A DNA stretch of 64,000 nt from Aureimonas altamirensis (lineage in GTDB: Bacteria > Pseudomonadota > Alphaproteobacteria > Rhizobiales > Rhizobiaceae): contig NZ_BBWQ01000009.1 of NCBI RefSeq assembly GCF_001463885.1, forward strand, positions 1-64,000, in the 5' to 3' direction. The translations under genes and the position numbers were made by a program. This document shows, piece by piece, positions 1 through 64,000 of the stretch (the stretch's first letter is position 1; each line of letters starts with the position of its first letter). A model generated the notes under the pieces. That model did not search any database. It was not told the DNA's origin and worked only from the letters and a program-made list of their open reading frames with translations.

Positions 1-622
1 CACCGCCGATCTCGGCGGGGTTTCGGTTGGCACCCAGTTCGCCATCTTCACCTTCCGCGACTATGACGATCCGGCGCGGCGGGAAGAGCTGACGGCCATT
101 GCCATCGACTGCTGGGCCGAAGTTGCCGAACACGCCAAGGCGGCGGGGCTGGACTATGTCTACTGGGAGCCGATGTCGGTTGGCCGCGAGTTCGGGCACA
201 CCATCGCCGAATGCCTGACGCTGCAAAACCGGCTGTCGGCTGCTGGAATGGCCATTCCCATGTTCATGATGGCCGATATCGACCATGGCGACGTGACCTC
301 GCCGAACACGGACGATACCGACCCCTATGCCTGGGCACGCGCCGTACCGACCGTATCGCCCATCATCCACATCAAGCAGTCCAAGATGGACAAGAGCGGC
401 CATCGCCCCTTCACGGCAGAGCATAATGCCAATGGGCGCATCAAGCCGGAGCCGCTGCTGGAGGCTCTGCGCGAAGGGGGCGCGAGCGACAACGAAATCT
501 GCCTGGAACTGTCGTTCAAGGAGCGCGAGCCGGACGACCGGCGCGTGATCCCCGCCATAGCGGAAAGCATCGCCTTCTGGGCGCCCTATATCGACACCGG
601 GGAATCCGACCTGAAAGTCTAG
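1..622 (+). CDS. Sugar-phosphate isomerase/epimerase (TIM barrel, EryC-like), 5' end outside window
   Basis: The open frame enters from the left edge and the last 206 residues are visible, ending with TAG. The sequence has the look of the xylose-isomerase-like TIM-barrel family: the metal-ligand-type segment DYVYWEPMS, then MFMMADIDHGD, then IIHIKQSK, and a helix near the end with CLELSFKERE. This family includes EryC-type D-erythrulose-phosphate epimerases of the rhizobial and Brucella erythritol pathway. The neighbouring DhaK/DhaL proteins and ribose-type ABC importer fit a role in interconverting a phosphorylated ketotetrose or similar sugar. The exact substrate cannot be read from the sequence. 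The gene converges on the permease that ends at 680, with a small hairpin between them. Fold assignment is fairly sure; function is an inference. Confidence 0.75.
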   Translation, partial: TADLGGVSVGTQFAIFTFRDYDDPARREELTAIAIDCWAEVAEHAKAAGLDYVYWEPMSVGREFGHTIAECLTLQNRLSAAGMAIPMFMMADIDHGDVTSPNTDDTDPYAWARAVPTVSPIIHIKQSKMDKSGHRPFTAEHNANGRIKPEPLLEALREGGASDNEICLELSFKEREPDDRRVIPAIAESIAFWAPYIDTGESDLKV

Positions 623-629
623 ACGTCCG

Positions 630-649
630 GCCCGGCCTTAAAGCCGGGC
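630..649. terminator. Terminator-like hairpin between convergent genes
   Basis: The arms GCCCGGC (630-636) and GCCGGGC (643-649) are perfect complements around a 6-nt loop. They lie in the 57-bp gap between two convergent genes. No T-run follows on either strand, so it is a possible 3'-end-protecting or bidirectional structure rather than a proven intrinsic terminator. Confidence 0.4.
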
Positions 650-679
650 GCACGCTCTTGCGGGATGAGGCGCTAAGGT

Positions 680-1696
680 CTAGCGGCGCTGAAGCACGAA
701 GAAGACGCCGGCCGATACGATGAACAGGCCCAGAATGGCCGTCTGCCAGGTGCTTGGAATGCCCACCATGATCAGGACGTTGCTGACCAGCGTAATCAGA
801 ACCACGCCCAGCAGCGTGCCGAGCACGGTGCCGGAGCCGCCGGTTATCCGCGCGCCGCCGAGGATGACCGCCGCGATGACCGAGAGCTCGATGCCGGCAA
901 GGTCGAACGGATTGGCCAGGCGGTTGCTGGACACGTGGATGATGCCGCCGATACCGGCCAGCATTCCGGCCCAGGCGAAGACGAAAAGCTGGACGGTCGT
1001 CACCTTGTAGCCCAGCCGCTCCGCAATGTCGGGCCTGCCGCCCACGGCATAGACGGCGCGCCCGATCAGGGTGAAGCGCAGGATGGCCCAGGTGGCGAGG
1101 GCGGCTGCCGCCAGCACCAGCACGAAGGCCGGCAATTGCACGGTGAAGCCGTTTTCGGCCGTGCGCGTCATCAGGCTGGCCTGACCGAACCTGTCCATCG
1201 CCGCCGGAATGTTCATGAACAAAGCGGTGCCGATGAATGTCAGCAGAAAGCCGCGATAGGCGTATTGCGTGCCGATGGTGACGATCAGCGATGGCGCCTT
1301 GAGTGCGTTGACGAGAACGCCGTTGACCGCGCCGAGAAGCGCGCCGCCCAGCGCCGCGATACAGAAGATCACGACCATGCCGGTATCCGGCGCAAACAGC
1401 GTGACCGCCTTGGTCACCGCATACATGACAAAGGCCGCGATGGCCGAGAAGGAGACGTCCAGCCCACCGGCCGCGAGCACCATGAGGACGCCGAGGGCAA
1501 AGAGCCCGCGCACGACGGATGCCCGCAATATGTCGAACAGATTGGCAAGCTGCCAGAAGGCCGGGTTTATCGTGCCGACGGCAATGCAGATGACGACGAT
1601 CAGAAGCGCAGCGAAGGCTTCGGGGTGCCGGCGGAATAGGCCGAGGATGCGGCCCGGAAGGCTGGGCGTGGCAGCGGCGATCGTATCGGTGGTCAT
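680..1696 (-). CDS. Ribose-type ABC transporter permease
   Basis: This 338-residue integral membrane protein belongs to the RbsC/AraH (CUT2) permease family. It shows about eight to ten hydrophobic segments and the family-typical motifs VLAAGGLDVSFSAI in the first third and VSSNRLANPFDL followed by ILGGARITGGSGT in the second half. It is the last gene of a minus-strand importer operon: permease, binding protein, ATPase, then this protein. Its start lies 5 bp downstream of the ATPase stop, which suggests translational coupling. Two different permeases in one operon point to a heterodimeric channel. The cargo is probably a small sugar or polyol, given the kinase genes transcribed divergently. 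Confidence 0.92.
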   Translation of the reverse strand: MTTDTIAAATPSLPGRILGLFRRHPEAFAALLIVVICIAVGTINPAFWQLANLFDILRASVVRGLFALGVLMVLAAGGLDVSFSAIAAFVMYAVTKAVTLFAPDTGMVVIFCIAALGGALLGAVNGVLVNALKAPSLIVTIGTQYAYRGFLLTFIGTALFMNIPAAMDRFGQASLMTRTAENGFTVQLPAFVLVLAAAALATWAILRFTLIGRAVYAVGGRPDIAERLGYKVTTVQLFVFAWAGMLAGIGGIIHVSSNRLANPFDLAGIELSVIAAVILGGARITGGSGTVLGTLLGVVLITLVSNVLIMVGIPSTWQTAILGLFIVSAGVFFVLQRR

Positions 1697-1701
1697 TCGT
1701 G

Positions 1702-3279
1702 TCAGGCCCTGTTGCGGTTCGTGCCGAGCTGCAATGCAGCGCCCATCCGTTCGTACAGGGCGGCCTCGTCAAGGTCGGTCGCCGCGTCGGTGGAAACGAT
1801 ACGGCCCTTCTGCATGACGGCGATCCGGTCGCAGTTCTGAAGCAGTTCCGGAAGGTCGTCGCTGATGATGATGACGGCCATGCCGCCGTCGGCAAGGGAT
1901 TGGATGATGCGGAAGATCGTATCCTTGGAACCGACATCCACCCCGACAGTCGGCCCGTGGAGGATCAGCAGTCGCGGCTGGATCGCCAGCCAGCGCCCGA
2001 TCAAAATCCGTTGCTGGTTGCCGCCCGAAAGCGACTGCACAGGACGCCGGATATTGGGTGCGGCAACTTTCAGGTCCTGCATCAGCCCGTTGGCGACTTC
2101 GGCGCTCTTGCGCCTGTCGACCAGGCCGAGACGGCCCCGCAGCCTGCGCAGAACGGCCATGACGAGGTTGTCCTCGATGGGCTTTTCAAGAAAGAGGCCC
2201 TCCGTCAGCCGGTCCTCGGGCACATAGCCGATGCCCGCCCGGTTGGCCTGCGAGGGCGTCGCCAGCGTGACGGCGCTGCCGGCAATGCGGATCTCGCCGC
2301 TGTCGGCGGGAGAAACCCCGGCAAGGGCCCTGGCCAGCTCGTTGCGTCCCGAATCCAGCAGGCCGGTGATGCCGAGTATCTCCCCTTCGGCCACAGTCAG
2401 CGAGACCTCGCCGAAAGCCGCCTTCTTTCCGAGCGCCCGTGTTTCCAGCAGCGGCTGGCCGATGCGGGGTTGCGTCCGGTAGCGGCCTTCGTCGATGTCG
2501 CGGCCGGTCATCAGGGCGGCCAGCTCGCGCTTGGAGACGCCGGCGATGTCGCACTGGCGCACGATCGCGCCGTCGCGCATCACGATGGCCTGGCCGCCGA
2601 TGGCCTTGCACTCGTCCAGCTTGTGGGTGACGAACAGCACCGAGACACCGTCCGCATGCAGGCGACGCACCACTGCGATCAGGTTTTCAACCTCCCGGCG
2701 CGTCAGCGAGGTGGTCGGCTCGTCCATGATCACCAGACCGGCGCGCCCGGCTATGGCCCGCGCAATGGCGACGAGCTGGCGTGTGGCGATGGGCAGCTCT
2801 TCTATCCGGCTTTTCAGGAATGCGGTGTCGGTGGGCAGGTCCACCTTGGCCAGCGCGGCGCGCGCCGTCGCTCGCAAGCGTGCGCCGGAAACACCCCGGA
2901 AAAGACGCCCATCCCCTTCCACGAGCTGCTGGTTCAGCGCGACATTTTCTTCAACCGACAGGTTCGGCAGAAGGGACAGGTCCTGGTAGACCGTCTCGAT
3001 GCCGGCCTTCAGCGCGGCAATGGGGTTCAACCGATCGCGTGTGACGCCGTCGATGACAAGGCTGCCCTCGGTCGCGGACTGTGCGCCCGACAGGATGCGG
3101 ATGAGGGTGGACTTGCCGCAGCCATTTTCGCCCAGCAGATGGTATGTCTGTCCACGGTCGATGCTAAAGCTGACGCCGCGCAGCGCGTGAACGCCGCCGT
3201 AACGCTTGTGGAGGTTGCTGACCTCCAGAAACGCCGAGCCGTCGTTCGTCTCGCCTGCGGAATTGCCGTCGCGCGCCAT
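1702..3279 (-). CDS. Ribose-type ABC transporter ATP-binding protein (two NBDs)
   Basis: This 525-residue protein has the tandem nucleotide-binding layout of RbsA/AraG. The first half has an intact Walker A (GENGCGKST) and Walker B (LVIMDEPTTSL), but a poor signature (EELPIATRQ). The second half has the usual degenerate P-loop and a perfect signature (LSGGNQQRILIG), but its Walker B reads LLILHGPTVG, so the Asp-Glu pair is replaced by His-Gly. Only one composite ATP site may therefore be fully catalytic. The ATG at 3279 is preferred over an in-frame one at 3318 because an AGGA ribosome site sits just upstream of it and because 3318 would run into the hairpin at 3306-3331. It powers the importer with the flanking permeases and binding protein. 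Confidence 0.92.
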   Translation of the reverse strand: MARDGNSAGETNDGSAFLEVSNLHKRYGGVHALRGVSFSIDRGQTYHLLGENGCGKSTLIRILSGAQSATEGSLVIDGVTRDRLNPIAALKAGIETVYQDLSLLPNLSVEENVALNQQLVEGDGRLFRGVSGARLRATARAALAKVDLPTDTAFLKSRIEELPIATRQLVAIARAIAGRAGLVIMDEPTTSLTRREVENLIAVVRRLHADGVSVLFVTHKLDECKAIGGQAIVMRDGAIVRQCDIAGVSKRELAALMTGRDIDEGRYRTQPRIGQPLLETRALGKKAAFGEVSLTVAEGEILGITGLLDSGRNELARALAGVSPADSGEIRIAGSAVTLATPSQANRAGIGYVPEDRLTEGLFLEKPIEDNLVMAVLRRLRGRLGLVDRRKSAEVANGLMQDLKVAAPNIRRPVQSLSGGNQQRILIGRWLAIQPRLLILHGPTVGVDVGSKDTIFRIIQSLADGGMAVIIISDDLPELLQNCDRIAVMQKGRIVSTDAATDLDEAALYERMGAALQLGTNRNRA

Positions 3280-3305
3280 TGCCGTGTTCCTGTAATCCGC
3301 TCTGG

Positions 3306-3331
3306 GCGGGACGGGCAACAGCCCGTCCCGC
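3306..3331 (-). promoter_or_regulatory. Intercistronic stem-loop after binding-protein gene
   Basis: An 11-bp perfect stem (3306-3316 paired with 3321-3331, loop of 4) lies between the stop of the binding-protein gene and the start of the ATPase gene. It lacks a T-tract. Such structures after periplasmic binding-protein genes are known to stabilise upstream mRNA and lower downstream expression, giving an excess of binding protein over ATPase. That role is inferred here. Confidence 0.6.
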
Positions 3332-3353
3332 GGCTTCGTCTGTTCTGTCGATC

Positions 3354-4346
3354 TCAGAACGGATAGTCTTTGTAGTTGTCCTTGGTGACATCCACCCAGG
3401 CCTGGCCACGCACGATCACGCCTTCACCCGGACCGTCCGTGACGCTGACCTTGTCGTAGCCGGGAACGCCGAGATCCATGCCATCGGTGATCTCTTCGCC
3501 GGCCAGCACCTTGGCGGCCAGGATGTTCATCACGTAGCCGGCATCCTTGGGGTCCCAGAAGGCGATGCCGTCGACCGCACCGGTTTCCAGATAGGGGCCG
3601 GTATCCTTGGGCAGGCCCAGGCCGTAGACGCACGTCTTGTCGGCGATGCCGGCTTCCTCGACGGCGCGGCCGATGCCGATGACGTCGATGGCCGAACCGC
3701 CCTGGAAGCCCTTGATGTCGGGATGCGCGCGCAGGATCTCGCGGGCAAGCTCATAGGCGCGGTTGGCGTCGTTGAAGGATTCGTTCTTGGCCGAGACGAG
3801 TTCCATCTTGTCGTACTTCTCGGCATTCTTGGCGCCGCCATCGGCCCACTGCACGTGCGTCAGGCTGCCCAGCGAGCCAACGAACGACGTCCACTTGCCT
3901 TCGTGGCCCATGCATTCGGCAAGCTGCTCGTTGAAGTGGGCGCCGAACTCGGCGTTGTCGAACGCCTCCAGGTCCACTTCCGTGTTCTGCAGATTGTCGG
4001 CCTCGTGCGTGATCACCTTGATGCCCCGCTGCGTCGCGCGGCGCAGAACGCCTTCCAGCGAGGACGGGTCCATCGGCACCACGGCAATGGCGTCGACTCC
4101 CTGCGCGATCAGATCCTGGATGATGGCGGCCTGCTGCGCCGCGTCCGCCTTGGCGGGGCCAACCTGGCGCGTGGCGATGCCCTCATGCTCGTCGCCGTAG
4201 GCCTTCACGCCTTCTTCCATGCGGGTGAACCAGTTTTCGCCGGTCACCTTCACCACGGTGACGACCGTCTTTTCCTGCGCCGCAAGTGGCGAAGCCATGG
4301 CCAAGCCCAGGGCGGCGGTGCCCAGAAGGGCAGTCAAGATTCGCAT
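3354..4346 (-). CDS. Sugar ABC transporter substrate-binding protein
   Basis: This 330-residue protein is the periplasmic receptor of the ribose-type importer (periplasmic binding protein family 4). It begins with a clear Sec signal peptide, with a hydrophobic core LTALLGTAALGLAMA and cleavage near PLAAQ. Family hallmarks include VDAIAVVPMDPSSL and the segment GFQGGSAIDVIGIGRAVEE. The start at 4346 is supported by a strong GGAGGAAA ribosome site; an in-frame ATG 63 bp further upstream would put a non-signal extension in front of the signal peptide. It lies between the first permease and the ATPase, the usual place for an abundant receptor, and is followed by an mRNA hairpin. Ligand unknown; a tetritol, erythrulose or other small polyol is plausible from the neighbours. 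Confidence 0.92.
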   Translation of the reverse strand: MRILTALLGTAALGLAMASPLAAQEKTVVTVVKVTGENWFTRMEEGVKAYGDEHEGIATRQVGPAKADAAQQAAIIQDLIAQGVDAIAVVPMDPSSLEGVLRRATQRGIKVITHEADNLQNTEVDLEAFDNAEFGAHFNEQLAECMGHEGKWTSFVGSLGSLTHVQWADGGAKNAEKYDKMELVSAKNESFNDANRAYELAREILRAHPDIKGFQGGSAIDVIGIGRAVEEAGIADKTCVYGLGLPKDTGPYLETGAVDGIAFWDPKDAGYVMNILAAKVLAGEEITDGMDLGVPGYDKVSVTDGPGEGVIVRGQAWVDVTKDNYKDYPF

Positions 4347-4416
4347 TCCCGTTTCCTCCACAATCCCTCGATCGCTCAGCACTCGCGCGGGAGGGTCCGC
4401 GCGGGGCAACTCGGTT

Positions 4417-5400
4417 TCAGGCCCGCACGCGCATGAAGGGGCGCAGGTCTATCCGCGCCGATGCCAGGAACAGCAGCAGAAGCAGCCCCCACGCGCAGTC
4501 GCGGAAAAAGTTTGAAATACCCATGAAGTTGAAAAGGCTGGACAGCATCTGCAGGGCGATGGCCGACAGCACGACGCAGACCACGCGGCCGTATCCGCCC
4601 GATGGACGCACCCCCGCCATCACCACGATCAGGATGGCGATGAGCACATAGGACGTGCCGTAATCCCATTTGACGCTGGACGTGCGGGCCGCAATCACGA
4701 ACCCAGCCACGCCCGCGAGAATGCTGGACAGGAGATAGGTGCCGAACAGCATCCGCCGCACCGGGATACCCGCATAGAATGCCGCGACCGGGTTGCTGCC
4801 CATCAGGAACAGCCGCTTGCCGAAGGCGCTGAAGCGCAAGGCGATGGCAAGCAGGGCGGCGACGGCGATGAACAGCGCGAATGGCAGCGGCACGCCGAGT
4901 ACCGGCATGTTGCCGAAATCGTCCATGGGAAGGATGAAGCCCAGCGTCTGCGCCGAACCGCCCGTCAGCCCGACGGCAATGCCGGTGAACAGAAGCTGCG
5001 TGCCCAGAGTGGCGATGATGGGCGTCAGGCCGGCATAGCCGACAAGCAGGCCGTTGACGATCCCGCCGGCAATGCCGGTGGCCAGCGCAAGACCGAAGAA
5101 AACCCAGGTGTAGGCAAGGGGCGCCGCGTCCGGCGGCGCAATGAAGGGCGCCAGCAGCGCCGCTACGATGCCCGCAAGGTTGGCCAGCGCGATCCCCGAC
5201 AGGTCGATGCCGCCATTGCCGGACACCATCGCCAGCATCACGCCGAGGGCCAGAAGCCCCAGCTCGGGCACCTGCGCGCCCATCGACTGGAAATTGAAAA
5301 GGCTTGTGTAGGAGGGGCCGACGAGCGCAAGCGCCGCAACGACGATGAGCGCATTGACCGCAACCAGAAATGTGAACTGGCGGTCGAACTGCTCGCCCAT
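4417..5400 (-). CDS. Ribose-type ABC transporter permease (first of two)
   Basis: This 327-residue membrane protein is of the RbsC family, with about nine hydrophobic segments and the characteristic MVSGNGGIDLSGIALANLAG early in the chain. The start at 5400 is fixed by an AGGGAGG ribosome site 7 nt upstream; the open frame extends much further 5' but that stretch holds the divergent promoter region. It is the first gene of the importer operon and diverges from dhaK with 193 bp between start codons. It differs clearly in sequence from the second permease gene at 680-1696, so the channel is probably a heterodimer. Confidence 0.92.
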   Translation of the reverse strand: MGEQFDRQFTFLVAVNALIVVAALALVGPSYTSLFNFQSMGAQVPELGLLALGVMLAMVSGNGGIDLSGIALANLAGIVAALLAPFIAPPDAAPLAYTWVFFGLALATGIAGGIVNGLLVGYAGLTPIIATLGTQLLFTGIAVGLTGGSAQTLGFILPMDDFGNMPVLGVPLPFALFIAVAALLAIALRFSAFGKRLFLMGSNPVAAFYAGIPVRRMLFGTYLLSSILAGVAGFVIAARTSSVKWDYGTSYVLIAILIVVMAGVRPSGGYGRVVCVVLSAIALQMLSSLFNFMGISNFFRDCAWGLLLLLFLASARIDLRPFMRVRA

Positions 5401-5467
5401 GCGTAAGCCTCCCTGCCGTCGAACCGGCAGCGGACTTGCTGCAGGCGCCTCCCTGACGTGCAGCGCC

Positions 5468-5495
5468 ACACTAAGCCGTCGATGACATATGTCAA
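5468..5495 (-). promoter_or_regulatory. Predicted sigma-70-type promoter of the importer operon
   Basis: Read on the minus strand, a perfect -35 TTGACA (5490-5495) is followed after 16 bp by TAGTGT (5468-5473), a weak -10. It lies about 70 bp upstream of the first permease start. The -35 element is embedded in a 12-bp palindrome, which is what a repressed promoter would look like. Confidence 0.5.
5483..5494. promoter_or_regulatory. Palindromic operator candidate TGACATATGTCA
   Basis: A perfect 12-bp palindrome sits in the divergent region between the importer operon and dhaK and overlaps the predicted -35 of the importer promoter. A further TGACA half-site lies at 5510-5514. The obvious candidate ligand-responsive regulator is the SorC-DhaK fusion encoded at 7941-9995; this link is inferred from proximity. 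Confidence 0.45.
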
Positions 5496-5593
5496 TCGTT
5501 TTTGAATAATGACAGACGTGTGCAAATCCTCTATGAGCCGATAGATGAGGGAGGCGCCGCCATGTCGGGCCGGCGCAGGGAGAGGTCAGGCCC

Positions 5594-6586
5594 ATGCAGC
5601 GTTTCATCAACAACCCGGACGATCTCGTCGACGAAACGGTAGCCGGCTTCGTCAAGGCGCACCGGAACCTGGTGCGTCTGCATCCGGAGAATCCGCGGGT
5701 GGTGCTTTCCGTCGACGCGGCACAGCCGGGGCGGGTCGGTATCGTCACTGGCGGTGGCTCGGGCCACGAGCCGGCCTTCATCGGCTATACCGGGCGCAAC
5801 CTCGTCGATGCGGTGGCGGTGGGCGAGCTCTTTTCTTCGCCCACGGCGAAAAGCTTTGCGGACGCCATCCGGGCCGCGGATGGGGGCGCCGGGGTTGCCG
5901 TCCTGTACGGCAATTATGCCGGCGACAACATGAACGTCAAAATGGCGATGCGCATGGTGGGCAAGGACGGTATCGAGGTGGCGACCGTGGTTGCCAACGA
6001 CGACGTCCTTTCCGCACCGCTGGCTGAGCGTGACAAGCGGCGCGGCGTTGCGGGCGAGATCTTCATGTGGAAGATCGGCGGTGCGCGCGCGGCCGAGGGC
6101 GCGGCGCTGGCCGAGGTGCAGGCAGCGGCCCAGAAGGCGGTCGACGCATGCCGCTCGGTCGGCGTTGGCCTTGGGCCGTGCACCCTGCCGGCGGTTGGGC
6201 ATCCCAATTTCAGCATCGAGCCCGGCACGATGGAGGTCGGCATCGGCCACCACGGGGAACCCGGAACCAAGGTGGAAGCCCTTCGCACCGCCGACGAGGT
6301 GGCCGACGAAATGCTGGGCATCGTCATGGCGGAGCACGCGGTAGCGGAAGGCGGCGAGGTTGCCGTGCTTGTGTCGGGCCTCGGTGCCACACCCATAAAC
6401 GAGCTTTATGTTCTCTACGACCGGGTGGAGAAGGGGCTTTCCGGGCGGGGCCTGTCCGTCCACAAGGCCTTTGTCGGCAACTACTTCACCTCTTTGGAGA
6501 TGGTGGGCGCGACGTTGACGGTGATGGTGCTGGACGATGAGTTGAAGCGCCTTCTCGACATGGAAACTGCCTCTCCGGCTTTGTAA
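5594..6586 (+). CDS. dhaK: Dihydroxyacetone/erythrulose kinase subunit DhaK
   Basis: This 330-residue protein is a full-length DhaK. It has the substrate-binding loop GGGSGHEP (residues 53-60, with His58), the conserved Asp111 in YGNYAGDNMN, and the covalent ketose-binding His220 in GIGHHGEPG. DhaK holds the keto-sugar as a hemiaminal on that histidine while DhaL supplies the nucleotide site. In several Alphaproteobacteria and mycobacteria, DhaK homologues phosphorylate D- or L-erythrulose rather than dihydroxyacetone, and the epimerase and importer nearby make that plausible. No phosphotransferase subunit DhaM was found in the window, so the kinase is probably ATP-dependent. It leads a four-gene operon with dhaL 8 bp downstream. 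Confidence 0.92.
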   Translation: MQRFINNPDDLVDETVAGFVKAHRNLVRLHPENPRVVLSVDAAQPGRVGIVTGGGSGHEPAFIGYTGRNLVDAVAVGELFSSPTAKSFADAIRAADGGAGVAVLYGNYAGDNMNVKMAMRMVGKDGIEVATVVANDDVLSAPLAERDKRRGVAGEIFMWKIGGARAAEGAALAEVQAAAQKAVDACRSVGVGLGPCTLPAVGHPNFSIEPGTMEVGIGHHGEPGTKVEALRTADEVADEMLGIVMAEHAVAEGGEVAVLVSGLGATPINELYVLYDRVEKGLSGRGLSVHKAFVGNYFTSLEMVGATLTVMVLDDELKRLLDMETASPAL

Positions 6587-6594
6587 GGACCAGG

Positions 6595-7233
6595 ATGATG
6601 GATGCTATCGACAATGCCGGCCACGGCGTGATCGTTGAAGAGATCGCGGCCGTCATCGTGGCCAACAAGGCCTATCTGTCCGAGATCGACGGCAAGATCG
6701 GCGATGGAGACCACGGCGTGAATATGGCCAAGGGGTTTGGCCGTGCGGCCGAGCGCATCCATGGCCAGGAGGTCAGCCTGGAAGAGGCGCTGGCAACGCT
6801 TTCGGATGTCCTGATGTCGGAGATCGGCGGCTCGATGGGGCCCCTCTACGGCCTGATGTTCGAAGACATGGCAGCGGTGCTGAAGGGCCGCGACACCATC
6901 GATGCCGAGACATTTTCGGCCATGCTCCATGCCGGGCTGGACGGGGTGCGCGGGGTGGGCGGCGCCGAGGTGGGCGACAAGACGTTGATGGATACGCTCG
7001 TGCCCGCCGTCGCTGCTTTCGACGCGCACAAGGGCGAAGGATTTGCCCCGGCGCTGGATGCCATGAGCGCGGCAGCCGAGACGGGGCGCGATTCCACCCT
7101 GGATCTGGTTGCCAAGATCGGCCGCGCCAGCCGGCTGGGAGAGCGGTCTCGCGGTGTCCTGGACGCCGGCGCCACATCCTGCTGCCTGATCCTGTCGACA
7201 TTTGGCGGCGCGATCGCCCGCCGGCTTGGCTGA
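6595..7233 (+). CDS. dhaL: Dihydroxyacetone/erythrulose kinase subunit DhaL
   Basis: This 212-residue protein is the nucleotide-binding subunit of the DhaK-type kinase. The Mg-ADP binding motif EIDGKIGDGDHG supplies three aspartates (Asp32, Asp37, Asp39), followed by IGGSMGPLYG around residues 77-86 and GDKTLMDTLVPA in the middle. Near the end, DAGATS matches the usual DPGA loop in position. It starts 8 bp after dhaK. A second DhaL-like gene follows, so this one is likely the partner of the stand-alone DhaK. Confidence 0.9.
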   Translation: MMDAIDNAGHGVIVEEIAAVIVANKAYLSEIDGKIGDGDHGVNMAKGFGRAAERIHGQEVSLEEALATLSDVLMSEIGGSMGPLYGLMFEDMAAVLKGRDTIDAETFSAMLHAGLDGVRGVGGAEVGDKTLMDTLVPAVAAFDAHKGEGFAPALDAMSAAAETGRDSTLDLVAKIGRASRLGERSRGVLDAGATSCCLILSTFGGAIARRLG

Positions 7234-7272
7234 CGGCTTGCGCATGGGCCGATTTCCGGCGGAAACTGCGCC

Positions 7273-7944
7273 ATGGGCAGGATAGAATCGGCAGATCTGG
7301 TCGATATCTTCCGCGTGGTCTCCACGCGGCTGTCGGAAGCGCGCGGCTGGCTGGGAGAGCTGGACGGCGCAATCGGCGATGCGGACCATGGCACGTCCAT
7401 GGCCGAGGGGTTTGCCGCCATCGTCCGTGCCACCCGCGATGCGGCGGCCGGCGGCACGCCAGCCGGCGCCTTGTTTCCGATTGCGGCGCGGTCCTTTCTC
7501 AGCGCCGTCGGGGCAACGGCCGGGCCGTTGTATGCCAGCGCGCTGCTGCGGGCAGGGCAAGGGTTTGAAGACGCCGAAAGCCTGTCGGACAGCGACATAG
7601 CCAATCTCGTACCGGCCATGGCGGATGGCATCCGCCAGCGCGGCAAGGCCGCCGCCGGCGACAAGACCATGATGGACGCATGGGGGCCTGCGGCCCGCGC
7701 CGTTGAATCCGCCCTGGCCGCAGGGGCTTTGCCGCTGCGCGCACTCGACGCCGCGCTGGAAGCGGCCATCGAGGGGCGCGATTCCACAAGGGCCATGGTT
7801 GCCTCCAAGGGCCGCGCCGCGCGCCTGGGCGAGCGCAGCCTCGGACATCTGGACCCCGGCGCCGCATCCGCCGTCATCGTCATCGAAGGGCTTCGTGACG
7901 GACTGGCGTTGATCCTGCAGCGCAAGGGCGAGGCCGCTCGATGA
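7273..7944 (+). CDS. dhaL: Second DhaL-type kinase subunit
   Basis: This 223-residue protein is a diverged paralogue of the preceding DhaL. It keeps all three metal-binding aspartates (ELDGAIGDADHG), GATAGPLYASALL in place of the glycine loop, GDKTMMDAWGPA, and the late LDPGAAS loop. The intact motifs argue for an active nucleotide-binding subunit rather than a decaying copy. Its stop overlaps the start of the SorC-DhaK fusion by 4 bp (ATGA), so the two are probably made together and may form a second kinase. Whether the two DhaL proteins differ in ketose partner or stereochemistry cannot be told. Confidence 0.88.
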   Translation: MGRIESADLVDIFRVVSTRLSEARGWLGELDGAIGDADHGTSMAEGFAAIVRATRDAAAGGTPAGALFPIAARSFLSAVGATAGPLYASALLRAGQGFEDAESLSDSDIANLVPAMADGIRQRGKAAAGDKTMMDAWGPAARAVESALAAGALPLRALDAALEAAIEGRDSTRAMVASKGRAARLGERSLGHLDPGAASAVIVIEGLRDGLALILQRKGEAAR

Positions 7945-9995
7945 CGCGTATTGCCGGAAAGGCGCAGGGAGAGCCGGGCGCGATGCCGCTGCGCTTCGGC
8001 GACGATGCGCTGCTGTGGGCGGCCTGGTTGTATTACGAAGAGGGAATGACCCAGGGCGATATCGCCTCGGCGATGGGCGTATCGCGCGCATCCGTGAACG
8101 CCTATCTGGCCGACGCACGCACACGCGGCCTCGTCAACATCGAAATCGAGCCCGTCAAGTTCCGCGCATTGTCCCTTGCCCAGGCCCTGAAGGAACATTT
8201 CGGGCTGCAGGACTGCCTCGTCATCCCCACGGACGGCGGGGAGCGATCGTTGATCGCGCGGCTCGGCGCTGCCGGAGCGCAGGCTTTGTCGTTCCATGTG
8301 CGGTCCGGCGATACGATCGCCGTCACATGGGGCAGGACGATGCTTGCCCTGGCGCAGTCGATGCAGGCGCCCGGCCTGGCCGATATCAGGGTGGTGCAGG
8401 CCACCGGCGGCACGACCGCCAAGATCCCCTGGACGCCGGAGGCCTGCGCCTCCCGGCTTGCCGAGGCACTCGGCGCACGCTGCATTCCGTTATCGGCGCC
8501 GGCCATCGTATCCAGCGCCACCGTGCGCGACATGCTGGTGGGCGAAGCCGTCCTGGCCGAGCAGATGGACGTTCTGTCGGAGGCAAACCGCATCGTGCTG
8601 GGCATCTCTTCTTTGCGGCCGGAAAGCACCATCCATACGAGCGGCTTCTTCGAAGGCGTGACACAGCATCTCCACTATCAGGATGCCATCGGCAGTATTG
8701 CCGGCCGCTTCATCTCGACGCGCGGTGAAGCCGTGGCCGGGCCATTGGACGGACGCACCGTCGGGGTGGACCTCGATGCGCTCAGGCGGATTCCGCAGCG
8801 CATCGCCGTTGCCGGCGGTGTCGACAAGGTCCCGGCCATACTGGCCGCCTTGCGGGGCGGCTTCGTCAGCGTGCTGGTTACCGACGCTTCGACCGGGCGT
8901 GGCATTCTGACGGCAGAGGGCTTCCACGATACGCCGCGCCGCTCTGCGCCGCCGGCGCAGACGCCTTTGGCAGCGCGCACCCGGGTCAAGAAACTGCTGA
9001 ACGATCCGCATGACGCCATCGATGAGATGCTGGCGGGGGCAGCGGCGGCACATGGCGATATCTTCGCTCCCGTCGTCGGTGCGCCGCGCGCCATTGCCCG
9101 CACGGACCTGCCGCAACCCGGCAAGGTCGGGATCGTGGTGGGGGGCGGGTCGGGGCACGAGCCGGGGTTCTGGGGTTATGTCGGACCCGGCCTGGCCGAT
9201 GCCGCCGCTATCGGCAATGTCTTTTCCGCGCCGCCACCGGACCCGATCCTGGCGGCGACGCGCGCCGTCGATGCGGGCGCGGGGGTGCTGTACATCTACG
9301 GCAATTTTTCAGGCGATGTCATGAACTTTGACATGGCGGCAGAGCTTGCTGCGGCGGAGGGCATCACCGTCCGGTCGATCGTCACGACGGACGACGTCGC
9401 CTCGTCTCCGGCCGAGTCGCGCGCGGCACGGCGCGGCGTGGCCGGCAACGTATTCGTCTTCAAGGTGGCTGGCGCGGCCGCTGAAAGGCGCCTGCCGCTG
9501 GATGCCTGCGAATCGATTGCCCGGCGCGCCAATGCCAGAACCTACACGATGGGTATCGCGCTGGAGCCCGGCTCGCTTCCGGAAACACGCCGCCCGAGTT
9601 TCGTCATCGGATCGGAGGACATGGAGATCGGCGTCGGCGTCCACGGCGAGCCCGGCATTGCGCGGCAGCCTTTGGCAACGGCCGATGCCGCGGCAGACCT
9701 GATGCTCGACCGGATCCTGTCCGAGATGCCTGCCACCGAAGGCGACCGCGTGGCCGTGCTGGTGAACTCTCTTGGCGGCACGCCGACGATGGAACTCTAC
9801 ATCGTCTATCGCCGTGTGCGCGAGCGTCTGAAGGCCAAGGGGCTGAGCGTGGCGATGAGCCTGGTCGGGCCCTATTACACCTCGCTGGATATGGCGGGTG
9901 TATCGCTGTCCATCATGCATCTCGACGATCAGCTTGCCGATCTCCTGAAAGATCCGTGCCGTTCGGCCGCGCTGGAATGGGCGACACAAGCTTGA
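7941..9995 (+). CDS. SorC-family transcriptional regulator fused to DhaK kinase domain
   Basis: This 684-residue protein has two parts. Residues 20-65 form a helix-turn-helix (EEGMTQGDIASAMGVSRAS) and about 75-330 a SorC/DeoR-type sugar-phosphate-binding domain. After a short proline/alanine linker, residues 350-684 form a complete DhaK domain, with GGGSGHEP at 401-408, Asp459 in NFSGDVMN and the ketose-binding His568 in GVHGEPG. I know of the bifunctional regulator/DhaK architecture as an annotated family name, but not of a worked-out mechanism. The protein could sense its sugar phosphate, bind DNA and also phosphorylate substrate with the adjacent DhaL. Alternatively the DhaK part could be an inducer-sensing module. 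It is the last gene of the operon and overlaps the second dhaL by 4 bp. Confidence 0.9.
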   Translation: MTRIAGKAQGEPGAMPLRFGDDALLWAAWLYYEEGMTQGDIASAMGVSRASVNAYLADARTRGLVNIEIEPVKFRALSLAQALKEHFGLQDCLVIPTDGGERSLIARLGAAGAQALSFHVRSGDTIAVTWGRTMLALAQSMQAPGLADIRVVQATGGTTAKIPWTPEACASRLAEALGARCIPLSAPAIVSSATVRDMLVGEAVLAEQMDVLSEANRIVLGISSLRPESTIHTSGFFEGVTQHLHYQDAIGSIAGRFISTRGEAVAGPLDGRTVGVDLDALRRIPQRIAVAGGVDKVPAILAALRGGFVSVLVTDASTGRGILTAEGFHDTPRRSAPPAQTPLAARTRVKKLLNDPHDAIDEMLAGAAAAHGDIFAPVVGAPRAIARTDLPQPGKVGIVVGGGSGHEPGFWGYVGPGLADAAAIGNVFSAPPPDPILAATRAVDAGAGVLYIYGNFSGDVMNFDMAAELAAAEGITVRSIVTTDDVASSPAESRAARRGVAGNVFVFKVAGAAAERRLPLDACESIARRANARTYTMGIALEPGSLPETRRPSFVIGSEDMEIGVGVHGEPGIARQPLATADAAADLMLDRILSEMPATEGDRVAVLVNSLGGTPTMELYIVYRRVRERLKAKGLSVAMSLVGPYYTSLDMAGVSLSIMHLDDQLADLLKDPCRSAALEWATQA

Positions 9996-10056
9996 GTTCG
10001 GCTCCCTGTCGTGTTGATCCTGTGGTTGAGCCAGGTGGTACAGGGAGAGCAAGCCG

Positions 10057-10821
10057 GTGGAGCCGTTTTCGACATCGTTGCTGATTTTCACGATCGTCGT
10101 CGTCGGCGCCATGTCAGCCATGGCGGTGGGGCCGTCGCTGCGGCCGCACCACATATCGGCTGAAACCCGCGACGTGGTGAAGCTCGGCATCGGCATGGTG
10201 TCGGCCATGAGCGCGCTGATCCTCGGGCTTACCGTCTCGTCGGTCATGTCCAGCTACAATCTGACCGAGCGCGACGTACAGCAATACGCAACCGACCTCG
10301 TCAATCTGGACGGGGCCCTGCGCGACTATGGCGCCGGGGCCGACGCCGTGCGCGCCGACCTGCAGCACTTTACGGTGCTGTCGCTTGCCGAGGCGTGGCC
10401 CGCGCGCCGCAGCCTGATGCCGGGCGCGGAGGAAACCGATGTCGAGCAGGCATTGTCCGCCATCGGAACGGCCATTTCCGACCTGCCGGGCGACACCGCC
10501 GACGCCGCGCAGGATCGCGGCGCGGCCGTGGCCATGTATCGCAAGGTGCAGCAGGATCGCTGGAAGATCGGGATCGAGAGCTACTCGTCGGTCAACCCGG
10601 TCATGATCGTCGTCGTTGCCGTCTGGCTGACGCTGATCTTCATGTCGTTCGGGCTGTTCGCGCCGCGCAATATCGTATCGGTGCTGTTCCTGATCATCTG
10701 TCCGGCCTGCATAGCCGGAACGATCTACCTGATCCTCGACTTGAACACGCCCTTCGAGGGTACGACCGCCATCGCGCCCGTGCCCCTGGAACGTGCCCTG
10801 CTGCACCAGCAGAGACCCTGA
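10057..10821 (+). CDS. Membrane protein of the DUF4239/bestrophin-like family
   Basis: This 254-residue protein of unknown function starts at GTG behind a GGGAGAG ribosome site. It has four clear membrane segments, two near the N-terminus (residues about 5-25 and 45-68) and two near the C-terminus (about 185-205 and 210-230), with a roughly 110-residue soluble stretch between them. This is the arrangement of DUF4239 proteins, sometimes called bestrophin-like. It is separated from the kinase operon by 61 bp and converges with the tartrate dehydrogenase gene 7 bp away. Nothing in the context gives a specific role. Confidence 0.75.
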   Translation: MEPFSTSLLIFTIVVVGAMSAMAVGPSLRPHHISAETRDVVKLGIGMVSAMSALILGLTVSSVMSSYNLTERDVQQYATDLVNLDGALRDYGAGADAVRADLQHFTVLSLAEAWPARRSLMPGAEETDVEQALSAIGTAISDLPGDTADAAQDRGAAVAMYRKVQQDRWKIGIESYSSVNPVMIVVVAVWLTLIFMSFGLFAPRNIVSVLFLIICPACIAGTIYLILDLNTPFEGTTAIAPVPLERALLHQQRP

Positions 10822-10828
10822 CGGGCGC

Positions 10829-11908
10829 TCAGCCGATCTCGGCGGCGATAGCCTTGCCGGCGGCCACCGTATCGGCCTGGCCCCCTAGGTCGCGCGTGCG
10901 GCCGGACGGGCTGGCCAGAACGCGCTCGATCGCCTCCACGATGGCCTTAGAGGCGCTGGCCTCTCCCAGATGCTCCAGCATCATCGCGGCGGTCCAGATC
11001 TGGCCGACCGGGTTTGCTATGCCCTTTCCGGCAATGTCCGGCGCCGATCCATGTACCGGCTCGAACAGCGACGGGAAATCGCCGTCCGGGTTGATGTTGG
11101 CCGATGGGGCGATGCCGATGGTGCCCGTGCAGGCCGGGCCGAGATCGGACAGGATATCGCCGAAGAGGTTGGAGGCGACGACGACGTCGAACCTGTCCGG
11201 GTTCAGCACGAAGTGCGCCGTCAGGATATCGATGTGATATTTGTCCCAGCGCACGTCCTCGTAGGCTTTCGCCATCTCTTCCACGCGCTCGTCCCAGTAC
11301 GGCATGGAAATGGAAATGCCGTTGGATTTGGTGGCCGAGGTCAGGTGCTTTGCCGGCCGTGTCCGGGCCAGGTCGAAGGCATAGCGCAGGATGCGGTCCA
11401 CACCGTGGCGGGTCATCACCGTTTCCTGGAGAACAACCTCGCGCTCGGTGCCGGGGAACATCTTGCCGCCGATGGACGAATATTCGCCCTCGGTGTTCTC
11501 GCGCACGACATAGAAGTCGATGTCGCCGGGCTTGCGGCCGGCCAGCGGGCAGGGCACGCCCGGCATCAGGCGTACCGGGCGCAAATTCACATACTGGTCG
11601 AACTCGCGGCGGAACTGCAGCAGCGAGCCCCAAAGCGACACATGGTCGGGTATCTTCTCCGGCCAGCCCACCGCGCCGAAGAAGATCGCATCGTGCGACC
11701 CGATCTGGGCCTTCCAGTCTTCCGGCAGCATCGTGCCGTGCTTCTCGTAGTAATCATACGAAGCGAAGTCGAACACGTCGAAGCGCAGGTCGAGGTCGAA
11801 TGCCCTGGCGGCCGCCTCCAGCGCGCGGATGCCTTCCGGCATGACTTCCTTGCCGATGCCGTCGCCCGCTATGACCGCGATCCGGTAGGCGTTTCCATTG
11901 CTGCTCAT
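10829..11908 (-). CDS. ttuC: Tartrate dehydrogenase/decarboxylase (D-malate dehydrogenase type)
   Basis: This 359-residue NAD- and metal-dependent beta-decarboxylating dehydrogenase is of the isopropylmalate/isocitrate family. It has the N-terminal IAVIAGDGIGKEV, the substrate-arginine and phosphate-region motif YVVRENTEGEYSSIGG typical of the tartrate/D-malate branch, the catalytic lysine in LTSATKSNG, the metal aspartates in NLFGDILSDLGP, and FEPVHGSAPDIAGKG for NAD. Enzymes of this group oxidise tartrate, meso-tartrate or D-malate. It follows the Bug receptor and the D-tartrate dehydratase on the same strand, making a three-gene tartrate/malate catabolic operon. The choice between tartrate and D-malate as true substrate is open. 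Confidence 0.87.
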   Translation of the reverse strand: MSSNGNAYRIAVIAGDGIGKEVMPEGIRALEAAARAFDLDLRFDVFDFASYDYYEKHGTMLPEDWKAQIGSHDAIFFGAVGWPEKIPDHVSLWGSLLQFRREFDQYVNLRPVRLMPGVPCPLAGRKPGDIDFYVVRENTEGEYSSIGGKMFPGTEREVVLQETVMTRHGVDRILRYAFDLARTRPAKHLTSATKSNGISISMPYWDERVEEMAKAYEDVRWDKYHIDILTAHFVLNPDRFDVVVASNLFGDILSDLGPACTGTIGIAPSANINPDGDFPSLFEPVHGSAPDIAGKGIANPVGQIWTAAMMLEHLGEASASKAIVEAIERVLASPSGRTRDLGGQADTVAAGKAIAAEIG

Positions 11909-11930
11909 CTTAAGGTCCCCGTCCTATGGG

Positions 11931-12905
11931 CTATTGTCCGCCGGCCAGTCCGGCGCGCTCGATGAAGGGGCGCCAGAACTCGATCTGCGAGGCCAGTTGC
12001 GTTTGCAGCGCCTGCGGCGTCGCGTCCGCCTGCGTTACGGGCGCGGTGCCGAGATCGGTGAACCGCTGCACCAGTTTCTCGTGCGTCAGCCCCTTCTGCA
12101 ACGCCGCAACCAGCGCGTCGCGCACCTGCGGCTCGATTCCCTTCGGGGCGTAGACGCCATGCCAGACCGTAATGACGAAGTCGTCCAGGCCGGCTTCCGT
12201 CGCCGTCGGCACGTCGGGCAACTGCCCGACGCGGCCCGGCGTCGTGACGGCATAGGCCTTTACCTGCCCATCCAGGATCGGCTGCGTCGTGTTGGTGGTC
12301 TGGTCGCAGGTCAGATCGATATGGCCGCCCAGGAGATCCGTCATGATCGGCCCATTGCCCTGATACGGCACGGTCGTCATTTCCGTATCGATGGCAGACA
12401 TGAACAGCATGCTGCACAGATGCGACGCCGCCCCGACGCCCGCATTGGCCAGCGTGTAGGCCTGCGGGTCCGCCTTGATCGCCGCGACAAGCTCCTGCAA
12501 CGAGCCTTCCGCCATGTCCTTGCGCCCGATGATCGTCATCGGCGCATTGGTGACGAGGCCGATCGGCTCGAAGCTTTCGACGGCATCGTAGGGAAGGTTG
12601 GCATACAGCGTTGGCGCCGTGGACATGCCGATATGATGCACGAGGATGGTGTAGCCATCCGGTGCGGCCTGCGCCGCCTGTCCGGCGCCCAGCGTGCCGC
12701 CGGCACCGCCGACATTCTGCACCACCACCTGCTGCCCTAGCTCCTGCGACATCGCCTCGGCCGTGAGCCGGGCGACCGTGTCGGTGGGCCCGCCCGCCGA
12801 GAAGGGCACGATCATGGTGATTGCCTTGTCGGGATAGGATTGCGCCATGGCGCAAACCGATACCGTGCTGAAAAGCGCAGCCATTGCGGAAACGTATTTT
12901 TTCAT
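11931..12905 (-). CDS. Bug/TctC-family tricarboxylate-type substrate-binding protein
   Basis: This 324-residue periplasmic receptor belongs to the tripartite tricarboxylate transporter family. It starts at an ATG with a GGGAGGAAA ribosome site and has a signal peptide ending near SVCAMAQ. Family motifs include YPDKAITMIVPFSAGGPTD close to the mature N-terminus and IDLTCDQTTNT in the middle. The membrane partners TctA and TctB are not present in the window, so it either works with a transporter encoded elsewhere or acts as an orphan receptor. Between the D-tartrate dehydratase and the tartrate dehydrogenase, a C4-dicarboxylate such as tartrate or malate is the likely ligand. Confidence 0.9.
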   Translation of the reverse strand: MKKYVSAMAALFSTVSVCAMAQSYPDKAITMIVPFSAGGPTDTVARLTAEAMSQELGQQVVVQNVGGAGGTLGAGQAAQAAPDGYTILVHHIGMSTAPTLYANLPYDAVESFEPIGLVTNAPMTIIGRKDMAEGSLQELVAAIKADPQAYTLANAGVGAASHLCSMLFMSAIDTEMTTVPYQGNGPIMTDLLGGHIDLTCDQTTNTTQPILDGQVKAYAVTTPGRVGQLPDVPTATEAGLDDFVITVWHGVYAPKGIEPQVRDALVAALQKGLTHEKLVQRFTDLGTAPVTQADATPQALQTQLASQIEFWRPFIERAGLAGGQ

Positions 12906-12939
12906 TATTTTTCCTCCCGTTGCGTAAATTTCTTCAGGC

Positions 12940-14106
12940 TTACTCTGCAACCTCCCGCATGACGCGATAGAGCGCCGATTTCGCCTCGAAGCCTACGCCG
13001 GGGATGTGAGGAAGGCCAACCAGGCCGCCTTCCACGGCGATGCCGTCGGCAAAGCCGCCGAAGGGCTGGAACACATCCGGATAGGACTCATTGCCGCCGA
13101 GATGCAGGCCGGCGGCGATGTTCAGCGACATCTGGTGCCCGCCATGTGGCACGACGCGGCGGCTGGACCAGCCGAGCTCTTCCATGACATCCAGCGTGCG
13201 CAGATACTCGACGAGGCCGTAGGACAGGGCGCAATCGAATTGCAGGAAATCCCGGTCGGGCCGCATGCCGCCATGCCGCAGAAGATTGCGCGCATCCTGA
13301 TGGGAAAACAGGTTCTCGCCCGTTGCCATCGACCCCGTGTAATGGTTCGCAAGTTCGGCCTGCAGCGCATAATCCAGGGGATCGCCCGCTTCCTCGTACC
13401 AGAACAGGCCGTATGGGCTGAGCGCCTCCGCGTAGGCGATGGCCGTCTGAAGGTCGAAGCGGCCATTGGCGTCGACGGCCAGGCGGGCCCCGCTGCCGAC
13501 AACCGACAAGACGGATTCGATGCGCCGGATATCCTCATCGAGGGGGACGGCGCCGATCTTCATCTTGACGACCTCGTAGCCCCGGTCGAGATAGGATCTC
13601 ATCTCATCCTTGAGCTTCTCGTCGTCCTTGCCCGGGTAGTAGTAGCCACCGGCCGCATAGACCCAAACCTTCTCGTCGGCGACACCGCCGCGATACCGGT
13701 CGGCCAGAAGGCGCCACAGCGGCACACCGGCGATCTTGGCGACCGCATCCCAGACCGCCATGTCGATCGTGCCGACAGCAACCGACCGCTCGCCGTGGCC
13801 GCCGGGCTTTTCGTTCTGCATCAGCGTGCGCCAGATGGCGAAAGGGTCCAGATTGTCGTTGCCGGCGTCCACCAGGGTCTTCGGGTCGGCTTCCAGTAGC
13901 CGCGGAATGAAACGCTCGCGCATCAGCGCGCCTTGCCCGTAGCGCCCATTGGAGTTGAAGCCGTAGCCGATCACTGGCTTGCCCTCGCGCATGACATCCG
14001 TCACGACGGCCACCACCGAGCAGGTCATTTTCGAGAAGTCGATATAGGCGTTGGCGATGGGAGAGGCGATGGACACCGTCTTTTCCCGGATATCAACGAT
14101 ACGCAT
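12940..14106 (-). CDS. tarD: D(-)-tartrate dehydratase (enolase superfamily)
   Basis: This 388-residue member of the mandelate racemase subgroup converts D-tartrate to oxaloacetate and water. It closely matches what I remember of Bradyrhizobium TarD. The catalytic set is intact and offset by one from the published numbering: Lys183 in the KMK motif, metal ligands Asp212 (LAVDANGRF), Glu238 (LFWYEEAGDP) and Glu264 (MATGENLFSH), and His321 (VPHGGHQ). The N-terminus VDIREKTV and the segment YGFNSNGRYGQGAL are also family-specific. The start at 14106 with an AGGAG ribosome site gives the usual length; a longer frame to 14187 would enter the regulatory region. It is the first gene of the tartrate operon and diverges from the LysR gene. 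Confidence 0.92.
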   Translation of the reverse strand: MRIVDIREKTVSIASPIANAYIDFSKMTCSVVAVVTDVMREGKPVIGYGFNSNGRYGQGALMRERFIPRLLEADPKTLVDAGNDNLDPFAIWRTLMQNEKPGGHGERSVAVGTIDMAVWDAVAKIAGVPLWRLLADRYRGGVADEKVWVYAAGGYYYPGKDDEKLKDEMRSYLDRGYEVVKMKIGAVPLDEDIRRIESVLSVVGSGARLAVDANGRFDLQTAIAYAEALSPYGLFWYEEAGDPLDYALQAELANHYTGSMATGENLFSHQDARNLLRHGGMRPDRDFLQFDCALSYGLVEYLRTLDVMEELGWSSRRVVPHGGHQMSLNIAAGLHLGGNESYPDVFQPFGGFADGIAVEGGLVGLPHIPGVGFEAKSALYRVMREVAE

Positions 14107-14182
14107 GGGCGAACTGCTCCTTTTTCCTGCGGCATGGATACGGCTTTGATCCCGCGTCGATCCAATGCCATGATCGGCGGTC

Positions 14183-14203
14183 CCCATGCCGTTACGGCAT
14201 GGG
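14183..14203. promoter_or_regulatory. Palindromic site in the tarD-lysR divergent region
   Basis: Nine-base arms CCCATGCCG (14183-14191) and CGGCATGGG (14195-14203) are perfect complements around a 3-bp centre. The site lies between the tarD start (14106) and the preferred lysR start (14220), where a LysR protein would be expected to bind. An ATG at 14199 falls inside the palindrome, which argues against that codon as the regulator start. Confidence 0.45.
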
Positions 14204-14219
14204 CAAGCATGGGGGCGGC

Positions 14220-15080
14220 GTGGACGGCATCTGGCTCGAAGACTTCATGGCGGTGGTGGAAGAGGGCGGCTTCTCGCGCGCGGCGGCCCGACGCAACGTG
14301 ACCCAACCCGCCTTCAGCCGGCGGATTCGCGCGCTGGAGGCGTTTGTGGGGGCATCGCTGTTCCAGCGTCTGCCGCACGGCGTGTCGCTGACACCGGCCG
14401 GCGAGGCCTTTGCCGAGCTTGCGCCGGACCTGCAACGTCGCATCGCCCATATTGCCCGCAGGGCGCGAGAGGCTGCCGGCCCAACAACGTCGGCGGTGCC
14501 TTTCGCCGCCACGCAGACGCTGTCCTTCGTGTTCTTTCCCGATTGGATCCGGCGCATGGGCGAGGGGTTCGAGCTGGGGCCTATCCAGTTGAATGCGGCA
14601 AACATGGCAACATGTGCCGAGATGATGCGGCGGCAGGCCGCCGAGTTTCTGATCTGCCATCATCACCCGTCCGTCGACGACCCCTTCGATGGCCGGCTCC
14701 AGCATCGCGTCATCGGCAAGGACAGGATGGTGGCCGTCCACGCGCCGGAGCTGGAAGGGCGTGAGATCGCCCAGCTCGCCTACAGCACCGAATCCGGGCT
14801 TGGCCGTATCGCGGCCGCCTGTGTGCCTTCGGTCTTCGTGACCGATGGAAAAAGCCCGGCCTTTACCTCGCATCTGGCCGCCGCCCTGCGTGGCGCGGCG
14901 GTGGGCGGCGCCGGCTATGCGTGGCTGCCGCTGCAACTGGTGGCCGCGGACCTTGCGGAGCGCAGGCTCGTGCGGATGGCGGGCGACCTGCCGGAGATCG
15001 ACATCAACATCTGCATTTTCCGGCAGGGCGTTCTCAGCGCCGCGGCGGAACGGGTGTGGAAACGCGTTCTTTTGGGCTGA
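14220..15080 (+). CDS. LysR-family transcriptional regulator
   Basis: This 286-residue regulator has an N-terminal winged helix-turn-helix (WLEDFMAVVEEGGFSRAA, then RNVTQPAFSRRIRALE) and a C-terminal effector-binding half from about residue 90. I prefer the GTG at 14220 because the resulting N-terminus matches the family start and because the upstream ATG at 14199 sits inside a strong palindrome. It is divergent from tarD and probably controls the tartrate operon in response to tartrate or a related dicarboxylate, which is inferred from position. Its 3' end overlaps the convergent MFS gene by 47 bp. Confidence 0.88.
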   Translation: MDGIWLEDFMAVVEEGGFSRAAARRNVTQPAFSRRIRALEAFVGASLFQRLPHGVSLTPAGEAFAELAPDLQRRIAHIARRAREAAGPTTSAVPFAATQTLSFVFFPDWIRRMGEGFELGPIQLNAANMATCAEMMRRQAAEFLICHHHPSVDDPFDGRLQHRVIGKDRMVAVHAPELEGREIAQLAYSTESGLGRIAAACVPSVFVTDGKSPAFTSHLAAALRGAAVGGAGYAWLPLQLVAADLAERRLVRMAGDLPEIDINICIFRQGVLSAAAERVWKRVLLG

Positions 15081-16455
15081 CGCCGCCGCGCGTGGCGAGG
15101 TAGCCGGCGATGGCCGACAACGCCGACAGGATGGCCGCGCCAAACATGGCCGATGCCGTGGCACGGCCGATGCCGGCATCGCCAAGACTGTCGGTGGCAG
15201 CGCCCCCAAAGGCGAAGCCCAGCGCGGCGACGGCCAGAAGACCCCCGGTCCGTGCCGCCACATTGTTGATGCTGGATGCGGTGCCGCTGCGCCCGTCCGG
15301 AACGGCGTCGAGCACCGCCGTCGTCAATGGCGGCACGGCCATCGTCATGCCGCAGCCCAGGACGATCAAACCCGGCAGATAGCCGAGCCAGTAGCCGGCC
15401 TGCGGCGCGCTGACACCGATAAGCGTGAAGCCGGCAGCGGCCAGAAGCGGTCCGAGCGTCAGGGAAAGCGCGGGCCCGGCCTTCGCCGCGTAGCGGCCCG
15501 ACATGCTGGAGAACAAGCCCATGATGATCGATATGGGAAGCAGGGCCGCACCGGCTTCCAGCGCGTCGAAACCATGCCCCTCGATCAGCGACAGCGGCAC
15601 CATCAGCAAGCCGCCGGAAAACGCCGCATACAGAAGCACGGTTTGCAGATTGACGCCGGAAAACACCCGGCTGGCGAACAGGTCCGGAGGCATCATCGGG
15701 TTGGGGCAGCGAAACTGCCACGCGACGAAACCGGCAAGAAACGGCATCGACAGGGCCAGCAGCATGCCGCCTTGCGCCAGTGCCCCTTCGCCCATCCGCA
15801 CCAGGCCGAGGCTCATCAGCCCCAGGCTTGCCGTGGCAAGGGCCGCCCCGGCAAGATCGACGGGGCCGGCATCCTTGGCTGCGTCATTGCCGCTTGCCGG
15901 GCGGGCCAGCACCCATGCAGCGGCCGCCAGCGGCAGATTTATCAGGAAGACGACCCGCCAGCCGGCCACGTCGACGAGAAACCCGCCGAGCACGGGCGCG
16001 ATGGCGGTGGTTATGGCGCTAGATGCCGCCCAGATGCCGATGGCGCGCCCCCGCGCTTCGCCACGAAAATTCTGGGCCAGAAGCGCCAGGCTGGCCGGCA
16101 CCAGCACCGCGGCGGCCATGCCCTGAAACAGCCGCGCGGCAATCAGCCATCCGGCGGCGAATGCAAAGGCGCAGAGCAGGGATGCCAGGGAAAACAGGAC
16201 GAGACCGAGCCTGAAGCTGCGGGCATAGCCGAGCCGGTCGCCCAGCGTGCCGGCCGGCAGCATCAGGCTTGCCAGGGTCAGAAGATAGCCGCTGACCACC
16301 CATTGCAGGGCGCTGAAGCCAGCGTCGAGGCTGGCGCCGATGGCAGGCAGCGCGACGTTGACGACGGTGCCATCGATGAAGGTCAGGCTGGAGCCGAGGA
16401 TCGTCGCGGCGAGGATACGCCATTCCACGGCGGTGAATGCGGATGTCCCGGCCAT
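15034..16455 (-). CDS. MFS transporter, DHA2 (EmrB/QacA-type) drug efflux family
   Basis: This 473-residue protein has about 14 hydrophobic segments. Its DHA2 signature is FIDGTVVNVALPAIGASL in the first helix, followed by GTLGDRLGYARSFRLG in the loop between helices 2 and 3, and the antiporter-like PVLGGFLVDVAGWRVVFLIN. It most likely exports hydrophobic or cationic compounds using proton motive force. The start at 16455 is chosen because a longer frame only adds eight residues of poor context. Its stop lies inside the end of the LysR gene (47-bp convergent overlap), and it diverges from a TSUP-family gene, which may also be an exporter. Confidence 0.9.
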   Translation of the reverse strand: MAGTSAFTAVEWRILAATILGSSLTFIDGTVVNVALPAIGASLDAGFSALQWVVSGYLLTLASLMLPAGTLGDRLGYARSFRLGLVLFSLASLLCAFAFAAGWLIAARLFQGMAAAVLVPASLALLAQNFRGEARGRAIGIWAASSAITTAIAPVLGGFLVDVAGWRVVFLINLPLAAAAWVLARPASGNDAAKDAGPVDLAGAALATASLGLMSLGLVRMGEGALAQGGMLLALSMPFLAGFVAWQFRCPNPMMPPDLFASRVFSGVNLQTVLLYAAFSGGLLMVPLSLIEGHGFDALEAGAALLPISIIMGLFSSMSGRYAAKAGPALSLTLGPLLAAAGFTLIGVSAPQAGYWLGYLPGLIVLGCGMTMAVPPLTTAVLDAVPDGRSGTASSINNVAARTGGLLAVAALGFAFGGAATDSLGDAGIGRATASAMFGAAILSALSAIAGYLATRGGVSPKERVSTPVPPRR

Positions 16456-16535
16456 GCGCGCCCTCTTGCACCCCGCCATGCGGGTTTTGCGATAGAAGTA
16501 CCGAAAATAGTGCGCAATCGCGATTCGAGGACGAC

Positions 16536-17288
16536 GTGCCCGAGACGATCGACATGGGCTTCATCATCGCGGCCACGCTGGCGGCGTTCCTTGTCGGGCT
16601 GTCCAAGGGCGGACTGTCGATGGTCGGCATGCTGGGTGTGCCCGTGCTGGCCCTGACCATGCCGCCCTTGCAGGCAACGGCCCTTCTGGCGCCGATCTAT
16701 GTGGCCAGCGACATGGTCGGCGTCTACCTGTACCGGCATCGCTTTTCCGGCCGCAACCTGGCCATCCTGATCCCGGCGGCCGGGCTCGGCATCGGCGTCG
16801 GATGGGCAACCGCCAGCATCGCCGATGCGCGCATGGTGACGCTGCTGATCGGGTTGATCGGCCTTGTCTTCTGCGTGGACATGTTCCTGAAGCGCAAACG
16901 CACGGTGCCGCCGCGCCCGGCCGATGTGCCGCGAGGCGTCGTCTGGGGTGCGGTCATCGGCTTCACCAGCTTCGTCTCCCATGCGGGCGCGCCGCCCTTC
17001 CAGGTTTATGTCCTGCCGCAGCGGCTGGAAAAGACGGTCTTCGCCGGCACGACGACCATCACCTTCGCGGCCGTCAACGCCATGAAGCTGGTGCCTTACA
17101 CGGCGCTTGGGCAGTTCACCCTGCGCAATCTGGAGTTTGCGGCGATGCTGCTGCCGGTCGCGCTTTTCGGCACGGTTGCCGGTTGGTGGCTGGTGCGGCG
17201 GCTGCCGGAGCGCGGCTTCTACCTGTTCGTGCAGGCCACGCTGTTTCTGGTGTCGCTGAAACTGGTGGCCGACGCGCTCTTCTCCTGA
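16536..17288 (+). CDS. TauE/SafE (TSUP) family sulfite/anion exporter
   Basis: This 250-residue membrane protein has about eight hydrophobic segments. The family motif LVGLSKGGLSMVGMLGVP lies in the first helix pair, and the second half repeats it with GFTSFVSHAGAPPFQVYVLP, as expected for the inverted-repeat DUF81 fold. Members move sulfite, sulfoacetate or related organosulfur anions. The GTG at 16536 is preferred because GAGG lies 5 nt upstream; an ATG at 16554 would remove six residues. It diverges from the MFS gene. The sulfur-compound transporter at 17971-19251 is nearby, but the two are separated by a toxin-antitoxin pair. Confidence 0.87.
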   Translation: MPETIDMGFIIAATLAAFLVGLSKGGLSMVGMLGVPVLALTMPPLQATALLAPIYVASDMVGVYLYRHRFSGRNLAILIPAAGLGIGVGWATASIADARMVTLLIGLIGLVFCVDMFLKRKRTVPPRPADVPRGVVWGAVIGFTSFVSHAGAPPFQVYVLPQRLEKTVFAGTTTITFAAVNAMKLVPYTALGQFTLRNLEFAAMLLPVALFGTVAGWWLVRRLPERGFYLFVQATLFLVSLKLVADALFS

Positions 17289-17331
17289 CGTTCGGCCCAG
17301 TAATGCCACGGGACGAGTAGGGCGGATCCGT

Positions 17332-17367
17332 TGAAATGTGCCTCATGTGAGCTACATTCAGCACATG
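17332..17367 (+). promoter_or_regulatory. Promoter and nested operator of the toxin-antitoxin operon
   Basis: TTGAAA (17332-17337) and TACATT (17354-17359) are spaced by 16 bp, close to a sigma-70 consensus. Overlapping them are nested inverted repeats: ATGTGC (17337-17342) with GCACAT (17362-17367), and ATGT (17346-17349) with ACAT (17355-17358). This is the expected layout for autorepression by a RelB/DinJ antitoxin. Confidence 0.55.
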
Positions 17368-17382
17368 GAAAGGAGGCTGATC

Positions 17383-17661
17383 ATGGCTTCTCGTGCATTT
17401 GTGCGCGCTCGCATCGACGAGCGCTTGAAAGACGAGGCAGCGGCCGTGCTGGCCGAAATGGGGCTGACCGTGTCCGATGTCGTGCGGATGACGTTGACCC
17501 GCGTCGCAAAGGACAAGGCCTTGCCCTTCGAATTGAAGGTACCGAACGCCGAAACGCGCGCCGCAATCACGGAATCGCGCGCTTTGGCGAAGGCCCGTAA
17601 GGCACGCTTCAGCAGCGGTCAGGAATTGTTTGATGGCCTCGACGAAGAAAACCGCAAGTAG
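17383..17661 (+). CDS. RelB/DinJ-family antitoxin
   Basis: This 92-residue protein starts at an ATG directly behind an ideal AAAGGAGG site. The N-terminus (RAFVRARIDERLKDEAAAV) is the ribbon-helix-helix DNA-binding part, with the characteristic LTVSDVVRMTLTRVA helix. The positively charged tail after residue 60 would wrap and inhibit the toxin. It overlaps the toxin start by 29 bp, the standard order of antitoxin first. It probably represses its own promoter through the palindromes at 17337-17367. Confidence 0.87.
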   Translation: MASRAFVRARIDERLKDEAAAVLAEMGLTVSDVVRMTLTRVAKDKALPFELKVPNAETRAAITESRALAKARKARFSSGQELFDGLDEENRK

Positions 17662-17953
17662 CAAGCGGGCTTCGCTGCCAAGATCGGCCGACTATACAAA
17701 AAGCTTCGTAAAGGATTGGGAGCGGCTGACCCGTTCTGGCCGCTACAACATGCGCCAGATCAAGGAGGCCATGCTTCTTCTGATAGCGAACGACGAACCG
17801 CTCGGCCAGGAATGGCTTGACCACGCCCTGAAGGGGGACTGGGCGGACCACCGGGAATGTCATATCGGCGGGGATTTCCTTCTGGTGTATCGGGTGGACG
17901 GCAACAGCGTGATCTTCGTGCGCGCCGGTACCCACGCTGAGCTGTTCGAGTAA
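17633..17953 (+). CDS. yafQ: YafQ/RelE-family mRNA interferase toxin
   Basis: This 106-residue ribonuclease toxin is of the YafQ branch. The C-terminal core carries the expected histidine and acidic residues: LDHALKGDWADHRECHIGGD, followed by FLLVYRVD and VRAGTHAELF, where the last His matches the catalytic position of YafQ. The ATG at 17633 has an AGGA site 8 nt upstream and lies inside the antitoxin gene. YafQ-type toxins cut mRNA in the ribosomal A site. All conserved residues seem intact, so the module should be functional. Confidence 0.88.
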   Translation: MASTKKTASSKRASLPRSADYTKSFVKDWERLTRSGRYNMRQIKEAMLLLIANDEPLGQEWLDHALKGDWADHRECHIGGDFLLVYRVDGNSVIFVRAGTHAELFE

Positions 17954-17970
17954 TCGACGCGCTCTGACCT

Positions 17971-19251
17971 TCAAGCGCCGTCGCCGCCGGCGACCGCGCC
18001 GCGCCGTTCTGCAAAGAAGAAAGGGCGCAGCTTCACGCCGACGATGTTACCGGCGAATGCCGCGACCGCCCAAAGCCAGCCATGCAGGCTGCCGGACGCG
18101 ATGCCCGAGAAGTAGGCCCCGATATTGCAGCCATAGGCGATGCGCGCGCCGTATCCCAGAAGCAGCCCGCCGATGACCGCCGCCACGAGCGAGCGCAGCG
18201 GAATGCGCAGCGACGGCGCGAAGCGGCCTGCCAGCGCCGCAGCCAGCATGGCGCCGGCGATGATGCCGAAATTCATGACCGAGGTGATGTCGGCAAAGAC
18301 GCTTTCCGACAAGGCGCGGGCATTACCCGGCATCTGCCAATAGGCCCATGCCGTCGGGTCGATGCCGACGAGTTGCGCTGCCTTAGCGCCCCACAGCGCA
18401 AAGGCGGACGTGATGCCCCAGGGACGCCCGGCCAGCGCCAGCGTGACGAAGTTGAGGATGGCCAGCGCAACCGCACCGAACACCAGCGGCCAGGGCCCGC
18501 GCAGATAGCGCTGCAAGCCGTGGCGCGGCGAGGGCGGCGCCTGTTCAAGCTTGCCGCCGTTGCGGCGCTTTTCGATCACCACCGTCAGGGCGGCGATGGC
18601 GGCGAAAAGGGCCAGCGAAACCGCGATCCCGACAGGCGCCCCGAGCGAAACCAGCGTCACCGGCTGGAACGACGGAAGCGCGACCCACCAGTCGAAATTG
18701 ATGGTCGCCAGCACCGAGCCGATGATGAAGAACAGCAGCGTCACGAGCATCCGGGCATTGCCTCCACCCGCGGTGAAGAGCGTGCCGGACGCGCAGCCGC
18801 CGCCCATCTGCATGCCGATGCCGAACATGAAAGCCCCGACGATGACCGAGGTGGACAGCGGCGAAACGTTACCGCGCACCTCTTCGCCGAAGAGCGTGCC
18901 GGAGGCGAGGACAGGAAAGAACAGGAGCACGGCGACGGCCAGAAGCACCATCTGGGCCCTCAGGCCCCGGCCGCGCCCTTCCAGGATGAAGACCCGCCAT
19001 GCCGAGGTAAAGCCGAAGGCCGCGTGATAGAGCGCCATTCCGAGTGCGCCGCCCGTCAGGAACAGTGCGCCCTGCCTGGGGCCGAAGGCCAGGGCCAGTG
19101 CGACCGTGCCGATGGCAAGAGCGGCGAGCGCCCCGAAGACCCGGGGATGGGGCCGTGGCGCCGGAACGTGGTGCGGCGATGGTGGACATGGCGAACCTCG
19201 ATATGCGGAATGGCTGCGTTTGACGCCGTAGATAGACCCGGCACAGCGCAA
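17971..19251 (-). CDS. YeeE/YedE (TsuA-like) sulfur-compound transporter
   Basis: This protein of up to 426 residues has about nine to ten hydrophobic segments. Its two family motifs each contain a conserved cysteine: QMGGGCASGTLFTAGGGN in the first half and IAYGCNIGAYFSGIASGS near the end. YeeE/TsuA proteins import thiosulfate by passing it between such cysteines, so thiosulfate or another reduced sulfur anion is likely. The start is unresolved. The frame opens at a TTG (19251) with no visible ribosome site, and no in-frame ATG occurs before the first membrane segment; an ATG at about 19189 is in a different frame. A small sequencing or real frameshift near the N-terminus is possible. The stop is 17 bp from that of the convergent toxin gene. 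Confidence 0.85.
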   Translation of the reverse strand: MRCAGSIYGVKRSHSAYRGSPCPPSPHHVPAPRPHPRVFGALAALAIGTVALALAFGPRQGALFLTGGALGMALYHAAFGFTSAWRVFILEGRGRGLRAQMVLLAVAVLLFFPVLASGTLFGEEVRGNVSPLSTSVIVGAFMFGIGMQMGGGCASGTLFTAGGGNARMLVTLLFFIIGSVLATINFDWWVALPSFQPVTLVSLGAPVGIAVSLALFAAIAALTVVIEKRRNGGKLEQAPPSPRHGLQRYLRGPWPLVFGAVALAILNFVTLALAGRPWGITSAFALWGAKAAQLVGIDPTAWAYWQMPGNARALSESVFADITSVMNFGIIAGAMLAAALAGRFAPSLRIPLRSLVAAVIGGLLLGYGARIAYGCNIGAYFSGIASGSLHGWLWAVAAFAGNIVGVKLRPFFFAERRGAVAGGDGA

Positions 19252-19306
19252 TTACGAAGCATGGCTTATCGTATTTGAGGCCTGACGCGGCATGGTGTTC
19301 TATCGT

Positions 19307-20470
19307 CTACACCTGGGCATGCGGGTCCAGCGCGTCGCGCAGGCCATCTCCGAGAAACGAGAAGGCCAGCACCACCGCGATGACCGGCAGCATCGGGAAC
19401 AGTAGCCATGGATACAGCGCCACGGCCTCGATGTTCTGTGCTTCCGTCAACAGGACACCCCAGCTTGTGATCGGCGGGCGCAATCCGAGGCCGAGGAAGC
19501 TGAGCGCCGTCTCGGCGAGGATCATGGTGGGAATGGACAGGGATGCCGAGGCGATCAGATGGCTCATGAAATTGGGTATGAGATGCCGCCCGATGATGCG
19601 CGCCGGCCTTGCTCCCATGGTGACGGCGGCGGCGGTAAAATCTTCCTCGCGCAGGGATAGCAGCTTGGAGCGCACGGCGCGCGCCAGCGATGGCCAATCC
19701 AGCAGGGCAAGAATGAGCGTGATGCCGAAATAGACAAGAAGCGGGCTCCACGTGACCGGGAGCGCGGCCGACAGGGCCAGCCAAAGCGGAAGCTCCGGAA
19801 TGGAGCGGAGCACCTCCGTCACCCGCTGGACCCAATAGTCTATCCTGCCGCCGAAATACCCGGCCATGCCTCCGAAAAACAGGCCGAGCACGAAGGACAG
19901 GGCAACGCCGACAAGGCCGATGGTGAGCGATATGCGCGCGCCGTAAAGAACGCGCGACAGCATGTCCCGCCCCAGCCTGTCGGTGCCCATCAGGAACAGC
20001 GTGCCGCCGTCCGGCGGGCAGACGAGATGCAGGTTGCCCTCGACGAGGCCCCAGAAGGAATAGGGCTCGCCCCGGCAGAAAAAGCGGAGCGGCATCGGGG
20101 TGGTGCGCTCTTCGGCATAGCTGCGCTCGAGCGTCTCCATGTCCAGCGTTCCCACCATGCGGTAGGTGAAGGGGCCGATGAGACTGCCCTCATGGAAAAG
20201 ATGCACCGGCTGCGGCGGCATGAAGATGAAATCGGTATGGCGTGCGGCCAGCGGATAGGGCGCCAGGAACTCGGAAATCAGGATGGACGCGTAGGCGAAG
20301 CCCAGGAAGACAAGCGAGAACAGCGCCAGCCGGTGGCGGCAGAAGCGCCACCAGACAAGCTGCCCCTGCGACGCGCGCATGAACCGCTCCGACCGCATGG
20401 TGCCCAGCGCCTGTGTGCGGCCAGGGTCGAACGGCTCGGTGGAGACGAAGTGCGGCAGGCGCCCGCTCAT
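19307..20470 (-). CDS. Peptide-type ABC transporter permease (DppC/YejE-like)
   Basis: This 387-residue permease has a first membrane helix near residue 50, a long periplasmic loop (about 75-155), and then the binding-protein-dependent transport domain with five helices. LFLMGTDRLGRDMLSRVLYG and the EAA-type loop FTAAAVTMGARPARIIGRHL mark it as DppC-like. The extended loop with EERTTPMPLRFF recalls YejE. It is the last gene of a minus-strand operon and overlaps the DppB-like gene by 4 bp. It forms the inner-membrane channel of an importer for peptides or, given the lyase domain on the ATPase, perhaps oligosaccharides. Confidence 0.92.
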   Translation of the reverse strand: MSGRLPHFVSTEPFDPGRTQALGTMRSERFMRASQGQLVWWRFCRHRLALFSLVFLGFAYASILISEFLAPYPLAARHTDFIFMPPQPVHLFHEGSLIGPFTYRMVGTLDMETLERSYAEERTTPMPLRFFCRGEPYSFWGLVEGNLHLVCPPDGGTLFLMGTDRLGRDMLSRVLYGARISLTIGLVGVALSFVLGLFFGGMAGYFGGRIDYWVQRVTEVLRSIPELPLWLALSAALPVTWSPLLVYFGITLILALLDWPSLARAVRSKLLSLREEDFTAAAVTMGARPARIIGRHLIPNFMSHLIASASLSIPTMILAETALSFLGLGLRPPITSWGVLLTEAQNIEAVALYPWLLFPMLPVIAVVLAFSFLGDGLRDALDPHAQV

Positions 20471-21465
20471 GCCTTGCGTTCCGCCTGCAGGCGGACACGC
20501 GGGTCCACCATGGCCAGCAGGATATCGGACAGGAACATGCCGACGACGGTCAGAAGCGCCAGGAACATCAGGAAGGAGCCTGCGAGATACATGTCCTGGC
20601 TTCGCAGAGCGGATAAAAGCATCGGCCCCGTGGTGGGCAACGACATCACCGCCGAAACGATGACCGAACCCGAGACCACCTGGGGCAGCAGCGTGCCGAT
20701 ATCCGAGATGAAGGGGTTCAGCACGGCGCGCAGCGGATAGCGGCGCAGCAGCCGCCCCTCGGGCACGCCGCGTGCCCGCGCGGCGACCACATAAGGGCGG
20801 TGCAGCTCGTCCATCAGATTGGCGCGCAGGCGGCGGATCATTCCGGCAGTGCCCGCCGTGCCGATGACGACCACCGGCACCACCAGATGCGCCAGCAGCG
20901 ATCCCGCCTTGGCCGTGCTCCAGGGCGCATCGACATATTCCGGGTCCGTCAATCCGCCGATCGACAGCCCGAAATATCGGTTCGACAGATACAACAGGAT
21001 CAGCGCCAGCAGGAAGTTCGGTGTTGCCAGGCCGAGATAGCCGAGAAACGAGAGCCCATGGTCGGCAAGGCCGTATGGGCGGGTGGCCACATAGATGCCG
21101 ATGGGAAAGGACACGGCATAGATGAACAGGATGGTGGCGAAGTTCAGCACCAGCGACAGGAAGAGGCGGTCACCGACGACGTCGCTGACGGGCATGCCGT
21201 ATTCGAAGGAATAGCCGAGATCGCCATGCAGCAACCCGCCCACCCAGGTCAGGTATTGAAGCGGCATGGGCTTGTCGAGGCCGTACTGCTGGCGCAGGAA
21301 CTCGATCCTGTCCTGGTCCACCGTTTCGCCCGATGCCTGCATTTCGGCGATGGTGGTGGTGAGGTAATCGCCCGGCGGCAACTGGATGATGACGAACACG
21401 ATGACGCTGATGGCCAGGAGCGTGCCTGCCATCGTTGCCAGCCTTCGCGCAATGTATGACAGCAT
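20467..21465 (-). CDS. Peptide-type ABC transporter permease (DppB/YejB-like)
   Basis: This 332-residue permease starts with the family-typical MLSYIARRLATMAGTLLAIS helix, followed by VIVFVIIQLPPGDYL. It has about six membrane helices and the EAA loop YVVAARARGVPEGRLLRRYPL. It pairs with the DppC-like protein, whose gene overlaps it by 4 bp, and starts 6 bp after the binding-protein stop. This is a typical tightly coupled importer operon. Confidence 0.93.
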   Translation of the reverse strand: MLSYIARRLATMAGTLLAISVIVFVIIQLPPGDYLTTTIAEMQASGETVDQDRIEFLRQQYGLDKPMPLQYLTWVGGLLHGDLGYSFEYGMPVSDVVGDRLFLSLVLNFATILFIYAVSFPIGIYVATRPYGLADHGLSFLGYLGLATPNFLLALILLYLSNRYFGLSIGGLTDPEYVDAPWSTAKAGSLLAHLVVPVVVIGTAGTAGMIRRLRANLMDELHRPYVVAARARGVPEGRLLRRYPLRAVLNPFISDIGTLLPQVVSGSVIVSAVMSLPTTGPMLLSALRSQDMYLAGSFLMFLALLTVVGMFLSDILLAMVDPRVRLQAERKA

Positions 21466-21471
21466 CGGCGC

Positions 21472-23388
21472 TCAGCCCCGCCCTTCGGCCACCTGCGCGG
21501 GCCGCGTCAGGAAGAAGCTGTCCGGCCGGTACATGCCGAAGAAGGCGCCGGGATTCCAGTTGTAGATACCCCGTTGCGGAACGTTCTTCAGCCGGTCGGA
21601 TACGACGACGATCTGGTCGATATTGGAAACGATGCCGATCCGCAGCGCCTCGTCGGCGTTGATGCGCAGCATCTCGCGCCAGATCTCGGCCTTGCGGGCT
21701 TCGTCAGTCGTTTCGCTCCACTCGGCGTTGAGCGCCAGAAGCTGCCGCGCGGCGGGCATGTCGGGCTCCGCTCCCGACGAGCCCTTGGTTTCGTACCAGG
21801 CACCCCAGGCGGGCCATTCCGGCTGGCGCGAGTTGGTGGGTGCAAGCTCGGCCGGGTCTGATTTCGCGATGGGCAGGGCATTCTCGAGGCCCGTCCATAC
21901 CGACATCAGCGTCAGGCCTGCCGATATCCGGCGCTCCATGGTTTCGCGCTCGCCGGTGCGGGTGATGAGCGTGATGCCGATCTTGCCCAAATCTTCGGCC
22001 ACCAGCTCCAGCACGTCGACCTGCTCGGTATCCTCGCCGGCCGTCTCGACCACGATGATCATCGGCCGCCCGTCGGGCAGAAGGCGAACCCCTCCGGGTC
22101 CGCGCTTGTCGAGGCCCAGCCCGTCCAGAAGCCTTTGCGCATAGGCGGGGTCGTAGCCCGCATAAAGGTTGGCCGTGCGCGCGTCGTAAAGGGGCGATTG
22201 CGGCTCCACCGTATCGATGCCCGGCCGCCCCAGCCCGTAATAGATGGCCTTGTTGATGTCTTCGCGGTTGATGGACAGCGACAAGGCGCGGCGGAAATCC
22301 GCCTGCCGGAAGAGGTCGGCCCAGACCGCGTCCTGCGCGTTGAGGTTGGGAAACAGCACCAGCCGCGAGCCGCGTCCGCTTTGCCAGCGCCGCACTTCGA
22401 AATCCTCGATCTTTTCGGCCCGGTTCAGGAAGGCGAAATTGGCGAGCCCCAGATAGCTGGCCTGCAGGTCCGCCTCGCCGGCGCCCGTCTTGGCGGGGAT
22501 CAGGCGCGGGGCGGCGATGCTCATCGCCACCTCGTCGATATAGGGAAGCTGATGTCCGTCCGGGTCGACGCGATGGAAAAACGGATTGCGGGCGAAGATG
22601 AACCGATCCGATGGCGGATACGTCCTCAGAACCCACGGCTCCAGCGAGGGCATGTCGGGATTGCTGTTCTTGTAGGCCTGGTCGAACTTGAAATGCAGCG
22701 CGACCCAGTTGCGCTGGCCGGCTTCGGCTACGGCGCGTTCTAACTGCTCCGGCTCTGCGTAGCGGGCATGAAACTGCTTCAGGTAATGGGCCGGGCGGAA
22801 GATGTAGAGCGGTTGCGCGCCAGCGATCGCCGGCAGGAAATAGGGGTTCGGCGCATCCCATTCGTAGCGCACGGTCACGGCATCGGGAAAGGTGACGCGC
22901 GGCGGCTTGCCGTCTACCAGCAGCTCGCGCGGCGGGCCATAGGGGGCAAGTTCGACATTGTTGGCGATGTCTTCCCAGTAGTAGCGGAAATCGTCGGCGG
23001 TGAAGGGTGCGCCGTCCGACCAGCGGTGCCCCGGCCGCAGGCGGAAGGTGAAGATGCGACCGTCCTCCACCTCCACGGCCCTGGCGATGTCCGGTGCCAG
23101 GGTGCCCTCGGGCGTGTAGCCGACAAGGCGGGCGTAGCCGTACACGACCATGCGCCGCGTATCCTTGGCCTGGCCTTCGATCAGCCGCAGCGTGCCGCCA
23201 TAAGAGCCGATCTCGCCGCCATGGGCGCGCGGATCGTAGACCAGCGGCTCAACGGGAATCCGCTCCGAGACGGGCGGAAGGCTGCCATCCGCAACCCGCT
23301 GGGCCAAGGCAGGCGGCTCACGCCAATCCTGCGCCAGGGCCGGCGCGGCCATGGCGGCCAGAAAAAGGAGGATCGCGGGCAGCCGCAT
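21472..23388 (-). CDS. Family 5 extracellular substrate-binding protein (ABC importer)
   Basis: This 638-residue receptor is long for the family (about 500-550 is common), as in YejA-like and some oligosaccharide receptors. The signal peptide MRLPAILLFLAAMAAPALA is clear, with cleavage before QDW. Family 5 motifs include FTFRLRPGHRWSDGAPFTAD and ALSLSINREDINKAIYYGLG. The start at 23388 is chosen because the longer frame to 23469 puts an unrelated stretch before the signal peptide. It lies between the FkbM methyltransferase and the permeases. The ligand is unknown; peptides are the family default, but the lyase domain in the operon raises the possibility of a glycan fragment. Confidence 0.92.
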   Translation of the reverse strand: MRLPAILLFLAAMAAPALAQDWREPPALAQRVADGSLPPVSERIPVEPLVYDPRAHGGEIGSYGGTLRLIEGQAKDTRRMVVYGYARLVGYTPEGTLAPDIARAVEVEDGRIFTFRLRPGHRWSDGAPFTADDFRYYWEDIANNVELAPYGPPRELLVDGKPPRVTFPDAVTVRYEWDAPNPYFLPAIAGAQPLYIFRPAHYLKQFHARYAEPEQLERAVAEAGQRNWVALHFKFDQAYKNSNPDMPSLEPWVLRTYPPSDRFIFARNPFFHRVDPDGHQLPYIDEVAMSIAAPRLIPAKTGAGEADLQASYLGLANFAFLNRAEKIEDFEVRRWQSGRGSRLVLFPNLNAQDAVWADLFRQADFRRALSLSINREDINKAIYYGLGRPGIDTVEPQSPLYDARTANLYAGYDPAYAQRLLDGLGLDKRGPGGVRLLPDGRPMIIVVETAGEDTEQVDVLELVAEDLGKIGITLITRTGERETMERRISAGLTLMSVWTGLENALPIAKSDPAELAPTNSRQPEWPAWGAWYETKGSSGAEPDMPAARQLLALNAEWSETTDEARKAEIWREMLRINADEALRIGIVSNIDQIVVVSDRLKNVPQRGIYNWNPGAFFGMYRPDSFFLTRPAQVAEGRG

Positions 23389-23404
23389 GCGATGCAATCT
23401 CCGC

Positions 23405-24619
23405 TCAGGCAGCACGAGGCAATACCAGAAGGTTGGTGTGCCCCTTGTCGGAAAAGACGCGCTCGACACCGTAATCGTTTTCGCCGAGCCAGAGGCGGAA
23501 AGCCTCCGCCGTGGTCTCGGCCACCTCGATGAAGATGGCGGGGCGGTTGCGTGCGATCACGCCCCTTGCGCCGGACAGGACGTCCATCTCCATCGCCTCG
23601 ACATCGATCTTCAGAAAGTCCACCGGCCCGGTCAAGAGGGCATCGAGTGGTTGAACCTTTATGTCGCCGGCAACATCCTCCACCAGCCGGGTTGCCCCAA
23701 GCCCGCCGCGCTCCGATTTTTCGGCACGCATAACGACCGGCCGTGCGCCGACGCCATGATGCAGCATCGAAAGATCCACATTGGCAAGCCGGTTCCACGC
23801 CACCGCGCGTGCCAGCATGTCGGCTGCCTCGGGCAGGGGCTCGAACGGAATGACGCGGGCCGCCTGCATCGGCCCGGCAAAGAAGATCGTGTGGTTGCCG
23901 GTGTTGGCCCCGATATCGGCGATCACGCGCCCCGGCCCAAGCCGGCGTCCGAGCCACGCCAGCTCGTCAGCCTCAAAGAACAGTCCGCGCGTCTGCTCTC
24001 GTTCGATGCCGGCATTCCGGCCCGTATAGGGCAGAAAATACCGGCTGTCGCCCCAGTCGACGGTAAGCCTTGCCGGGTCCAGGTGAAGACGCGCCAGGAT
24101 GGCGGTGCGTTCAATGGCGCTCAGCGGCTCCGGCTCGGCAGGCCGCTCGCTCAGGGGTTGCGCCAGCTTGACGGTGCGCGCATGGAGCCACAGCGCGAAC
24201 AGGGTGGCGACCTTGTCAACGTCGTCGAGATGGCCGGCCTCGGCAAGCCGGCAGATCGTATCGGTGCGGGCCAACACCGTCTCGCCCACCCACCAGTTGA
24301 GCAGCGCGTGGGGCAGCCGCGCCGCCTCGTCGAAGGCCAGGCGCGACGGCCGCCAAAGGGCAGGCGGGGCCCCCGTAGCCAGCGCCCCGAAGATGATGTC
24401 GTAATGCAGGCTCGCCAATGCGGCCCTGTCCAGCGCCTCCGGGGACGGTGTCTCCTGCGGCGGCGTATGGAACAGCCATTCGCAGCCGCGCTCCCTTGCT
24501 GCCTTTGCAAGGATGGCAAGGCGCATGCCGAATGCCGCCGCCTCCGGGACAGGTACCGCCTCGACGGTTATGAAAGGTCCCGCCGCCGCCAAAGCGGCGT
24601 CGTTGGCCGCAAGGCGCAT
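23405..24619 (-). CDS. FkbM-family methyltransferase with N-terminal extension
   Basis: This is a 404-residue protein. Residues about 230-400 form an FkbM-type SAM-dependent methyltransferase: VIADIGANTGNHTIFFAG (232-249) is the SAM loop, VIPFEPLPE the acidic loop, and VDFLKIDVEAMEMDVLSGA the motif after it. FkbM proteins usually O-methylate sugars in glycans or natural products. Residues 1-160 are not recognisable with confidence; WWVGETVLARTD and the surrounding region faintly resemble a glycosyltransferase-family-2 tail. Its start codon overlaps the upstream stop by one base (TGATG). A methyltransferase inside an importer operon is unusual. Confidence 0.82.
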   Translation of the reverse strand: MRLAANDAALAAAGPFITVEAVPVPEAAAFGMRLAILAKAARERGCEWLFHTPPQETPSPEALDRAALASLHYDIIFGALATGAPPALWRPSRLAFDEAARLPHALLNWWVGETVLARTDTICRLAEAGHLDDVDKVATLFALWLHARTVKLAQPLSERPAEPEPLSAIERTAILARLHLDPARLTVDWGDSRYFLPYTGRNAGIEREQTRGLFFEADELAWLGRRLGPGRVIADIGANTGNHTIFFAGPMQAARVIPFEPLPEAADMLARAVAWNRLANVDLSMLHHGVGARPVVMRAEKSERGGLGATRLVEDVAGDIKVQPLDALLTGPVDFLKIDVEAMEMDVLSGARGVIARNRPAIFIEVAETTAEAFRLWLGENDYGVERVFSDKGHTNLLVLPRAA

Positions 24620-27255
24620 CAGGCGGATTCCCGTTCTGTATGATGGATGGATGGGTCCACGGCGGCATAGGTGCCGCCGCGGCTGTAATTGTCGTGCCAG
24701 GCAATGAGCGGATCGGTAAAGGGGCCGCTCGCATACAGGCCGAGCTTGAAGTAAGGGCCAAGGGTCTGGTTGCGGTAGCCAAGCGTCCCGTTGAACCGGA
24801 ACAGGCTTTCGCCGTTCACGAAGCATTCCACGGCGCCGTCGCCGCCGCTGGGCCATTGGACGCGCAGGATAAAGTCCATCCATGTGCCGGCCGTCGCCGC
24901 CGTTTCCCCGAACAGATGGACGATCTCCGGTGTCGGCGATGCGATGGCGCCGGCGGCACCGGTAAAGCGCAGCACACCGCCCCGATAGCGCAGGGCTATG
25001 GGCGGCTTGCCGGATGGCTCGCCCAGCCGGGCCTGGTCATGCCATTGCGCCAGCACGATGGAGGTGTCCGGGGGCGGCGCGAAATCGACCGGCAGGAATG
25101 TGGAGAAGCCATACCAGCACTCGGCGCCGGGGGGCGCGTTCCACCAATCGCGCAACTCGGCGCGGTTGCCCTGGCTGACGGTATCCTGCGGCCGAAGCTC
25201 GAAGCGGCACGAAAAGCGCCCGGTGCGGGCGCGCGACGTGTCTGCCCGGGCCGACCATGGGCCGACGAGGCGCCGCGTGCTCCAGCCGTCCAGCGTGCCA
25301 TTCTCGAAATCCAGATGCACCGTCGCCTCGCCCTTCGGATCGGTGGCGATGGCGCGCGCGATCTCCTCGTGTTCGGCCGGGCTGCGTCCGCCAAGCTCTG
25401 CATCCGTCGGTACATGATGCGCGCGCACGGCATGGTCCGGGCCCACCGTCACCATGCCCGGCTCTGCGCCCGTAGCGTCGGGCAGGAAATCAGGCCCCCA
25501 TTGCGACGGCCCCGATTGCGTCAGGCCGATGGCATCCAGATCCAGCCGGTTGTTGGGGTCCGGCTCCGGCACGGCGCGGATCAGCGACCGCGTATAGGGG
25601 TGGCGCGGATCGGCGAAGAGGGCGGCGCGCGGCGCCGTTTCCACCAGCCGCCCGCCCGACATCACGGCGATGCGGTCGGCCAGATAGTCCACCACCGCCA
25701 GATTGTGCGAGATGAACAGGCAGGTGATGCCGAGCCTGTCCTTCAGGTCGCGCAACAGGTTCAGGATCTGCGCCTGCACGGATACGTCCAGTGCTGAGAC
25801 CGGCTCGTCCAGCACCAGCAATTCCGGCTCCAATGCCAGCGCGCGGGCGATGCCGATGCGCTGCCGCTGCCCGCCGGAAAAGCTGTGCGGGTATCGGGCC
25901 ATGTGGCTTTCGTCCAGGCCCACCAGCCGCAGCAGGTCCAGCGCCTTGTCCTGTCGGCTGGCCGGCGTGCCGATGCCGTGGATCTTCAGCGGCTCGGCAA
26001 CGATGGAGCCGACGGTCATGCGTGGATTGAGCGCCGAATAGGGGTTCTGGAACACGAACTGGATGCGCCGTCGCCATTGGCGCAAGGCTTCTCCCTCAAG
26101 CGCCAGCACATCGATGTCGTTACCGTCCGGGCCTGCCATGCGGATGCTTCCGGCATCCGCCTCGATGCTGCGCGCCAGGATGCGCGTAACGGTGGTCTTG
26201 CCGCTGCCGCTTTCTCCCACAAGGCCGAGGCACTCGCCGCGCCGGATTTCGAAGGATACGTCGTTGACCGCCAGCGGCGCGGGCTCGCTCTTGCTGCCGG
26301 GCCACAGTCCCGCCTTGCGCCCGGCAAAGCGCTTCTGCAGGCCTTCGGCCCGCAGCAGCACCGCCTGGGCGGCGGCCGGCGGCCGGGCGGTGGCCGGCAG
26401 CGAAACCGGAATGTCGCGCAGCGGTTTCAGCCGTTCGTCGCGCGGCATGCCGATACGCGGTACCGCGCCCACCAGCGCCTTCAGGTAAGGGTGGCGCGGC
26501 TGGGCGAAAAGCTCGTCGGCCATGCCGCTTTCCATCACCCGTCCATGGTGCATCACCACCATCTCGTCGGCGAGGTTGGCGACAACGCCAAGATCGTGCG
26601 CGATCAACAGGATGGCCGTGCCATGGTCGCGCTGCAGATCGCGCAGCAGGCGCAAAATCTCGGCCTGTACCGTCACGTCCAGGGCGGTCGTCGGCTCATC
26701 GGCAATCAACAGGGCCGGGCGGGTTATGGTGGCCATCGCTATCATCGCGCGCTGGTTCAGGCCGCCGGACAGTTCGAAGGGATAGGCGTCGATCTGCCGT
26801 TCCGGCTGCCGGAAGCCCACGGCCGCCAGAGCGTCGATCGCCCGTTTGCGGGCCTGTGCCGCATCGACCTTCTCATGCAGCATCAGCGCTTCGACGATCT
26901 GCGCGCCGATGGTGTGGAAGGCCGAGAAGGAGGTCGAAGGCTCTTGGAAGATCATGGATATGCGCGCGCCGCGCAGCGCCGTGAAACTGTTCGACAGCGG
27001 CGGCATGGCGGCAAGGTCGAGAGGCCTGGACAGGCCGTCATCGAACAGGATGCGCCCGGCCTCCATGCGGGCCGCGCCCGGTAGAAGGCCCATGATGGCG
27101 TGCGCCGTGACCGATTTGCCGGAGCCCGATTCGCCCACCAGCGCAACCGTGCCGCCCCGCGGCACGCGGAAGGATACGCCGCCCACGGCGCGCACCCGGC
27201 CGGATGGCGCATGAAAATCGACGATCAGGTCTTCAATCTTGAGAAGGTCGTCCAT
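24619..27255 (-). CDS. Duplicated peptide-type ABC ATPase fused to a polysaccharide-lyase-like domain
   Basis: This is an 878-residue protein. Residues 5-260 and 300-560 are two complete DppD/DppF-type ATPases: Walker A GESGSGKS (41-48) and GESGSGKT (347-354), signatures ELSGGLNQR and FSGGQRQR, and Walker [10 protein letters not shown] and LLVLDEPVS. Such fused ATPases (YejF type) are common and normally end near residue 610. Here the frame continues without a break into residues 645-865, which resemble the heparin-lyase-I-like polysaccharide lyase fold: [35 protein letters not shown] and [10 protein letters not shown]. That family normally acts outside the cytoplasm, whereas the ATPase part must be cytoplasmic. 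No second signal peptide is visible. A fusion or a lost stop codon are both possible. Confidence 0.88.
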
Positions 27256-27297
27256 AGGCCCTTGGCGGAAACGATCGGCGATCCAGCATAGCGCGCT

Positions 27298-27915
27298 TCA
27301 GTTGCGCATATCCACACTGTCTGGTTGCAGGTACAGAACGCCCTCCTGCCATTCCAGGATCAGCGCGTGGCCCTCTGCCGGAAAGCGGATCGGCGGCTTG
27401 CCCACCATGTCCCAGCCCGTCGCCAGGGCCAGCAGCGCGCGCATGACGCCCTTGTGCGTCACGATGACGGCGTCGGAGGTTGCTTCGGACAAGACCGCCA
27501 AGGCGCGCGCGCCGGCTTCGCGCGGCGTTTCGCCGCCCGGTGGCCGGAAATCGAGGCCGGCGGCCTCGCGGCGGGCAAACTCCGCGCCGCCTTCGGCGCG
27601 CATGGCGGCAAGCGTTGCCCCTTCGAGCGTTCCCCAGTCCATCTCCACCAGCCTGTCGTCGACAAGGGGCGACAGGCCCATCGCGCGTGCCGTGTCTAGG
27701 CAGCGCCGCAATGGGCTGCTGAAACAGGGGACGTGGCGAAAGCTTGCCGGCACCTGCCAGGCCCGGGCGCGTTCCACCCCTTCGGGCGACAGCGGACAAT
27801 CGGTCCGGCCCTGTATACGGCCCGCCGCATTCCAGGCGGTGGGGGCGTGGCGCAAAACCAGAAAGCGACGGCGCCGCCCTATGCCTTTGTTCGTGGCCGC
27901 GCTATCGGGAAGCAT
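27298..27915 (-). CDS. Histidine phosphatase family protein
   Basis: This protein of about 205 residues is of the phosphoglycerate-mutase-like branch. The phospho-acceptor motif is LRHAPTAWN, followed by GRIQGRTDCPLSPEG, SSPLRRCLDTA and the second catalytic histidine in VIVTHKGVMRALL. Small-molecule phosphatases of this family include alpha-ribazole and sugar-phosphate phosphatases; the substrate here is unknown. The start is uncertain; 27915 has a GGATGG site, and the frame remains open upstream into the divergent epimerase gene. The two genes diverge with only about 25 bp between starts. Confidence 0.82.
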   Translation of the reverse strand: MLPDSAATNKGIGRRRRFLVLRHAPTAWNAAGRIQGRTDCPLSPEGVERARAWQVPASFRHVPCFSSPLRRCLDTARAMGLSPLVDDRLVEMDWGTLEGATLAAMRAEGGAEFARREAAGLDFRPPGGETPREAGARALAVLSEATSDAVIVTHKGVMRALLALATGWDMVGKPPIRFPAEGHALILEWQEGVLYLQPDSVDMRN

Positions 27916-27940
27916 CGCCACCATCCGCGCGGGACCGTTC

Positions 27941-28945
27941 ATGCGTATTCTCATCACCGGTTGCGCCGGTTTCATCGGGTTCCATCTGGCCCGCCGGCTG
28001 CTGGACGCGGGGCACGCGGTGACGGGGCTCGACAATCTGTCGCCCTATTACGACCCCGCGCTGAAACGCGCCCGGCTGGCCGAGATCGAAGGCCGCAACG
28101 GCTTTCGCTTCGTCGACTTGGATGTCGAGAACGCGGCGGAGCTTGTTTCGCTTTTCGAGATGGAGCAGCCCGAAATCGTCTTCCATCTGGCGGCGCAGGC
28201 CGGGGTGCGGCACTCGCTCTCGCATCCGCAGGCCTATGTGGGGGCCAACATCGTCGGCACGTTCAACATGCTGGAAGCCTGTCGCGCCCATACGCCCGCG
28301 CATCTGGTGCTCGCATCCACCAGCAGCATCTACGGCGCCAGCACGACCATGCCCTTCGACGAGCGCGTCCGGACCGCCGAGCCGCTCACCATCTATGCCG
28401 CCAGCAAGGGCGCGGGCGAGCTGATGGCGCATTCCTATGCCCATCTGTATGCCATACCCACCACGGCGGTACGCTTCTTCACCGTTTACGGGCCGTGGGG
28501 GCGTCCCGACATGGCCTATTACATCTTCGCCCGGCGCATCCTGTCCGGCGAGCCGCTGGAGATCAACAATAACGGCTGCAGTCTGCGGGACTTCACCTAC
28601 ATAGACGACCTCGTAGAGGCGATGGCCCGCCTGATGGACGCCGTCCCCGGTGCGGAGGGCCGCGTCGAAGGCGATACGCTGAGCGCTGTCGCGCCCTATC
28701 GCGTCGTCAATGCGGGCGGAGGCCAGCCGGTGGGGCTGATGGACTTCGTCGCAGAAATCGAGAAGGCGGCCGGCGTGACGGCGCAGAAGCTGTATCGTGC
28801 GCTGCCGGCGGGCGATTCCGATGCCACTTTTGCCGATACGCGGCTGCTCCGCAGCCTGACCGGGTACGCACCGCAAACGCCGATTGCGGATGGCATCCCG
28901 AAATTCGTCGAATGGTATCGCGCGCAAGGTTTCCGCTACGCCTGA
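27941..28945 (+). CDS. NAD-dependent sugar-nucleotide epimerase (UDP-glucuronate 4-epimerase-like)
   Basis: This is a 334-residue short-chain-dehydrogenase-type enzyme. The Rossmann motif ITGCAGFIGFHLARRL opens the protein, the catalytic pair is in YAASKGAGE (Tyr and Lys), and YGPWGRPDMAYYIFARR is the hallmark of UDP-glucuronate/galacturonate 4-epimerases. The start at 27941 gives the standard N-terminus. It converges, with a 10-bp overlap, on a UDP-glucose 6-dehydrogenase gene. The two enzymes would act in sequence: UDP-glucose to UDP-glucuronate to UDP-galacturonate, for capsule, exopolysaccharide or LPS. Confidence 0.9.
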   Translation: MRILITGCAGFIGFHLARRLLDAGHAVTGLDNLSPYYDPALKRARLAEIEGRNGFRFVDLDVENAAELVSLFEMEQPEIVFHLAAQAGVRHSLSHPQAYVGANIVGTFNMLEACRAHTPAHLVLASTSSIYGASTTMPFDERVRTAEPLTIYAASKGAGELMAHSYAHLYAIPTTAVRFFTVYGPWGRPDMAYYIFARRILSGEPLEINNNGCSLRDFTYIDDLVEAMARLMDAVPGAEGRVEGDTLSAVAPYRVVNAGGGQPVGLMDFVAEIEKAAGVTAQKLYRALPAGDSDATFADTRLLRSLTGYAPQTPIADGIPKFVEWYRAQGFRYA

Positions 28946-30276
28946 CGCTGCAGGGGCAGGGCGCTTGCCGCCGGGCCGCGTCCCACCCCATGGTGGATCA
29001 GCCCGTGCTCGGCCATCGCCGCATGGCTGTAGACGTTGCGCAGGTCGATGAAGACATTGCCGCGCATGCGGGTCGACAGGGCTGCCAGATCAAGCGCGCG
29101 GTAGGCGTTCCACTCTGTCACCAGAACCACCGCGTCGGCGCCTTTTGCCGCCTCGTAGGCATCCTCCACCAGCCGTACGCCCGGCAACAGGGCGCGCGCA
29201 TTGTCCATGGCGCGCGGGTCGGTTGCCGTAACCTCCGCCCCTGCGGCCTGCAGGGCCTGCGCAAGATGGATGGACGGGGCTTCGCGCATGTCGTCGGTAT
29301 TCGGCTTGAAGGACAGGCCCAGCAGCGCCACGCGCAGGCCCTCCACGCTGCCGCCGAAGGCATGGGCGACGCGGGCGGCAAGCCCTTCCTTGCGCGCCAG
29401 ATTGCCCGCAACGGTGGCCTCCACGAGCGCCAGCGGCGTGCCATGGGCGCGCGCCGTTTCCAGAAGCGCCTGCGTATCCTTGGGGAAGCACGAGCCGCCA
29501 TAGCCGGGGCCGGCATGCAGGAACTTCGGGCCGATCCTGTTGTCCAGCCCGATGCCGCGCGCAACCTCCTGCACGTCCGCACCAATCCTCTCGCACAGAT
29601 CGGCCATTTCGTTGATGAACTCGATCTTCATCGCCAGAAAGGCGTTGCCGGCATATTTCACCAGCTCGGCATCGCGCCGGCCGGTGAACAGAAGCGGCGC
29701 CCGGTTGATCGACAGCGGGCCGTAGACGGCCTCCAAGACCGCCCGTCCGTGCGCGTCTTCGGTGCCGACGACGATCCGGTCCGGGCGGCAGAAATCCTCG
29801 ATGGCCGCGCCCTGGCGCAGGAACTCCGGGTTGGAAACAACGGAAACGGGGCGTGCCGGCGCCAGACGGGACAGTTGAACGGCGATCCTGTCTCCGGTGC
29901 CCACCGGCACGGTGGACTTGGTGGCCACGACCGCGCCCGGCTTGAGATGCCGGGCAATGCCTTCAACCGCTGCTTCCACGAAGCTGATGTCAGCATGGCC
30001 GTCGCCGCGCCTGGAAGGGGTGCCGACCGCAATGAAGACGACATCGGCGTCTGCAACCGACGCTTGCATATCCTGTGAGAATCGCAGGCGGCCGGCGGAA
30101 ACGTTGGTTGCCACGAGCTGGTCCAGCCCGGGCTCGAAGATCGGCATGATGCCGGCTTCCAGCGCCTGGATGCGTGCGGAATCCCGGTCGACGGCGGTCA
30201 CGTCATGTCCGAAATCCGCAAGGCATGCGCCGGAAACGAGCCCGACGTAACCACAACCGATCATAGCTATGCGCAT
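28936..30276 (-). CDS. ugd: UDP-glucose 6-dehydrogenase
   Basis: This 446-residue enzyme makes UDP-glucuronate from UDP-glucose with two NAD. It has the N-terminal NAD fold (IAMIGCGYVGLVSGACLADF), the active-site cysteine in GYGGSCFPKDT (around residue 256), KYAGNAFLAMKIEFINE, and the C-terminal UDP-binding domain with LGLSFKPNTDDMREAPS. The start at 30276 has an AGGTGG ribosome site; an in-frame ATG 36 bp upstream lacks one. The product would feed the convergent epimerase. It lies between the transporter region and the cyclic-nucleotide module. Confidence 0.93.
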   Translation of the reverse strand: MRIAMIGCGYVGLVSGACLADFGHDVTAVDRDSARIQALEAGIMPIFEPGLDQLVATNVSAGRLRFSQDMQASVADADVVFIAVGTPSRRGDGHADISFVEAAVEGIARHLKPGAVVATKSTVPVGTGDRIAVQLSRLAPARPVSVVSNPEFLRQGAAIEDFCRPDRIVVGTEDAHGRAVLEAVYGPLSINRAPLLFTGRRDAELVKYAGNAFLAMKIEFINEMADLCERIGADVQEVARGIGLDNRIGPKFLHAGPGYGGSCFPKDTQALLETARAHGTPLALVEATVAGNLARKEGLAARVAHAFGGSVEGLRVALLGLSFKPNTDDMREAPSIHLAQALQAAGAEVTATDPRAMDNARALLPGVRLVEDAYEAAKGADAVVLVTEWNAYRALDLAALSTRMRGNVFIDLRNVYSHAAMAEHGLIHHGVGRGPAASALPLQRQA

Positions 30277-30387
30277 GACTGCCCACCTTTCTGCCGGATC
30301 ATAGGCAGGCAAACCATAAGTCGCGTCAATTGCAGTTGTATGATGCCGGCGGGCTACGGTCCGTTTCCGAAACGGCGACGAGAGAGC

Positions 30388-31626
30388 TCAACCGGTGGTG
30401 GTTCGCTCCGGCACGAGCGCGAATAACGGGACGGAGTCGCGGAAGCCGCGCAACGGCACAGGCCCCATGGCTTGCCATCGCTGCGGGGCGGCCTGGGCGA
30501 TCTCTTCGGTGGCCAAGACGCGAACGCGCAGGGTCTTCGTCATCTTTTCCATGCGCTCGACCTCGTTGGCGCTGGGGCCGATGACCGAAAAGGACAGGCG
30601 TTGGCGAATGCCGATATTGCCGAGCCGGACTTCGCCGACACACATGGCGATGCCGAAGTGGATGGGCGGCTGGCCCTTGGTGATGCGCCTTGCATTGACG
30701 TGCTCTGCCACCTCGAGGGCGGCGTCCGCGGCCTGCATGCCCAGAAGCGATGCCTGGCTTTCGCTGAAGGCGGCTTCCGAAATCGGAAAGATCGCCATGA
30801 CGGCATCGCCGATAAAGGCGAGGATTTCCCCGCCGGCCTCCACCACGGCGCGTCCCGTGCTGTCGAAGTAGTCGTTCAGCAATGCCAGATAGGGCTCGCT
30901 GCCCATCGATTCAGCCAGCGCGGTGGAATCGCGCAGGTCCGAATACCAGATCAGGGCTCGCACCTGGCTGCCGCTACCCAAGGTTATGCGCCCGCCCAGC
31001 ACCTCGCGCGCGATGGTGGGGCCGAGATAGGTGTTGGCGACGCCGAAGATCAGACGGGGCAGCGCCAGCGACTTGCACACCATGGCGACATAGCGCTGGA
31101 TATGCTCCAGAAGCTCGGCGGCGTCGTCCGAAAAACCGGCCGGATCCTTTGTCGCCCAGGCGACGTAGAGCCCGAAATCGAGGTCCGAACTGCCCTGCCG
31201 CAGCATGGAGCCGTCGGCGAAGAGTTGCGTCCGCAGGGCAACGAAGTCCACGAAAGCCTCGGCGCGCAACTCGTCGTACAGTGGAAATGTCGGGTTGGGG
31301 GTCGGTCCGTCGAGCCGCGCGCGCAGAAGGTTGGAGCCATTCTCCAGCATCCATTTGACGGTGCTCTGCTGCCAGGCCGTATCGTCCACGCGCTCGCGGT
31401 CGAAGCGTTGGCTGGTGACGCCGAATTCGGTCGTCCACAGCAATGTCTCGGCTTCGAACAGGGGGTGAAGCGTCGGCCAGGTCAGCCGGCAGCGGTCGAC
31501 CGGTACGCCCAGCGCCGTCAGGCGGCGTGCCAGTTCGGGCACCACCGATTTCAGCGGCGCATCGGCCAGCATCTCGCCGACCATCCATTCGCCCAGCTCG
31601 TGCAGGCTTTTGCGGTCGATGCTCAT
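30388..31626 (-). CDS. Class III adenylate/guanylate cyclase
   Basis: This is a 412-residue soluble protein. The C-terminal half (residues about 218-400) is a nucleotidyl cyclase domain with both metal-binding aspartates, Asp230 in YSDLRDST and Asp274 in FIGDAVMAIF, and the transition-state Asn/Arg pair in NEVERMEKM (354-362). The N-terminal 200 residues have no motif that I recognise and could be a sensory domain; no membrane segment is seen. Whether it makes cAMP or cGMP is not decided by visible residues. It is the last gene of a four-gene operon and overlaps the metallo-hydrolase gene by 4 bp, with a cyclic-nucleotide-binding protein further upstream. Confidence 0.9.
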   Translation of the reverse strand: MSIDRKSLHELGEWMVGEMLADAPLKSVVPELARRLTALGVPVDRCRLTWPTLHPLFEAETLLWTTEFGVTSQRFDRERVDDTAWQQSTVKWMLENGSNLLRARLDGPTPNPTFPLYDELRAEAFVDFVALRTQLFADGSMLRQGSSDLDFGLYVAWATKDPAGFSDDAAELLEHIQRYVAMVCKSLALPRLIFGVANTYLGPTIAREVLGGRITLGSGSQVRALIWYSDLRDSTALAESMGSEPYLALLNDYFDSTGRAVVEAGGEILAFIGDAVMAIFPISEAAFSESQASLLGMQAADAALEVAEHVNARRITKGQPPIHFGIAMCVGEVRLGNIGIRQRLSFSVIGPSANEVERMEKMTKTLRVRVLATEEIAQAAPQRWQAMGPVPLRGFRDSVPLFALVPERTTTG

Positions 31627-32498
31627 GCGGATGCGCCAGTGCGGGCGGGAAGTTCGAACACCTGCCCGATGCGTGCCGCCGTCGTGCCGGGGAAGACCGC
31701 GCGGCAGGCTGCTTCCGTTTCGCGCAGGACGGCGTCTGAATGCTTGAACGAGTGATGGAAAAGCACGAGCTGGCCAACGCCGGCCCGCTTGCAAAGGCGT
31801 ACCCCTTCCTCGTGCGAGGAATGGCCGTAGCCGCGAAAGCGCTCCATCTCGGCATCCGAATACGTCGTGTCGTAGACCAGAAGATCGGCATTCCGGACGA
31901 AGTCGGTGAGCGCCTCGTCGACGGTGCCGGGCGTGTGTTCATGGTCGGTGGCATAGACGAGGCAGCGCCCCCCATGCTCGATGCGATAGGCGACGGCGCC
32001 GTTGGGGTGGGTCAGCCTGTAGGTGGCGATCGTGGTGCGCGGCGTCGGTTGCAGCCTGTCCCCCGGCTTGAAGGTCATGAAGCTCAGCCGCGCTTTCAGC
32101 GCCTCGATGCCGACGGGGTGGAAGGGCGCGCGCATGAAGTCGCGTACAAGCGCCTCGCACGAGGCGCCATCCAACATGTGCCCTGCATGGATGCGGACCG
32201 AGGCTGCCGGATCGTACATCGGCATGAAGTAGGGCAGGCCGATGATGTGGTCGTAATGCATGTGGCCGAAGAACAGGTCCACGTCGTTCCAGCCGTCGGC
32301 CGCCAAGGCCCGTCCGCATTCCACGATGCCCGAACCGGCATCGAACACAAGCGGCCGGCCGTCGGCCTCCACCAGCACGCAGCAGCTACGGGCGCCGAAT
32401 TCGCTTGGGTCGTCAGGCGCGGAGGGGATCGTTCCGCGCGCACCGAATATGGTGAGGCGCAATCCGTCGAAGGCCCCGATCCGCTGTCTGGATGTCAT
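31623..32498 (-). CDS. Metallo-beta-lactamase-fold hydrolase
   Basis: This 291-residue protein carries the dinuclear zinc motif HMHYDH (in FFGHMHYDHIIGLP) and later ligands in YATDHEHTPG, where Asp and His are placed as in RNase Z/phosphodiesterase-type members, and a final His near GYGHSSHEEG. The strongly polar active site and the neighbours, a nucleotidyl cyclase downstream and a cyclic-nucleotide-binding protein upstream, suggest a cyclic-nucleotide phosphodiesterase that would terminate the signal. The fold is sure; that activity is inference. It is coupled to the cyclase gene by a 4-bp overlap and follows the binding-protein gene by 10 bp. Confidence 0.87.
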   Translation of the reverse strand: MTSRQRIGAFDGLRLTIFGARGTIPSAPDDPSEFGARSCCVLVEADGRPLVFDAGSGIVECGRALAADGWNDVDLFFGHMHYDHIIGLPYFMPMYDPAASVRIHAGHMLDGASCEALVRDFMRAPFHPVGIEALKARLSFMTFKPGDRLQPTPRTTIATYRLTHPNGAVAYRIEHGGRCLVYATDHEHTPGTVDEALTDFVRNADLLVYDTTYSDAEMERFRGYGHSSHEEGVRLCKRAGVGQLVLFHHSFKHSDAVLRETEAACRAVFPGTTAARIGQVFELPARTGASA

Positions 32499-32508
32499 GG
32501 TACCTGCT

Positions 32509-32976
32509 TTACATGTCCGGCCGCTCGCCTTCGCCGCGCAGCATCACCAGCTCGGCGGACGTGCGGGACAGGCGCTGCGCCAGCTCGCGCAGCATGGCAA
32601 GCGCCATGCCGGGGAAGCTTTCCAGCATCTCGGCAAGGCAGTCCTTGGCGATGCGCAGGGTGCGCAGCGACGTTGCCGCCTGCACCGTGGCGGTGCGGGA
32701 GACGTCGCACAGAATGCCGATTTCTCCGACGATCTCATGCTGCCCAAGGCGGGCAAGCTGGATAGGGCCGATGGGCGACTCTGCCAGCACGACAACCTCT
32801 CCGGACAGGATCACATAGGCGCTGTCGCCAGGGTCTCCCTGTCGAAACAGGACTTCCCCGGCGTCGAAGCGGACCATCTCGCCGGTATAGGCAAGCAGCT
32901 TCAACTGCGGCGTTTCCACGCCGGCAAACATGGGGCTGCGTCGAAGAACTTCGACTTCGTCCGTCAACAGGCTCAT
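32509..32976 (-). CDS. Stand-alone cyclic-nucleotide-binding domain protein
   Basis: This 155-residue protein consists of a single Crp-type cyclic-nucleotide-binding domain with a short C-terminal helix. The phosphate-binding cassette is clear: GEIGILCDVSRTAT (84-97), with the Glu for the ribose and the Arg for the phosphate. There is no helix-turn-helix, so it is not a transcription factor by itself. It probably acts as a sensor subunit for another protein. Its start overlaps the stop of the ABC-like membrane protein by 4 bp, which makes that protein the first candidate partner. Confidence 0.9.
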   Translation of the reverse strand: MSLLTDEVEVLRRSPMFAGVETPQLKLLAYTGEMVRFDAGEVLFRQGDPGDSAYVILSGEVVVLAESPIGPIQLARLGQHEIVGEIGILCDVSRTATVQAATSLRTLRIAKDCLAEMLESFPGMALAMLRELAQRLSRTSAELVMLRGEGERPDM

Positions 32977-35714
32977 GGGGTGGCTCCCCTTGCTTGACGC
33001 GGCTCTCCGCGTAGGGCCTCTACTGGAGATTGGCCCAATGCCGCATCCTCGGCAAGGGCCTTGTCCTCCACCACGCGTCCGCCCTTGAAGCTTATCAGCC
33101 GCTCGAACTGGCTGGTGACGGCAAGGTTGCCGACCACCCAGAATACGCCGAAGGGCCGCTTGGCGTCACGGCCGCGCGCCAAGGTGGCCTGAACGATCTT
33201 CTGCTGCAGATTGCCGTCCAGCGAAGACAGGCAGCGGTTGGCGACAAGGTAGTCCGGCGCCTTCAGGATGGCGCGCGCCAGCGACAGGCGCTGCTGCTGG
33301 CTGACCGTCAGTCGCTTGGCGCCCGACCCGATGTCGAAATCCAGCGCCGCTTCCAGCACGATGTCCGACAGGCCGTTGCCATTGATGACGTCGACCAGGA
33401 TTTCATCCAGCGCGTCGCTCGTGGCGGACGTAACCTCGCCGACGCGGCCGAACACGATATTGTCGCGGATCGTGGCCGACGGGTTGAACTCGCCCGGCTC
33501 GTAAAGATCCACCTCCGCCAGCAGCGTTTCCGACGCCCCCGCATGCAGCGCGCGGCGCGCCTCGATGATGCGCTGCTTCAAGCCGGCATCGAGAAGGCCC
33601 AGCCTGTAGCGCGGTTCGGCATAGCCGAGCGCCAGCCGGATGAGCTGTCGCCGGTCGTCCAGCTCGGCCGCCCCGGTGGGGCGCCCTTCGATGCGCGCAA
33701 GGAGGGCGCGGAGCGCCTCGATTTCTTCGGCAGAGCCGATGGACATGCGCCGGAACAAGGGGTTGCCTTCGCCCATTCCACCGAACACCTCCACCAGCGT
33801 CTCGGCCATCTTGCGCCCCATTTCGGCCAATGGGGCATCGAGACCCGTGGACAGGATGATGTCGCGCACCTCGGACAGTGCGATAAGCTGGACGGCCATG
33901 GATTCTTCGCCGCGCATCGCGCCGAAGACGATGTTTTCGATGATGGTCGCATCGGAAAGAAAGGCATCCGGCGTGAAAAGCTGGACCGCCTTGGCAAGCC
34001 CACGCTCCTGCAGCCGCGCGCTGAAATCGGCGCGGGCCCGCAGAATGGGCCCTTCCGCAGCGGACACAAGCGCGTCCGGCACGGTCGAGCCGAGGCCGAT
34101 GCGCTTGATGTCGCGCGTCAACTGCGTGATGTCCAGAACCTCCCTGATCGCGGCCAGCCTTTCCTCGTGGCTGGCGCCGATGGCGGTATGGTCCACCCAA
34201 TCGCCTTCGGGCGTCTCCACACTGTTGCCCGATGCGATGGATTCGGCGCGCGCAAGCTGCTCTCGTCGGCTGACGGCCGGTGGGAGCTTGTCTTCCAGCC
34301 GGTGCATCAGCGGGTAGAAGAGGGCGGCCCTGAGGCTGGATTGCGGGAAGTAGGTCGTGGTGTCGACAAAGGCGATGCGCCGTCCGGTGATGCGCTCCGG
34401 CAGGTCCGCCAGGGCCCGTCCGCCATCGGTGACCGCGCCTTCCGAAGGCTGCGACAGGAGCGCCAGGGCCTCGGCCACGCTTTCCGCGCCGTCGCCGACA
34501 GGGCCGGTTGCCGCGACCTGCTGGGTCAGCGGCAGGGCAAGGTCGATGGCGGTGGCCAGCGAGATGCCGGTTTCGTCGCGGATGGTTACGCCCTCAAGGC
34601 GCAGGGGGCCGGTAAGGTGCGGTACCTCTCCGTCGACCTGCGCCTGCGAGCGCGGGTTCAAAAGCCCGTCCACATAGAACTGGTCCATCACCTGTTCGTA
34701 TTTGACGTTGACGTCCAGACGCGTCAGGTCCCAGTCGATCAGGTCTTTCAGCGGTGAGGGAAGCTCGCGGTAGGCGGCAATGGTGGCCACCAGCGCACCG
34801 ATGTCCATCTGCCCCGTAATGGCGAAATAGCCGCCGAACAGATAGAAGATGAACGGGGTGGCCTGTGACAGGAAGTTATTGAGAAATTTGACGAAAAACT
34901 TCCACTGGTAGATATCGAAGCGGATCAGGAAGATGTGTCCCAATTCGTCGGAGATGCGGGCCCGCACGAAGTTGGACACGTCGTTGGTGCGGATGGCCGG
35001 CATGCCCTCCACGATTTCGCCCACGGTGCCGGCAAGGCGCCGTGCGGCAAGCTGGCGTTGCCTGCCGAGTATCAGCAGCCGGCGGCGCATGCGTGGAATC
35101 ACCACAACCTGCAGGCCCATCACGGCCAGCGCCACGAGACCTAGCGTGAAGCTCTGGACGAAGATGAACACCATCGCCGTCAGGATCTGGCTCATCAGGT
35201 AGATCGGCTGGATGACGGCATCGCCGATGAAGCCGCCGATCGGCTCCAACTCGTCCTTGACCATGCTGGCGATCTCGGCCGGGCGTACCCGCCGCAGCCG
35301 CCGCATGGGGAAGCGCAGCACCCGGTCCACCATCTCGAAGCGCAGACGACGCAGCATCCGCTCGCCCAGCCGGCCCTTGTAGATGTTCAGATAGTATTTG
35401 AACGCGCCATTGACGATGACGAGGCCCAGGAACAGCGCCGACAGGATGTAGAGCGCCTCCAGCCGCTCCAGCTCCAGGCCGGAGTAGACATCCGCCCCGC
35501 CGAAGGAGGGCAGGAAATCCGGCAGGCTCCAGCGGAAATAGGTATCGGTACTGCCATTCTCGAAGCCCGAGCCCTGAATGGGGCCGTTGATGATGAGCTT
35601 GGGCAGGTTGAGCGACAGATAAAGCGGCACCACCGAAACGATGACGATCACCAGCATCCAGAGCTGCTGGCGTTTCGTGTGCTTCCATAGGTAGCTGTAA
35701 AGGGATGGCGCCAT
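32973..35714 (-). CDS. ABC-exporter-like membrane protein with degenerate, expanded ATPase domain
   Basis: This is a 913-residue protein. Residues 1-330 form an ABC exporter type I membrane domain with six probable helices (strong segments at about 17-37, 87-105, 165-205 and 280-300). Residues 360-880 should be the ATPase, but the catalytic motifs have decayed. The P-loop position reads GPVGDGAES (404-412, no Lys), the signature reads LTVSQQQRL (802-810), Walker B reads LVANRCLSSLD with no catalytic Glu, and the H-loop His is replaced in FWVVGNLA. In between, about 370 extra residues contain three Q-loop-like stretches (near 449-469, 581-600 and 738-757), two with the ENIVFG/DNIVFG core. It is first in the cyclic-nucleotide operon. 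ATP-driven export seems doubtful; a signal-regulated channel or scaffold is an alternative. Confidence 0.85.
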   Translation of the reverse strand: MAPSLYSYLWKHTKRQQLWMLVIVIVSVVPLYLSLNLPKLIINGPIQGSGFENGSTDTYFRWSLPDFLPSFGGADVYSGLELERLEALYILSALFLGLVIVNGAFKYYLNIYKGRLGERMLRRLRFEMVDRVLRFPMRRLRRVRPAEIASMVKDELEPIGGFIGDAVIQPIYLMSQILTAMVFIFVQSFTLGLVALAVMGLQVVVIPRMRRRLLILGRQRQLAARRLAGTVGEIVEGMPAIRTNDVSNFVRARISDELGHIFLIRFDIYQWKFFVKFLNNFLSQATPFIFYLFGGYFAITGQMDIGALVATIAAYRELPSPLKDLIDWDLTRLDVNVKYEQVMDQFYVDGLLNPRSQAQVDGEVPHLTGPLRLEGVTIRDETGISLATAIDLALPLTQQVAATGPVGDGAESVAEALALLSQPSEGAVTDGGRALADLPERITGRRIAFVDTTTYFPQSSLRAALFYPLMHRLEDKLPPAVSRREQLARAESIASGNSVETPEGDWVDHTAIGASHEERLAAIREVLDITQLTRDIKRIGLGSTVPDALVSAAEGPILRARADFSARLQERGLAKAVQLFTPDAFLSDATIIENIVFGAMRGEESMAVQLIALSEVRDIILSTGLDAPLAEMGRKMAETLVEVFGGMGEGNPLFRRMSIGSAEEIEALRALLARIEGRPTGAAELDDRRQLIRLALGYAEPRYRLGLLDAGLKQRIIEARRALHAGASETLLAEVDLYEPGEFNPSATIRDNIVFGRVGEVTSATSDALDEILVDVINGNGLSDIVLEAALDFDIGSGAKRLTVSQQQRLSLARAILKAPDYLVANRCLSSLDGNLQQKIVQATLARGRDAKRPFGVFWVVGNLAVTSQFERLISFKGGRVVEDKALAEDAALGQSPVEALRGEPRQARGATP

Positions 35715-35801
35715 GAACGGTTCGTTACCTGCCGAGCTGCCTTGCCAACGCTAGCAGCGGAGAAGTACGACAGGTAGTGGTTTCTTGTGCGAAGTGCGAG
35801 C

Positions 35802-36920
35802 ATGCGTTTATCAGCGTCTCGAAACGGTCCGGTCGCCTTTCATGCACCAATGAAGGATCCGGACCATCCGGTGCCCTCGGGCGACCGGACCATGGCGCGC
35901 CTGTGGCTGCGTGCGCTGGAGCTGGCCGGGGCATCGCCCGTGCTGGCGACCAGCTTTTGCAGCCGCGACGGTGTCGGCGCGGCCGATGCGCAGGACGACA
36001 TCTTGGCCGGTGCCGAGCGTGAGGTGCAGCGCCTCGTGGCCGGGCCGGCCCCTGCCGTCTGGTTCACCTATCACAATTACTACAAGGCGCCGGACCTGAT
36101 CGGCCCCCGCATCGCTGCCCATTTCGGCATTCCCTACGTGATTGCCGAAGGCTCCAGCGCCGGCAAGCGGGGCAGTGGGCGATATGCGCGCTTCTCGGCC
36201 TTGGCGGACGAGGCCAACCGTGCCGCCGATCTTCATCTGATGCTGAACGGCCAAGACCGCGCCGGGCTGGAGGCCGTCGGCGCGCGGGACATTCTTGCCC
36301 TCCCGCCCTTCATCGAGACGTCGCAATGGCCGTGCAGGGCCGGCTGGCACATCGCAACACCGGTTCGGCTGGCCGCTGCAGCCATGATGCGGCCGGGCGA
36401 CAAGCTTGCCTCCTATGGCCTGCTGGCCGAAGCGCTGCGGCATGTGCCGGACGGCTGGCATCTTGAGATCGCCGGTGACGGGCCCGCGCGAGCGCAGGTC
36501 GAGGACCTGTTCCGGCCATTCGGCGACAGGGTGGCTTTTCTGGGCCAGGGGGACGCCGCCATGCTCGGCGCACTGTACCGCCGGAGCGACCTTATGGTCT
36601 GGCCCGGCGTCAACGAAGCCTTCGGCATGGCCTATCTGGAGGCCGCCGCCAGCGGCTGTCCCAGCCTTGCCATGGCGTATGGCGGCGTCGGGGAAGTGGT
36701 TGCCGACGGCGTGAGCGGCCATCTCGTCACTTCCGGCGACACGGCCGCCTATGCGCAAACCCTTAGTCAACTTTTGTCTCACCCGGCGCGGTTGGCCGCG
36801 CTTGGGCGCGGCGCGGCACAGTTGGCGCGCCGTCGCCACGACATCCAGGCCGCCGCATCGCTGGTGTCGGATTGCCTGCAACGCTTTGCGGGGCATGGGA
36901 GCCGGTCTTGCGTGTCCTGA
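35802..36920 (+). CDS. Glycosyltransferase family 4 protein
   Basis: This 372-residue GT-B fold enzyme has the N-terminal FHAPMKDPDHPVPSGDRTMA segment, typical of a subgroup of capsular or exopolysaccharide GT4 enzymes, and the nucleotide-sugar motif VNEAFGMAYLEAAASGCP with the EX7E pair. It would transfer a sugar from a nucleotide donor to a growing glycan at the cytoplasmic face of the membrane. The ATG at 35802 gives the family start, although its ribosome site is weak; a GTG at 35787 is an alternative. It is first in a plus-strand glycan operon and diverges from the ABC-like gene with 87 bp between starts. Its end overlaps the next gene by 13 bp. Confidence 0.87.
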   Translation: MRLSASRNGPVAFHAPMKDPDHPVPSGDRTMARLWLRALELAGASPVLATSFCSRDGVGAADAQDDILAGAEREVQRLVAGPAPAVWFTYHNYYKAPDLIGPRIAAHFGIPYVIAEGSSAGKRGSGRYARFSALADEANRAADLHLMLNGQDRAGLEAVGARDILALPPFIETSQWPCRAGWHIATPVRLAAAAMMRPGDKLASYGLLAEALRHVPDGWHLEIAGDGPARAQVEDLFRPFGDRVAFLGQGDAAMLGALYRRSDLMVWPGVNEAFGMAYLEAAASGCPSLAMAYGGVGEVVADGVSGHLVTSGDTAAYAQTLSQLLSHPARLAALGRGAAQLARRRHDIQAAASLVSDCLQRFAGHGSRSCVS

Positions 36921-38785
36921 TTGCCGTTACCCACCTTCTCGGCGTCGGACATCTCGCGCGGGCGGCCGCCCTTGCCGAAGCCTTCGCCGATGCAGGGCAT
37001 GACGTGCTGCTGGTGTCGGGCGGCCGGCCGCACCCCCACCACCTGCCGGGAAAGGGCGTGCGGACCGCACAATTGCCGGCAGTCCACGCCCTGGGCGCGG
37101 ACTTCGTGAACCTGCGCGATGATAAGGACGAGCCCGTTACCCCGGCCTATCTGGAAGACCGCGCCAGACACCTCGTACGATACGCCGCCGACTTCAAGCC
37201 GGACTGCATCGTAACCGAGACATTTCCTTTCGGCCGCAATGCGTTGCGGCGAGAATTTCAGGCTTTGCTTGATTATGTGGACGGTGCTCTGCCTCGTCCC
37301 GTGCTGCTGGCCTCGATCCGCGATATCCTGAACCCTCCATCGAAGCCGCGAAAGGCGGAACGCGCGGAAGCCTGCATCGTAGAGCATTACGATGGAGTGC
37401 TGGTGCACGGCGATGCCGCACGGACACCCTTGTCCCGCTCCTGGCCGGTCAGTGACCGGCTGGAGCCCTTCCTTTCCTATACGGGATACGTCGCAAGAGC
37501 GCGCAAAGCGGCGGCTGCGACCGGTGAAGACGGCGCAATACTGGTTTCGGGCGGCGGCAGTGCGGCGGCGTTGCCGCTGTTCCGTGCTGCCATCGAGGCG
37601 GCGCACGCCGCGCCGGACCTTGCCTGGCATATCCTTGTCGGGGCCGGCGTCAGCGAAGGCGACATGCAGGGTCTTGTGGCCGGCGCACCGTCCAATGCGC
37701 GGGTCGAGCGGGCGCGGCCGGATTTCCCGGCGCTGCTGGCTGCGGCCCGACTGTCCGTCAGTCAGGCCGGGTACAATACGGCCGCCGATCTGGCCGCTGC
37801 CGGAACGCCGGCCGTTCTGGTGCCATTCGAAGACGGGGGCGAGCAGGAGCAACGTTTGCGTGCCGAAGCCTTGGCCGCGGATGGCGTCGCCATGCTGCTG
37901 GATGCTGCGGGCTTGAATGGCCAAGCCCTTCTGGCCTGCGTGCGCACAGGCCTTGTGGAGCTGCCACGCAGGGCGCCAGGTGCGCCGCCGGACGGCGCCC
38001 GGCAGTCGGTGCGGATCGCCGAGGTGGCGGTGCATGGGCGCGATGCGGCGGAGGCGTCTTTTGCGGCTTTGTCGGGCAGGCTCGATGCCCTCCATGCGCA
38101 AGGGGGCGTCATGGACGTCTGGTGGCGCGACGATGACGCGGCCGACGATACGCCGCAGCTCCGCCGCCTGCTGGCCCTGCGGCAAAGGCACGATGTGCCG
38201 CTGGCGCTGGCCGTCAGTCCCTTCCTGATCCAGCCGGCTTTGCCGCAGCTTTTGCGGGGCGAGGCCGGGGTCGATGTGCTGATGCATGGCCTGGAGCATC
38301 GCAATAATGCGCCGGCCGGCGCAAAGCGGCAGGAGCTGGGTTATGCGCCGGCGGATACATTCGTGGCGCCGCTTTCGGAAGGGCTCGCCCACCACCGCGA
38401 CGCCTTCGGCGACAAGGCCCTGCCGGTCATGGTTCCGCCCTGGAACAGGATCGACCAGAACATTATCACGGCGCTCCATGATATTGGTTTCGAAGGTCTT
38501 TCGACATTCGGCCTTCGCGCGTCGGCGCAGCTTGCCGGGCTTTGCGTGCACAATACCCATATAGACCCGGTGGATTGGCTCGGGGGCAAGCGGCTGGGCG
38601 ATCCGGCATCGCTTGCCTCGCAGGTAGCGGCACTGGCCGAAGCGGGCGAACCGGTGGGACTTCTGACCCATCATCTCATTCATGACGGAGCGACATGGCG
38701 CTTCGTCGACAGGTTGCTGGCCCTTTTGGCCGGGCACCCCGCCGTGCGGTTTCGCCCGGCGCACGGCCTATGGAGCAGGCGATGA
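36908..38785 (+). CDS. Glycosyltransferase (GT28/MurG-like) fused to a polysaccharide-deacetylase-like domain
   Basis: This is a 625-residue protein with a TTG start at 36908, supported by GGGAG 6 nt upstream and by the sharp beginning RVLIAVTHLLGVGHLARA. Residues 1-370 are a GT-B glycosyltransferase with ILVSGGGSAAALPLF and the donor-binding SQAGYNTAADLAAAGTPAVL. Residues about 400-625 resemble a NodB-like deacetylase, with the acidic motif WWRDDDAADDT, then MHGLEHRNN and PPWNRID, and a late His pair in LLTHHLIHDG. Such a fusion could add a sugar and then remove an acetyl group from it or a neighbour. The stop overlaps the next start (ATGA). Confidence 0.85.
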   Translation: MRVLIAVTHLLGVGHLARAAALAEAFADAGHDVLLVSGGRPHPHHLPGKGVRTAQLPAVHALGADFVNLRDDKDEPVTPAYLEDRARHLVRYAADFKPDCIVTETFPFGRNALRREFQALLDYVDGALPRPVLLASIRDILNPPSKPRKAERAEACIVEHYDGVLVHGDAARTPLSRSWPVSDRLEPFLSYTGYVARARKAAAATGEDGAILVSGGGSAAALPLFRAAIEAAHAAPDLAWHILVGAGVSEGDMQGLVAGAPSNARVERARPDFPALLAAARLSVSQAGYNTAADLAAAGTPAVLVPFEDGGEQEQRLRAEALAADGVAMLLDAAGLNGQALLACVRTGLVELPRRAPGAPPDGARQSVRIAEVAVHGRDAAEASFAALSGRLDALHAQGGVMDVWWRDDDAADDTPQLRRLLALRQRHDVPLALAVSPFLIQPALPQLLRGEAGVDVLMHGLEHRNNAPAGAKRQELGYAPADTFVAPLSEGLAHHRDAFGDKALPVMVPPWNRIDQNIITALHDIGFEGLSTFGLRASAQLAGLCVHNTHIDPVDWLGGKRLGDPASLASQVAALAEAGEPVGLLTHHLIHDGATWRFVDRLLALLAGHPAVRFRPAHGLWSRR

Positions 38786-40116
38786 CGGATAGTGCGGGTG
38801 CGCTTGCGCAGGCTCTGAAAGCGCGCCGCGCGACAGTGGGCATCATCGGGCTCGGCTATGTCGGACTGCCCTTGGCGCTGGCCATGTGCCGGGCGGGCTT
38901 TCCGGTGCTCGGCTTCGACATAAACCCGGACCGTGTCGCGCTTCTGAACCGGGGTGAAAGCGGCTTCACGCATATTCCCGGCGAAGCGCTCGGCGAGGCG
39001 TTGAGCGAGGGACGCTTCGAAGCGACGGTAGACTTTGCCAGAGCGGGCGAGGCGGACGCGATCCTGATCTGCGTGCCCACCCCGCTGACGCGCCACCGCG
39101 AGCCGGACCTGTCTTTCGTCGAACAGTCGGTCCGCCAGATCACGAAATCGCTGCGGCCGGGCCAGTTGATCGTGCTGGAATCCACCACATGGCCCGGAAC
39201 GACGCTCGAGCTGGTCAAGCCCATTCTCGAAAAGGGCGGCATGCTGTCGGGGCAGGACTTCTTCCTGGCCTTCTCGCCGGAGCGGGAAGACCCCGGCAAC
39301 CGGGATTACGGAACGCGCGATATACCGAAGGTGGTGGGTGGCGACGGGCCGGAGGCGCTGCGGCTGGCAAGCGCCCTGTACGGGGCGGCGATGCAGTCGG
39401 TGGTGCCGGTTTCCTCGCCGGGCGTGGCGGAAGCGGTCAAGCTGACGGAGAACATCTTCCGCTCGGTCAATATCGCCCTGATGAACGAGCTCAAGCTCGT
39501 CTACGGCGCAATGGGCATCGACATCTGGGAAGTGATCGAGGCCGCGAAGACCAAGCCCTTCGGATTCATGCCCTTTTATCCCGGCCCCGGGCTCGGCGGG
39601 CACTGCATCCCCATCGACCCCTTCTACCTGACGTGGAAGGCACGGGAATACGAGATCGCCACCCGGTTCATCGAACTGGCCGGAGAGATCAACACCGATA
39701 TGCCGCGCCATGTGGTGCGGGCCACCGCCGAGGCGCTGGACAGGCATTTCGGGCGCGGCCTCAACGGCGCGTCGATCCTGGTGCTCGGGGTCGCCTACAA
39801 GCGCGACGTGGAGGATACGCGCGAAAGCGCATCGCTGCGCCTGATCGACCTTCTGGAAGAGCGCGGCGCGCGTGTCGATTATCACGATCCGCATGTCCCG
39901 GTGTTGCCGAAGACGCGGGAGCATCCCCATCTTGCGGGGCGCGCCTCAAGGTTGCTCAACGATCACGGCATCGCGTCCTATGACGCTGTGCTTGTGGCGA
40001 CAGACCATGGCGGCATCGATTATGCGCGGATCGCCTCGGTGATGAAGCTGGGCATCGATACGCGGAACGCCTTTGAAAAGGCCGGCGCGGACATGAGCCG
40101 CGTCGTCAAGGCCTGA
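38782..40116 (+). CDS. UDP-N-acetylglucosamine 6-dehydrogenase-type nucleotide-sugar dehydrogenase
   Basis: This 444-residue enzyme belongs to the WbpA/TviB branch of UDP-sugar dehydrogenases. It has VGIIGLGYVGLPLALAMCRA at the NAD-binding site, ESTTWPGTT, the catalytic Cys in GLGGHCIPIDPFYL, and LGVAYKRDVEDTRESAS in the UDP-binding domain. These last two motifs separate it from the UDP-glucose dehydrogenase gene at 28936-30276. It probably makes UDP-GlcNAcA or a related uronic acid for the glycan built by the surrounding transferases. The ATG at 38782 has GGAG upstream and overlaps the previous stop as ATGA. Confidence 0.9.
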   Translation: MTDSAGALAQALKARRATVGIIGLGYVGLPLALAMCRAGFPVLGFDINPDRVALLNRGESGFTHIPGEALGEALSEGRFEATVDFARAGEADAILICVPTPLTRHREPDLSFVEQSVRQITKSLRPGQLIVLESTTWPGTTLELVKPILEKGGMLSGQDFFLAFSPEREDPGNRDYGTRDIPKVVGGDGPEALRLASALYGAAMQSVVPVSSPGVAEAVKLTENIFRSVNIALMNELKLVYGAMGIDIWEVIEAAKTKPFGFMPFYPGPGLGGHCIPIDPFYLTWKAREYEIATRFIELAGEINTDMPRHVVRATAEALDRHFGRGLNGASILVLGVAYKRDVEDTRESASLRLIDLLEERGARVDYHDPHVPVLPKTREHPHLAGRASRLLNDHGIASYDAVLVATDHGGIDYARIASVMKLGIDTRNAFEKAGADMSRVVKA

Positions 40117-40145
40117 AGACCGACGAACGGAAGGACGATAAAGCA

Positions 40146-41018
40146 ATGAGCGACGAAAACGCCGGATATATCCCGCCCGAGGTCTGGAGCCCGCCCGCCG
40201 GGGACGCGGGGCGCTGGTCGTCCATCAATCGCCCCACCGCCGGCGCGCGCCACGAGGCCGAGCTTCCGCGCGGCAGCCATGCCTTGCAGCTCTACTCCCT
40301 TGCAACGCCCAACGGCCAGAAGGCTGGCATCATGCTGGAAGAGCTGCTGGCCGCCGGCGAAAGCGGTGCCGAATACGACGCCTGGATGATCGATATCGGC
40401 AAGGGAGACCAGTTTTCCAGCGGCTTCGTTGCGGTAAATCCCAACTCCAAAATCCCGGCGCTTGTGGACTACATGGGTGAAACACCGGTTCGCGTTTTCG
40501 AATCCGGGGCGATCCTGCTGCATCTTGCCGACAAGTTCGGCAAGTTCCTGCCGGCCTTTGGCCCCGAGCGCACCGAGGCGCTGAACTGGCTGTTCTGGCT
40601 GCAGGGTTCGGCGCCGTTCATCGGCGGGGGCTTCGGCCATTTCTACGCCTATGCACCTTTCCCCCAGGAATACCCCATCAACCGATACGCCATGGAAACC
40701 AAGCGGCTGCTGGATGTCGCCGACAGGCGGCTTGGCGAGGCGCAGTATCTGGGAGGGGAATCCTACACTATTGCCGATATCGCGGCATGGCCGTGGCTGG
40801 GTGCACTCATGAACAACGAGGCTTACAAGGCCGGCCGTTTCCTGGGTGTGGACGCCTATACAAATCTGCGCCGCTGGGTGGATGAGATCGGGGCGCGGCC
40901 CGGTGTCCAGCGCGGCCGGATCGTGAACAGCAATGACGGCGAAAAGGGGCCGGGATTGCGGGAAAGGCATGCCGCCTCGGATATCGACGCCGTATTGGCC
41001 GCACGCGCAAAGCTTTGA
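40146..41018 (+). CDS. yghU: Glutathione S-transferase family, YghU-like disulfide-bond reductase
   Basis: This 290-residue protein has the long N-terminal extension of YghU (YIPPEVWSPPAG) and the thioredoxin-like domain with LYSLATPNGQKAGIMLEEL and VNPNSKIPALVD, followed by ESGAILLHLADKFG for glutathione binding. The helical domain includes QGSAPFIGGGFGHF. YghU-type enzymes reduce disulfides with two bound glutathiones. It lies 29 bp after the sugar dehydrogenase gene on the same strand, and is followed by a strong hairpin, so it is probably the last gene of the glycan transcript without being part of glycan synthesis. Confidence 0.92.
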   Translation: MSDENAGYIPPEVWSPPAGDAGRWSSINRPTAGARHEAELPRGSHALQLYSLATPNGQKAGIMLEELLAAGESGAEYDAWMIDIGKGDQFSSGFVAVNPNSKIPALVDYMGETPVRVFESGAILLHLADKFGKFLPAFGPERTEALNWLFWLQGSAPFIGGGFGHFYAYAPFPQEYPINRYAMETKRLLDVADRRLGEAQYLGGESYTIADIAAWPWLGALMNNEAYKAGRFLGVDAYTNLRRWVDEIGARPGVQRGRIVNSNDGEKGPGLRERHAASDIDAVLAARAKL

Positions 41019-41027
41019 TCTAAAACG

Positions 41028-41056
41028 CTTTCCGGGCCTGGTTCAGGCCCGGAAAG
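41028..41056. terminator. Strong terminator-like hairpin after the yghU-like gene
   Basis: A 13-bp perfect stem (41028-41040 with 41044-41056) with a 3-nt loop starts 9 bp after the stop codon of the yghU-like gene. No T-run follows on the plus strand. On the minus strand a short run of T (from TAAAAC upstream) does follow, so it may work better in that direction. Confidence 0.55.
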
Positions 41057-41142
41057 GCTCCGCCGCCCGGGGGGCTTGCAATGGTTAAAAAGTGGTGACA
41101 TATAGCCCGCCGCAAGCAACATCTGGCGATCGAAAAGATACG

Positions 41143-41373
41143 ATGACTGGTTCTGCAACGGTAATGAAAACAGGCTGCCGCCTGGCAATCGGCGCGGGTG
41201 TCCTGTGCCTTCTCTTCCTGAAATCGCCTCCGGAAAGCGTCGCCAGCCTGGTGGCCAACGAGCCGATGCGGGCCGAGGTTACGGCCTCCTGCGTGGCTGG
41301 CCACCACCGCGCCGACGAGTGCGAGAATGCGCGTCTGGCCGAAGCCTATCTGACCCGCGTTTCCGCCCGCTGA
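41143..41373 (+). CDS. Small exported or single-span protein of unknown function
   Basis: This 76-residue protein is not assigned to any family. It has a positively charged N-terminus, one hydrophobic stretch (LAIGAGVLCLLFL) that may be a signal peptide or membrane anchor, and a short polar tail with two cysteines (VTASCVAGHHRADECENARL). The cysteine spacing and the histidines hint at a disulfide or metal site, which is speculation. Its 3' end overlaps the convergent glycosyltransferase gene by 28 bp. The start could instead be the ATG 24 bp downstream. Coding status is likely but not certain. Confidence 0.5.
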   Translation: MTGSATVMKTGCRLAIGAGVLCLLFLKSPPESVASLVANEPMRAEVTASCVAGHHRADECENARLAEAYLTRVSAR

Positions 41374-42587
41374 TCGACATCGCCTTGCGATAGATGCGCG
41401 GCGATCCTGCCGATGCCGGCATCGGCGGAAAAGTCGCCCGTCACACGGGCAAGGGCCGCCGCCCCCAATTGCAAACGCAATGCAGGCTGCCCGATCAGCC
41501 GCGACAGCCCCTTGGCCAGCGCCGCCGGGTTGCGTGGCGGCACCAGCAGCCCCTCCACACCATCGGTCACGAATTCGGGCACGCCGGCAAAGTCTGTCGA
41601 CAGGATGGGCAGGCCCTGCGTGGCCGCCTCCATCAAGACGTTGGGCAGGCCGTCGCGGTCTCCGCCATCGCCTTCGCGGCATGCCAGCACGAACAGGTCG
41701 GCCGCGCGCAGCGCCTCGATGACCTGTCCTTGAGGGCGCGCGCCCAACCAGTCGATCCGGCTGGCAAGGCCCAGCCGCTGTGCCGTTTCGGCAAGCGGCT
41801 TTGCCAGCTCTCCGCCACCGATCTGCGTCAGGTGCCAGTTCAGCCCGGCGGGCAGCAAGGCAAGAGCCTGCAACAGATCGTCATAGCCCTTCTTGGCCAC
41901 CAGACGCCCGATGCTGACCAGTTTGACCGGAGCGCCTTGTCCGTTGCCGCCGCCTTCGCGCACGGGCGGCGCCGGAAAGCGACCAAGATCCAGCCCGTGA
42001 TAGACAAGGCGCACGCGGCCCTTGTCGCCGTCCGGTGACAGGCGCACCAGCTCGTCGTGGCCCTGCCGCGTGCAGGTGGTGCCCCAGATGCTGTCGGCGA
42101 TCTTTTCGCGCTTTTCCCAGTCCGGCGTCGTCCAGATATCCTTGGCATGCGCGGAAAAGCTGAAGGGCAGTCGGCGAAGCTGCGCCGCGTAGCGGGCGAC
42201 GGAAGCGGGCGTATGCAGGAAATGCGCGTAGATCAGCGTGATCTCCGGCGCCAGTTCCCGTGCCAGAACCGCTGCCTGTCCTATGCGCCGCATCCGGTTG
42301 GGGCTCGGGTCTCGGCGAAGGTCGGCAAGCGCCGTGCGGACAAAGCCGCCAAAGCCCTTCTGGCGTGGCAAAGCCAGCACGCCGCGCAAGACGCGCAGCG
42401 GATCGTCTTTCAGATACTCGGGCAGGTAGGCGACAGGCGCCACGATCTGCTCGTGCATCGGATGGCGCGCGCGGTCCGTCGGGCGGCGCAGCGACCAGAT
42501 GTCCAGGCGAAAGCCCAGGCGCTCAAGCCCCAGTATTTCCTGCGCGATGAAGGTTTCCGAAAGCCGTGGATAGCCCTTCAGGACCAC
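41346..42587 (-). CDS. Glycosyltransferase family 4 protein (exopolysaccharide type)
   Basis: This 413-residue GT-B enzyme begins VLKGYPRLSETFIAQEILGL, the usual N-terminus of a colanic-acid-like GT4 subgroup. Later motifs are HAKDIWTTPDWEK, SIGRLVAKKGYDDLLQAL and the donor site DGLPNVLMEAATQGLPILST. I place the start at a GTG (42587) with TAGGA upstream, 7 bp past the stop of the upstream gene; an ATG at 42677 would overlap that gene by over 80 bp. It is cotranscribed with the GT-B gene upstream and faces the plus-strand glycan operon. Confidence 0.87.
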   Translation of the reverse strand: MVLKGYPRLSETFIAQEILGLERLGFRLDIWSLRRPTDRARHPMHEQIVAPVAYLPEYLKDDPLRVLRGVLALPRQKGFGGFVRTALADLRRDPSPNRMRRIGQAAVLARELAPEITLIYAHFLHTPASVARYAAQLRRLPFSFSAHAKDIWTTPDWEKREKIADSIWGTTCTRQGHDELVRLSPDGDKGRVRLVYHGLDLGRFPAPPVREGGGNGQGAPVKLVSIGRLVAKKGYDDLLQALALLPAGLNWHLTQIGGGELAKPLAETAQRLGLASRIDWLGARPQGQVIEALRAADLFVLACREGDGGDRDGLPNVLMEAATQGLPILSTDFAGVPEFVTDGVEGLLVPPRNPAALAKGLSRLIGQPALRLQLGAAALARVTGDFSADAGIGRIAAHLSQGDVDQRAETRVR

Positions 42588-42594
42588 GGCGATC

Positions 42595-43851
42595 CTACCG
42601 ACTTGCGGTTCGGGCCGTTTCTTCAGAGGGGCTGGAGAACCAGCCTCGCACCGTTGCGTCGATCGTATCGAGTCCATCAAGCAGCCTTGGCAGGGTCTTT
42701 TCCGAAGGTTTCGGGCGTCCGGGTAGGGCGCGGATGGCTTCTGCCATCAGATGCGGGTTGCGGTGGGCGCCGTCTTCCAGCCCGGCACCGTCCAGGCACG
42801 AGATGAGTCCCAGTTCGGCGGCGCGCTCGGCGCGGATGGTCTGTTCCATGCGCGGCGTGCGGCGCGGCACGATGACGGATCGTTTGTCGAAGGACAGGAT
42901 CTCGCAGAAGGTGTTGTAGCCACCCATGGCGATGACGCCTTCGGAGTTGGCGATCAAATGCTCGATCCGGGAATCGAAGGTGATCGCCTCCACGTCGGGC
43001 AGGCGGGCCACACGCTCCATGAAGGCGGCGCGCTGCTCGGGCGGCACGAAGGGGCCGAACACGATCAAAGCGCCGAGGGGCAGGGACCGGTCGGCCTCGT
43101 AGGCCGAAAGGGTCCAGTCGATCAGCCCTTCGCCGTCGCCACCACCGCCCGTCGTAACGAGCACATAGGGTTTGCGCATGATGGATGGGTAGGCCGCCGT
43201 CGCGGAAACCTGGGGCAGGTCGCGCCGGAGATAGCCGGTATAGATGATCTCGTTCTGCAGCCGCTCGGGCAGCGCGAAGGGAGCCAGCGGCTCGTGGATT
43301 TCGGGAAGGCCGTAGACCCAGACGTTGTCGTAGAAGGCAGACAGCGCCTCGGTGGCGCCCTTGCGCTCCCATTCGGGCACGATCACCGCGGCATCGTCCA
43401 GAACGTCGCGCAGGCCCAGCACGATGCGCGCGCCCGTCGCCTTCAGGTGTTCCAGCGTCGGCAGCAACTCGTCGCGGAAGCCGGCGGGCTCCTTGTCGAC
43501 GATGATGAGGTCGGGGTTCAGGCTGCGCGCCGTCGCCATGATGACGGAGCGGCGGATCTGCACGGTCTCGTCCAGCGACAGGCGCAGATTGGAGGTTGTG
43601 TACCCGCCATTCGGCAGCTTCACCACGCCCGGCACGCGTACGTAGTCGACGCCGTCTTCGAAGTCGAAGCGGCCGATGATGGGAGAGCCGGAAATGATGA
43701 CGATCGAGGCGTCGTCCATCGACCCGGCCAGCCGGTTGGCGATGGCGCGGCAGCGCCGAAGATGGCCGAGGCCGAACGTGTCGTGGCTGTAGATCAGGAT
43801 TCTCGGTCCGCCACGCCCCGTCGGACGGTCTTGCCGAAAATGTTGCGCCAT
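42595..43851 (-). CDS. GT-B glycosyltransferase (GT28/MurG-like)
   Basis: This 418-residue protein has a MurG-like layout. The N-terminal acceptor domain begins ILIYSHDTFGLGHLRRCRAI, and the C-terminal donor domain has VLVTTGGGGDGEGLIDW, then AMGGYNTFCEILSFDKRSVI and VPRRTPRMEQTIRAERAAEL. It is related in fold to the transferase half of the fusion encoded at 36908-38785. It probably adds one sugar in the same polysaccharide. It is the first gene of a two-gene minus-strand unit with the GT4 gene and diverges from the riboswitch-controlled receptor gene. Confidence 0.85.
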   Translation of the reverse strand: MAQHFRQDRPTGRGGPRILIYSHDTFGLGHLRRCRAIANRLAGSMDDASIVIISGSPIIGRFDFEDGVDYVRVPGVVKLPNGGYTTSNLRLSLDETVQIRRSVIMATARSLNPDLIIVDKEPAGFRDELLPTLEHLKATGARIVLGLRDVLDDAAVIVPEWERKGATEALSAFYDNVWVYGLPEIHEPLAPFALPERLQNEIIYTGYLRRDLPQVSATAAYPSIMRKPYVLVTTGGGGDGEGLIDWTLSAYEADRSLPLGALIVFGPFVPPEQRAAFMERVARLPDVEAITFDSRIEHLIANSEGVIAMGGYNTFCEILSFDKRSVIVPRRTPRMEQTIRAERAAELGLISCLDGAGLEDGAHRNPHLMAEAIRALPGRPKPSEKTLPRLLDGLDTIDATVRGWFSSPSEETARTASR

Positions 43852-43988
43852 CCTTGCACTCCGCGCTGACCGGACCGGCCCCTAACCTCCTTGTTACAGT
43901 TGCGTTGCTGCAGCACAACCGGAAAGTCGGTCCACCCTTGCCCTGTGGATGCTTGTGGGGCTGGCGTGCCGTCTCTATTGTCCCACGC

Positions 43989-44156
43989 GACGGTGCCCCG
44001 CAAGGGGCTTCAAAGGGAACGCAGTGCGCCATCCGGCCATGCTGCGGCTGCCCCCGCAACTGTAGGCGGAGACTGCCTTGCCATCATGCCACTGGGGCCA
44101 CGCGCCCCGGGAAGGCGGCACGGCGGAAAGACCCGCGAGCCAGGAGACCTGCCGTC
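43989..44156 (+). ncRNA. Cobalamin (adenosylcobalamin) riboswitch
   Basis: The leader contains the cobalamin aptamer landmarks in order: GGTGCC at the 5' side, AAAGGGAAC, the core CCCGCAACTG (44053-44062), and the B12 box AGCCAGGAGACCTGCC (44138-44153). A closing P1 stem is visible as GACGG (43989-43993) with CCGTC (44152-44156). It lies about 60 nt upstream of the BtuB-like receptor gene, which it should repress when cobalamin is abundant. No clear intrinsic terminator follows, so control of translation is more likely. Confidence 0.93.
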
Positions 44157-44216
44157 AGCCGTGGTTGCACGCGAACATGTCGGGCGGGGTGCCTCGACAG
44201 GGTTGGACCTCGTTCG

Positions 44217-46154
44217 ATGCAACCGGAAAACGATCGTAACGAGGTTGCCTTGTCCATCCGCCTTGCCGCCTGCCTGACAGGCTCGGCCCTTCTCGCCATT
44301 TCGTCCGCCGCCAGGGCGCAGTCCACCATGCTGCCGGCGGCAATCGCACTGGACCCCGTCATCGTCACGGCCAACCGCACGTCGACGCCGGCGCGCGCCG
44401 TCGGCAGCGCCGTCACCGTCATCGACAGGGCCGAACTGGAGCGGCGGCAGGTGCGCTTCGTGGCCGATGCGTTGCGCACGGTTCCGGGGGTGGGGCTGAG
44501 CCGCACGGGCGGCGCGGGCGGCCTGACGCAGGTTCGCCTGCGCGGGGCCGAGGGCAACCAGACGCTGGTGCTCATCGACGGCATCGAGGTGAACGACCCC
44601 GCCAGTGGCGGCGAGTACGATTTCGCCAACCTGCTTGCCGACGATGTGGAGCGGATCGAGGTGCTGCGCGGTCCGCAGAGTGCGCTTTTTGGGTCGGACG
44701 CCATCGGCGGCGTCATCAACATCGTCACCCGCAAGGGCGAAGGCAAGACGTCCGCCTCGGCCCGGATGGAAGGCGGAAGCCTGGGCACCGCCAGTGGGCT
44801 CGTTTCCATCGGCGGCGCTGCGGGCAACGCCGACTTCTTCGGCAGCCTGGGCGGCTACCGCACGGATGGCGAATCGAGCGCGTCGCAATGGCGCGGCAAC
44901 CCCGAGCGCGACGGCTACGACAACGTCACGGGCTTCGCCAAGTTCGGCTTCGATGCCACCGAGGATCTGCGGTTCGACATGGTTGGCCGTGTGACGGACT
45001 ATCGGGCCGACGCGGATGGATTTGCCGACGGCCTGCCGGCCGACGCGGACGCCGCGACACGCGGCCGGCAGATGTACGGACGTGTGCAGGCGCGGCTGGA
45101 TACGCTGGATGGGCGCTGGCAGCATGTGGCCGGCATCAGCCGCAGCCATTCGACGCTGCGCTATCTTACCAATGGCGTGCGCACCGACGCGTATGTCGGC
45201 GACCGGACCAAGGTGGATTATCAGTCCAACGTCTTTATCACGCAGGAGGCTGCGCGGCTGGACCATACGTTCACCGTCCTTGCCGAACACGAGGAAGAAT
45301 CCGCCGATGTGGACGGTGCCTACTCCAGCTTCGACCGCTCGACCGGCCAGACCGGTCTGGTGGGCCAGTATCAACTCGGTATCGCGGACGCGCTCTTCCT
45401 AACCGGGGCGGTCCGCCACGATATGAACGATCGTTTCGCCGACGCAACCACATGGCGCGGCACCGCGGCCTACGATTTGTCGCGGACCGGCACCAAACTG
45501 CGCGGCTCGTACGGCACCGGTATCAAGAACCCGTCCTTGTTCGAACTGTTCGGCTATGACGGCACCTATCGCGGCAACCCCGGCCTGAAACCGGAAAGGG
45601 CAAAGGGCTGGGACATCGGCGTGGACCAGTGGATCGTGCGCGATGCGCTGTCGGTGGAAGCGACCTATTTCGACCAGCGCATCACCGACCTGATCCAGGG
45701 TGCGGGCACCACGTCCATCAATTTGGACGGCACTTCCAGCATCCATGGCATCGAGCTGGGGGCGACGGCTTACCTTATGGATGGGCTGACCGTGCGCGCG
45801 GCCTACACCTTCCTCGATGGGGAAGATGCGGACGGCATCACCCTGGCGCGCCGGCCGGAAAACGTCGCCAGCCTCGACATAGGCTACAGTTTCCTGGACG
45901 GTGCGGCGGCGCTCAACCTCGGCATCGTCTATACCGGCGGACAGCAGGATATCGCCTTCGATGCCTTCTACAACCAGTCACGCGTCGAGCTCGACTCCTA
46001 TACGCTGGTGAACCTGGCCGGATCGTATCGCTTCAACGACCACGCGGAAGCCTTCGCCCGGGTCGAAAACCTGTTCGACGAGCGCTACGAGGATGTCTAC
46101 GGCTATGGCGGCATGGGGCGTCTGGCCGTCGCCGGCGTGAAGCTCAGCTTTTGA
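44217..46154 (+). CDS. btuB: TonB-dependent cobalamin receptor (BtuB-like)
   Basis: This 645-residue outer-membrane protein has a signal peptide ending at ISSAARAQ and a TonB-box-like DPVIVTANR. Its plug domain includes TQVRLRGAEGNQTLVLIDGI and EVLRGPQSALFGSDAIGGV, and a 22-strand-type barrel ends in an aromatic residue (VAGVKLSF). The upstream cobalamin riboswitch makes cobalamin or another corrinoid the likely substrate. The start may be the ATG at 44217 or the TTG at 44250, which has a better GAGG ribosome site and removes an 11-residue extension before the signal peptide. No TonB or BtuCDF genes are in the window. Confidence 0.93.
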   Translation: MQPENDRNEVALSIRLAACLTGSALLAISSAARAQSTMLPAAIALDPVIVTANRTSTPARAVGSAVTVIDRAELERRQVRFVADALRTVPGVGLSRTGGAGGLTQVRLRGAEGNQTLVLIDGIEVNDPASGGEYDFANLLADDVERIEVLRGPQSALFGSDAIGGVINIVTRKGEGKTSASARMEGGSLGTASGLVSIGGAAGNADFFGSLGGYRTDGESSASQWRGNPERDGYDNVTGFAKFGFDATEDLRFDMVGRVTDYRADADGFADGLPADADAATRGRQMYGRVQARLDTLDGRWQHVAGISRSHSTLRYLTNGVRTDAYVGDRTKVDYQSNVFITQEAARLDHTFTVLAEHEEESADVDGAYSSFDRSTGQTGLVGQYQLGIADALFLTGAVRHDMNDRFADATTWRGTAAYDLSRTGTKLRGSYGTGIKNPSLFELFGYDGTYRGNPGLKPERAKGWDIGVDQWIVRDALSVEATYFDQRITDLIQGAGTTSINLDGTSSIHGIELGATAYLMDGLTVRAAYTFLDGEDADGITLARRPENVASLDIGYSFLDGAAALNLGIVYTGGQQDIAFDAFYNQSRVELDSYTLVNLAGSYRFNDHAEAFARVENLFDERYEDVYGYGGMGRLAVAGVKLSF

Positions 46155-46205
46155 CGCAGCCCATCCTTGCGGGTAGTTGATGTTTGACGCACGCAGGAAT
46201 TTCGC

Positions 46206-47114
46206 ATGGACCAACTCGATCTGTTCAGCTTCGACGAAGAGGAGCGCATGGCGCGCCGGCTGGAGGCGACGGGCCGGTTCCGCATTCTGCGCAAGCTCAT
46301 GCCGCGCCCTGTGGTGGCGCGCGAAGATAGCTCGTTTCCTCATGTCGCCCTGCTGATCGACACCGAAACGACCGGCCTTCGCCATGGCATAGACGAAGTG
46401 ATCGAGGTGGGGGCCGTTGCCTTCACCTATGATGACCATGGCACGATCGGCGACGTCGTCGGCGTGTTCGGCGGCCTGCAGCAGCCCTCCGTGCCGATTC
46501 CGCCCGAGATCACGCAACTGACGGGTATCACCGATGCCATGGTGGCGGGGCAGCAGATCGACCTTGCCGCCCTGGAGCGGCTGACCGACACGGCGGACCT
46601 TGTGATCGCCCATAATGCCGCCTTCGACCGGCGTTTCTGCGAGGGGTTGTCCGCCTGCTTCGAAGTCAAGGCATGGGCCTGCTCGCATGCCGAGATCCCC
46701 TGGCGCGACCTCGGTTTCGAGGGCAGCAAGCTGTCCTATCTTCTGTCGCAATGCGGCCTGTTCCACGATGGCCATCGCGCGGTGGATGATTGCCACGCGC
46801 TTCTGGAAGTGCTGGCGCGCCCTGCCGGGGCGGATGGGCGCAGCGCCTTCGCCCATCTTCTGGACTCCAGCGGCCGCACCCGCCGGCGCATCTATGCCGA
46901 GCATACTCCCTTCGACCTGAAGGATGTCTTGAAGCGTCGCGGCTATCGCTGGTCCGATGGCAGCGACGGCCGCCCGAAATGCTGGTGGGTCGAGGTCGAC
47001 GAGGGGGCCTACGATTCGGAGCTGTCGTTTCTGCGCCAGGAGATCTACCGGCGCGAGGAAGCCGACCCGGTAACCGTCACCCTGACGGCGCTGGACAGGT
47101 TCAAGGCCGCCTGA
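46206..47114 (+). CDS. 3'-5' exonuclease (DEDDh, DNA polymerase III epsilon-like)
   Basis: This is a 302-residue protein. The central 170 residues form a DEDDh exonuclease domain: ALLIDTETTGLRHG (metal Asp and Glu), IAHNAAFDRRF (Asp), and HRAVDDCHALLEVL (His and Asp). The N-terminal 45 residues and the C-terminal 90 residues are additions not found in a minimal proofreading subunit. The tail contains a WWVEVDEG segment. Accessory exonucleases of this kind take part in DNA repair or processing. An AGGAA site precedes the start, 51 bp after the receptor gene. Confidence 0.88.
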   Translation: MDQLDLFSFDEEERMARRLEATGRFRILRKLMPRPVVAREDSSFPHVALLIDTETTGLRHGIDEVIEVGAVAFTYDDHGTIGDVVGVFGGLQQPSVPIPPEITQLTGITDAMVAGQQIDLAALERLTDTADLVIAHNAAFDRRFCEGLSACFEVKAWACSHAEIPWRDLGFEGSKLSYLLSQCGLFHDGHRAVDDCHALLEVLARPAGADGRSAFAHLLDSSGRTRRRIYAEHTPFDLKDVLKRRGYRWSDGSDGRPKCWWVEVDEGAYDSELSFLRQEIYRREEADPVTVTLTALDRFKAA

Positions 47115-47138
47115 AACGCGGCATCATGGGAGGAAGTC

Positions 47139-48662
47139 ATGGTCGAAGTTTGGGATCGGGGCCTGCGGCCACTGTATGCGCTTGGCTGCGTCACAGGCCT
47201 TGCCGCGATACTGTGCGGCCCCGCATCGGCACAGGATGGCGTGCGCGACGAGTTTTTCTGGCTGGGACAGATCAACAAGGCGACCGCCGTCATCAACACC
47301 CAGGAAGGCCTGCTCGACAAGGAGAAGACGCCTGGGATCGCAAAGGCGATCGACAGCGTCATCAAGGCCGGTAACGAGCCGGGGGCAAAGCGCCCTGCCA
47401 CCGTCATTACCTTCGAGCCGCTGCTTATAGAGGAGGGCGGGGTAGAGGTGACGCTGCTGCATGCCGGCCGTTCCAGCCAGGACATGCACGCAACCTACCG
47501 GGCGGCCATCCTGCGCGACAGGCTGCTGGACCTTGCCACGCAACTCAATGTCACCTCCCGCACGCTGGTCGATCTTGCGGCCACGCATGCCGACACGATC
47601 GTTCCCAACTACACCAATGGTGTCGCGGCACAGCCCAACAGCTATGGCCATTACCTTCTGGGCCACGCCGCCGGCTTCGCACGCGATGCGGACCGCATCC
47701 GGGAGGCCTATGCGCGGGTGGACCGCTCTGCCATGGGCACGACGGTACTGAACGGCACGGGCTGGCCGCTGAACCGGCAGCGGATGGCGGATTATCTCGG
47801 CTTTGCCGGCGTGGTGGACAATGCCTACGACGCTTCGCAGATCGCATCCATGGATCAGCCGGTGGAGATCGGCTCCATCGTGACCGCGATTGCCCTGCAC
47901 AGCGGCAATTTCGTCGAAGATGTCATGACCCAGTATGCGCAGACACGGCCATGGATTTTGCTGCAGGAAGGTGGCGGCAACACCTACGTTTCATCGGCGA
48001 TGCCGCAGAAGCGCAATCCCGGCCTGCTCAACAACACCCGCAGCCAGGCATCGACGGCCATTACGCTGGCCATCGGACCGATGATCCAGGCTCACAACAT
48101 CACCCCCGGCATGCCCGACCCCAAGGATGTCGAGGCCAATTCGGAGATGGTCGATGCCGGCGTAAAGACGCTTGCCGATCTCGACAAGGTGTTGAAGGCG
48201 CTGGTGATCAGCCCGGAGCGCGCGCTGGAAGAGCTCAACGCCGACTGGACCGCCTCGCAGGAAATCGCCGATATACTGATGCGCGATCACGGACTGCCGT
48301 TCCGCGAAGGCCACCATGTCGCGTCCGAGATCGTCACCTATGCCAGGGCCGAGGGCATCGGGCCCCTCGACTTTCCCTATGAGAAGGCAAGGAAAATCTA
48401 CGCGGAAACGGTCAAGGATACCGATTTTGCGCAGGAACTCCCGTTGAGCGAGGCCGAGTTCCGCGCCGCGCTGGACCCCGTCGCCATCGTACGGGGCCGT
48501 GCGACGTCCGGAGGTCCGCAGCCGGAAGAGATGAAGCGCATGCTGGACGAAGCGACGGCACGGCTGGATGGGCAGGAAAGCTGGGCTGCCGAGCAGAGGG
48601 CCCATATAGACGCCGCCCTCGGCAAGCTGGATGCGGATTTCCAGTCGCTGCTGACCCGGTAG
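47139..48662 (+). CDS. Argininosuccinate-lyase-like protein with signal peptide
   Basis: This 507-residue protein of the fumarase/aspartase superfamily resembles argininosuccinate lyase. It carries the superfamily signature SSAMPQKRNPGLLNN, with the catalytic serine loop, and HSTQ-like and NGTGWPLNRQR segments in the expected places. Unlike cytoplasmic ArgH, it begins with a clear export signal (ALGCVTGLAAILCGPASAQ, cleavage before QDG). The ATG has a GGGAGGAAG site. A periplasmic lyase cannot serve the urea or arginine cycle directly. Homologues that split other C-N bonds, such as ethylenediaminedisuccinate lyase, show that the fold accepts other substrates, but no substrate can be named here. 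Confidence 0.82.
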   Translation: MVEVWDRGLRPLYALGCVTGLAAILCGPASAQDGVRDEFFWLGQINKATAVINTQEGLLDKEKTPGIAKAIDSVIKAGNEPGAKRPATVITFEPLLIEEGGVEVTLLHAGRSSQDMHATYRAAILRDRLLDLATQLNVTSRTLVDLAATHADTIVPNYTNGVAAQPNSYGHYLLGHAAGFARDADRIREAYARVDRSAMGTTVLNGTGWPLNRQRMADYLGFAGVVDNAYDASQIASMDQPVEIGSIVTAIALHSGNFVEDVMTQYAQTRPWILLQEGGGNTYVSSAMPQKRNPGLLNNTRSQASTAITLAIGPMIQAHNITPGMPDPKDVEANSEMVDAGVKTLADLDKVLKALVISPERALEELNADWTASQEIADILMRDHGLPFREGHHVASEIVTYARAEGIGPLDFPYEKARKIYAETVKDTDFAQELPLSEAEFRAALDPVAIVRGRATSGGPQPEEMKRMLDEATARLDGQESWAAEQRAHIDAALGKLDADFQSLLTR

Positions 48663-48827
48663 CGACTGCCGGTCGATTGCGGTCAGCGGAAGGTGGGACG
48701 GTCCGGCACAAGCAGGCCGTTCCCCGCCATGGGACGCTGCGTAGCGGATCGCGGCTCTTTCCGGGGCCGGGGCGGCTTCATATCTTGGCGGTCAGCACCC
48801 GAATTTAGGCAAAGCGAAGGAGACACC

Positions 48828-49136
48828 ATGAGCGAGGATAGGGCTGAGGCCGGGCAGATCGAACGGCAGGATGGGCCCTCCAAGGGGCGGTACGTCCTTG
48901 TCGTCGATGGCGTCGAGGCGGAAATGACCTACAGCCGCGCAGGCGAAACGATGATCATCATCGACCATACGGGCGTTCCCGATGCCCTTCGTGGCCGTCA
49001 TGTGGGGCAGCGGCTGGTGCAACGCGCAGTAGAGGACGCACGCCGCGAGGGAATTACCATCCTGCCGCTATGCCCCTTTGCGAAGGCGCAGATCGCCCGC
49101 CATCCGGAGTGGCAGGACGTTCTGCGCAAGTCCTGA
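48828..49136 (+). CDS. Small GNAT-type N-acetyltransferase (YjdJ-like)
   Basis: This 102-residue protein is of the short YjdJ/GTLF3B-like acetyltransferase family. After a 20-residue leader it reads YVLVVDGVEAEMTYSR, then IIIDHTGVPDALRGRHVGQR, the acetyl-CoA loop, and ILPLCPFAKAQIARHPEWQD, which is diagnostic. The ATG at 48828 has a GAAGGAG site 6 nt upstream. The 165 bp upstream hold no other gene that I can support. The target is unknown. Confidence 0.88.
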   Translation: MSEDRAEAGQIERQDGPSKGRYVLVVDGVEAEMTYSRAGETMIIIDHTGVPDALRGRHVGQRLVQRAVEDARREGITILPLCPFAKAQIARHPEWQDVLRKS

Positions 49137-49146
49137 TCGGGATGCC

Positions 49147-49171
49147 GCGTCCGGCCCGACGGGCCGGACGC
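49147..49171. terminator. Bidirectional terminator-like hairpin
   Basis: An 11-bp perfect stem (49147-49157 with 49161-49171) with loop GAC lies between the convergent acetyltransferase and MFS genes, 10 bp from each. It is G+C-rich and has no T-run, so it may act mainly as a 3'-end barrier. Confidence 0.55.
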
Positions 49172-49179
49172 CAACCGGG

Positions 49180-50544
49180 TCAATGGCGCGGGGCCAGAGC
49201 GGGCAGGGGCTCCGCACGCCCGACGACGAAGGCGTAGGAAAACGCGCCGACAAGGGCCATGACCGCCGCCATCAGGAAGGACGGCGTGTAGCTGCCGCCG
49301 AACATGTCGAGCAGCCACCCGAACAGGAACGGGCTGATGATGCCCGCAATGTTGGAGGCGAAGTTCTGGATGCCGCCGATGGAGGCGACATGCCTGGAAC
49401 TGGGCGCGATGTCCGCCGGCAAGGACCAGATGCCGGTGGCTGCGATGGCGAGGCTGCTGTAGGATACCGCCAGAAAGAACAGTGCCGCGGCGAGCGACTC
49501 CACCAGCGCCGCAGGCAGGATAGCGGCGCCGCCCAGCATGCCGCCCACCATGACCGTCTTGCGCACCAGCGTCACATCGGCGCCGTTGCGGATCGCCCTG
49601 TCGGCCAGAAGGCCGGCGCCCCATGCGGTGACGACGGCGGCAAGGCCCGGCAACATGCCGTACAGGCCGAGTTCTGCGAGGTTCAGCCCACGCGCCGTCC
49701 TCAGGTAGCTGGGAAACCAGGTCAGGAAGAAGTAGATCACGAAGTTCAGGCAGAAGAAGCCGATCATCATGCCCCAGACGGTCCGGTAGCGGAACAGATC
49801 GCCCCAACGCACGGCAAGCGCCGCTGCGTCATCGTTCTTTTCCGAGCGCCCGCCATTGTCGGCGATGTATTGGAGCTCCAGCGCGTTGGCGCGGGGCTGC
49901 TCCTCCGGATCGCGGTAGGTCACGTACCAGACCAGGGCCCAGATAATGCCGACCGCGCCCAGAATGATGAAGGAGTAATGCCATGTGGCGAAAGCCATGA
50001 TGGCGGTTACGATGGGCAGGGCCAGCACCGTGCCGACGCGCGAGCCGGAATCGATGACGGCCGTGGCGAAGGCGCGCTCGCTGGTGGGAAACCAGCGCGA
50101 TGCCGCCTTGGTGGATGACGGGTAGGCAGGGGCTTCGCCTGCGCCCAGCATGAAGCGTACCGCGAAAAAGCTCCAGAAGCTGTTGGCCAGCGGCGTGAGC
50201 GCGGTGAACACCGACCACCAGACGGCGGCCAGCGAAAAGCTCTTGCGTGCACCCAGCTTGTCCGTCAGCCAGCCGGCCAGCAGCATCATCCCGTCATAGG
50301 CCCAGAAGAACGCGCCGAGGATCAGCCCCTTTTCCGTGTTCGTCAGGTTAAGGCCGAGCTCGTCGTCGATGAACGGCAAGGCGACGCTCATATTGGCGCG
50401 GTCCAGATAGTTGATCGTCAGGCCGACGAAACACATGAACAATACGAAGTATCGAACCTTGGTTGCGCCGGATGGCGCCTTTCCCCGTGCAGCCGGACGG
50501 CGATCGCCTGCGACCGCCCCTTCGGCATCCTTGCTGACCGTCAT
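49180..50544 (-). CDS. MFS transporter, anion:cation symporter (ACS) family
   Basis: This 454-residue protein has 12 hydrophobic segments and ACS-family motifs: FVGLTINYLDRANMSVALPF in the first helix, GWLTDKLGARKSF in the loop between helices 2 and 3, and EAPAYPSSTKAASRWFPTSE in the region after helix 4. This family carries organic anions such as galactonate, glucarate, tartrate or phthalate with protons. The start at 50544 has a GGAGG site; an in-frame ATG 48 bp upstream falls within a 32-bp palindrome. It diverges from the nitrogen operon, but nothing links it to biuret metabolism directly. Confidence 0.9.
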   Translation of the reverse strand: MTVSKDAEGAVAGDRRPAARGKAPSGATKVRYFVLFMCFVGLTINYLDRANMSVALPFIDDELGLNLTNTEKGLILGAFFWAYDGMMLLAGWLTDKLGARKSFSLAAVWWSVFTALTPLANSFWSFFAVRFMLGAGEAPAYPSSTKAASRWFPTSERAFATAVIDSGSRVGTVLALPIVTAIMAFATWHYSFIILGAVGIIWALVWYVTYRDPEEQPRANALELQYIADNGGRSEKNDDAAALAVRWGDLFRYRTVWGMMIGFFCLNFVIYFFLTWFPSYLRTARGLNLAELGLYGMLPGLAAVVTAWGAGLLADRAIRNGADVTLVRKTVMVGGMLGGAAILPAALVESLAAALFFLAVSYSSLAIAATGIWSLPADIAPSSRHVASIGGIQNFASNIAGIISPFLFGWLLDMFGGSYTPSFLMAAVMALVGAFSYAFVVGRAEPLPALAPRH

Positions 50545-50563
50545 GTAAAACAAACCTCCGTTT

Positions 50564-50595
50564 ATCGTGAGCAGATGACACCATTTGCTCACGAT
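50564..50595. promoter_or_regulatory. 32-bp palindromic operator candidate
   Basis: Perfect 10-base arms ATCGTGAGCA (50564-50573) and TGCTCACGAT (50586-50595) flank a 12-bp spacer. The site lies 20 bp upstream of the MFS start codon and about 180 bp upstream of the sigma-54 promoter on the other strand. It may be an operator for the MFS gene or an upstream binding site; the regulator is unknown. Confidence 0.45.
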
Positions 50596-50645
50596 CTCTT
50601 GAGGTTGGCGTTTAGGCGCCGCAGGTTCCGCGAGTCAATCGCTGT

Positions 50646-50680
50646 TGCTAAGCCGCGCGAATTATCCGCGCGCGGCAGCA
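50646..50680. repeat. Strong inverted repeat in the divergent region
   Basis: GCCGCGCG (50652-50659) and CGCGCGGC (50669-50676) pair around a 9-nt AT-rich loop, and TGCT/AGCA extend the stem across a 2-nt bulge. Its place upstream of the sigma-54 promoter is suitable for an activator or DNA-bending protein, but no known consensus is recognised. Confidence 0.35.
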
Positions 50681-50776
50681 CATTTATCGACATTCCGCCT
50701 ATAAAATAGGCATTATGCAATCCGATCAACGGACATGGATGTTCCTAAGTCATTGTTATAGCGACAGTGAGCGGTT

Positions 50777-50793
50777 TTGGCACGCGCATTGCA
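50777..50793 (+). promoter_or_regulatory. Sigma-54 (RpoN) promoter of the biuret/allophanate operon
   Basis: TTGGCACG (50777-50784) and TTGCA (50789-50793) match the RpoN -24/-12 consensus, with the invariant GG and GC 12 bp apart. Transcription would start near 50804, leaving a 31-nt leader before the binding-protein ATG at 50835. The -12 element is inside the palindrome ATTGCATGCAAT (50788-50799). This fits NtrC-type control by nitrogen limitation. I did not find a convincing NtrC site upstream. Confidence 0.75.
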
Positions 50794-50834
50794 TGCAATC
50801 CTGGGCGAGAGATCGAAACCCGCCGGAGAGCCCC

Positions 50835-51947
50835 ATGTCATCCTTCATCCTCAATCGCCGCCGCCTTCTGACCGCTGCCGGCTCGATGGCGCTGATGCCG
50901 GCGCTTGGCCGGATCGCGCCCGCCTTTGCCGCCGACATGACGGTCGGCTTTCTCTATGTCGGGCCGCGCGACGACTTCGGATACAACCAGGCGCATGCCG
51001 AGGGCGCCGCAGCGGTGAAGGACATTGCCGGCGTAACGGTGCTGGAAGAAGAGAACGTACCGGAAAGCGACGCCGTCGTGCGGTCGATGCAGTCGATGAT
51101 CGAGCTGGACGGCGCGCAGCTCCTGTTTCCGACATCCTTCGGTTACTACAAGCCCTTCGTGCTGCAGGCGGCCGAGGCCAACCCCGATGTCCAGTTCCGC
51201 CATTGCGGTGGATTGTGGAGCGAGAGCGACCCCACGAACGCCGGCTCGTATTTCGGCTATATCGGCATGGCGCAGTATCTGTCCGGCATCGTTGCCGGGC
51301 ACCAGACCAAATCGAAGAAGCTCGGCTTCATCGCCGCAAAGCCCATTCCGCAGGTGCTGCTGAACATCAACTCGTTTACCCTTGGTGCGCGCAGCGTCGA
51401 CCCCTCCATTCAGACCCAGGTGATCTTTACCGGTGACTGGTCGATGCCGGTGAAGGAGGCAGAGGCCGTCAACGCGCTGGCCGACCAGGGCGTGGACGTT
51501 ATCACCTGCCATGTCGATGGGCCGAAGGTGCTGACGCAGGCCGCCGCCGCGCGCGGCGTCTTCGTCTGCGGCTACCACACCAGCCAGGCGGCGCTGGCGC
51601 CGGAGCATTATCTGACCGGCGCGGAGTGGAACTGGGCGAATGTCTACCGATCCTTCGTCGAGAAGGCCATGGCCGGAGAGCCGCTGCCCAACTTCGTACG
51701 GGGCGGCCTTGCCGAAGGCTTCGTCAAATCCAGCCCCTACGGCGCAATGGTGGGCGATGCGGCGCGGCGTCAGGCCGACGCCGTGCGCGACGAGATGATG
51801 AAGGGCGGCTACGCCATCATCAAGGGTCCGCTGAAGGACAATCGCGGCAACGAGATCGTCGCGGCAGGCACTGACTATCCGGAAACGGCGATCGAGCTGG
51901 AAAGCATGGACTATCTGGTCGAAGGCGTCGTCGGCTCGACCTCCTGA
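50835..51947 (+). CDS. BMP-family ABC transporter substrate-binding protein
   Basis: This 370-residue receptor is of the basic-membrane-protein/PnrA family, the type used by nucleoside-like importers. The signal peptide has a twin-arginine look (NRRRLLTAAG, cleavage near PAFAAD). Family features are VGFLYVGPRDDFGYNQAHAEG at the mature N-terminus and KKLGFIAAKPIPQVLLNINS in the middle. The ATG at 50835 has a GGAGAG site; the frame is open further upstream, but that region holds the sigma-54 promoter. It is the first gene of a ten-gene nitrogen operon. Ligand candidates are biuret, ureido compounds or related N-rich small molecules, inferred from the enzymes downstream. Confidence 0.9.
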   Translation: MSSFILNRRRLLTAAGSMALMPALGRIAPAFAADMTVGFLYVGPRDDFGYNQAHAEGAAAVKDIAGVTVLEEENVPESDAVVRSMQSMIELDGAQLLFPTSFGYYKPFVLQAAEANPDVQFRHCGGLWSESDPTNAGSYFGYIGMAQYLSGIVAGHQTKSKKLGFIAAKPIPQVLLNINSFTLGARSVDPSIQTQVIFTGDWSMPVKEAEAVNALADQGVDVITCHVDGPKVLTQAAAARGVFVCGYHTSQAALAPEHYLTGAEWNWANVYRSFVEKAMAGEPLPNFVRGGLAEGFVKSSPYGAMVGDAARRQADAVRDEMMKGGYAIIKGPLKDNRGNEIVAAGTDYPETAIELESMDYLVEGVVGSTS

Positions 51948-51963
51948 CGGCAGGGGCACGGCG

Positions 51964-53073
51964 ATGACGAGCATCATGCAGAGCGCGACGGCCGCAAGGC
52001 GCGGCTTTGCCTTGCCGGAGCGGCAGGCCGCACGGGTGGAGGCGGTGTTGCTGCCTCTGCTGGCACTCCTGGCCGGGCTGCTTCTGTTCGGCCTGTTCCT
52101 GCTGGCCTTCGGCAAATCGCCGATCGAGTTCTACCAACTGGTCTGGCGTGGCGGTTTCGGCACGCAGTTTTCCGTGTCCAATACGCTGCAACGTGCTGCG
52201 CCGCTGCTGCTGACGGCCCTGTGCGTGGCCTTACCGGCCCAGCTCGGCTTGATCGTCATCGGCGGCGAGGGCGCCTTCGTGCTGGGCGGCCTTGCCGCCG
52301 CCGTCACCGGGGCGGCCCTTTCCGGAATGCCGGCCTTGCCGGCGATTGCCCTGATGGCCACGGCCGGAGCGCTGGCCGGTGGCCTGTGGATCGGCTGCGT
52401 CGGCCTGTTGCGCGTGCGGCGTGGCGTGAATGAAACGATCGCCAGCCTGCTCTTTGCCTATATCGCCATCGCGCTGTTCAACCACATGGTGGAAGGGCCG
52501 CTGCGCGACCCCGCCAGCCTCAACAAGCCGTCGACCCTGCCTTTGCCTGCCGAGTTCCGCATCGGCGCGATGCCGGGACTGGACGTGCATTGGGGCTTCG
52601 TCGTCGGAACGCTGGCCTGCCTTGTTTCGGCATTCGTCATCGGGCGCACGAGCTTCGGTTTTGCGGCGCGCATCGCCGGCGGCAATCCGCGCGCCGCTGC
52701 CGTACAGGGCCTGCCCGTCGGACGGCTTATCGTGCTGTTCTGCATGGCGGGCGGGGCAGCGGCCGGCATCGCCGGCATGATCGACGTTGCTGCCATCCAC
52801 GGAAATGCCAATGCGGCGCTGATTGCCGGCTATGGCTATACCGGCATCCTCGTCGCCTTTCTGGCCCGACAGAACCCGCTTGCCATCATTCCGATGGCCA
52901 TCCTGATCGGCGGTATCGACGCGGCCGGTGGGCTGGTTCAACGCCGAATGCAGCTTCCCGACGCGACCATGCTGGTGCTTCAGGGCATCCTGTTCATCGC
53001 CATGCTGGCCTCCGAAACCCTGTCCGGCCGGCTGGTACCCCGCCGGGCCGCATCCACGGAGGCCGGACGATGA
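51964..53073 (+). CDS. ABC transporter permease (nucleoside/BMP type), first subunit
   Basis: This 369-residue protein has about nine membrane segments. It is of the branched-chain/nucleoside permease family, with VVIGGEGAFVLGG-like LIVIGGEGAFVLGGLAA in the first half, VRRGVNETIASLLFAYIAIA, and FGFAARIAGGNPRAAAVQGL near the middle. It starts 16 bp after the binding-protein gene and overlaps the second permease gene by 4 bp. The two permeases form the channel driven by the ATPase encoded at 55733-57241. Confidence 0.9.
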   Translation: MTSIMQSATAARRGFALPERQAARVEAVLLPLLALLAGLLLFGLFLLAFGKSPIEFYQLVWRGGFGTQFSVSNTLQRAAPLLLTALCVALPAQLGLIVIGGEGAFVLGGLAAAVTGAALSGMPALPAIALMATAGALAGGLWIGCVGLLRVRRGVNETIASLLFAYIAIALFNHMVEGPLRDPASLNKPSTLPLPAEFRIGAMPGLDVHWGFVVGTLACLVSAFVIGRTSFGFAARIAGGNPRAAAVQGLPVGRLIVLFCMAGGAAAGIAGMIDVAAIHGNANAALIAGYGYTGILVAFLARQNPLAIIPMAILIGGIDAAGGLVQRRMQLPDATMLVLQGILFIAMLASETLSGRLVPRRAASTEAGR

Positions 53074-53993
53074 GCGGCGATCTCGGCCTGTGGGGTGTGC
53101 TGATTGCGGTTCTTGGCGGCGCAATCCGCGTTTCCACCCCATTCCTGTTCGTCAGTCTCGGCGAATGCGTGACCGAGAAAAGCGGCCGCATCAATCTCGG
53201 CCTGGAAGGCACACTCGTCTTCGGGGCCATGGCCGGCTACGGCGGCTCGCTCCTGACGGGTTCGCCCTGGACAGGAGTGCTGGCGGCCGGGCTTGCCGGA
53301 ACGCTGTTCGGCCTGCTTCACGGCGCTCTATGCTCGCTGCCGCGGGTCAACGACATTGCCGTGGGCATTGCGCTGATGCTTTTCGGCACCGGGCTGGCGT
53401 TCTTCCTCGGCAAGCCGCTGATCCAGCCGGCGGCGCCCATGCTGCCATCCATCGACCTCGGCTTCTGGGCCGGCAGCCCGCAACTGCGCGCGGCGCTGCA
53501 GGTGAACCCGCTGTTCCTGATCGGTATCGCGCTGGCCTTCGTGATTGCCTTCGTCTTTCGCCGCACGCGGCTGGGTCTGGTGCTGCGCATGGTGGGCGAC
53601 AGCAGCGACGCCGCCCGGGCGATGGGCTATCCGATCCTGCCGGTGCGCATCGGGGCAACGGCCTTCGGCGGCTTCATGGCCGGCGTCGCCGGCGCCTATC
53701 TGTCGCTCTACTACCCCGGAAGCTGGAACGAGGGCATCTCATCCGGCCAGGGGCTGATCGCCGTTGCGCTGGTTATCTTCGCCAGGTGGCGGCCCGTGGC
53801 GTGCCTCGGCGCAGCGCTGATCTTCGGCGGCGCCGGGGCGCTGGGCCCGGCGCTTCAGTCCATCGGCGTCACGCAGGGCTACTACCTGTTCTATGCGGCG
53901 CCTTACGTGCTCACCCTCGCCATTCTCATCTTCACTTCCTCGCCGGACCGCGCCCTCGACGGCGCCCCGCGCGAACTTTCGATCACCAGATAG
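53070..53993 (+). CDS. ABC transporter permease (nucleoside/BMP type), second subunit
   Basis: This 307-residue partner of the previous permease has about eight membrane segments. The motifs FVSLGECVTEKSGRINLGLE near the N-terminus, PRVNDIAVGIALMLFGTGLA, and VLRMVGDSSDAARAMGYP are typical of the second subunit of BMP-dependent importers. The start codon overlaps the previous stop (ATGA). The amidase gene follows after 11 bp. Confidence 0.92.
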   Translation: MSGDLGLWGVLIAVLGGAIRVSTPFLFVSLGECVTEKSGRINLGLEGTLVFGAMAGYGGSLLTGSPWTGVLAAGLAGTLFGLLHGALCSLPRVNDIAVGIALMLFGTGLAFFLGKPLIQPAAPMLPSIDLGFWAGSPQLRAALQVNPLFLIGIALAFVIAFVFRRTRLGLVLRMVGDSSDAARAMGYPILPVRIGATAFGGFMAGVAGAYLSLYYPGSWNEGISSGQGLIAVALVIFARWRPVACLGAALIFGGAGALGPALQSIGVTQGYYLFYAAPYVLTLAILIFTSSPDRALDGAPRELSITR

Positions 53994-54004
53994 GGAGACC
54001 AGGC

Positions 54005-55021
54005 ATGAACGGCCTTGGAGGACTCAACAAATCGGAAAACGGCGTCGTCATCGGCTGCGTGCAACTGCAATTGCCGACCGTGGTGACGAAGGACGATCTG
54101 GCCGCGCAGACGCAGCGCATCGTCGACATGGTGGCAAAGGCCCGGCGCAACCTCGGCACGATGGATCTTGTCGTGTTTCCCGAATACGCGTTGCACGGGC
54201 TTTCGATGGACACCAACCCGGACATCATGTGCCGTATCGACGGGCCGGAGGTTGCCGCCTTCCGGCAGGCCTGCCGCGACAACTCCATCTGGGGCTGCTT
54301 CTCCATCATGGAGCTGAACCCCGGCGGCATGCCCTACAATACCGGGCTTGTCATCGACGACACCGGCGAAATCCGGCTGAATTACCGCAAGCTCCACCCA
54401 TGGGTGCCGGTGGAGCCTTGGGAGCCCGGAAACCTCGGCATTCCCGTCATCGACGGGCCCCGGGGCGCCAAGCTGGCTCTCATCATCTGTCATGACGGCA
54501 TGTTTCCGGAAATGGCGCGCGAATGCGCCTACAAGGGGGCCGAGATCATGCTGCGGACGGCCGGTTACACCGCGCCGATCCGGGAGAGCTGGCGGTTCAC
54601 CAACCAAGCCAACGCTTTCTGCAATCTCATGGTCACCGCCAATGTCTGCATGTGCGGATCGGACGGAAGCTTCGATTCCATGGGCGAGGGCATGATCGTC
54701 AATTTCGACGGCACGGTCATCGCCCATGGCACGACCGGCCGGGTGGACGAGATCATCACGGCCGAGGTGCGGCCCGACCTCGTGCGCGAGGCAAGGCGCA
54801 ACTGGGGCGTGGAAAACAACATCTACCAGCTCGGCCATCGCGGCTATGTCGCCGTGGCCGGCGGTGCCGGCGATTGCCCCTACACATACATGCACGACCT
54901 TGCCGCGGGCACCTATCGCCTGCCGTGGGAAGACGACGTGAAGGTGACGGACGGAACCGGCTTCGGCTTTGCCGCGCCGACGCGCCGCTATGGCGGCCCG
55001 GCCCGCGAAGCGGCGGAATAA
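54005..55021 (+). CDS. Formamidase-like aliphatic amidase (nitrilase superfamily)
   Basis: This 338-residue carbon-nitrogen hydrolase is closest to AmiE/AmiF. The catalytic triad is Glu60 ([10 protein letters not shown]), Lys129 (YRKLHPW) and Cys162 ([12 protein letters not shown]); the Lys-Cys spacing of 33 equals that remembered for Helicobacter formamidase. [20 protein letters not shown] and the N-terminal GLGGLNKS are AmiF-like. It would release ammonia from formamide or a similar short amide. In this operon it lies between the permeases and biuret hydrolase, so its natural substrate may be an amide formed in, or imported with, the biuret pathway. Confidence 0.87.
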
Positions 55022-55034
55022 GGAGGCTACCGCA

Positions 55035-55736
55035 ATGGACACGACATCGAGCACCACCGCGGGCACCATCGCCTCGCAGCCCTATGCCTGGCCCTACGAC
55101 GCAAGCCTGCGCCCGGATAATACGGCGCTGATCGTCATCGACATGCAGACCGATTTTTGCGGCAAGGGCGGATATGTCGATGCCATGGGCTACGACCTGT
55201 CGCTGACGCGCGCGCCCATCGAGCCCATCGCACGGGTCATGGCGGCCATGCGGGCAGGCGGCTACCACATCATCCACACGCGCGAGGGGCACCGGCCGGA
55301 CCTTGCCGACCTGCCGGCCAACAAGCGTTGGCGCTCGCGCAATATCGGCGCCGGTATCGGCGACCCGGGGCCCTGCGGGCGCATCCTGGTGCGCGGCGAG
55401 CCGGGATGGGAAATCATCCCCGAGCTTGCGCCCTTGCCGGGCGAAGTCGTCATCGACAAGCCGGGCAAGGGCTCCTTCTGCGCCACGGATCTGGAGCTGA
55501 TCCTGAACCAGCGCGGCATCCGCAACATCGTGCTGACGGGCATCACCACCGATGTCTGCGTGCATACGACCATGCGCGAAGCAAACGACCGCGGCTACGA
55601 ATGTGTGATCCTGGAAGATTGCTGCGGCGCCACCGACAGAAGCAACCACGACGCGGCCATCCGCATGGTGACCATGCAAGGCGGTGTCTTCGGCGCCGTG
55701 GCCCACAGCGACGCGCTGCTGGAGGCCCTGCGTTGA
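55035..55736 (+). CDS. biuH: Biuret amidohydrolase (isochorismatase-like cysteine hydrolase)
   Basis: This 233-residue enzyme should hydrolyse biuret to allophanate and ammonia. The catalytic residues fall exactly at the numbering I recall for the Rhizobium leguminosarum enzyme: Asp36 ([10 protein letters not shown]), Lys142 ([10 protein letters not shown]) and Cys175 ([10 protein letters not shown]), plus Gln215 ([10 protein letters not shown]), linked to substrate binding. Segments such as [19 protein letters not shown] are also characteristic. Guanylurea hydrolase is a close relative, so that activity is not excluded. The allophanate hydrolase encoded downstream would complete the pathway. 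Its stop overlaps the TTG start of the ATPase gene. Confidence 0.9.
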
Positions 55737-57241
55737 CGACGCTGCTCGAGGTGGTGGGGCTGACCAAGCGCTTCGGCGCCTTCACGGCGCTGGATAGCGT
55801 ATCGCTGCGCCTGCGGCGCGGCACGTTCCACGCCCTTCTGGGCGAGAACGGCGCCGGCAAATCCACCCTCGTCAAATGCGTTCTCGGCTATTATCGCGCC
55901 GACGAGGGCAGCGTCCTGATGGACGACCGCGAGGTCGAGGTGGCCAGCCCGCGCGATGCGCGCCGCCTCGGCATCGGCATGGTGTACCAGCATTTTACCC
56001 TGGTGCCGGCCATGACCGTTCTGGAGAATCTGGTGATGGCCGGCCCGGATGTGCCCGCCATTGTGGATTGGCGCAAGGAGCGGGCAAAGCTGGCCGCCTT
56101 CATGGCCGACATGCCGCTGAAAGTGCCGATGGACGTGCCCGTGCATCGCCTGTCGGCGGGTGAACGGCAGAAGACCGAAATCCTGAAGGAATTGTATCTC
56201 GGCTCCCGGGTCCTGGTGCTCGACGAGCCGACATCCGTGCTGACGCCGGGCGAGGCAAGCGACGTTTTGGGGTTTCTGCGTCGCCGCGCCACCGAAGAGG
56301 GGTTGGGCGTTCTTCTGATCAGCCACAAGTTTCCGGAGGTCACGGGCTTCTGCGACGAGGTGACGGTGCTGCGCCGGGGCCGGCTGGCCGGGCATGGCCG
56401 CGTCGATGCCTTGTCGGTGGCGGATATGGCAGAGATGATGATCGGCAAGCGCGATCTTGCGGCCGCGCCCCGGCCCGAGCCTGCCTCTGCCAAGGCACGC
56501 GCCGTCCTCGATCTCAGCCGCGTCAAGGCCGGGCCGCAACGCGGCGGCATCGATATCGACAGGCTGGAGGTACGGGCCGGTGAAATCGTCGGCATCGCCG
56601 GCATATCCGGCAACGGTCAGGCGGTGCTGGTGGAGACGCTGTCCGGCCAGACTATGCCGGCCTCCGGCGCCATCCATGTCGGCGGTGCGCCATACCAGGC
56701 TCGCCGCGCGCAGGCGCAGGCGATGGGCGTGCGCGTCCTGCCCGAAGAGCCGCTGCGCAATGCCTGCGTCGGCCGGATGAGCGTGATGGAAAATCTCGCC
56801 TTGCGCAGCTTCGACCGGCATGCGGATGGGCGGGCCCGTATCCTTGTCGACAGGCGCGGCATGCGCCGGTACGCCGAGGCGCAGATTGCCGCCTATTCCA
56901 TCAAGACCCAGTCTCCGGACGCGCCCATCGCCACCCTGTCGGGCGGCAACGTGCAGCGTACCGTACTGGCTCGCGAACTGGACGGCGATGCCGAATTGCT
57001 GGTGGTCGCCAATCCGTGCTTCGGGCTGGATTTCGGCGCGGTGGCCGATATCCGCGCGGCGCTTTTGAAGGCGCGCAACAAGGGAACGGCGGTGTTGCTG
57101 GTCAGCGAGGATCTGGATGAGGTGATCGCCCTGTCCGACCGTATCCTCGTGATGCACGAGGGCAGGATCGTCTTCGAGACGGAAGGCGGCCGCAAGGCCG
57201 ATCCGATGGAGATCGGCAGGCACATGGCGGGGCATCGGTGA
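55733..57241 (+). CDS. ABC transporter ATP-binding protein (nucleoside/BMP type, two NBDs)
   Basis: This is a 502-residue tandem ATPase. The first domain has Walker [10 protein letters not shown], a signature [12 protein letters not shown] and Walker [12 protein letters not shown]. The second has the degenerate P-loop [11 protein letters not shown] usual in this class, signature [11 protein letters not shown] and [10 protein letters not shown] in place of a standard Walker B. It starts at TTG (55733), overlapping the biuH stop by 4 bp with a GGAGG site upstream. It energises the importer formed by the two permeases. Placing the ATPase gene between hydrolase genes rather than beside the permeases is unusual. 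Confidence 0.9.
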
Positions 57242-57906
57242 TGGGCACGATCGCGGCAAGCCCATCGCCATTCCGCTACGAGGACGGGCGCGTGGCGCTC
57301 ATCGTCATCGATATGCAGCGCGATTTTCTGGAGCCCGGCGGATTTGGCGAGAGCCTCGGCAACGACGTTTCGCGGCTGCGGGCCATCGTGCCGGCAACGC
57401 GCAGGCTGATAGAGCTGTTTCGTGCGCGTGGCGCACCCATCGTCCACACGCGCGAATGTCATCGCCCGGATCTCTCGGACTGCCCGCCGGCCAAGTGGCG
57501 GCGCGGGCCGGAGGGACGGCGTATCGGCGATATCGGGCCCATGGGCAGGATTCTTGTTGCCGGCGCGCCGGGCGCGGAGATCGTGCCCGAACTGTTCCCG
57601 CTGCCCGGCGAAACGGTGATCGACAAGCCGGGCAAGGGCGCCTTCCATGCGACGGACCTGTCCGAGGTTCTTGAAGGCTTCGGCGTCACCGCGCTGGTGC
57701 TGGCCGGGGTGACGACCGAGGTCTGCGTGCAGACGACCATGCGCGAGGCCAACGACCGTGGCTACGACTGTCTGCTCGCCGAGGACGCGACGGAAAGCTA
57801 CTTTGCGCACTTCAAGGAGGCGACACTGGACATGGTGCGGGCGCAAGGGGGCATCGTCGGCTGGACGGCTACCGTGGACGCCATTGCGGAAGGATTGACG
57901 ACATGA
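57241..57906 (+). CDS. Second isochorismatase-like cysteine hydrolase
   Basis: This 221-residue protein is a paralogue of biuret hydrolase with an intact triad: Asp24 (IVIDMQRDFL), Lys129 ([10 protein letters not shown]) and Cys162 (TTEVCVQTTM). The substrate loop differs (HRPDLSDCPPAKWRRG), and the region after the nucleophile (EDATESYFAHFKEATLD) replaces the Cys-Cys-Gly stretch of BiuH, so a different urea-derived amide is expected. The ATG at 57241 overlaps the ATPase stop by one base, and the end overlaps the cupin gene by 4 bp. It is most likely a ureide, carboxamide or ureidoacrylate-type amidohydrolase; the substrate is unknown. Confidence 0.87.
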   Translation: MGTIAASPSPFRYEDGRVALIVIDMQRDFLEPGGFGESLGNDVSRLRAIVPATRRLIELFRARGAPIVHTRECHRPDLSDCPPAKWRRGPEGRRIGDIGPMGRILVAGAPGAEIVPELFPLPGETVIDKPGKGAFHATDLSEVLEGFGVTALVLAGVTTEVCVQTTMREANDRGYDCLLAEDATESYFAHFKEATLDMVRAQGGIVGWTATVDAIAEGLTT

Positions 57907-58259
57907 CCCCCGAACGCCTGCAGGGGCTTCTGGCCCTTGCGCCGGATGCCGTGGCCTTCGAGCCGTTCCGCCCCGGAGTGGACATCCACCATATTGCCCG
58001 CTCGGTGGACGGAGGGCCCGGCGTCGCCCTGTTGCGATACACGGCCGGGGCGTCCGTGCCCCGCCACCGGCACGCCGGACTGGAAACCATTCTGGTGCTG
58101 GACGGGGCACAAAGCGACGATGCCGGGCACTATGTCGCCGGCGATTTCGTCGTCAACCGCCCCGGCAGCATCCACCGGGTCTGGTCCGACGAGGGCTGCC
58201 TGGTGCTGATCCACTGGGCGGCGCCGGTGGAAATTCTGGATGAAGACGAACAGGCTTGA
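57903..58259 (+). CDS. Cupin-domain protein (ChrR-like)
   Basis: This is a 118-residue single-domain beta-barrel. The metal-binding cupin motif is in PRHRHAGLETILVL (two His and one Glu), with a partner histidine in NRPGSIHRVW. It resembles the ChrR-type cupin but lacks the zinc-finger anti-sigma part. Cupins beside ureide or amide hydrolases often act as small lyases or isomerases or metal-dependent helpers; which applies here cannot be told. It overlaps the hydrolase gene by 4 bp and precedes allophanate hydrolase by 13 bp. Confidence 0.82.
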   Translation: MTPERLQGLLALAPDAVAFEPFRPGVDIHHIARSVDGGPGVALLRYTAGASVPRHRHAGLETILVLDGAQSDDAGHYVAGDFVVNRPGSIHRVWSDEGCLVLIHWAAPVEILDEDEQA

Positions 58260-58272
58260 GGACATACCGATA

Positions 58273-60078
58273 ATGACCGATCTTCCGAAGATCATCGACC
58301 TTGCTTCGCTGGCCGACGCCTACGCGGCGGGACTGACGCTGGATGCGATGGTCGATGCCGTGTCCCGGCGCATCGCGGCGGGCGATCCGGCAGCATTCAT
58401 CGCCCCGGCCAGCCGGCAGCAATTGACGCTGCAGGCAAGGGCGCTGGAGGCGCGGTCTCCCGCTCCCGGCAGCCTGCCGCTTTGGGGCGTGCCGGTTGCC
58501 ATCAAGGACAATATCGACGTTGCCGGCTTTCCGACGACGGCCGCATGCCCCGACTTTGCCTATACGCCGGATACGGATGCCCATGTGGTGGCACGGCTGC
58601 GGCAGGCCGGGGCGATCATCGTCGGCAAGACGAACCTCGACCAGTTCGCCACGGGGTTGAACGGCACGCGTTCGCCCTATGGCGCGCCGCGTTGCGTGTT
58701 CGATGCCGATTATGTCTCGGGCGGCTCGTCCTCCGGCTCGGCCGTGGCGGTTGCCTCCGGCATTGCGGCGCTGGCGCTCGGCACCGATACCGCAGGCTCC
58801 GGGCGCGTGCCCGCCGCCTTCAACAATATCGTCGGGATCAAGCCTTCGACCGGCCGGGTGTCCACCACGGGCGTCGTCCCCGCCTGCCGCTCCATCGACG
58901 TCGTCACCGTGTTTGCCGCAACGGTTGCCGACGGCATCGCGGCGCGCCGGGTGATGGAAGGCTTCGATGCCGCCGACGCGTTCTCACGCCGCTTCGGCAG
59001 CACCCCGCTGCCGACGCGGCTGCGCCTTGGCGTGCCGGAGGCGGAAGAGCTGGAGTTCTTCGGCAACGATGCCTATGCGGCGCTGTTTGGTGCGGCAGTG
59101 GAACGGGCACGCGGTCTGGGGGCGGAGATCGTACCCATCGACTACACACCCTTCCGCAAGGCGGCGGCCCTGCTGTACGAGGGGCCGTGGGTGGCCGAAC
59201 GGCTTGCCGCTATCAAACCATTCATCGATGCGCAGCCGGACAGCGTGGAGCCGACGGTGCGCGCCATCATGGAGGGCGCGCGCGGCATGAGCGCCGTGGA
59301 CGCCTTCGAGGGTGTCTATGCCCTTGCCGCCTACCGCCGACAGGCGGAAGAGGCGATGGCCGATTTCGACGCTTTGTTGCTGCCGACTTCGCCCGACATC
59401 CAGACGGTGGCGGCGATGCTTGCCGATCCGCTGGCGCTGAATGCGCGCTTCGGCCGGTTTACCAATTTTGCCAATTTCTTCGGCGCGGCGGCGATCGCCG
59501 TGCCTGCCGGCTTCACCGAAAGCGGGCTGCCTTTCGGTGTCCAACTGGTGGGCCCGGCCGACAGCGACGACGCGCTGGCCGCCTTTGCCACCCGCCTGCA
59601 CGAGGCAGCCGCCTGCGGCGCGGGGCTGGACCGCAGCCTGATCGCACGGATCGCGCCTGCCGCGTTATCGCATAGCGGCTGGCTGGAGATCGCCGTCGTC
59701 GGCGCGCACCTGACGGGCATGCCGTTGAACGGCGAGCTTGCGGCGCAGGGCGCACGGTTGCTGCGCACGGCACGCACCGCGCCGCATTACCGGCTCCATG
59801 CCCTGTCCGGCACGGTGCCGCCCAAACCCGGCCTTGTGCGGGATAGCGGCTTTGCCGGCCCGGGGCTTGAGGTGGAGGTGTGGACCATGCCGGCCGGCGG
59901 CTTCGGACGGTTCGTTGCGGGCATTCCGCAGCCGCTTGGGGTCGGCAAGGTGGAGCTGGACGACGGCTCGATGGTCACCGGCTTCATCTGCGAACCGGCC
60001 GCGCTCGCCAACGCGCAAGAGATCACGCATTATGGTGGTTGGCGCAATTATATCGCCGGCCGCGCCCCGGCAGCGTGA
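58273..60078 (+). CDS. atzF: Allophanate hydrolase (AtzF type)
   Basis: This 601-residue enzyme degrades allophanate to ammonia and carbon dioxide. The amidase-signature triad is Lys78 (VAIKDNID), cis-Ser152 (GGSSSGSA) and nucleophile Ser176 (TDTAGSGRVP); the spacings 74 and 24 equal those I recall for Pseudomonas AtzF (91, 165, 189). A C-terminal domain after about residue 470 matches the allophanate-hydrolase tail, including HALSGTVPPKPGLVR. No urea carboxylase is present, so allophanate must come from biuret hydrolysis or another source. The start at 58273 has a GAGGA site. The GntR gene follows after 9 bp. Confidence 0.93.
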   Translation: MTDLPKIIDLASLADAYAAGLTLDAMVDAVSRRIAAGDPAAFIAPASRQQLTLQARALEARSPAPGSLPLWGVPVAIKDNIDVAGFPTTAACPDFAYTPDTDAHVVARLRQAGAIIVGKTNLDQFATGLNGTRSPYGAPRCVFDADYVSGGSSSGSAVAVASGIAALALGTDTAGSGRVPAAFNNIVGIKPSTGRVSTTGVVPACRSIDVVTVFAATVADGIAARRVMEGFDAADAFSRRFGSTPLPTRLRLGVPEAEELEFFGNDAYAALFGAAVERARGLGAEIVPIDYTPFRKAAALLYEGPWVAERLAAIKPFIDAQPDSVEPTVRAIMEGARGMSAVDAFEGVYALAAYRRQAEEAMADFDALLLPTSPDIQTVAAMLADPLALNARFGRFTNFANFFGAAAIAVPAGFTESGLPFGVQLVGPADSDDALAAFATRLHEAAACGAGLDRSLIARIAPAALSHSGWLEIAVVGAHLTGMPLNGELAAQGARLLRTARTAPHYRLHALSGTVPPKPGLVRDSGFAGPGLEVEVWTMPAGGFGRFVAGIPQPLGVGKVELDDGSMVTGFICEPAALANAQEITHYGGWRNYIAGRAPAA

Positions 60079-60087
60079 CACGGCATC

Positions 60088-60819
60088 ATGACGCAGACAG
60101 ACAAGACCATGGCACGCCGTACGCAGGCCGACATGATCCGCGAGGCCATCGCCGACCGGATCGTGCATGGCATCCTGCTGCCGGGAGAGCCTCTGGACGA
60201 GGCCGGGCTGGCGGGCGAGTTCGGCGTATCGCGTACGCCGGTCCGCGAGGCGATCCGCCAGTTGGAATCCATCGGCCTTGCCTTGTCGCGGCCGCATCGG
60301 GGCGCGGTGGTGACGACGCTGACGGAAGCCGAGTTCCAGAACATCTTTCTGGTGATGGCGGAGCTTGAAACCCTTGCCGCCCGTTTGTGCGCCAGGGCCA
60401 TGACCGACGACGAACGATGCCGGCTCGAGGCGCTCCACGCGTCCGGCGAGGCGCTGGTGGCGGCGGGGGAGGTGGAGCGCTACCGCTCCCACAACGACCG
60501 TTTCCACGACGCCATCTATGGCGGCAGCCACAATGGCTTTCTGGAAGAAACCGCGCGCAGCGTGCGCCGGCGGGTGGCGCCGTTCCGGCGGCTTCAGTTC
60601 GACGCCGACCGGCGTATAGACCGCTCCCAGGAAGAGCATGGCCGCGTGGTTGCGGCCATACTGGCAGGCGATGGCGGTGCCGCAGCCGAGGCGATGGGCA
60701 TCCATATGCGCATCGTCGGGCGTACCGTGGGCGATGTCTCCGGGGGACTTGCGGACCGCAAGCCCCGCATGGCGCCGCCGCCTCAGGCGGCGGACCGCTC
60801 CCGGTTGGTCCAGTCGTAG
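60088..60819 (+). CDS. GntR-family regulator with FCD ligand domain
   Basis: This 243-residue regulator has an N-terminal winged helix (LAGEFGVSRTPVREAIRQLE) and an all-helical FadR C-terminal domain with the metal-binding Asp/His set around HNDRFHDAIYGGSHNG. It is the last gene of the nitrogen operon and probably tunes it in response to a pathway compound, on top of sigma-54 control. The palindromes at 50564-50595 or 50652-50676 are possible binding sites. It converges with the M20 gene and overlaps it by 37 bp. Confidence 0.9.
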   Translation: MTQTDKTMARRTQADMIREAIADRIVHGILLPGEPLDEAGLAGEFGVSRTPVREAIRQLESIGLALSRPHRGAVVTTLTEAEFQNIFLVMAELETLAARLCARAMTDDERCRLEALHASGEALVAAGEVERYRSHNDRFHDAIYGGSHNGFLEETARSVRRRVAPFRRLQFDADRRIDRSQEEHGRVVAAILAGDGGAAAEAMGIHMRIVGRTVGDVSGGLADRKPRMAPPPQAADRSRLVQS

Positions 60820-62117
60820 ACGGTAAGCGCGATGGCCTTCGTGCAGGCCACCAGATCCTCGATCGAGACCCGTTCGTTGGGCTGATGGCTCTGGGCCGGA
60901 TCTCCCGGCCCGAAATTGACCGTCGGCGTGTTGCCAAGGCCGGTCGGCAGCCCGATATCGCTGTGCGCGCCGAAGCCGGACAAGGCGGGGTCCAGCTTGG
61001 CCGCAGCCACGGCGCCCTGGAAGCTCTCGACGAACGGGTGGTCCGCCGGAACCTCGGCACAGTCGGCGTCGAGTATCCATTCCACCCGCGCCGGATGCTC
61101 TTTCAGATAGGGGTCTGCCAGGCACACCGCCGCCACATGCGCCTCGATCTCGCGCTTGACATGGCCGCCGAGGCCGAACTCGTCCTTTTCATGAGGCAGA
61201 TATTGGACGTCGATCACGATCTCGCCGCGTCCCGCCATCGAGGATGGATGCTCGCCGACATTGAGCTGGGTGATGATGATCTGGTTGGGCATCGCCATCA
61301 GCGGGTGGTTCTTGCGCGGATCGTGCATCCAGCGCCGGTTCAGGATATCCAGCCCGTCCAGCATCTGCCGGGTCAATTGCACGGCGTCCACCGGGCCACC
61401 AGCATACCACGCATTCGGTGTCAGCTCGGCATGGCCGCCGATGCCGTCGATCACGATGCGGCCCCAGAGGATGCCGTGGCACAAAGGCGCGATGCGGTTG
61501 GCGGTCGGCTCGGTCATGATGCCGGCATCGGCCGAAAACCCCCGGTCGACCATGGCGAGCGAGCCCATGCCGCCGATCTCTTCGTCGACGACCGTCGTAA
61601 AGACGACATCGCCCTTCAGCTCGGCGCCGATTTCCTTCAGGATTTCCACTGCCATCAGCATGCAGGCGACGCCGCCCTTCATGTCCACCGTGCCGCGCCC
61701 GCGCACGAACCCGTCTTCCACCACGGGCACGAACGGGTCGCTTCGCCAATGCGTTGCAGGGCCGGGCGGCACGACATCGATATGGCCCGTCAGCATGATG
61801 GAGCGGCCGTTGCCGCTGCCCTTCAGCGTTCCGCCCAGATTGGGCCGCCCCTCGAAGGTGCGGCCCTTGTTGGCGCCGGGTCGCCCTTCGTACTTCGCCA
61901 GAAGGCCGGGCCCGTCCGGCTCCCAGAGGTCGGTGGTGAAGCCCAGCGATTCCAGCCGCTTCTGCAGGTAGATCTGGCAATCGCGCTCGCCCGGGCCGGC
62001 CTTTGTCGGGTCGTTCATCACGATGGATGGAAATTCGACGAGGCGCGACAGCGTGTCCACGATGCGGTCGGCGCGTGCCTCCACGGCCTCGGCGATGGTT
62101 TCCGGTGATAGGGTCAT
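60783..62117 (-). CDS. M20-family amidohydrolase (ArgE/DapE-like)
   Basis: This 444-residue dizinc hydrolase is related to acetylornithine deacetylase and succinyl-diaminopimelate desuccinylase. It has LTGHIDVVPPG (first metal His/Asp), RGTVDMKGG (bridging Asp), VDEEIGGMG (catalytic and metal Glu) and GFGAHSDIGLPTG (last His). It has no signal peptide. Its ATG at 62117 overlaps the stop of the upstream permease gene (ATGA), so it belongs to the sugar/nucleoside-type importer operon and probably cleaves an N-acyl group or amide from the imported compound. The substrate is unknown. Confidence 0.9.
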   Translation of the reverse strand: MTLSPETIAEAVEARADRIVDTLSRLVEFPSIVMNDPTKAGPGERDCQIYLQKRLESLGFTTDLWEPDGPGLLAKYEGRPGANKGRTFEGRPNLGGTLKGSGNGRSIMLTGHIDVVPPGPATHWRSDPFVPVVEDGFVRGRGTVDMKGGVACMLMAVEILKEIGAELKGDVVFTTVVDEEIGGMGSLAMVDRGFSADAGIMTEPTANRIAPLCHGILWGRIVIDGIGGHAELTPNAWYAGGPVDAVQLTRQMLDGLDILNRRWMHDPRKNHPLMAMPNQIIITQLNVGEHPSSMAGRGEIVIDVQYLPHEKDEFGLGGHVKREIEAHVAAVCLADPYLKEHPARVEWILDADCAEVPADHPFVESFQGAVAAAKLDPALSGFGAHSDIGLPTGLGNTPTVNFGPGDPAQSHQPNERVSIEDLVACTKAIALTVYDWTNRERSAA

Positions 62118-63061
62118 GATGTTCTCCGAACGATGGCAAGCGTGTCGACAAGAAGCACGGCCACAAGCAGCGCACCGACGATGCCGAGTTGCCAGATGCT
62201 GTTGACGTTGATGAGCAGAAGCCCGGTCTGCACCGTGACGAGCAGCAGCACGGCCGCAAGCACGCCGATGACGCCGCCCCGTCCGCCGAAGATGGCGATG
62301 CCGCCCAGCATGGCGGCGGTCAGCGAGGTGAGTTCCAGGTTCTGCCCGATATTGGGGCGGGCGCTGCCCAGCCAGGCAAGGCTGACGAGCGCCGCGGTGC
62401 CCGCCAGGGCGCCGCTGGCGACATAGGCGGCAAGCCGCAGGCGATCCACCGGAATGCCGACAAGCCGGGCGGAACGCTCGTTGAAGCCGGCGGCATAGAT
62501 CCAGCGTCCCCAACTGGTGAAGCGCAGGATTGCGCCGGCAATCAGGAACAGCGGCAAGGCGAGCGTCAGGAAGGGCAGCGGCAGCCCGCCGAGGATACCG
62601 CGCCCCCAGACCGTGAGGCCGGCGGGCACGTTGCCGATATTGGCGCCGCTGGTGATGGCCAGCGCCGTGCCGGAATAGATGTAGAAAGTGCCGAGCGTCC
62701 CGATCAGCGGCAGGATGCCGAGGCGCGTGACGATCAGCCCGTTGGCAAGGCCAAGGACGCCGCCCATCGCCACGCAGGCGGGTACGAGCAGCCAGCCCGG
62801 CATGCCGGCGTCCACCGCCATCATGGACAGGATGGCCGTCAGCGACATGGTGCCGCCGACCGACAGGTCGATGCCGGCGCCGCCGCACAGGATCACCATG
62901 GCCTGTCCAAGCGCGACCAGCGCCAGGATGGTGGAGAATTGCAGAACGGTGGTCACCGTGGAAAGGGCCAGCGCGCCGGGCTGCATCACCGCCAGAATGG
63001 CGATCGCCGCAAGCCAGAGACCGGCCAGGAGATAGAGGGTAAAGTCCCTGGAGCGGATCAT
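62114..63061 (-). CDS. Ribose-type ABC transporter permease
   Basis: This 315-residue RbsC-family permease has about nine hydrophobic segments, with ILCGGAGIDLSVGGTMSLT in the second helix and AAMLGGIAIFGGRGGVIGVL in the last third. It overlaps the M20 gene by 4 bp and the upstream permease gene by 4 bp, so the three are translationally coupled. It is not the same as the permeases in the left-hand importer. The ATPase and binding protein are presumably encoded beyond the right edge. Confidence 0.92.
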   Translation of the reverse strand: MIRSRDFTLYLLAGLWLAAIAILAVMQPGALALSTVTTVLQFSTILALVALGQAMVILCGGAGIDLSVGGTMSLTAILSMMAVDAGMPGWLLVPACVAMGGVLGLANGLIVTRLGILPLIGTLGTFYIYSGTALAITSGANIGNVPAGLTVWGRGILGGLPLPFLTLALPLFLIAGAILRFTSWGRWIYAAGFNERSARLVGIPVDRLRLAAYVASGALAGTAALVSLAWLGSARPNIGQNLELTSLTAAMLGGIAIFGGRGGVIGVLAAVLLLVTVQTGLLLINVNSIWQLGIVGALLVAVLLVDTLAIVRRTS

Positions 63062-64000
63062 CGCACGGCCTCCACAGTCTTTGTTGTGCGGGGCAGGGCC
63101 AGGCGCCCCGAGGCGACTTCACCGCCCAGAACCAGCAGGATCAGCGCGCCCGTCACAACCGGCTGCCACAGCGACGGCACGCCGATCAGCAGCAGGCCAT
63201 TTTGCAGGATGCGCAGCAGAAGTACGCCCAGCGCAGTACCCATCAGGCTGATGCGCCCGCCGAGAATGCTGGTTCCGCCCAGCACCACCGCGGCGATGGC
63301 CTCCAACGCCAGCGTGCCGCCGATGGTCATGGCGACGTTGCGGTAGGTGGCGATATAGAAGATGGCGGCGAGGCCGCAGAGAAGCCCGCTGACAAGGAAT
63401 GCGATGCAGGCGGTGCGGCGCACCGGAACGCCGGCCAGCCGCGCCTTGGGTTCGGATTGGCCGATGGCCAGCAGATGCGGGCCGAAGGGCGTCTTGCGAA
63501 CGGCGACGAAGACGGCGAGATAGGCGAGGGCGATCAGCGGCAGCGCAACCGGAATGCCGAATGGGCGGGCCGCCAGAACATCGGTCAGGCCGGTCGGCAG
63601 GCCGGACAGCCAGCTTCCGCCGAGCGCAAGAAAGATCGCCGCGCGGTAGATACCGTACAGGCCGAGTGTGCCGACGATGGCCGGCACACGCCCGACAACG
63701 ACGACGAGCGAGGCGAGAAGGCCGAGCGCCGCGCCGGCCAGGGGCCCGGCCAGAGCCACCAGATACCAGGGCGCGCCGGCCTCCAGCATTTTGCCTGCCA
63801 GGATCGCCGCCAGCCCCATGGCCACGCCGACCGAAACGTCGATGGCCCCGACGCCAAGAAGAAGCGTCATGCCGAGCCCGACAAGGAACAGTTCGGTCGA
63901 GTTGCGCAGGATCGTGGTTATGTTGGCCGGGGTGGCGAAGGTGGGCGACAGAAAGGCGAACAACAGGCAGGCGGCCAGAATGGCCGCCCCCAGGATCGCT
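63058..64000 (-). CDS. Ribose-type ABC transporter permease, 5' end outside window
   Basis: This RbsC-family permease has 314 residues visible. The frame stays open to the right edge and the extra residues (AILGAAILAACLLFAF) continue a membrane helix, so the start is outside the window; a TTG at 63963 is not needed as a start. Motifs include LLLGVGAIDVSVGVAMGLAA and AVVLGGTSILGGRISLMGT. It overlaps the next permease gene by 4 bp. Together they form a heterodimeric channel. Confidence 0.9.
   Translation of the reverse strand, partial: AILGAAILAACLLFAFLSPTFATPANITTILRNSTELFLVGLGMTLLLGVGAIDVSVGVAMGLAAILAGKMLEAGAPWYLVALAGPLAGAALGLLASLVVVVGRVPAIVGTLGLYGIYRAAIFLALGGSWLSGLPTGLTDVLAARPFGIPVALPLIALAYLAVFVAVRKTPFGPHLLAIGQSEPKARLAGVPVRRTACIAFLVSGLLCGLAAIFYIATYRNVAMTIGGTLALEAIAAVVLGGTSILGGRISLMGTALGVLLLRILQNGLLLIGVPSLWQPVVTGALILLVLGGEVASGRLALPRTTKTVEAVR

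What the first reader, a model, noticed from the sequence alone, without database searches (positions are those of the whole stretch)
30388..35714. Self-contained cyclic-nucleotide module with an ABC-like membrane protein
Four minus-strand genes are coupled (4-bp overlap, 10-bp gap, 4-bp overlap). They encode an ABC-exporter-like protein, a lone cyclic-nucleotide-binding domain, a metallo-beta-lactamase-fold hydrolase and a class III cyclase with both metal aspartates. This is a maker, a possible eraser, a reader and a membrane output in one transcript. I do not know a described system of this composition. That the hydrolase is a phosphodiesterase and that the reader controls the ABC protein are inferences from gene order.
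Basis: partly seen in the sequence, partly recalled or inferred. Interest (0 to 1): 0.85.

Follow-up and report, generated by a model that had tools for sequence, protein, structure and literature searches.

The report
Cyclic-nucleotide reader on dead ABC exporter
An Aureimonas operon pairs a cyclic-nucleotide sensor with a membrane transporter that seems to have lost its ATP-burning machinery, a pairing kept in many alphaproteobacteria, often beside sugar-polymer genes, which points to an undescribed way of letting a cyclic nucleotide control a transport protein.

Summary
Related loci change what matters. The conserved core is two genes: the ABC-exporter-like protein and the lone cyclic-nucleotide-binding (CNB) protein. 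The CNB gene is next downstream in 79 of 80 named loci; in 60 distant loci it is next downstream in 48 and fused to the ABC C-terminus in 9. The full four-gene run occurs in 8 of 80, 0 of 60 and 2 of 13 further loci. The ABC protein looks like a pseudo-ATPase: 0 of 141 members have a canonical Walker A, against 7 of 7 other exporters of the genome, while the CNB phosphate-binding Arg is kept in 137 of 137. The operon's cyclase is the genome's only class III cyclase; in one other genome the sole cyclase also sits beside the pair and is CyaC-like. The hydrolase resembles MBL-fold phosphodiesterases and RNase Z. Glycosyltransferases recur nearby. Best reading: a cyclic nucleotide switches a non-ATP-driven, ABC-derived membrane protein in a surface-glycan locus. 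Ligand, cargo and phosphodiesterase activity are inferred. Ten paper searches found no description.

The parts
32973..35714 (-). ABC-exporter-like pseudo-ATPase, 913 aa: N-terminal exporter transmembrane domain, then an NBD fold without canonical Walker A, Walker B, signature or H-loop residues, split by a long extra segment
33489..34346 (-). approximate extra segment (about residues 457-742) between the Walker A half and the signature half of the NBD; it holds a Q-loop/helical segment that is repeated again at its downstream edge (residues 520-660 against 690-800), with near-invariant Asn594 and Asn752
   Evidence: borders, approximate; profile self-comparison probability 99.0, E 4e-18; N594 in 141 of 141, N752 in 140 of 141, one gap
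32509..32976 (-). lone cyclic-nucleotide-binding protein, 155 aa, no second Pfam domain; binding cassette Glu85 and Arg94 present
   Evidence: Pfam; Arg94 in 137 of 137, Glu85 in 129 of 137 members
31623..32498 (-). metallo-beta-lactamase-fold hydrolase, 291 aa, HxHxDH and other metal ligands intact; possible cyclic nucleotide phosphodiesterase
30388..31626 (-). class III nucleotidyl cyclase, 412 aa, about 220-aa N-terminal region without a Pfam match; both metal Asp, Asn354 and Arg358 kept; adenine-selecting Lys position holds Ala270
   Evidence: sole PF00211 match of the genome
35787..36920 (+). glycosyltransferase divergent from the operon; homologues near the pair in 57 of 83 loci
41346..42680 (-). 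GT4-type glycosyltransferase; homologues in 61 of 83 loci; best NCBIfam match EpsE 158 bits (cut-off 400)
42595..43851 (-). GT28-C-like glycosyltransferase; homologues in 59 of 83 loci
27298..28035 (-). histidine phosphatase; homologues in 39 of 83 loci

Best explanation
It is a cyclic-nucleotide-controlled pseudo-ABC module in a surface-polysaccharide locus. Steps: (1) the class III cyclase makes a cyclic mononucleotide [inferred; metal residues intact, base specificity unknown]; (2) the small CNB protein binds it [inferred; binding cassette conserved]; (3) the CNB protein sits on the cytosolic face of the ABC-like protein, next to the end of the nucleotide-binding domain [well supported by adjacency and natural C-terminal fusions, not shown physically]; (4) ligand binding, instead of ATP binding and hydrolysis, moves the ABC-type transmembrane domain, which gates or partners the export or assembly of a glycan made by the neighbouring glycosyltransferases [loss of the ATPase motifs is shown in sequence; loss of ATPase activity, gating and glycan cargo are inferred]; (5) in lineages that have it, the MBL-fold enzyme hydrolyses the nucleotide and resets the switch [inferred from homology].
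For: ABC+CNB neighbours: 79 of 80 named loci (the exception ends at its contig end) and 48 of 60 distant loci, plus 9 of 60 fused; 1 other CNB-profile hit in 2.96 Mb. Pseudo-ATPase: with one set of patterns, Walker A in 0 of 141 members and 7 of 7 other exporters of the genome, signature in 2 of 141 (position not checked) and 7 of 7, Walker B in 16 of 141 and 7 of 7; by alignment column 84 of 141 have none of five ATPase features. CNB cassette Arg 137 of 137. Sole class III cyclase of the genome in the operon. Cyclases directly beside the pair also in other lineages: L060, L073, L081, L110, L162, L175, L216, L217 and L159, and after the MBL gene at L213 and L218; CyaC-like (Fer2 + cyclase) at L175, L216, L217; L216's genome has one cyclase in all. 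131 of 132 ABC-positive class genomes have PF00211 against 117 of 253 others. Hydrolase related to YhfI (PMC9117128, PMC9293780). Glycan context.
Against: No ligand, substrate or interaction was measured. The cyclase lacks the adenine-selecting Lys, so the nucleotide is not known to be cAMP. HetC's CNB domain was not stabilised by cAMP and bound ppGpp (PMC10986499), so a CNB domain on an ABC exporter need not read a cyclic nucleotide. MBL and cyclase genes are mostly absent near the pair in distant loci (MBL 1 of 60; cyclase 5 of 60 at >= 60 bits, or 6 of 60 at >= 30 bits). 10 of 141 members keep three or more of five ATPase features and 33 of 141 keep the Walker A Lys, so residual ATP binding is possible. 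The hydrolase scores higher against RNase Z than against phosphodiesterase profiles. Glycosyltransferases are common genes and no frequency control was run for them; the window's two UDP-glucose-dehydrogenase-like genes and FkbM methyltransferase are not recurrent neighbours (5, 5 and 1 of 83).
Confidence: 0.58

Rival explanations
1. An ordinary ATP-driven ABC exporter whose activity is modulated by a cyclic nucleotide, with a divergent but working NBD, or working as a heterodimer with a canonical half-exporter.
For: Exporter and NBD fold; 33 of 141 members keep the Walker A Lys and 33 of 141 the Glu after Walker B.
Against: The window protein lacks Walker A Lys, Walker B Asp and Glu, signature and H-loop His. 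In a heterodimer both composite sites would still lack a motif from this side. None of the ten recurrent neighbour families that I annotated is a second half-exporter (most of the families were not annotated). Homologues of 360-425 aa without a recognisable NBD exist.
Confidence: 0.18
2. A transport-independent receptor or scaffold: the ABC-derived protein is a membrane anchor for the CNB protein that controls the glycosyltransferases or a polymerase, with no transport of its own (SUR-like).
For: Loss of ATPase motifs with kept fold; transmembrane-domain-only homologues; SUR chains appear among the structural matches, though not above other exporters.
Against: Many transmembrane-domain residues are invariant, as expected for a conserved substrate path too; no direct evidence either way.
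Confidence: 0.16
3. A Pycsar-like antiphage system: cyclase plus CNB-linked membrane effector that disrupts the membrane when its nucleotide is made.
For: Same logic of maker, CNB reader and membrane output; the cyclase matches PADLOC PycC models (best 63.2 bits) and the CNB protein matches the CNB part of PADLOC TIR effector models (best 50.6 bits) and PycTIR (48.2 bits); unusual base-selecting residues.
Against: The best PycC match covers only the shared cyclase domain; the ABC protein matches no PADLOC model. The pair is kept in many families of the class, often beside glycosyltransferases, and mostly without a neighbouring cyclase in distant loci.
Confidence: 0.08

Closest known systems
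HetC of Nostoc PCC 7120 (PMC10986499; passages read)
   Same: An ABC exporter with a CNB domain that is needed for function.
   Different: There the CNB domain is N-terminal with a C39 peptidase domain, the ATPase catalytic residue is essential, and the ligand found was ppGpp, not cAMP.
Bacteriocin-type transport-associated protein TIGR03896 (name; its link to ABC export operons is recalled)
   Same: A CNB protein linked to an export operon.
   Different: P0002 scores 58.4 bits against a cut-off of 161.
Type IV ABC exporters (MsbA, PCAT1, TmrAB, TM287/288)
   Same: Exporter fold; TIGR02203 MsbA is the best NCBIfam match, 107.3 bits.
   Different: Far below the MsbA cut-off (602 bits); ATPase motifs lost; long extra segment in the NBD with a repeated Q-loop-like part.
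Atypical class II phosphodiesterases YhfI, Rv1339, CpdA (PMC9293780, PMC9117128; passages read)
   Same: MBL fold, HxHxDH; P0003 aligns over residues 9-271 with YhfI (6kns).
   Different: Below the NF041851 cut-off; Gly in place of Thr/Ser before HxHxDH in the window protein; RNase Z profiles score somewhat higher.
S. meliloti CyaC (PMC10463352; passages read)
   Same: Cyclases beside the pair at L175, L216 and L217 have a Fer2 and a cyclase domain, as CyaC has a [2Fe-2S] cluster and a cyclase.
   Different: The window's cyclase has no Fer2 match and has Ala where the adenine-selecting Lys is expected.
Pycsar (PMC11224242, PMC9117128; passages read)
   Same: Cyclase, CNB reader, membrane effector.
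   Different: Receptors there are PycTIR or PycTM; not an ABC protein.
SUR and CFTR (recalled)
   Same: ABC proteins turned to regulation or conductance.
   Different: Both still bind ATP; neither is read by a CNB protein (recalled).

Membership tests
ATP-driven type IV ABC exporter | Exporter transmembrane domain (PF00664) | tested here: met
   72.8 bits, cut-off 28; fold match
ATP-driven type IV ABC exporter | Walker A GxxGxGK[ST], SGG[QEM] signature, Walker B followed by DE | tested here: not met
   Window protein lacks all three; family 0, 2 and 16 of 141; 7 of 7 other exporter frames of the same genome have all three. Stricter patterns: 0, 0 and 2 of 141; by alignment column K+[ST] 2, SGG 0, DE 3 of 141
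ATP-driven type IV ABC exporter | ATP hydrolysis | not testable with these tools
   needs protein
Cyclic-nucleotide-binding domain protein | PF00027 over cut-off and phosphate-binding cassette Glu and Arg | tested here: met
   70.6 bits, cut-off 27.5; Glu85, Arg94; roles of the two residues seen for PycTIR in PMC11224242
Cyclic-nucleotide-binding domain protein | Ligand is a cyclic mononucleotide | not testable with these tools
   needs binding assay
Class III nucleotidyl cyclase | PF00211 over cut-off and both metal Asp | tested here: met
   35.7 bits, cut-off 21.9; D230, D274 in 42 of 42
Class III adenylate cyclase (cAMP-specific) | Adenine-selecting Lys four residues before the second metal Asp (role recalled) | tested here: not met
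   Ala270 in the window and six Aureimonas relatives (7 of 42), Ser in 23, Lys in 10, Arg and Asp in 1 each
Atypical class II cyclic nucleotide phosphodiesterase | [T/S]HxHxDH motif (PMC9293780) | tested here: inconclusive
   HxHxDH present (42 of 42) but Gly78 in place of T/S in the window; T or S in 36 of 42
Atypical class II cyclic nucleotide phosphodiesterase | NCBIfam NF041851 cut-off (400 bits) | tested here: not met
   64.6 bits over profile 1-237 of 253
Ribonuclease Z | NCBIfam TIGR02651 cut-off (292.95 bits) | tested here: not met
   75.5 bits, best stretch residues 176-276
Pycsar | PycC cyclase clade | tested here: inconclusive
   63.2 bits to PDLC00734 over positions 188-322 of 374 only; no cut-off given
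Pycsar | PycTIR or PycTM effector | tested here: not met
   P0001 no PADLOC match at E <= 0.1; P0002 matches only the CNB part of PycTIR
HetC-type PCAT | N-terminal CNB, C39 peptidase and intact ATPase in one chain | tested here: not met
   No peptidase or CNB domain in P0001; ATPase motifs lost
TIGR03896 transport-associated CNB protein | Family cut-off 161.05 bits | tested here: not met
   58.4 bits

The most novel reading that the evidence does not exclude
A whole family of ABC exporters in Alphaproteobacteria has given up ATP and is driven or gated by a cyclic nucleotide through a dedicated CNB subunit, so that a second messenger directly operates glycan export or assembly. The cyclase's missing adenine-selecting Lys leaves open that the nucleotide is not cAMP.
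Probability: 0.35. Interest if true: 0.92.

Novelty: new variant of a known kind. Interest (0 to 1): 0.78.

Why it matters
Direct cyclic-nucleotide control of a membrane protein in bacteria is known mainly for CNB-gated channels (recalled). Here a CNB subunit is paired, and sometimes fused, with an ABC protein whose ATPase motifs are lost throughout the sampled family. That would be a new way of using the ABC fold, and in model rhizobia (S. meliloti pSymB, R. leguminosarum) the pair can be deleted and tested at once. It also gives a candidate target for cyclic nucleotides in rhizobia other than the Crp-like regulator Clr. The odd NBD, with its repeated Q-loop-like segment, is a clear structural question.

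Tried and rejected
Rejected: that the four genes are one widely conserved unit. Rejected as a label: ordinary ABC exporter and Pycsar. Considered and left open: SUR-like scaffold. Mirror-tree of ABC and CNB distances (Pearson 0.77, 71 loci, Mantel p 0.001): both also track species kinship, so I give it little weight. A first positive control for the ATPase motifs chose frames by the very motifs it scored and so found only 5 of 7; I replaced it by frames chosen by match position, 7 of 7. Promoter and terminator scan of 30200-36000: 0 promoter-like sites (shuffles 0.8), 4 terminator-like (shuffles 3.5): uninformative. An alignment of the two flanks of the operon was uninformative. The S. meliloti locus tag could not be fixed: the pSymB records looked at carry no gene table; SMb20813 is called an msbA homologue in PMC10945364 (one passage read), which may or may not be this gene. 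In the three distant loci without a CNB neighbour, the next-downstream frames tried at L130 (first two), L158 and L177 have no Pfam match. Residues that may correspond to CRP Thr127/Ser128 were looked at by eye from recall and are not used as a test. Whole-chain TM-scores of the ABC model to exporters are modest (0.59 at most of the target among the rows shown), as the extra segment and domain positions differ; the domain-wise alignments carry the fold claim. Ten paper searches (74 was on the hydrolase, 97 on Pycsar, 39 and 72 on locus tags) in an open-licence library showed no title, abstract start or passage describing this pair or module; I read only passages of six papers, and subscription papers are mostly not held.
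Full report
What is there. The window lies in an Aureimonas genome, judged by the nearest named record, A. altamirensis A31, 95% identical in the ABC protein.

The conserved core is two genes. In 80 named loci (the best 80 of 550 confirmed) the CNB gene is the next family gene downstream of the ABC gene, on the same strand, in 79; the eightieth ends at its contig end. In the class to which the genome belongs, 132 of 385 sampled genomes, the window's own included, have the ABC protein at E <= 1e-30. Of 60 loci that I picked from 57 of these genomes, 48 have the CNB gene next downstream (one of them 559 bases away), 9 have it fused to the C-terminus of the ABC protein, and 3 (L130, L158, L177) have neither. 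As a background, only one other hit of the family's CNB profile at 30 bits or more turned up in the 2.96 Mb of the 153 loci examined. A sample across the phylum found the ABC protein at E <= 1e-60 in 32 of 398 genomes, 31 of them in the same class; the thirty-second match is to the transmembrane part only. One named record outside the class (Plasticicumulans; its class is recalled), L060, also has the pair, with a cyclase next to it.

The maker and eraser come and go. A complete contiguous run ABC-CNB-MBL-cyclase is found in 8 of 80 named loci (L038-L045, all Aureimonas by title), 0 of 60 distant loci, and 2 of 13 further loci, from another genus of the family (L213) and another family of the order (L218). 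The 13 further loci (L210-L222) include one with an interrupted ABC frame (L220) and one divergent ABC relative (L219). ABC-CNB-MBL without an adjacent cyclase is found in 21 of 80 named and 4 of 13 further loci. A cyclase directly after the CNB gene also occurs at L060, L073, L081, L110, L162, L175, L216 and L217, and upstream of a fused ABC-CNB gene at L159. At L175, L216 and L217 that cyclase carries a Fer2 and a cyclase domain, like the redox-responsive CyaC of S. meliloti (PMC10463352, passages read). So cyclases of different make-up are found beside the pair in different lineages. In distant loci, however, most pairs have no cyclase nearby (5 of 60 at >= 60 bits; 6 of 60 at >= 30 bits).

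Genome-level evidence. The operon's cyclase is the only PF00211 match in the 99.98% complete genome, and no class I cyclase was found. Genome G728, of another family in the order, also has a single PF00211 match; the locus taken from it (L216) has the CyaC-like cyclase directly beside the pair. Of 132 ABC-positive class genomes 131 have PF00211, against 117 of 253 ABC-negative ones; genome size and kinship confound this. The genome has eight matches to the CNB family. By eye, six are larger regulator-like proteins without the phosphate-binding cassette; the exceptions are the operon protein and one lone 167-aa frame (L224).

The ABC protein lacks the ATPase motifs. With one set of patterns, Walker A is found in 0 of 141 family members (window + 80 + 60), a signature in 2 (where in the chain was not checked), and Walker B with DE in 16; all three are found in 7 of 7 other exporter frames of the same genome and none in the window protein. 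With stricter patterns the family has 0, 0 and 2. By alignment column 33 of 141 keep the Walker A Lys, 12 the Walker B Asp, 33 the Glu after it, 17 the H-loop His; 84 have none of five features and 10 have three or more. The CNB partner, by contrast, keeps the phosphate-binding Arg in 137 of 137 and the Glu in 129 of 137. So the ATP site has decayed while the cyclic-nucleotide site has been kept.

Hydrolase and cyclase. The best PDB sequence match of the hydrolase is RNase Z (2cbn, E 1.4e-11, residues 191-281); YhfI of B. subtilis (6kns, E 3.3e-9) is matched over residues 9-271 (the identity of 6kns from PMC9293780). YhfI prefers cAMP and cGMP (PMC9117128, passage read). Metal ligands are invariant in 42 of 42. 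The protein is below NCBI's cut-offs for both the phosphodiesterase (64.6 of 400 bits) and RNase Z (75.5 of 293 bits). So phosphodiesterase activity is plausible, not established. The cyclase keeps both metal Asp, but the adenine-selecting Lys is Ala in the window and six Aureimonas relatives and Ser in 23 of 42, so the base is unknown.

Context. Three glycosyltransferases of the window have homologues near the pair in 57, 61 and 59 of 83 loci (40, 42 and 40 of the 60 distant ones), and the histidine phosphatase in 39 of 83. The window's two UDP-glucose-dehydrogenase-like genes and its FkbM methyltransferase are not recurrent (5, 5 and 1 of 83). Annotated plasmids of S. meliloti, R. leguminosarum, Mesorhizobium and Phyllobacterium show the pair with glycosyltransferase genes just upstream. 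Glycosyltransferases are common and I ran no frequency control.

Noticed in passing
window 24619-27255 (-): An oligopeptide-type ABC ATPase with two ABC_tran stretches is fused to a C-terminal polysaccharide lyase domain (PF14099, 130 bits), which looks unusual.
   Followed up: no
L203-L209 (e.g. L206:8016-9227): Transmembrane-domain-only homologues of the ABC protein, 360-425 aa, without a recognisable NBD in the frame; at L206 the neighbours are a multicopper oxidase and CopB. Several of these genomes also have a full-length copy.
   Followed up: partly
G000:C12 about 64760-65262 (L224:260-763): A second lone CNB protein (167-aa frame) with a GE..R cassette by eye in the same genome.
   Followed up: no
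window 7941-9995 (+): By eye, a frame that joins a sugar-type transcriptional regulator to a dihydroxyacetone-kinase-like (DhaK) domain, near another DhaK-like gene at 5594-6586; no family search was run.
   Followed up: no
L120:15028-16191 (Mesorhizobium sp. WSM1497 plasmid): A DUF3095 gene lies between the MBL gene and the cyclase in this Mesorhizobium locus; recalled as cyclase-related.
   Followed up: no
L130: One of the three distant loci without a CNB neighbour is also one of only two members (of 141) keeping four of five ATPase features.
   Followed up: partly
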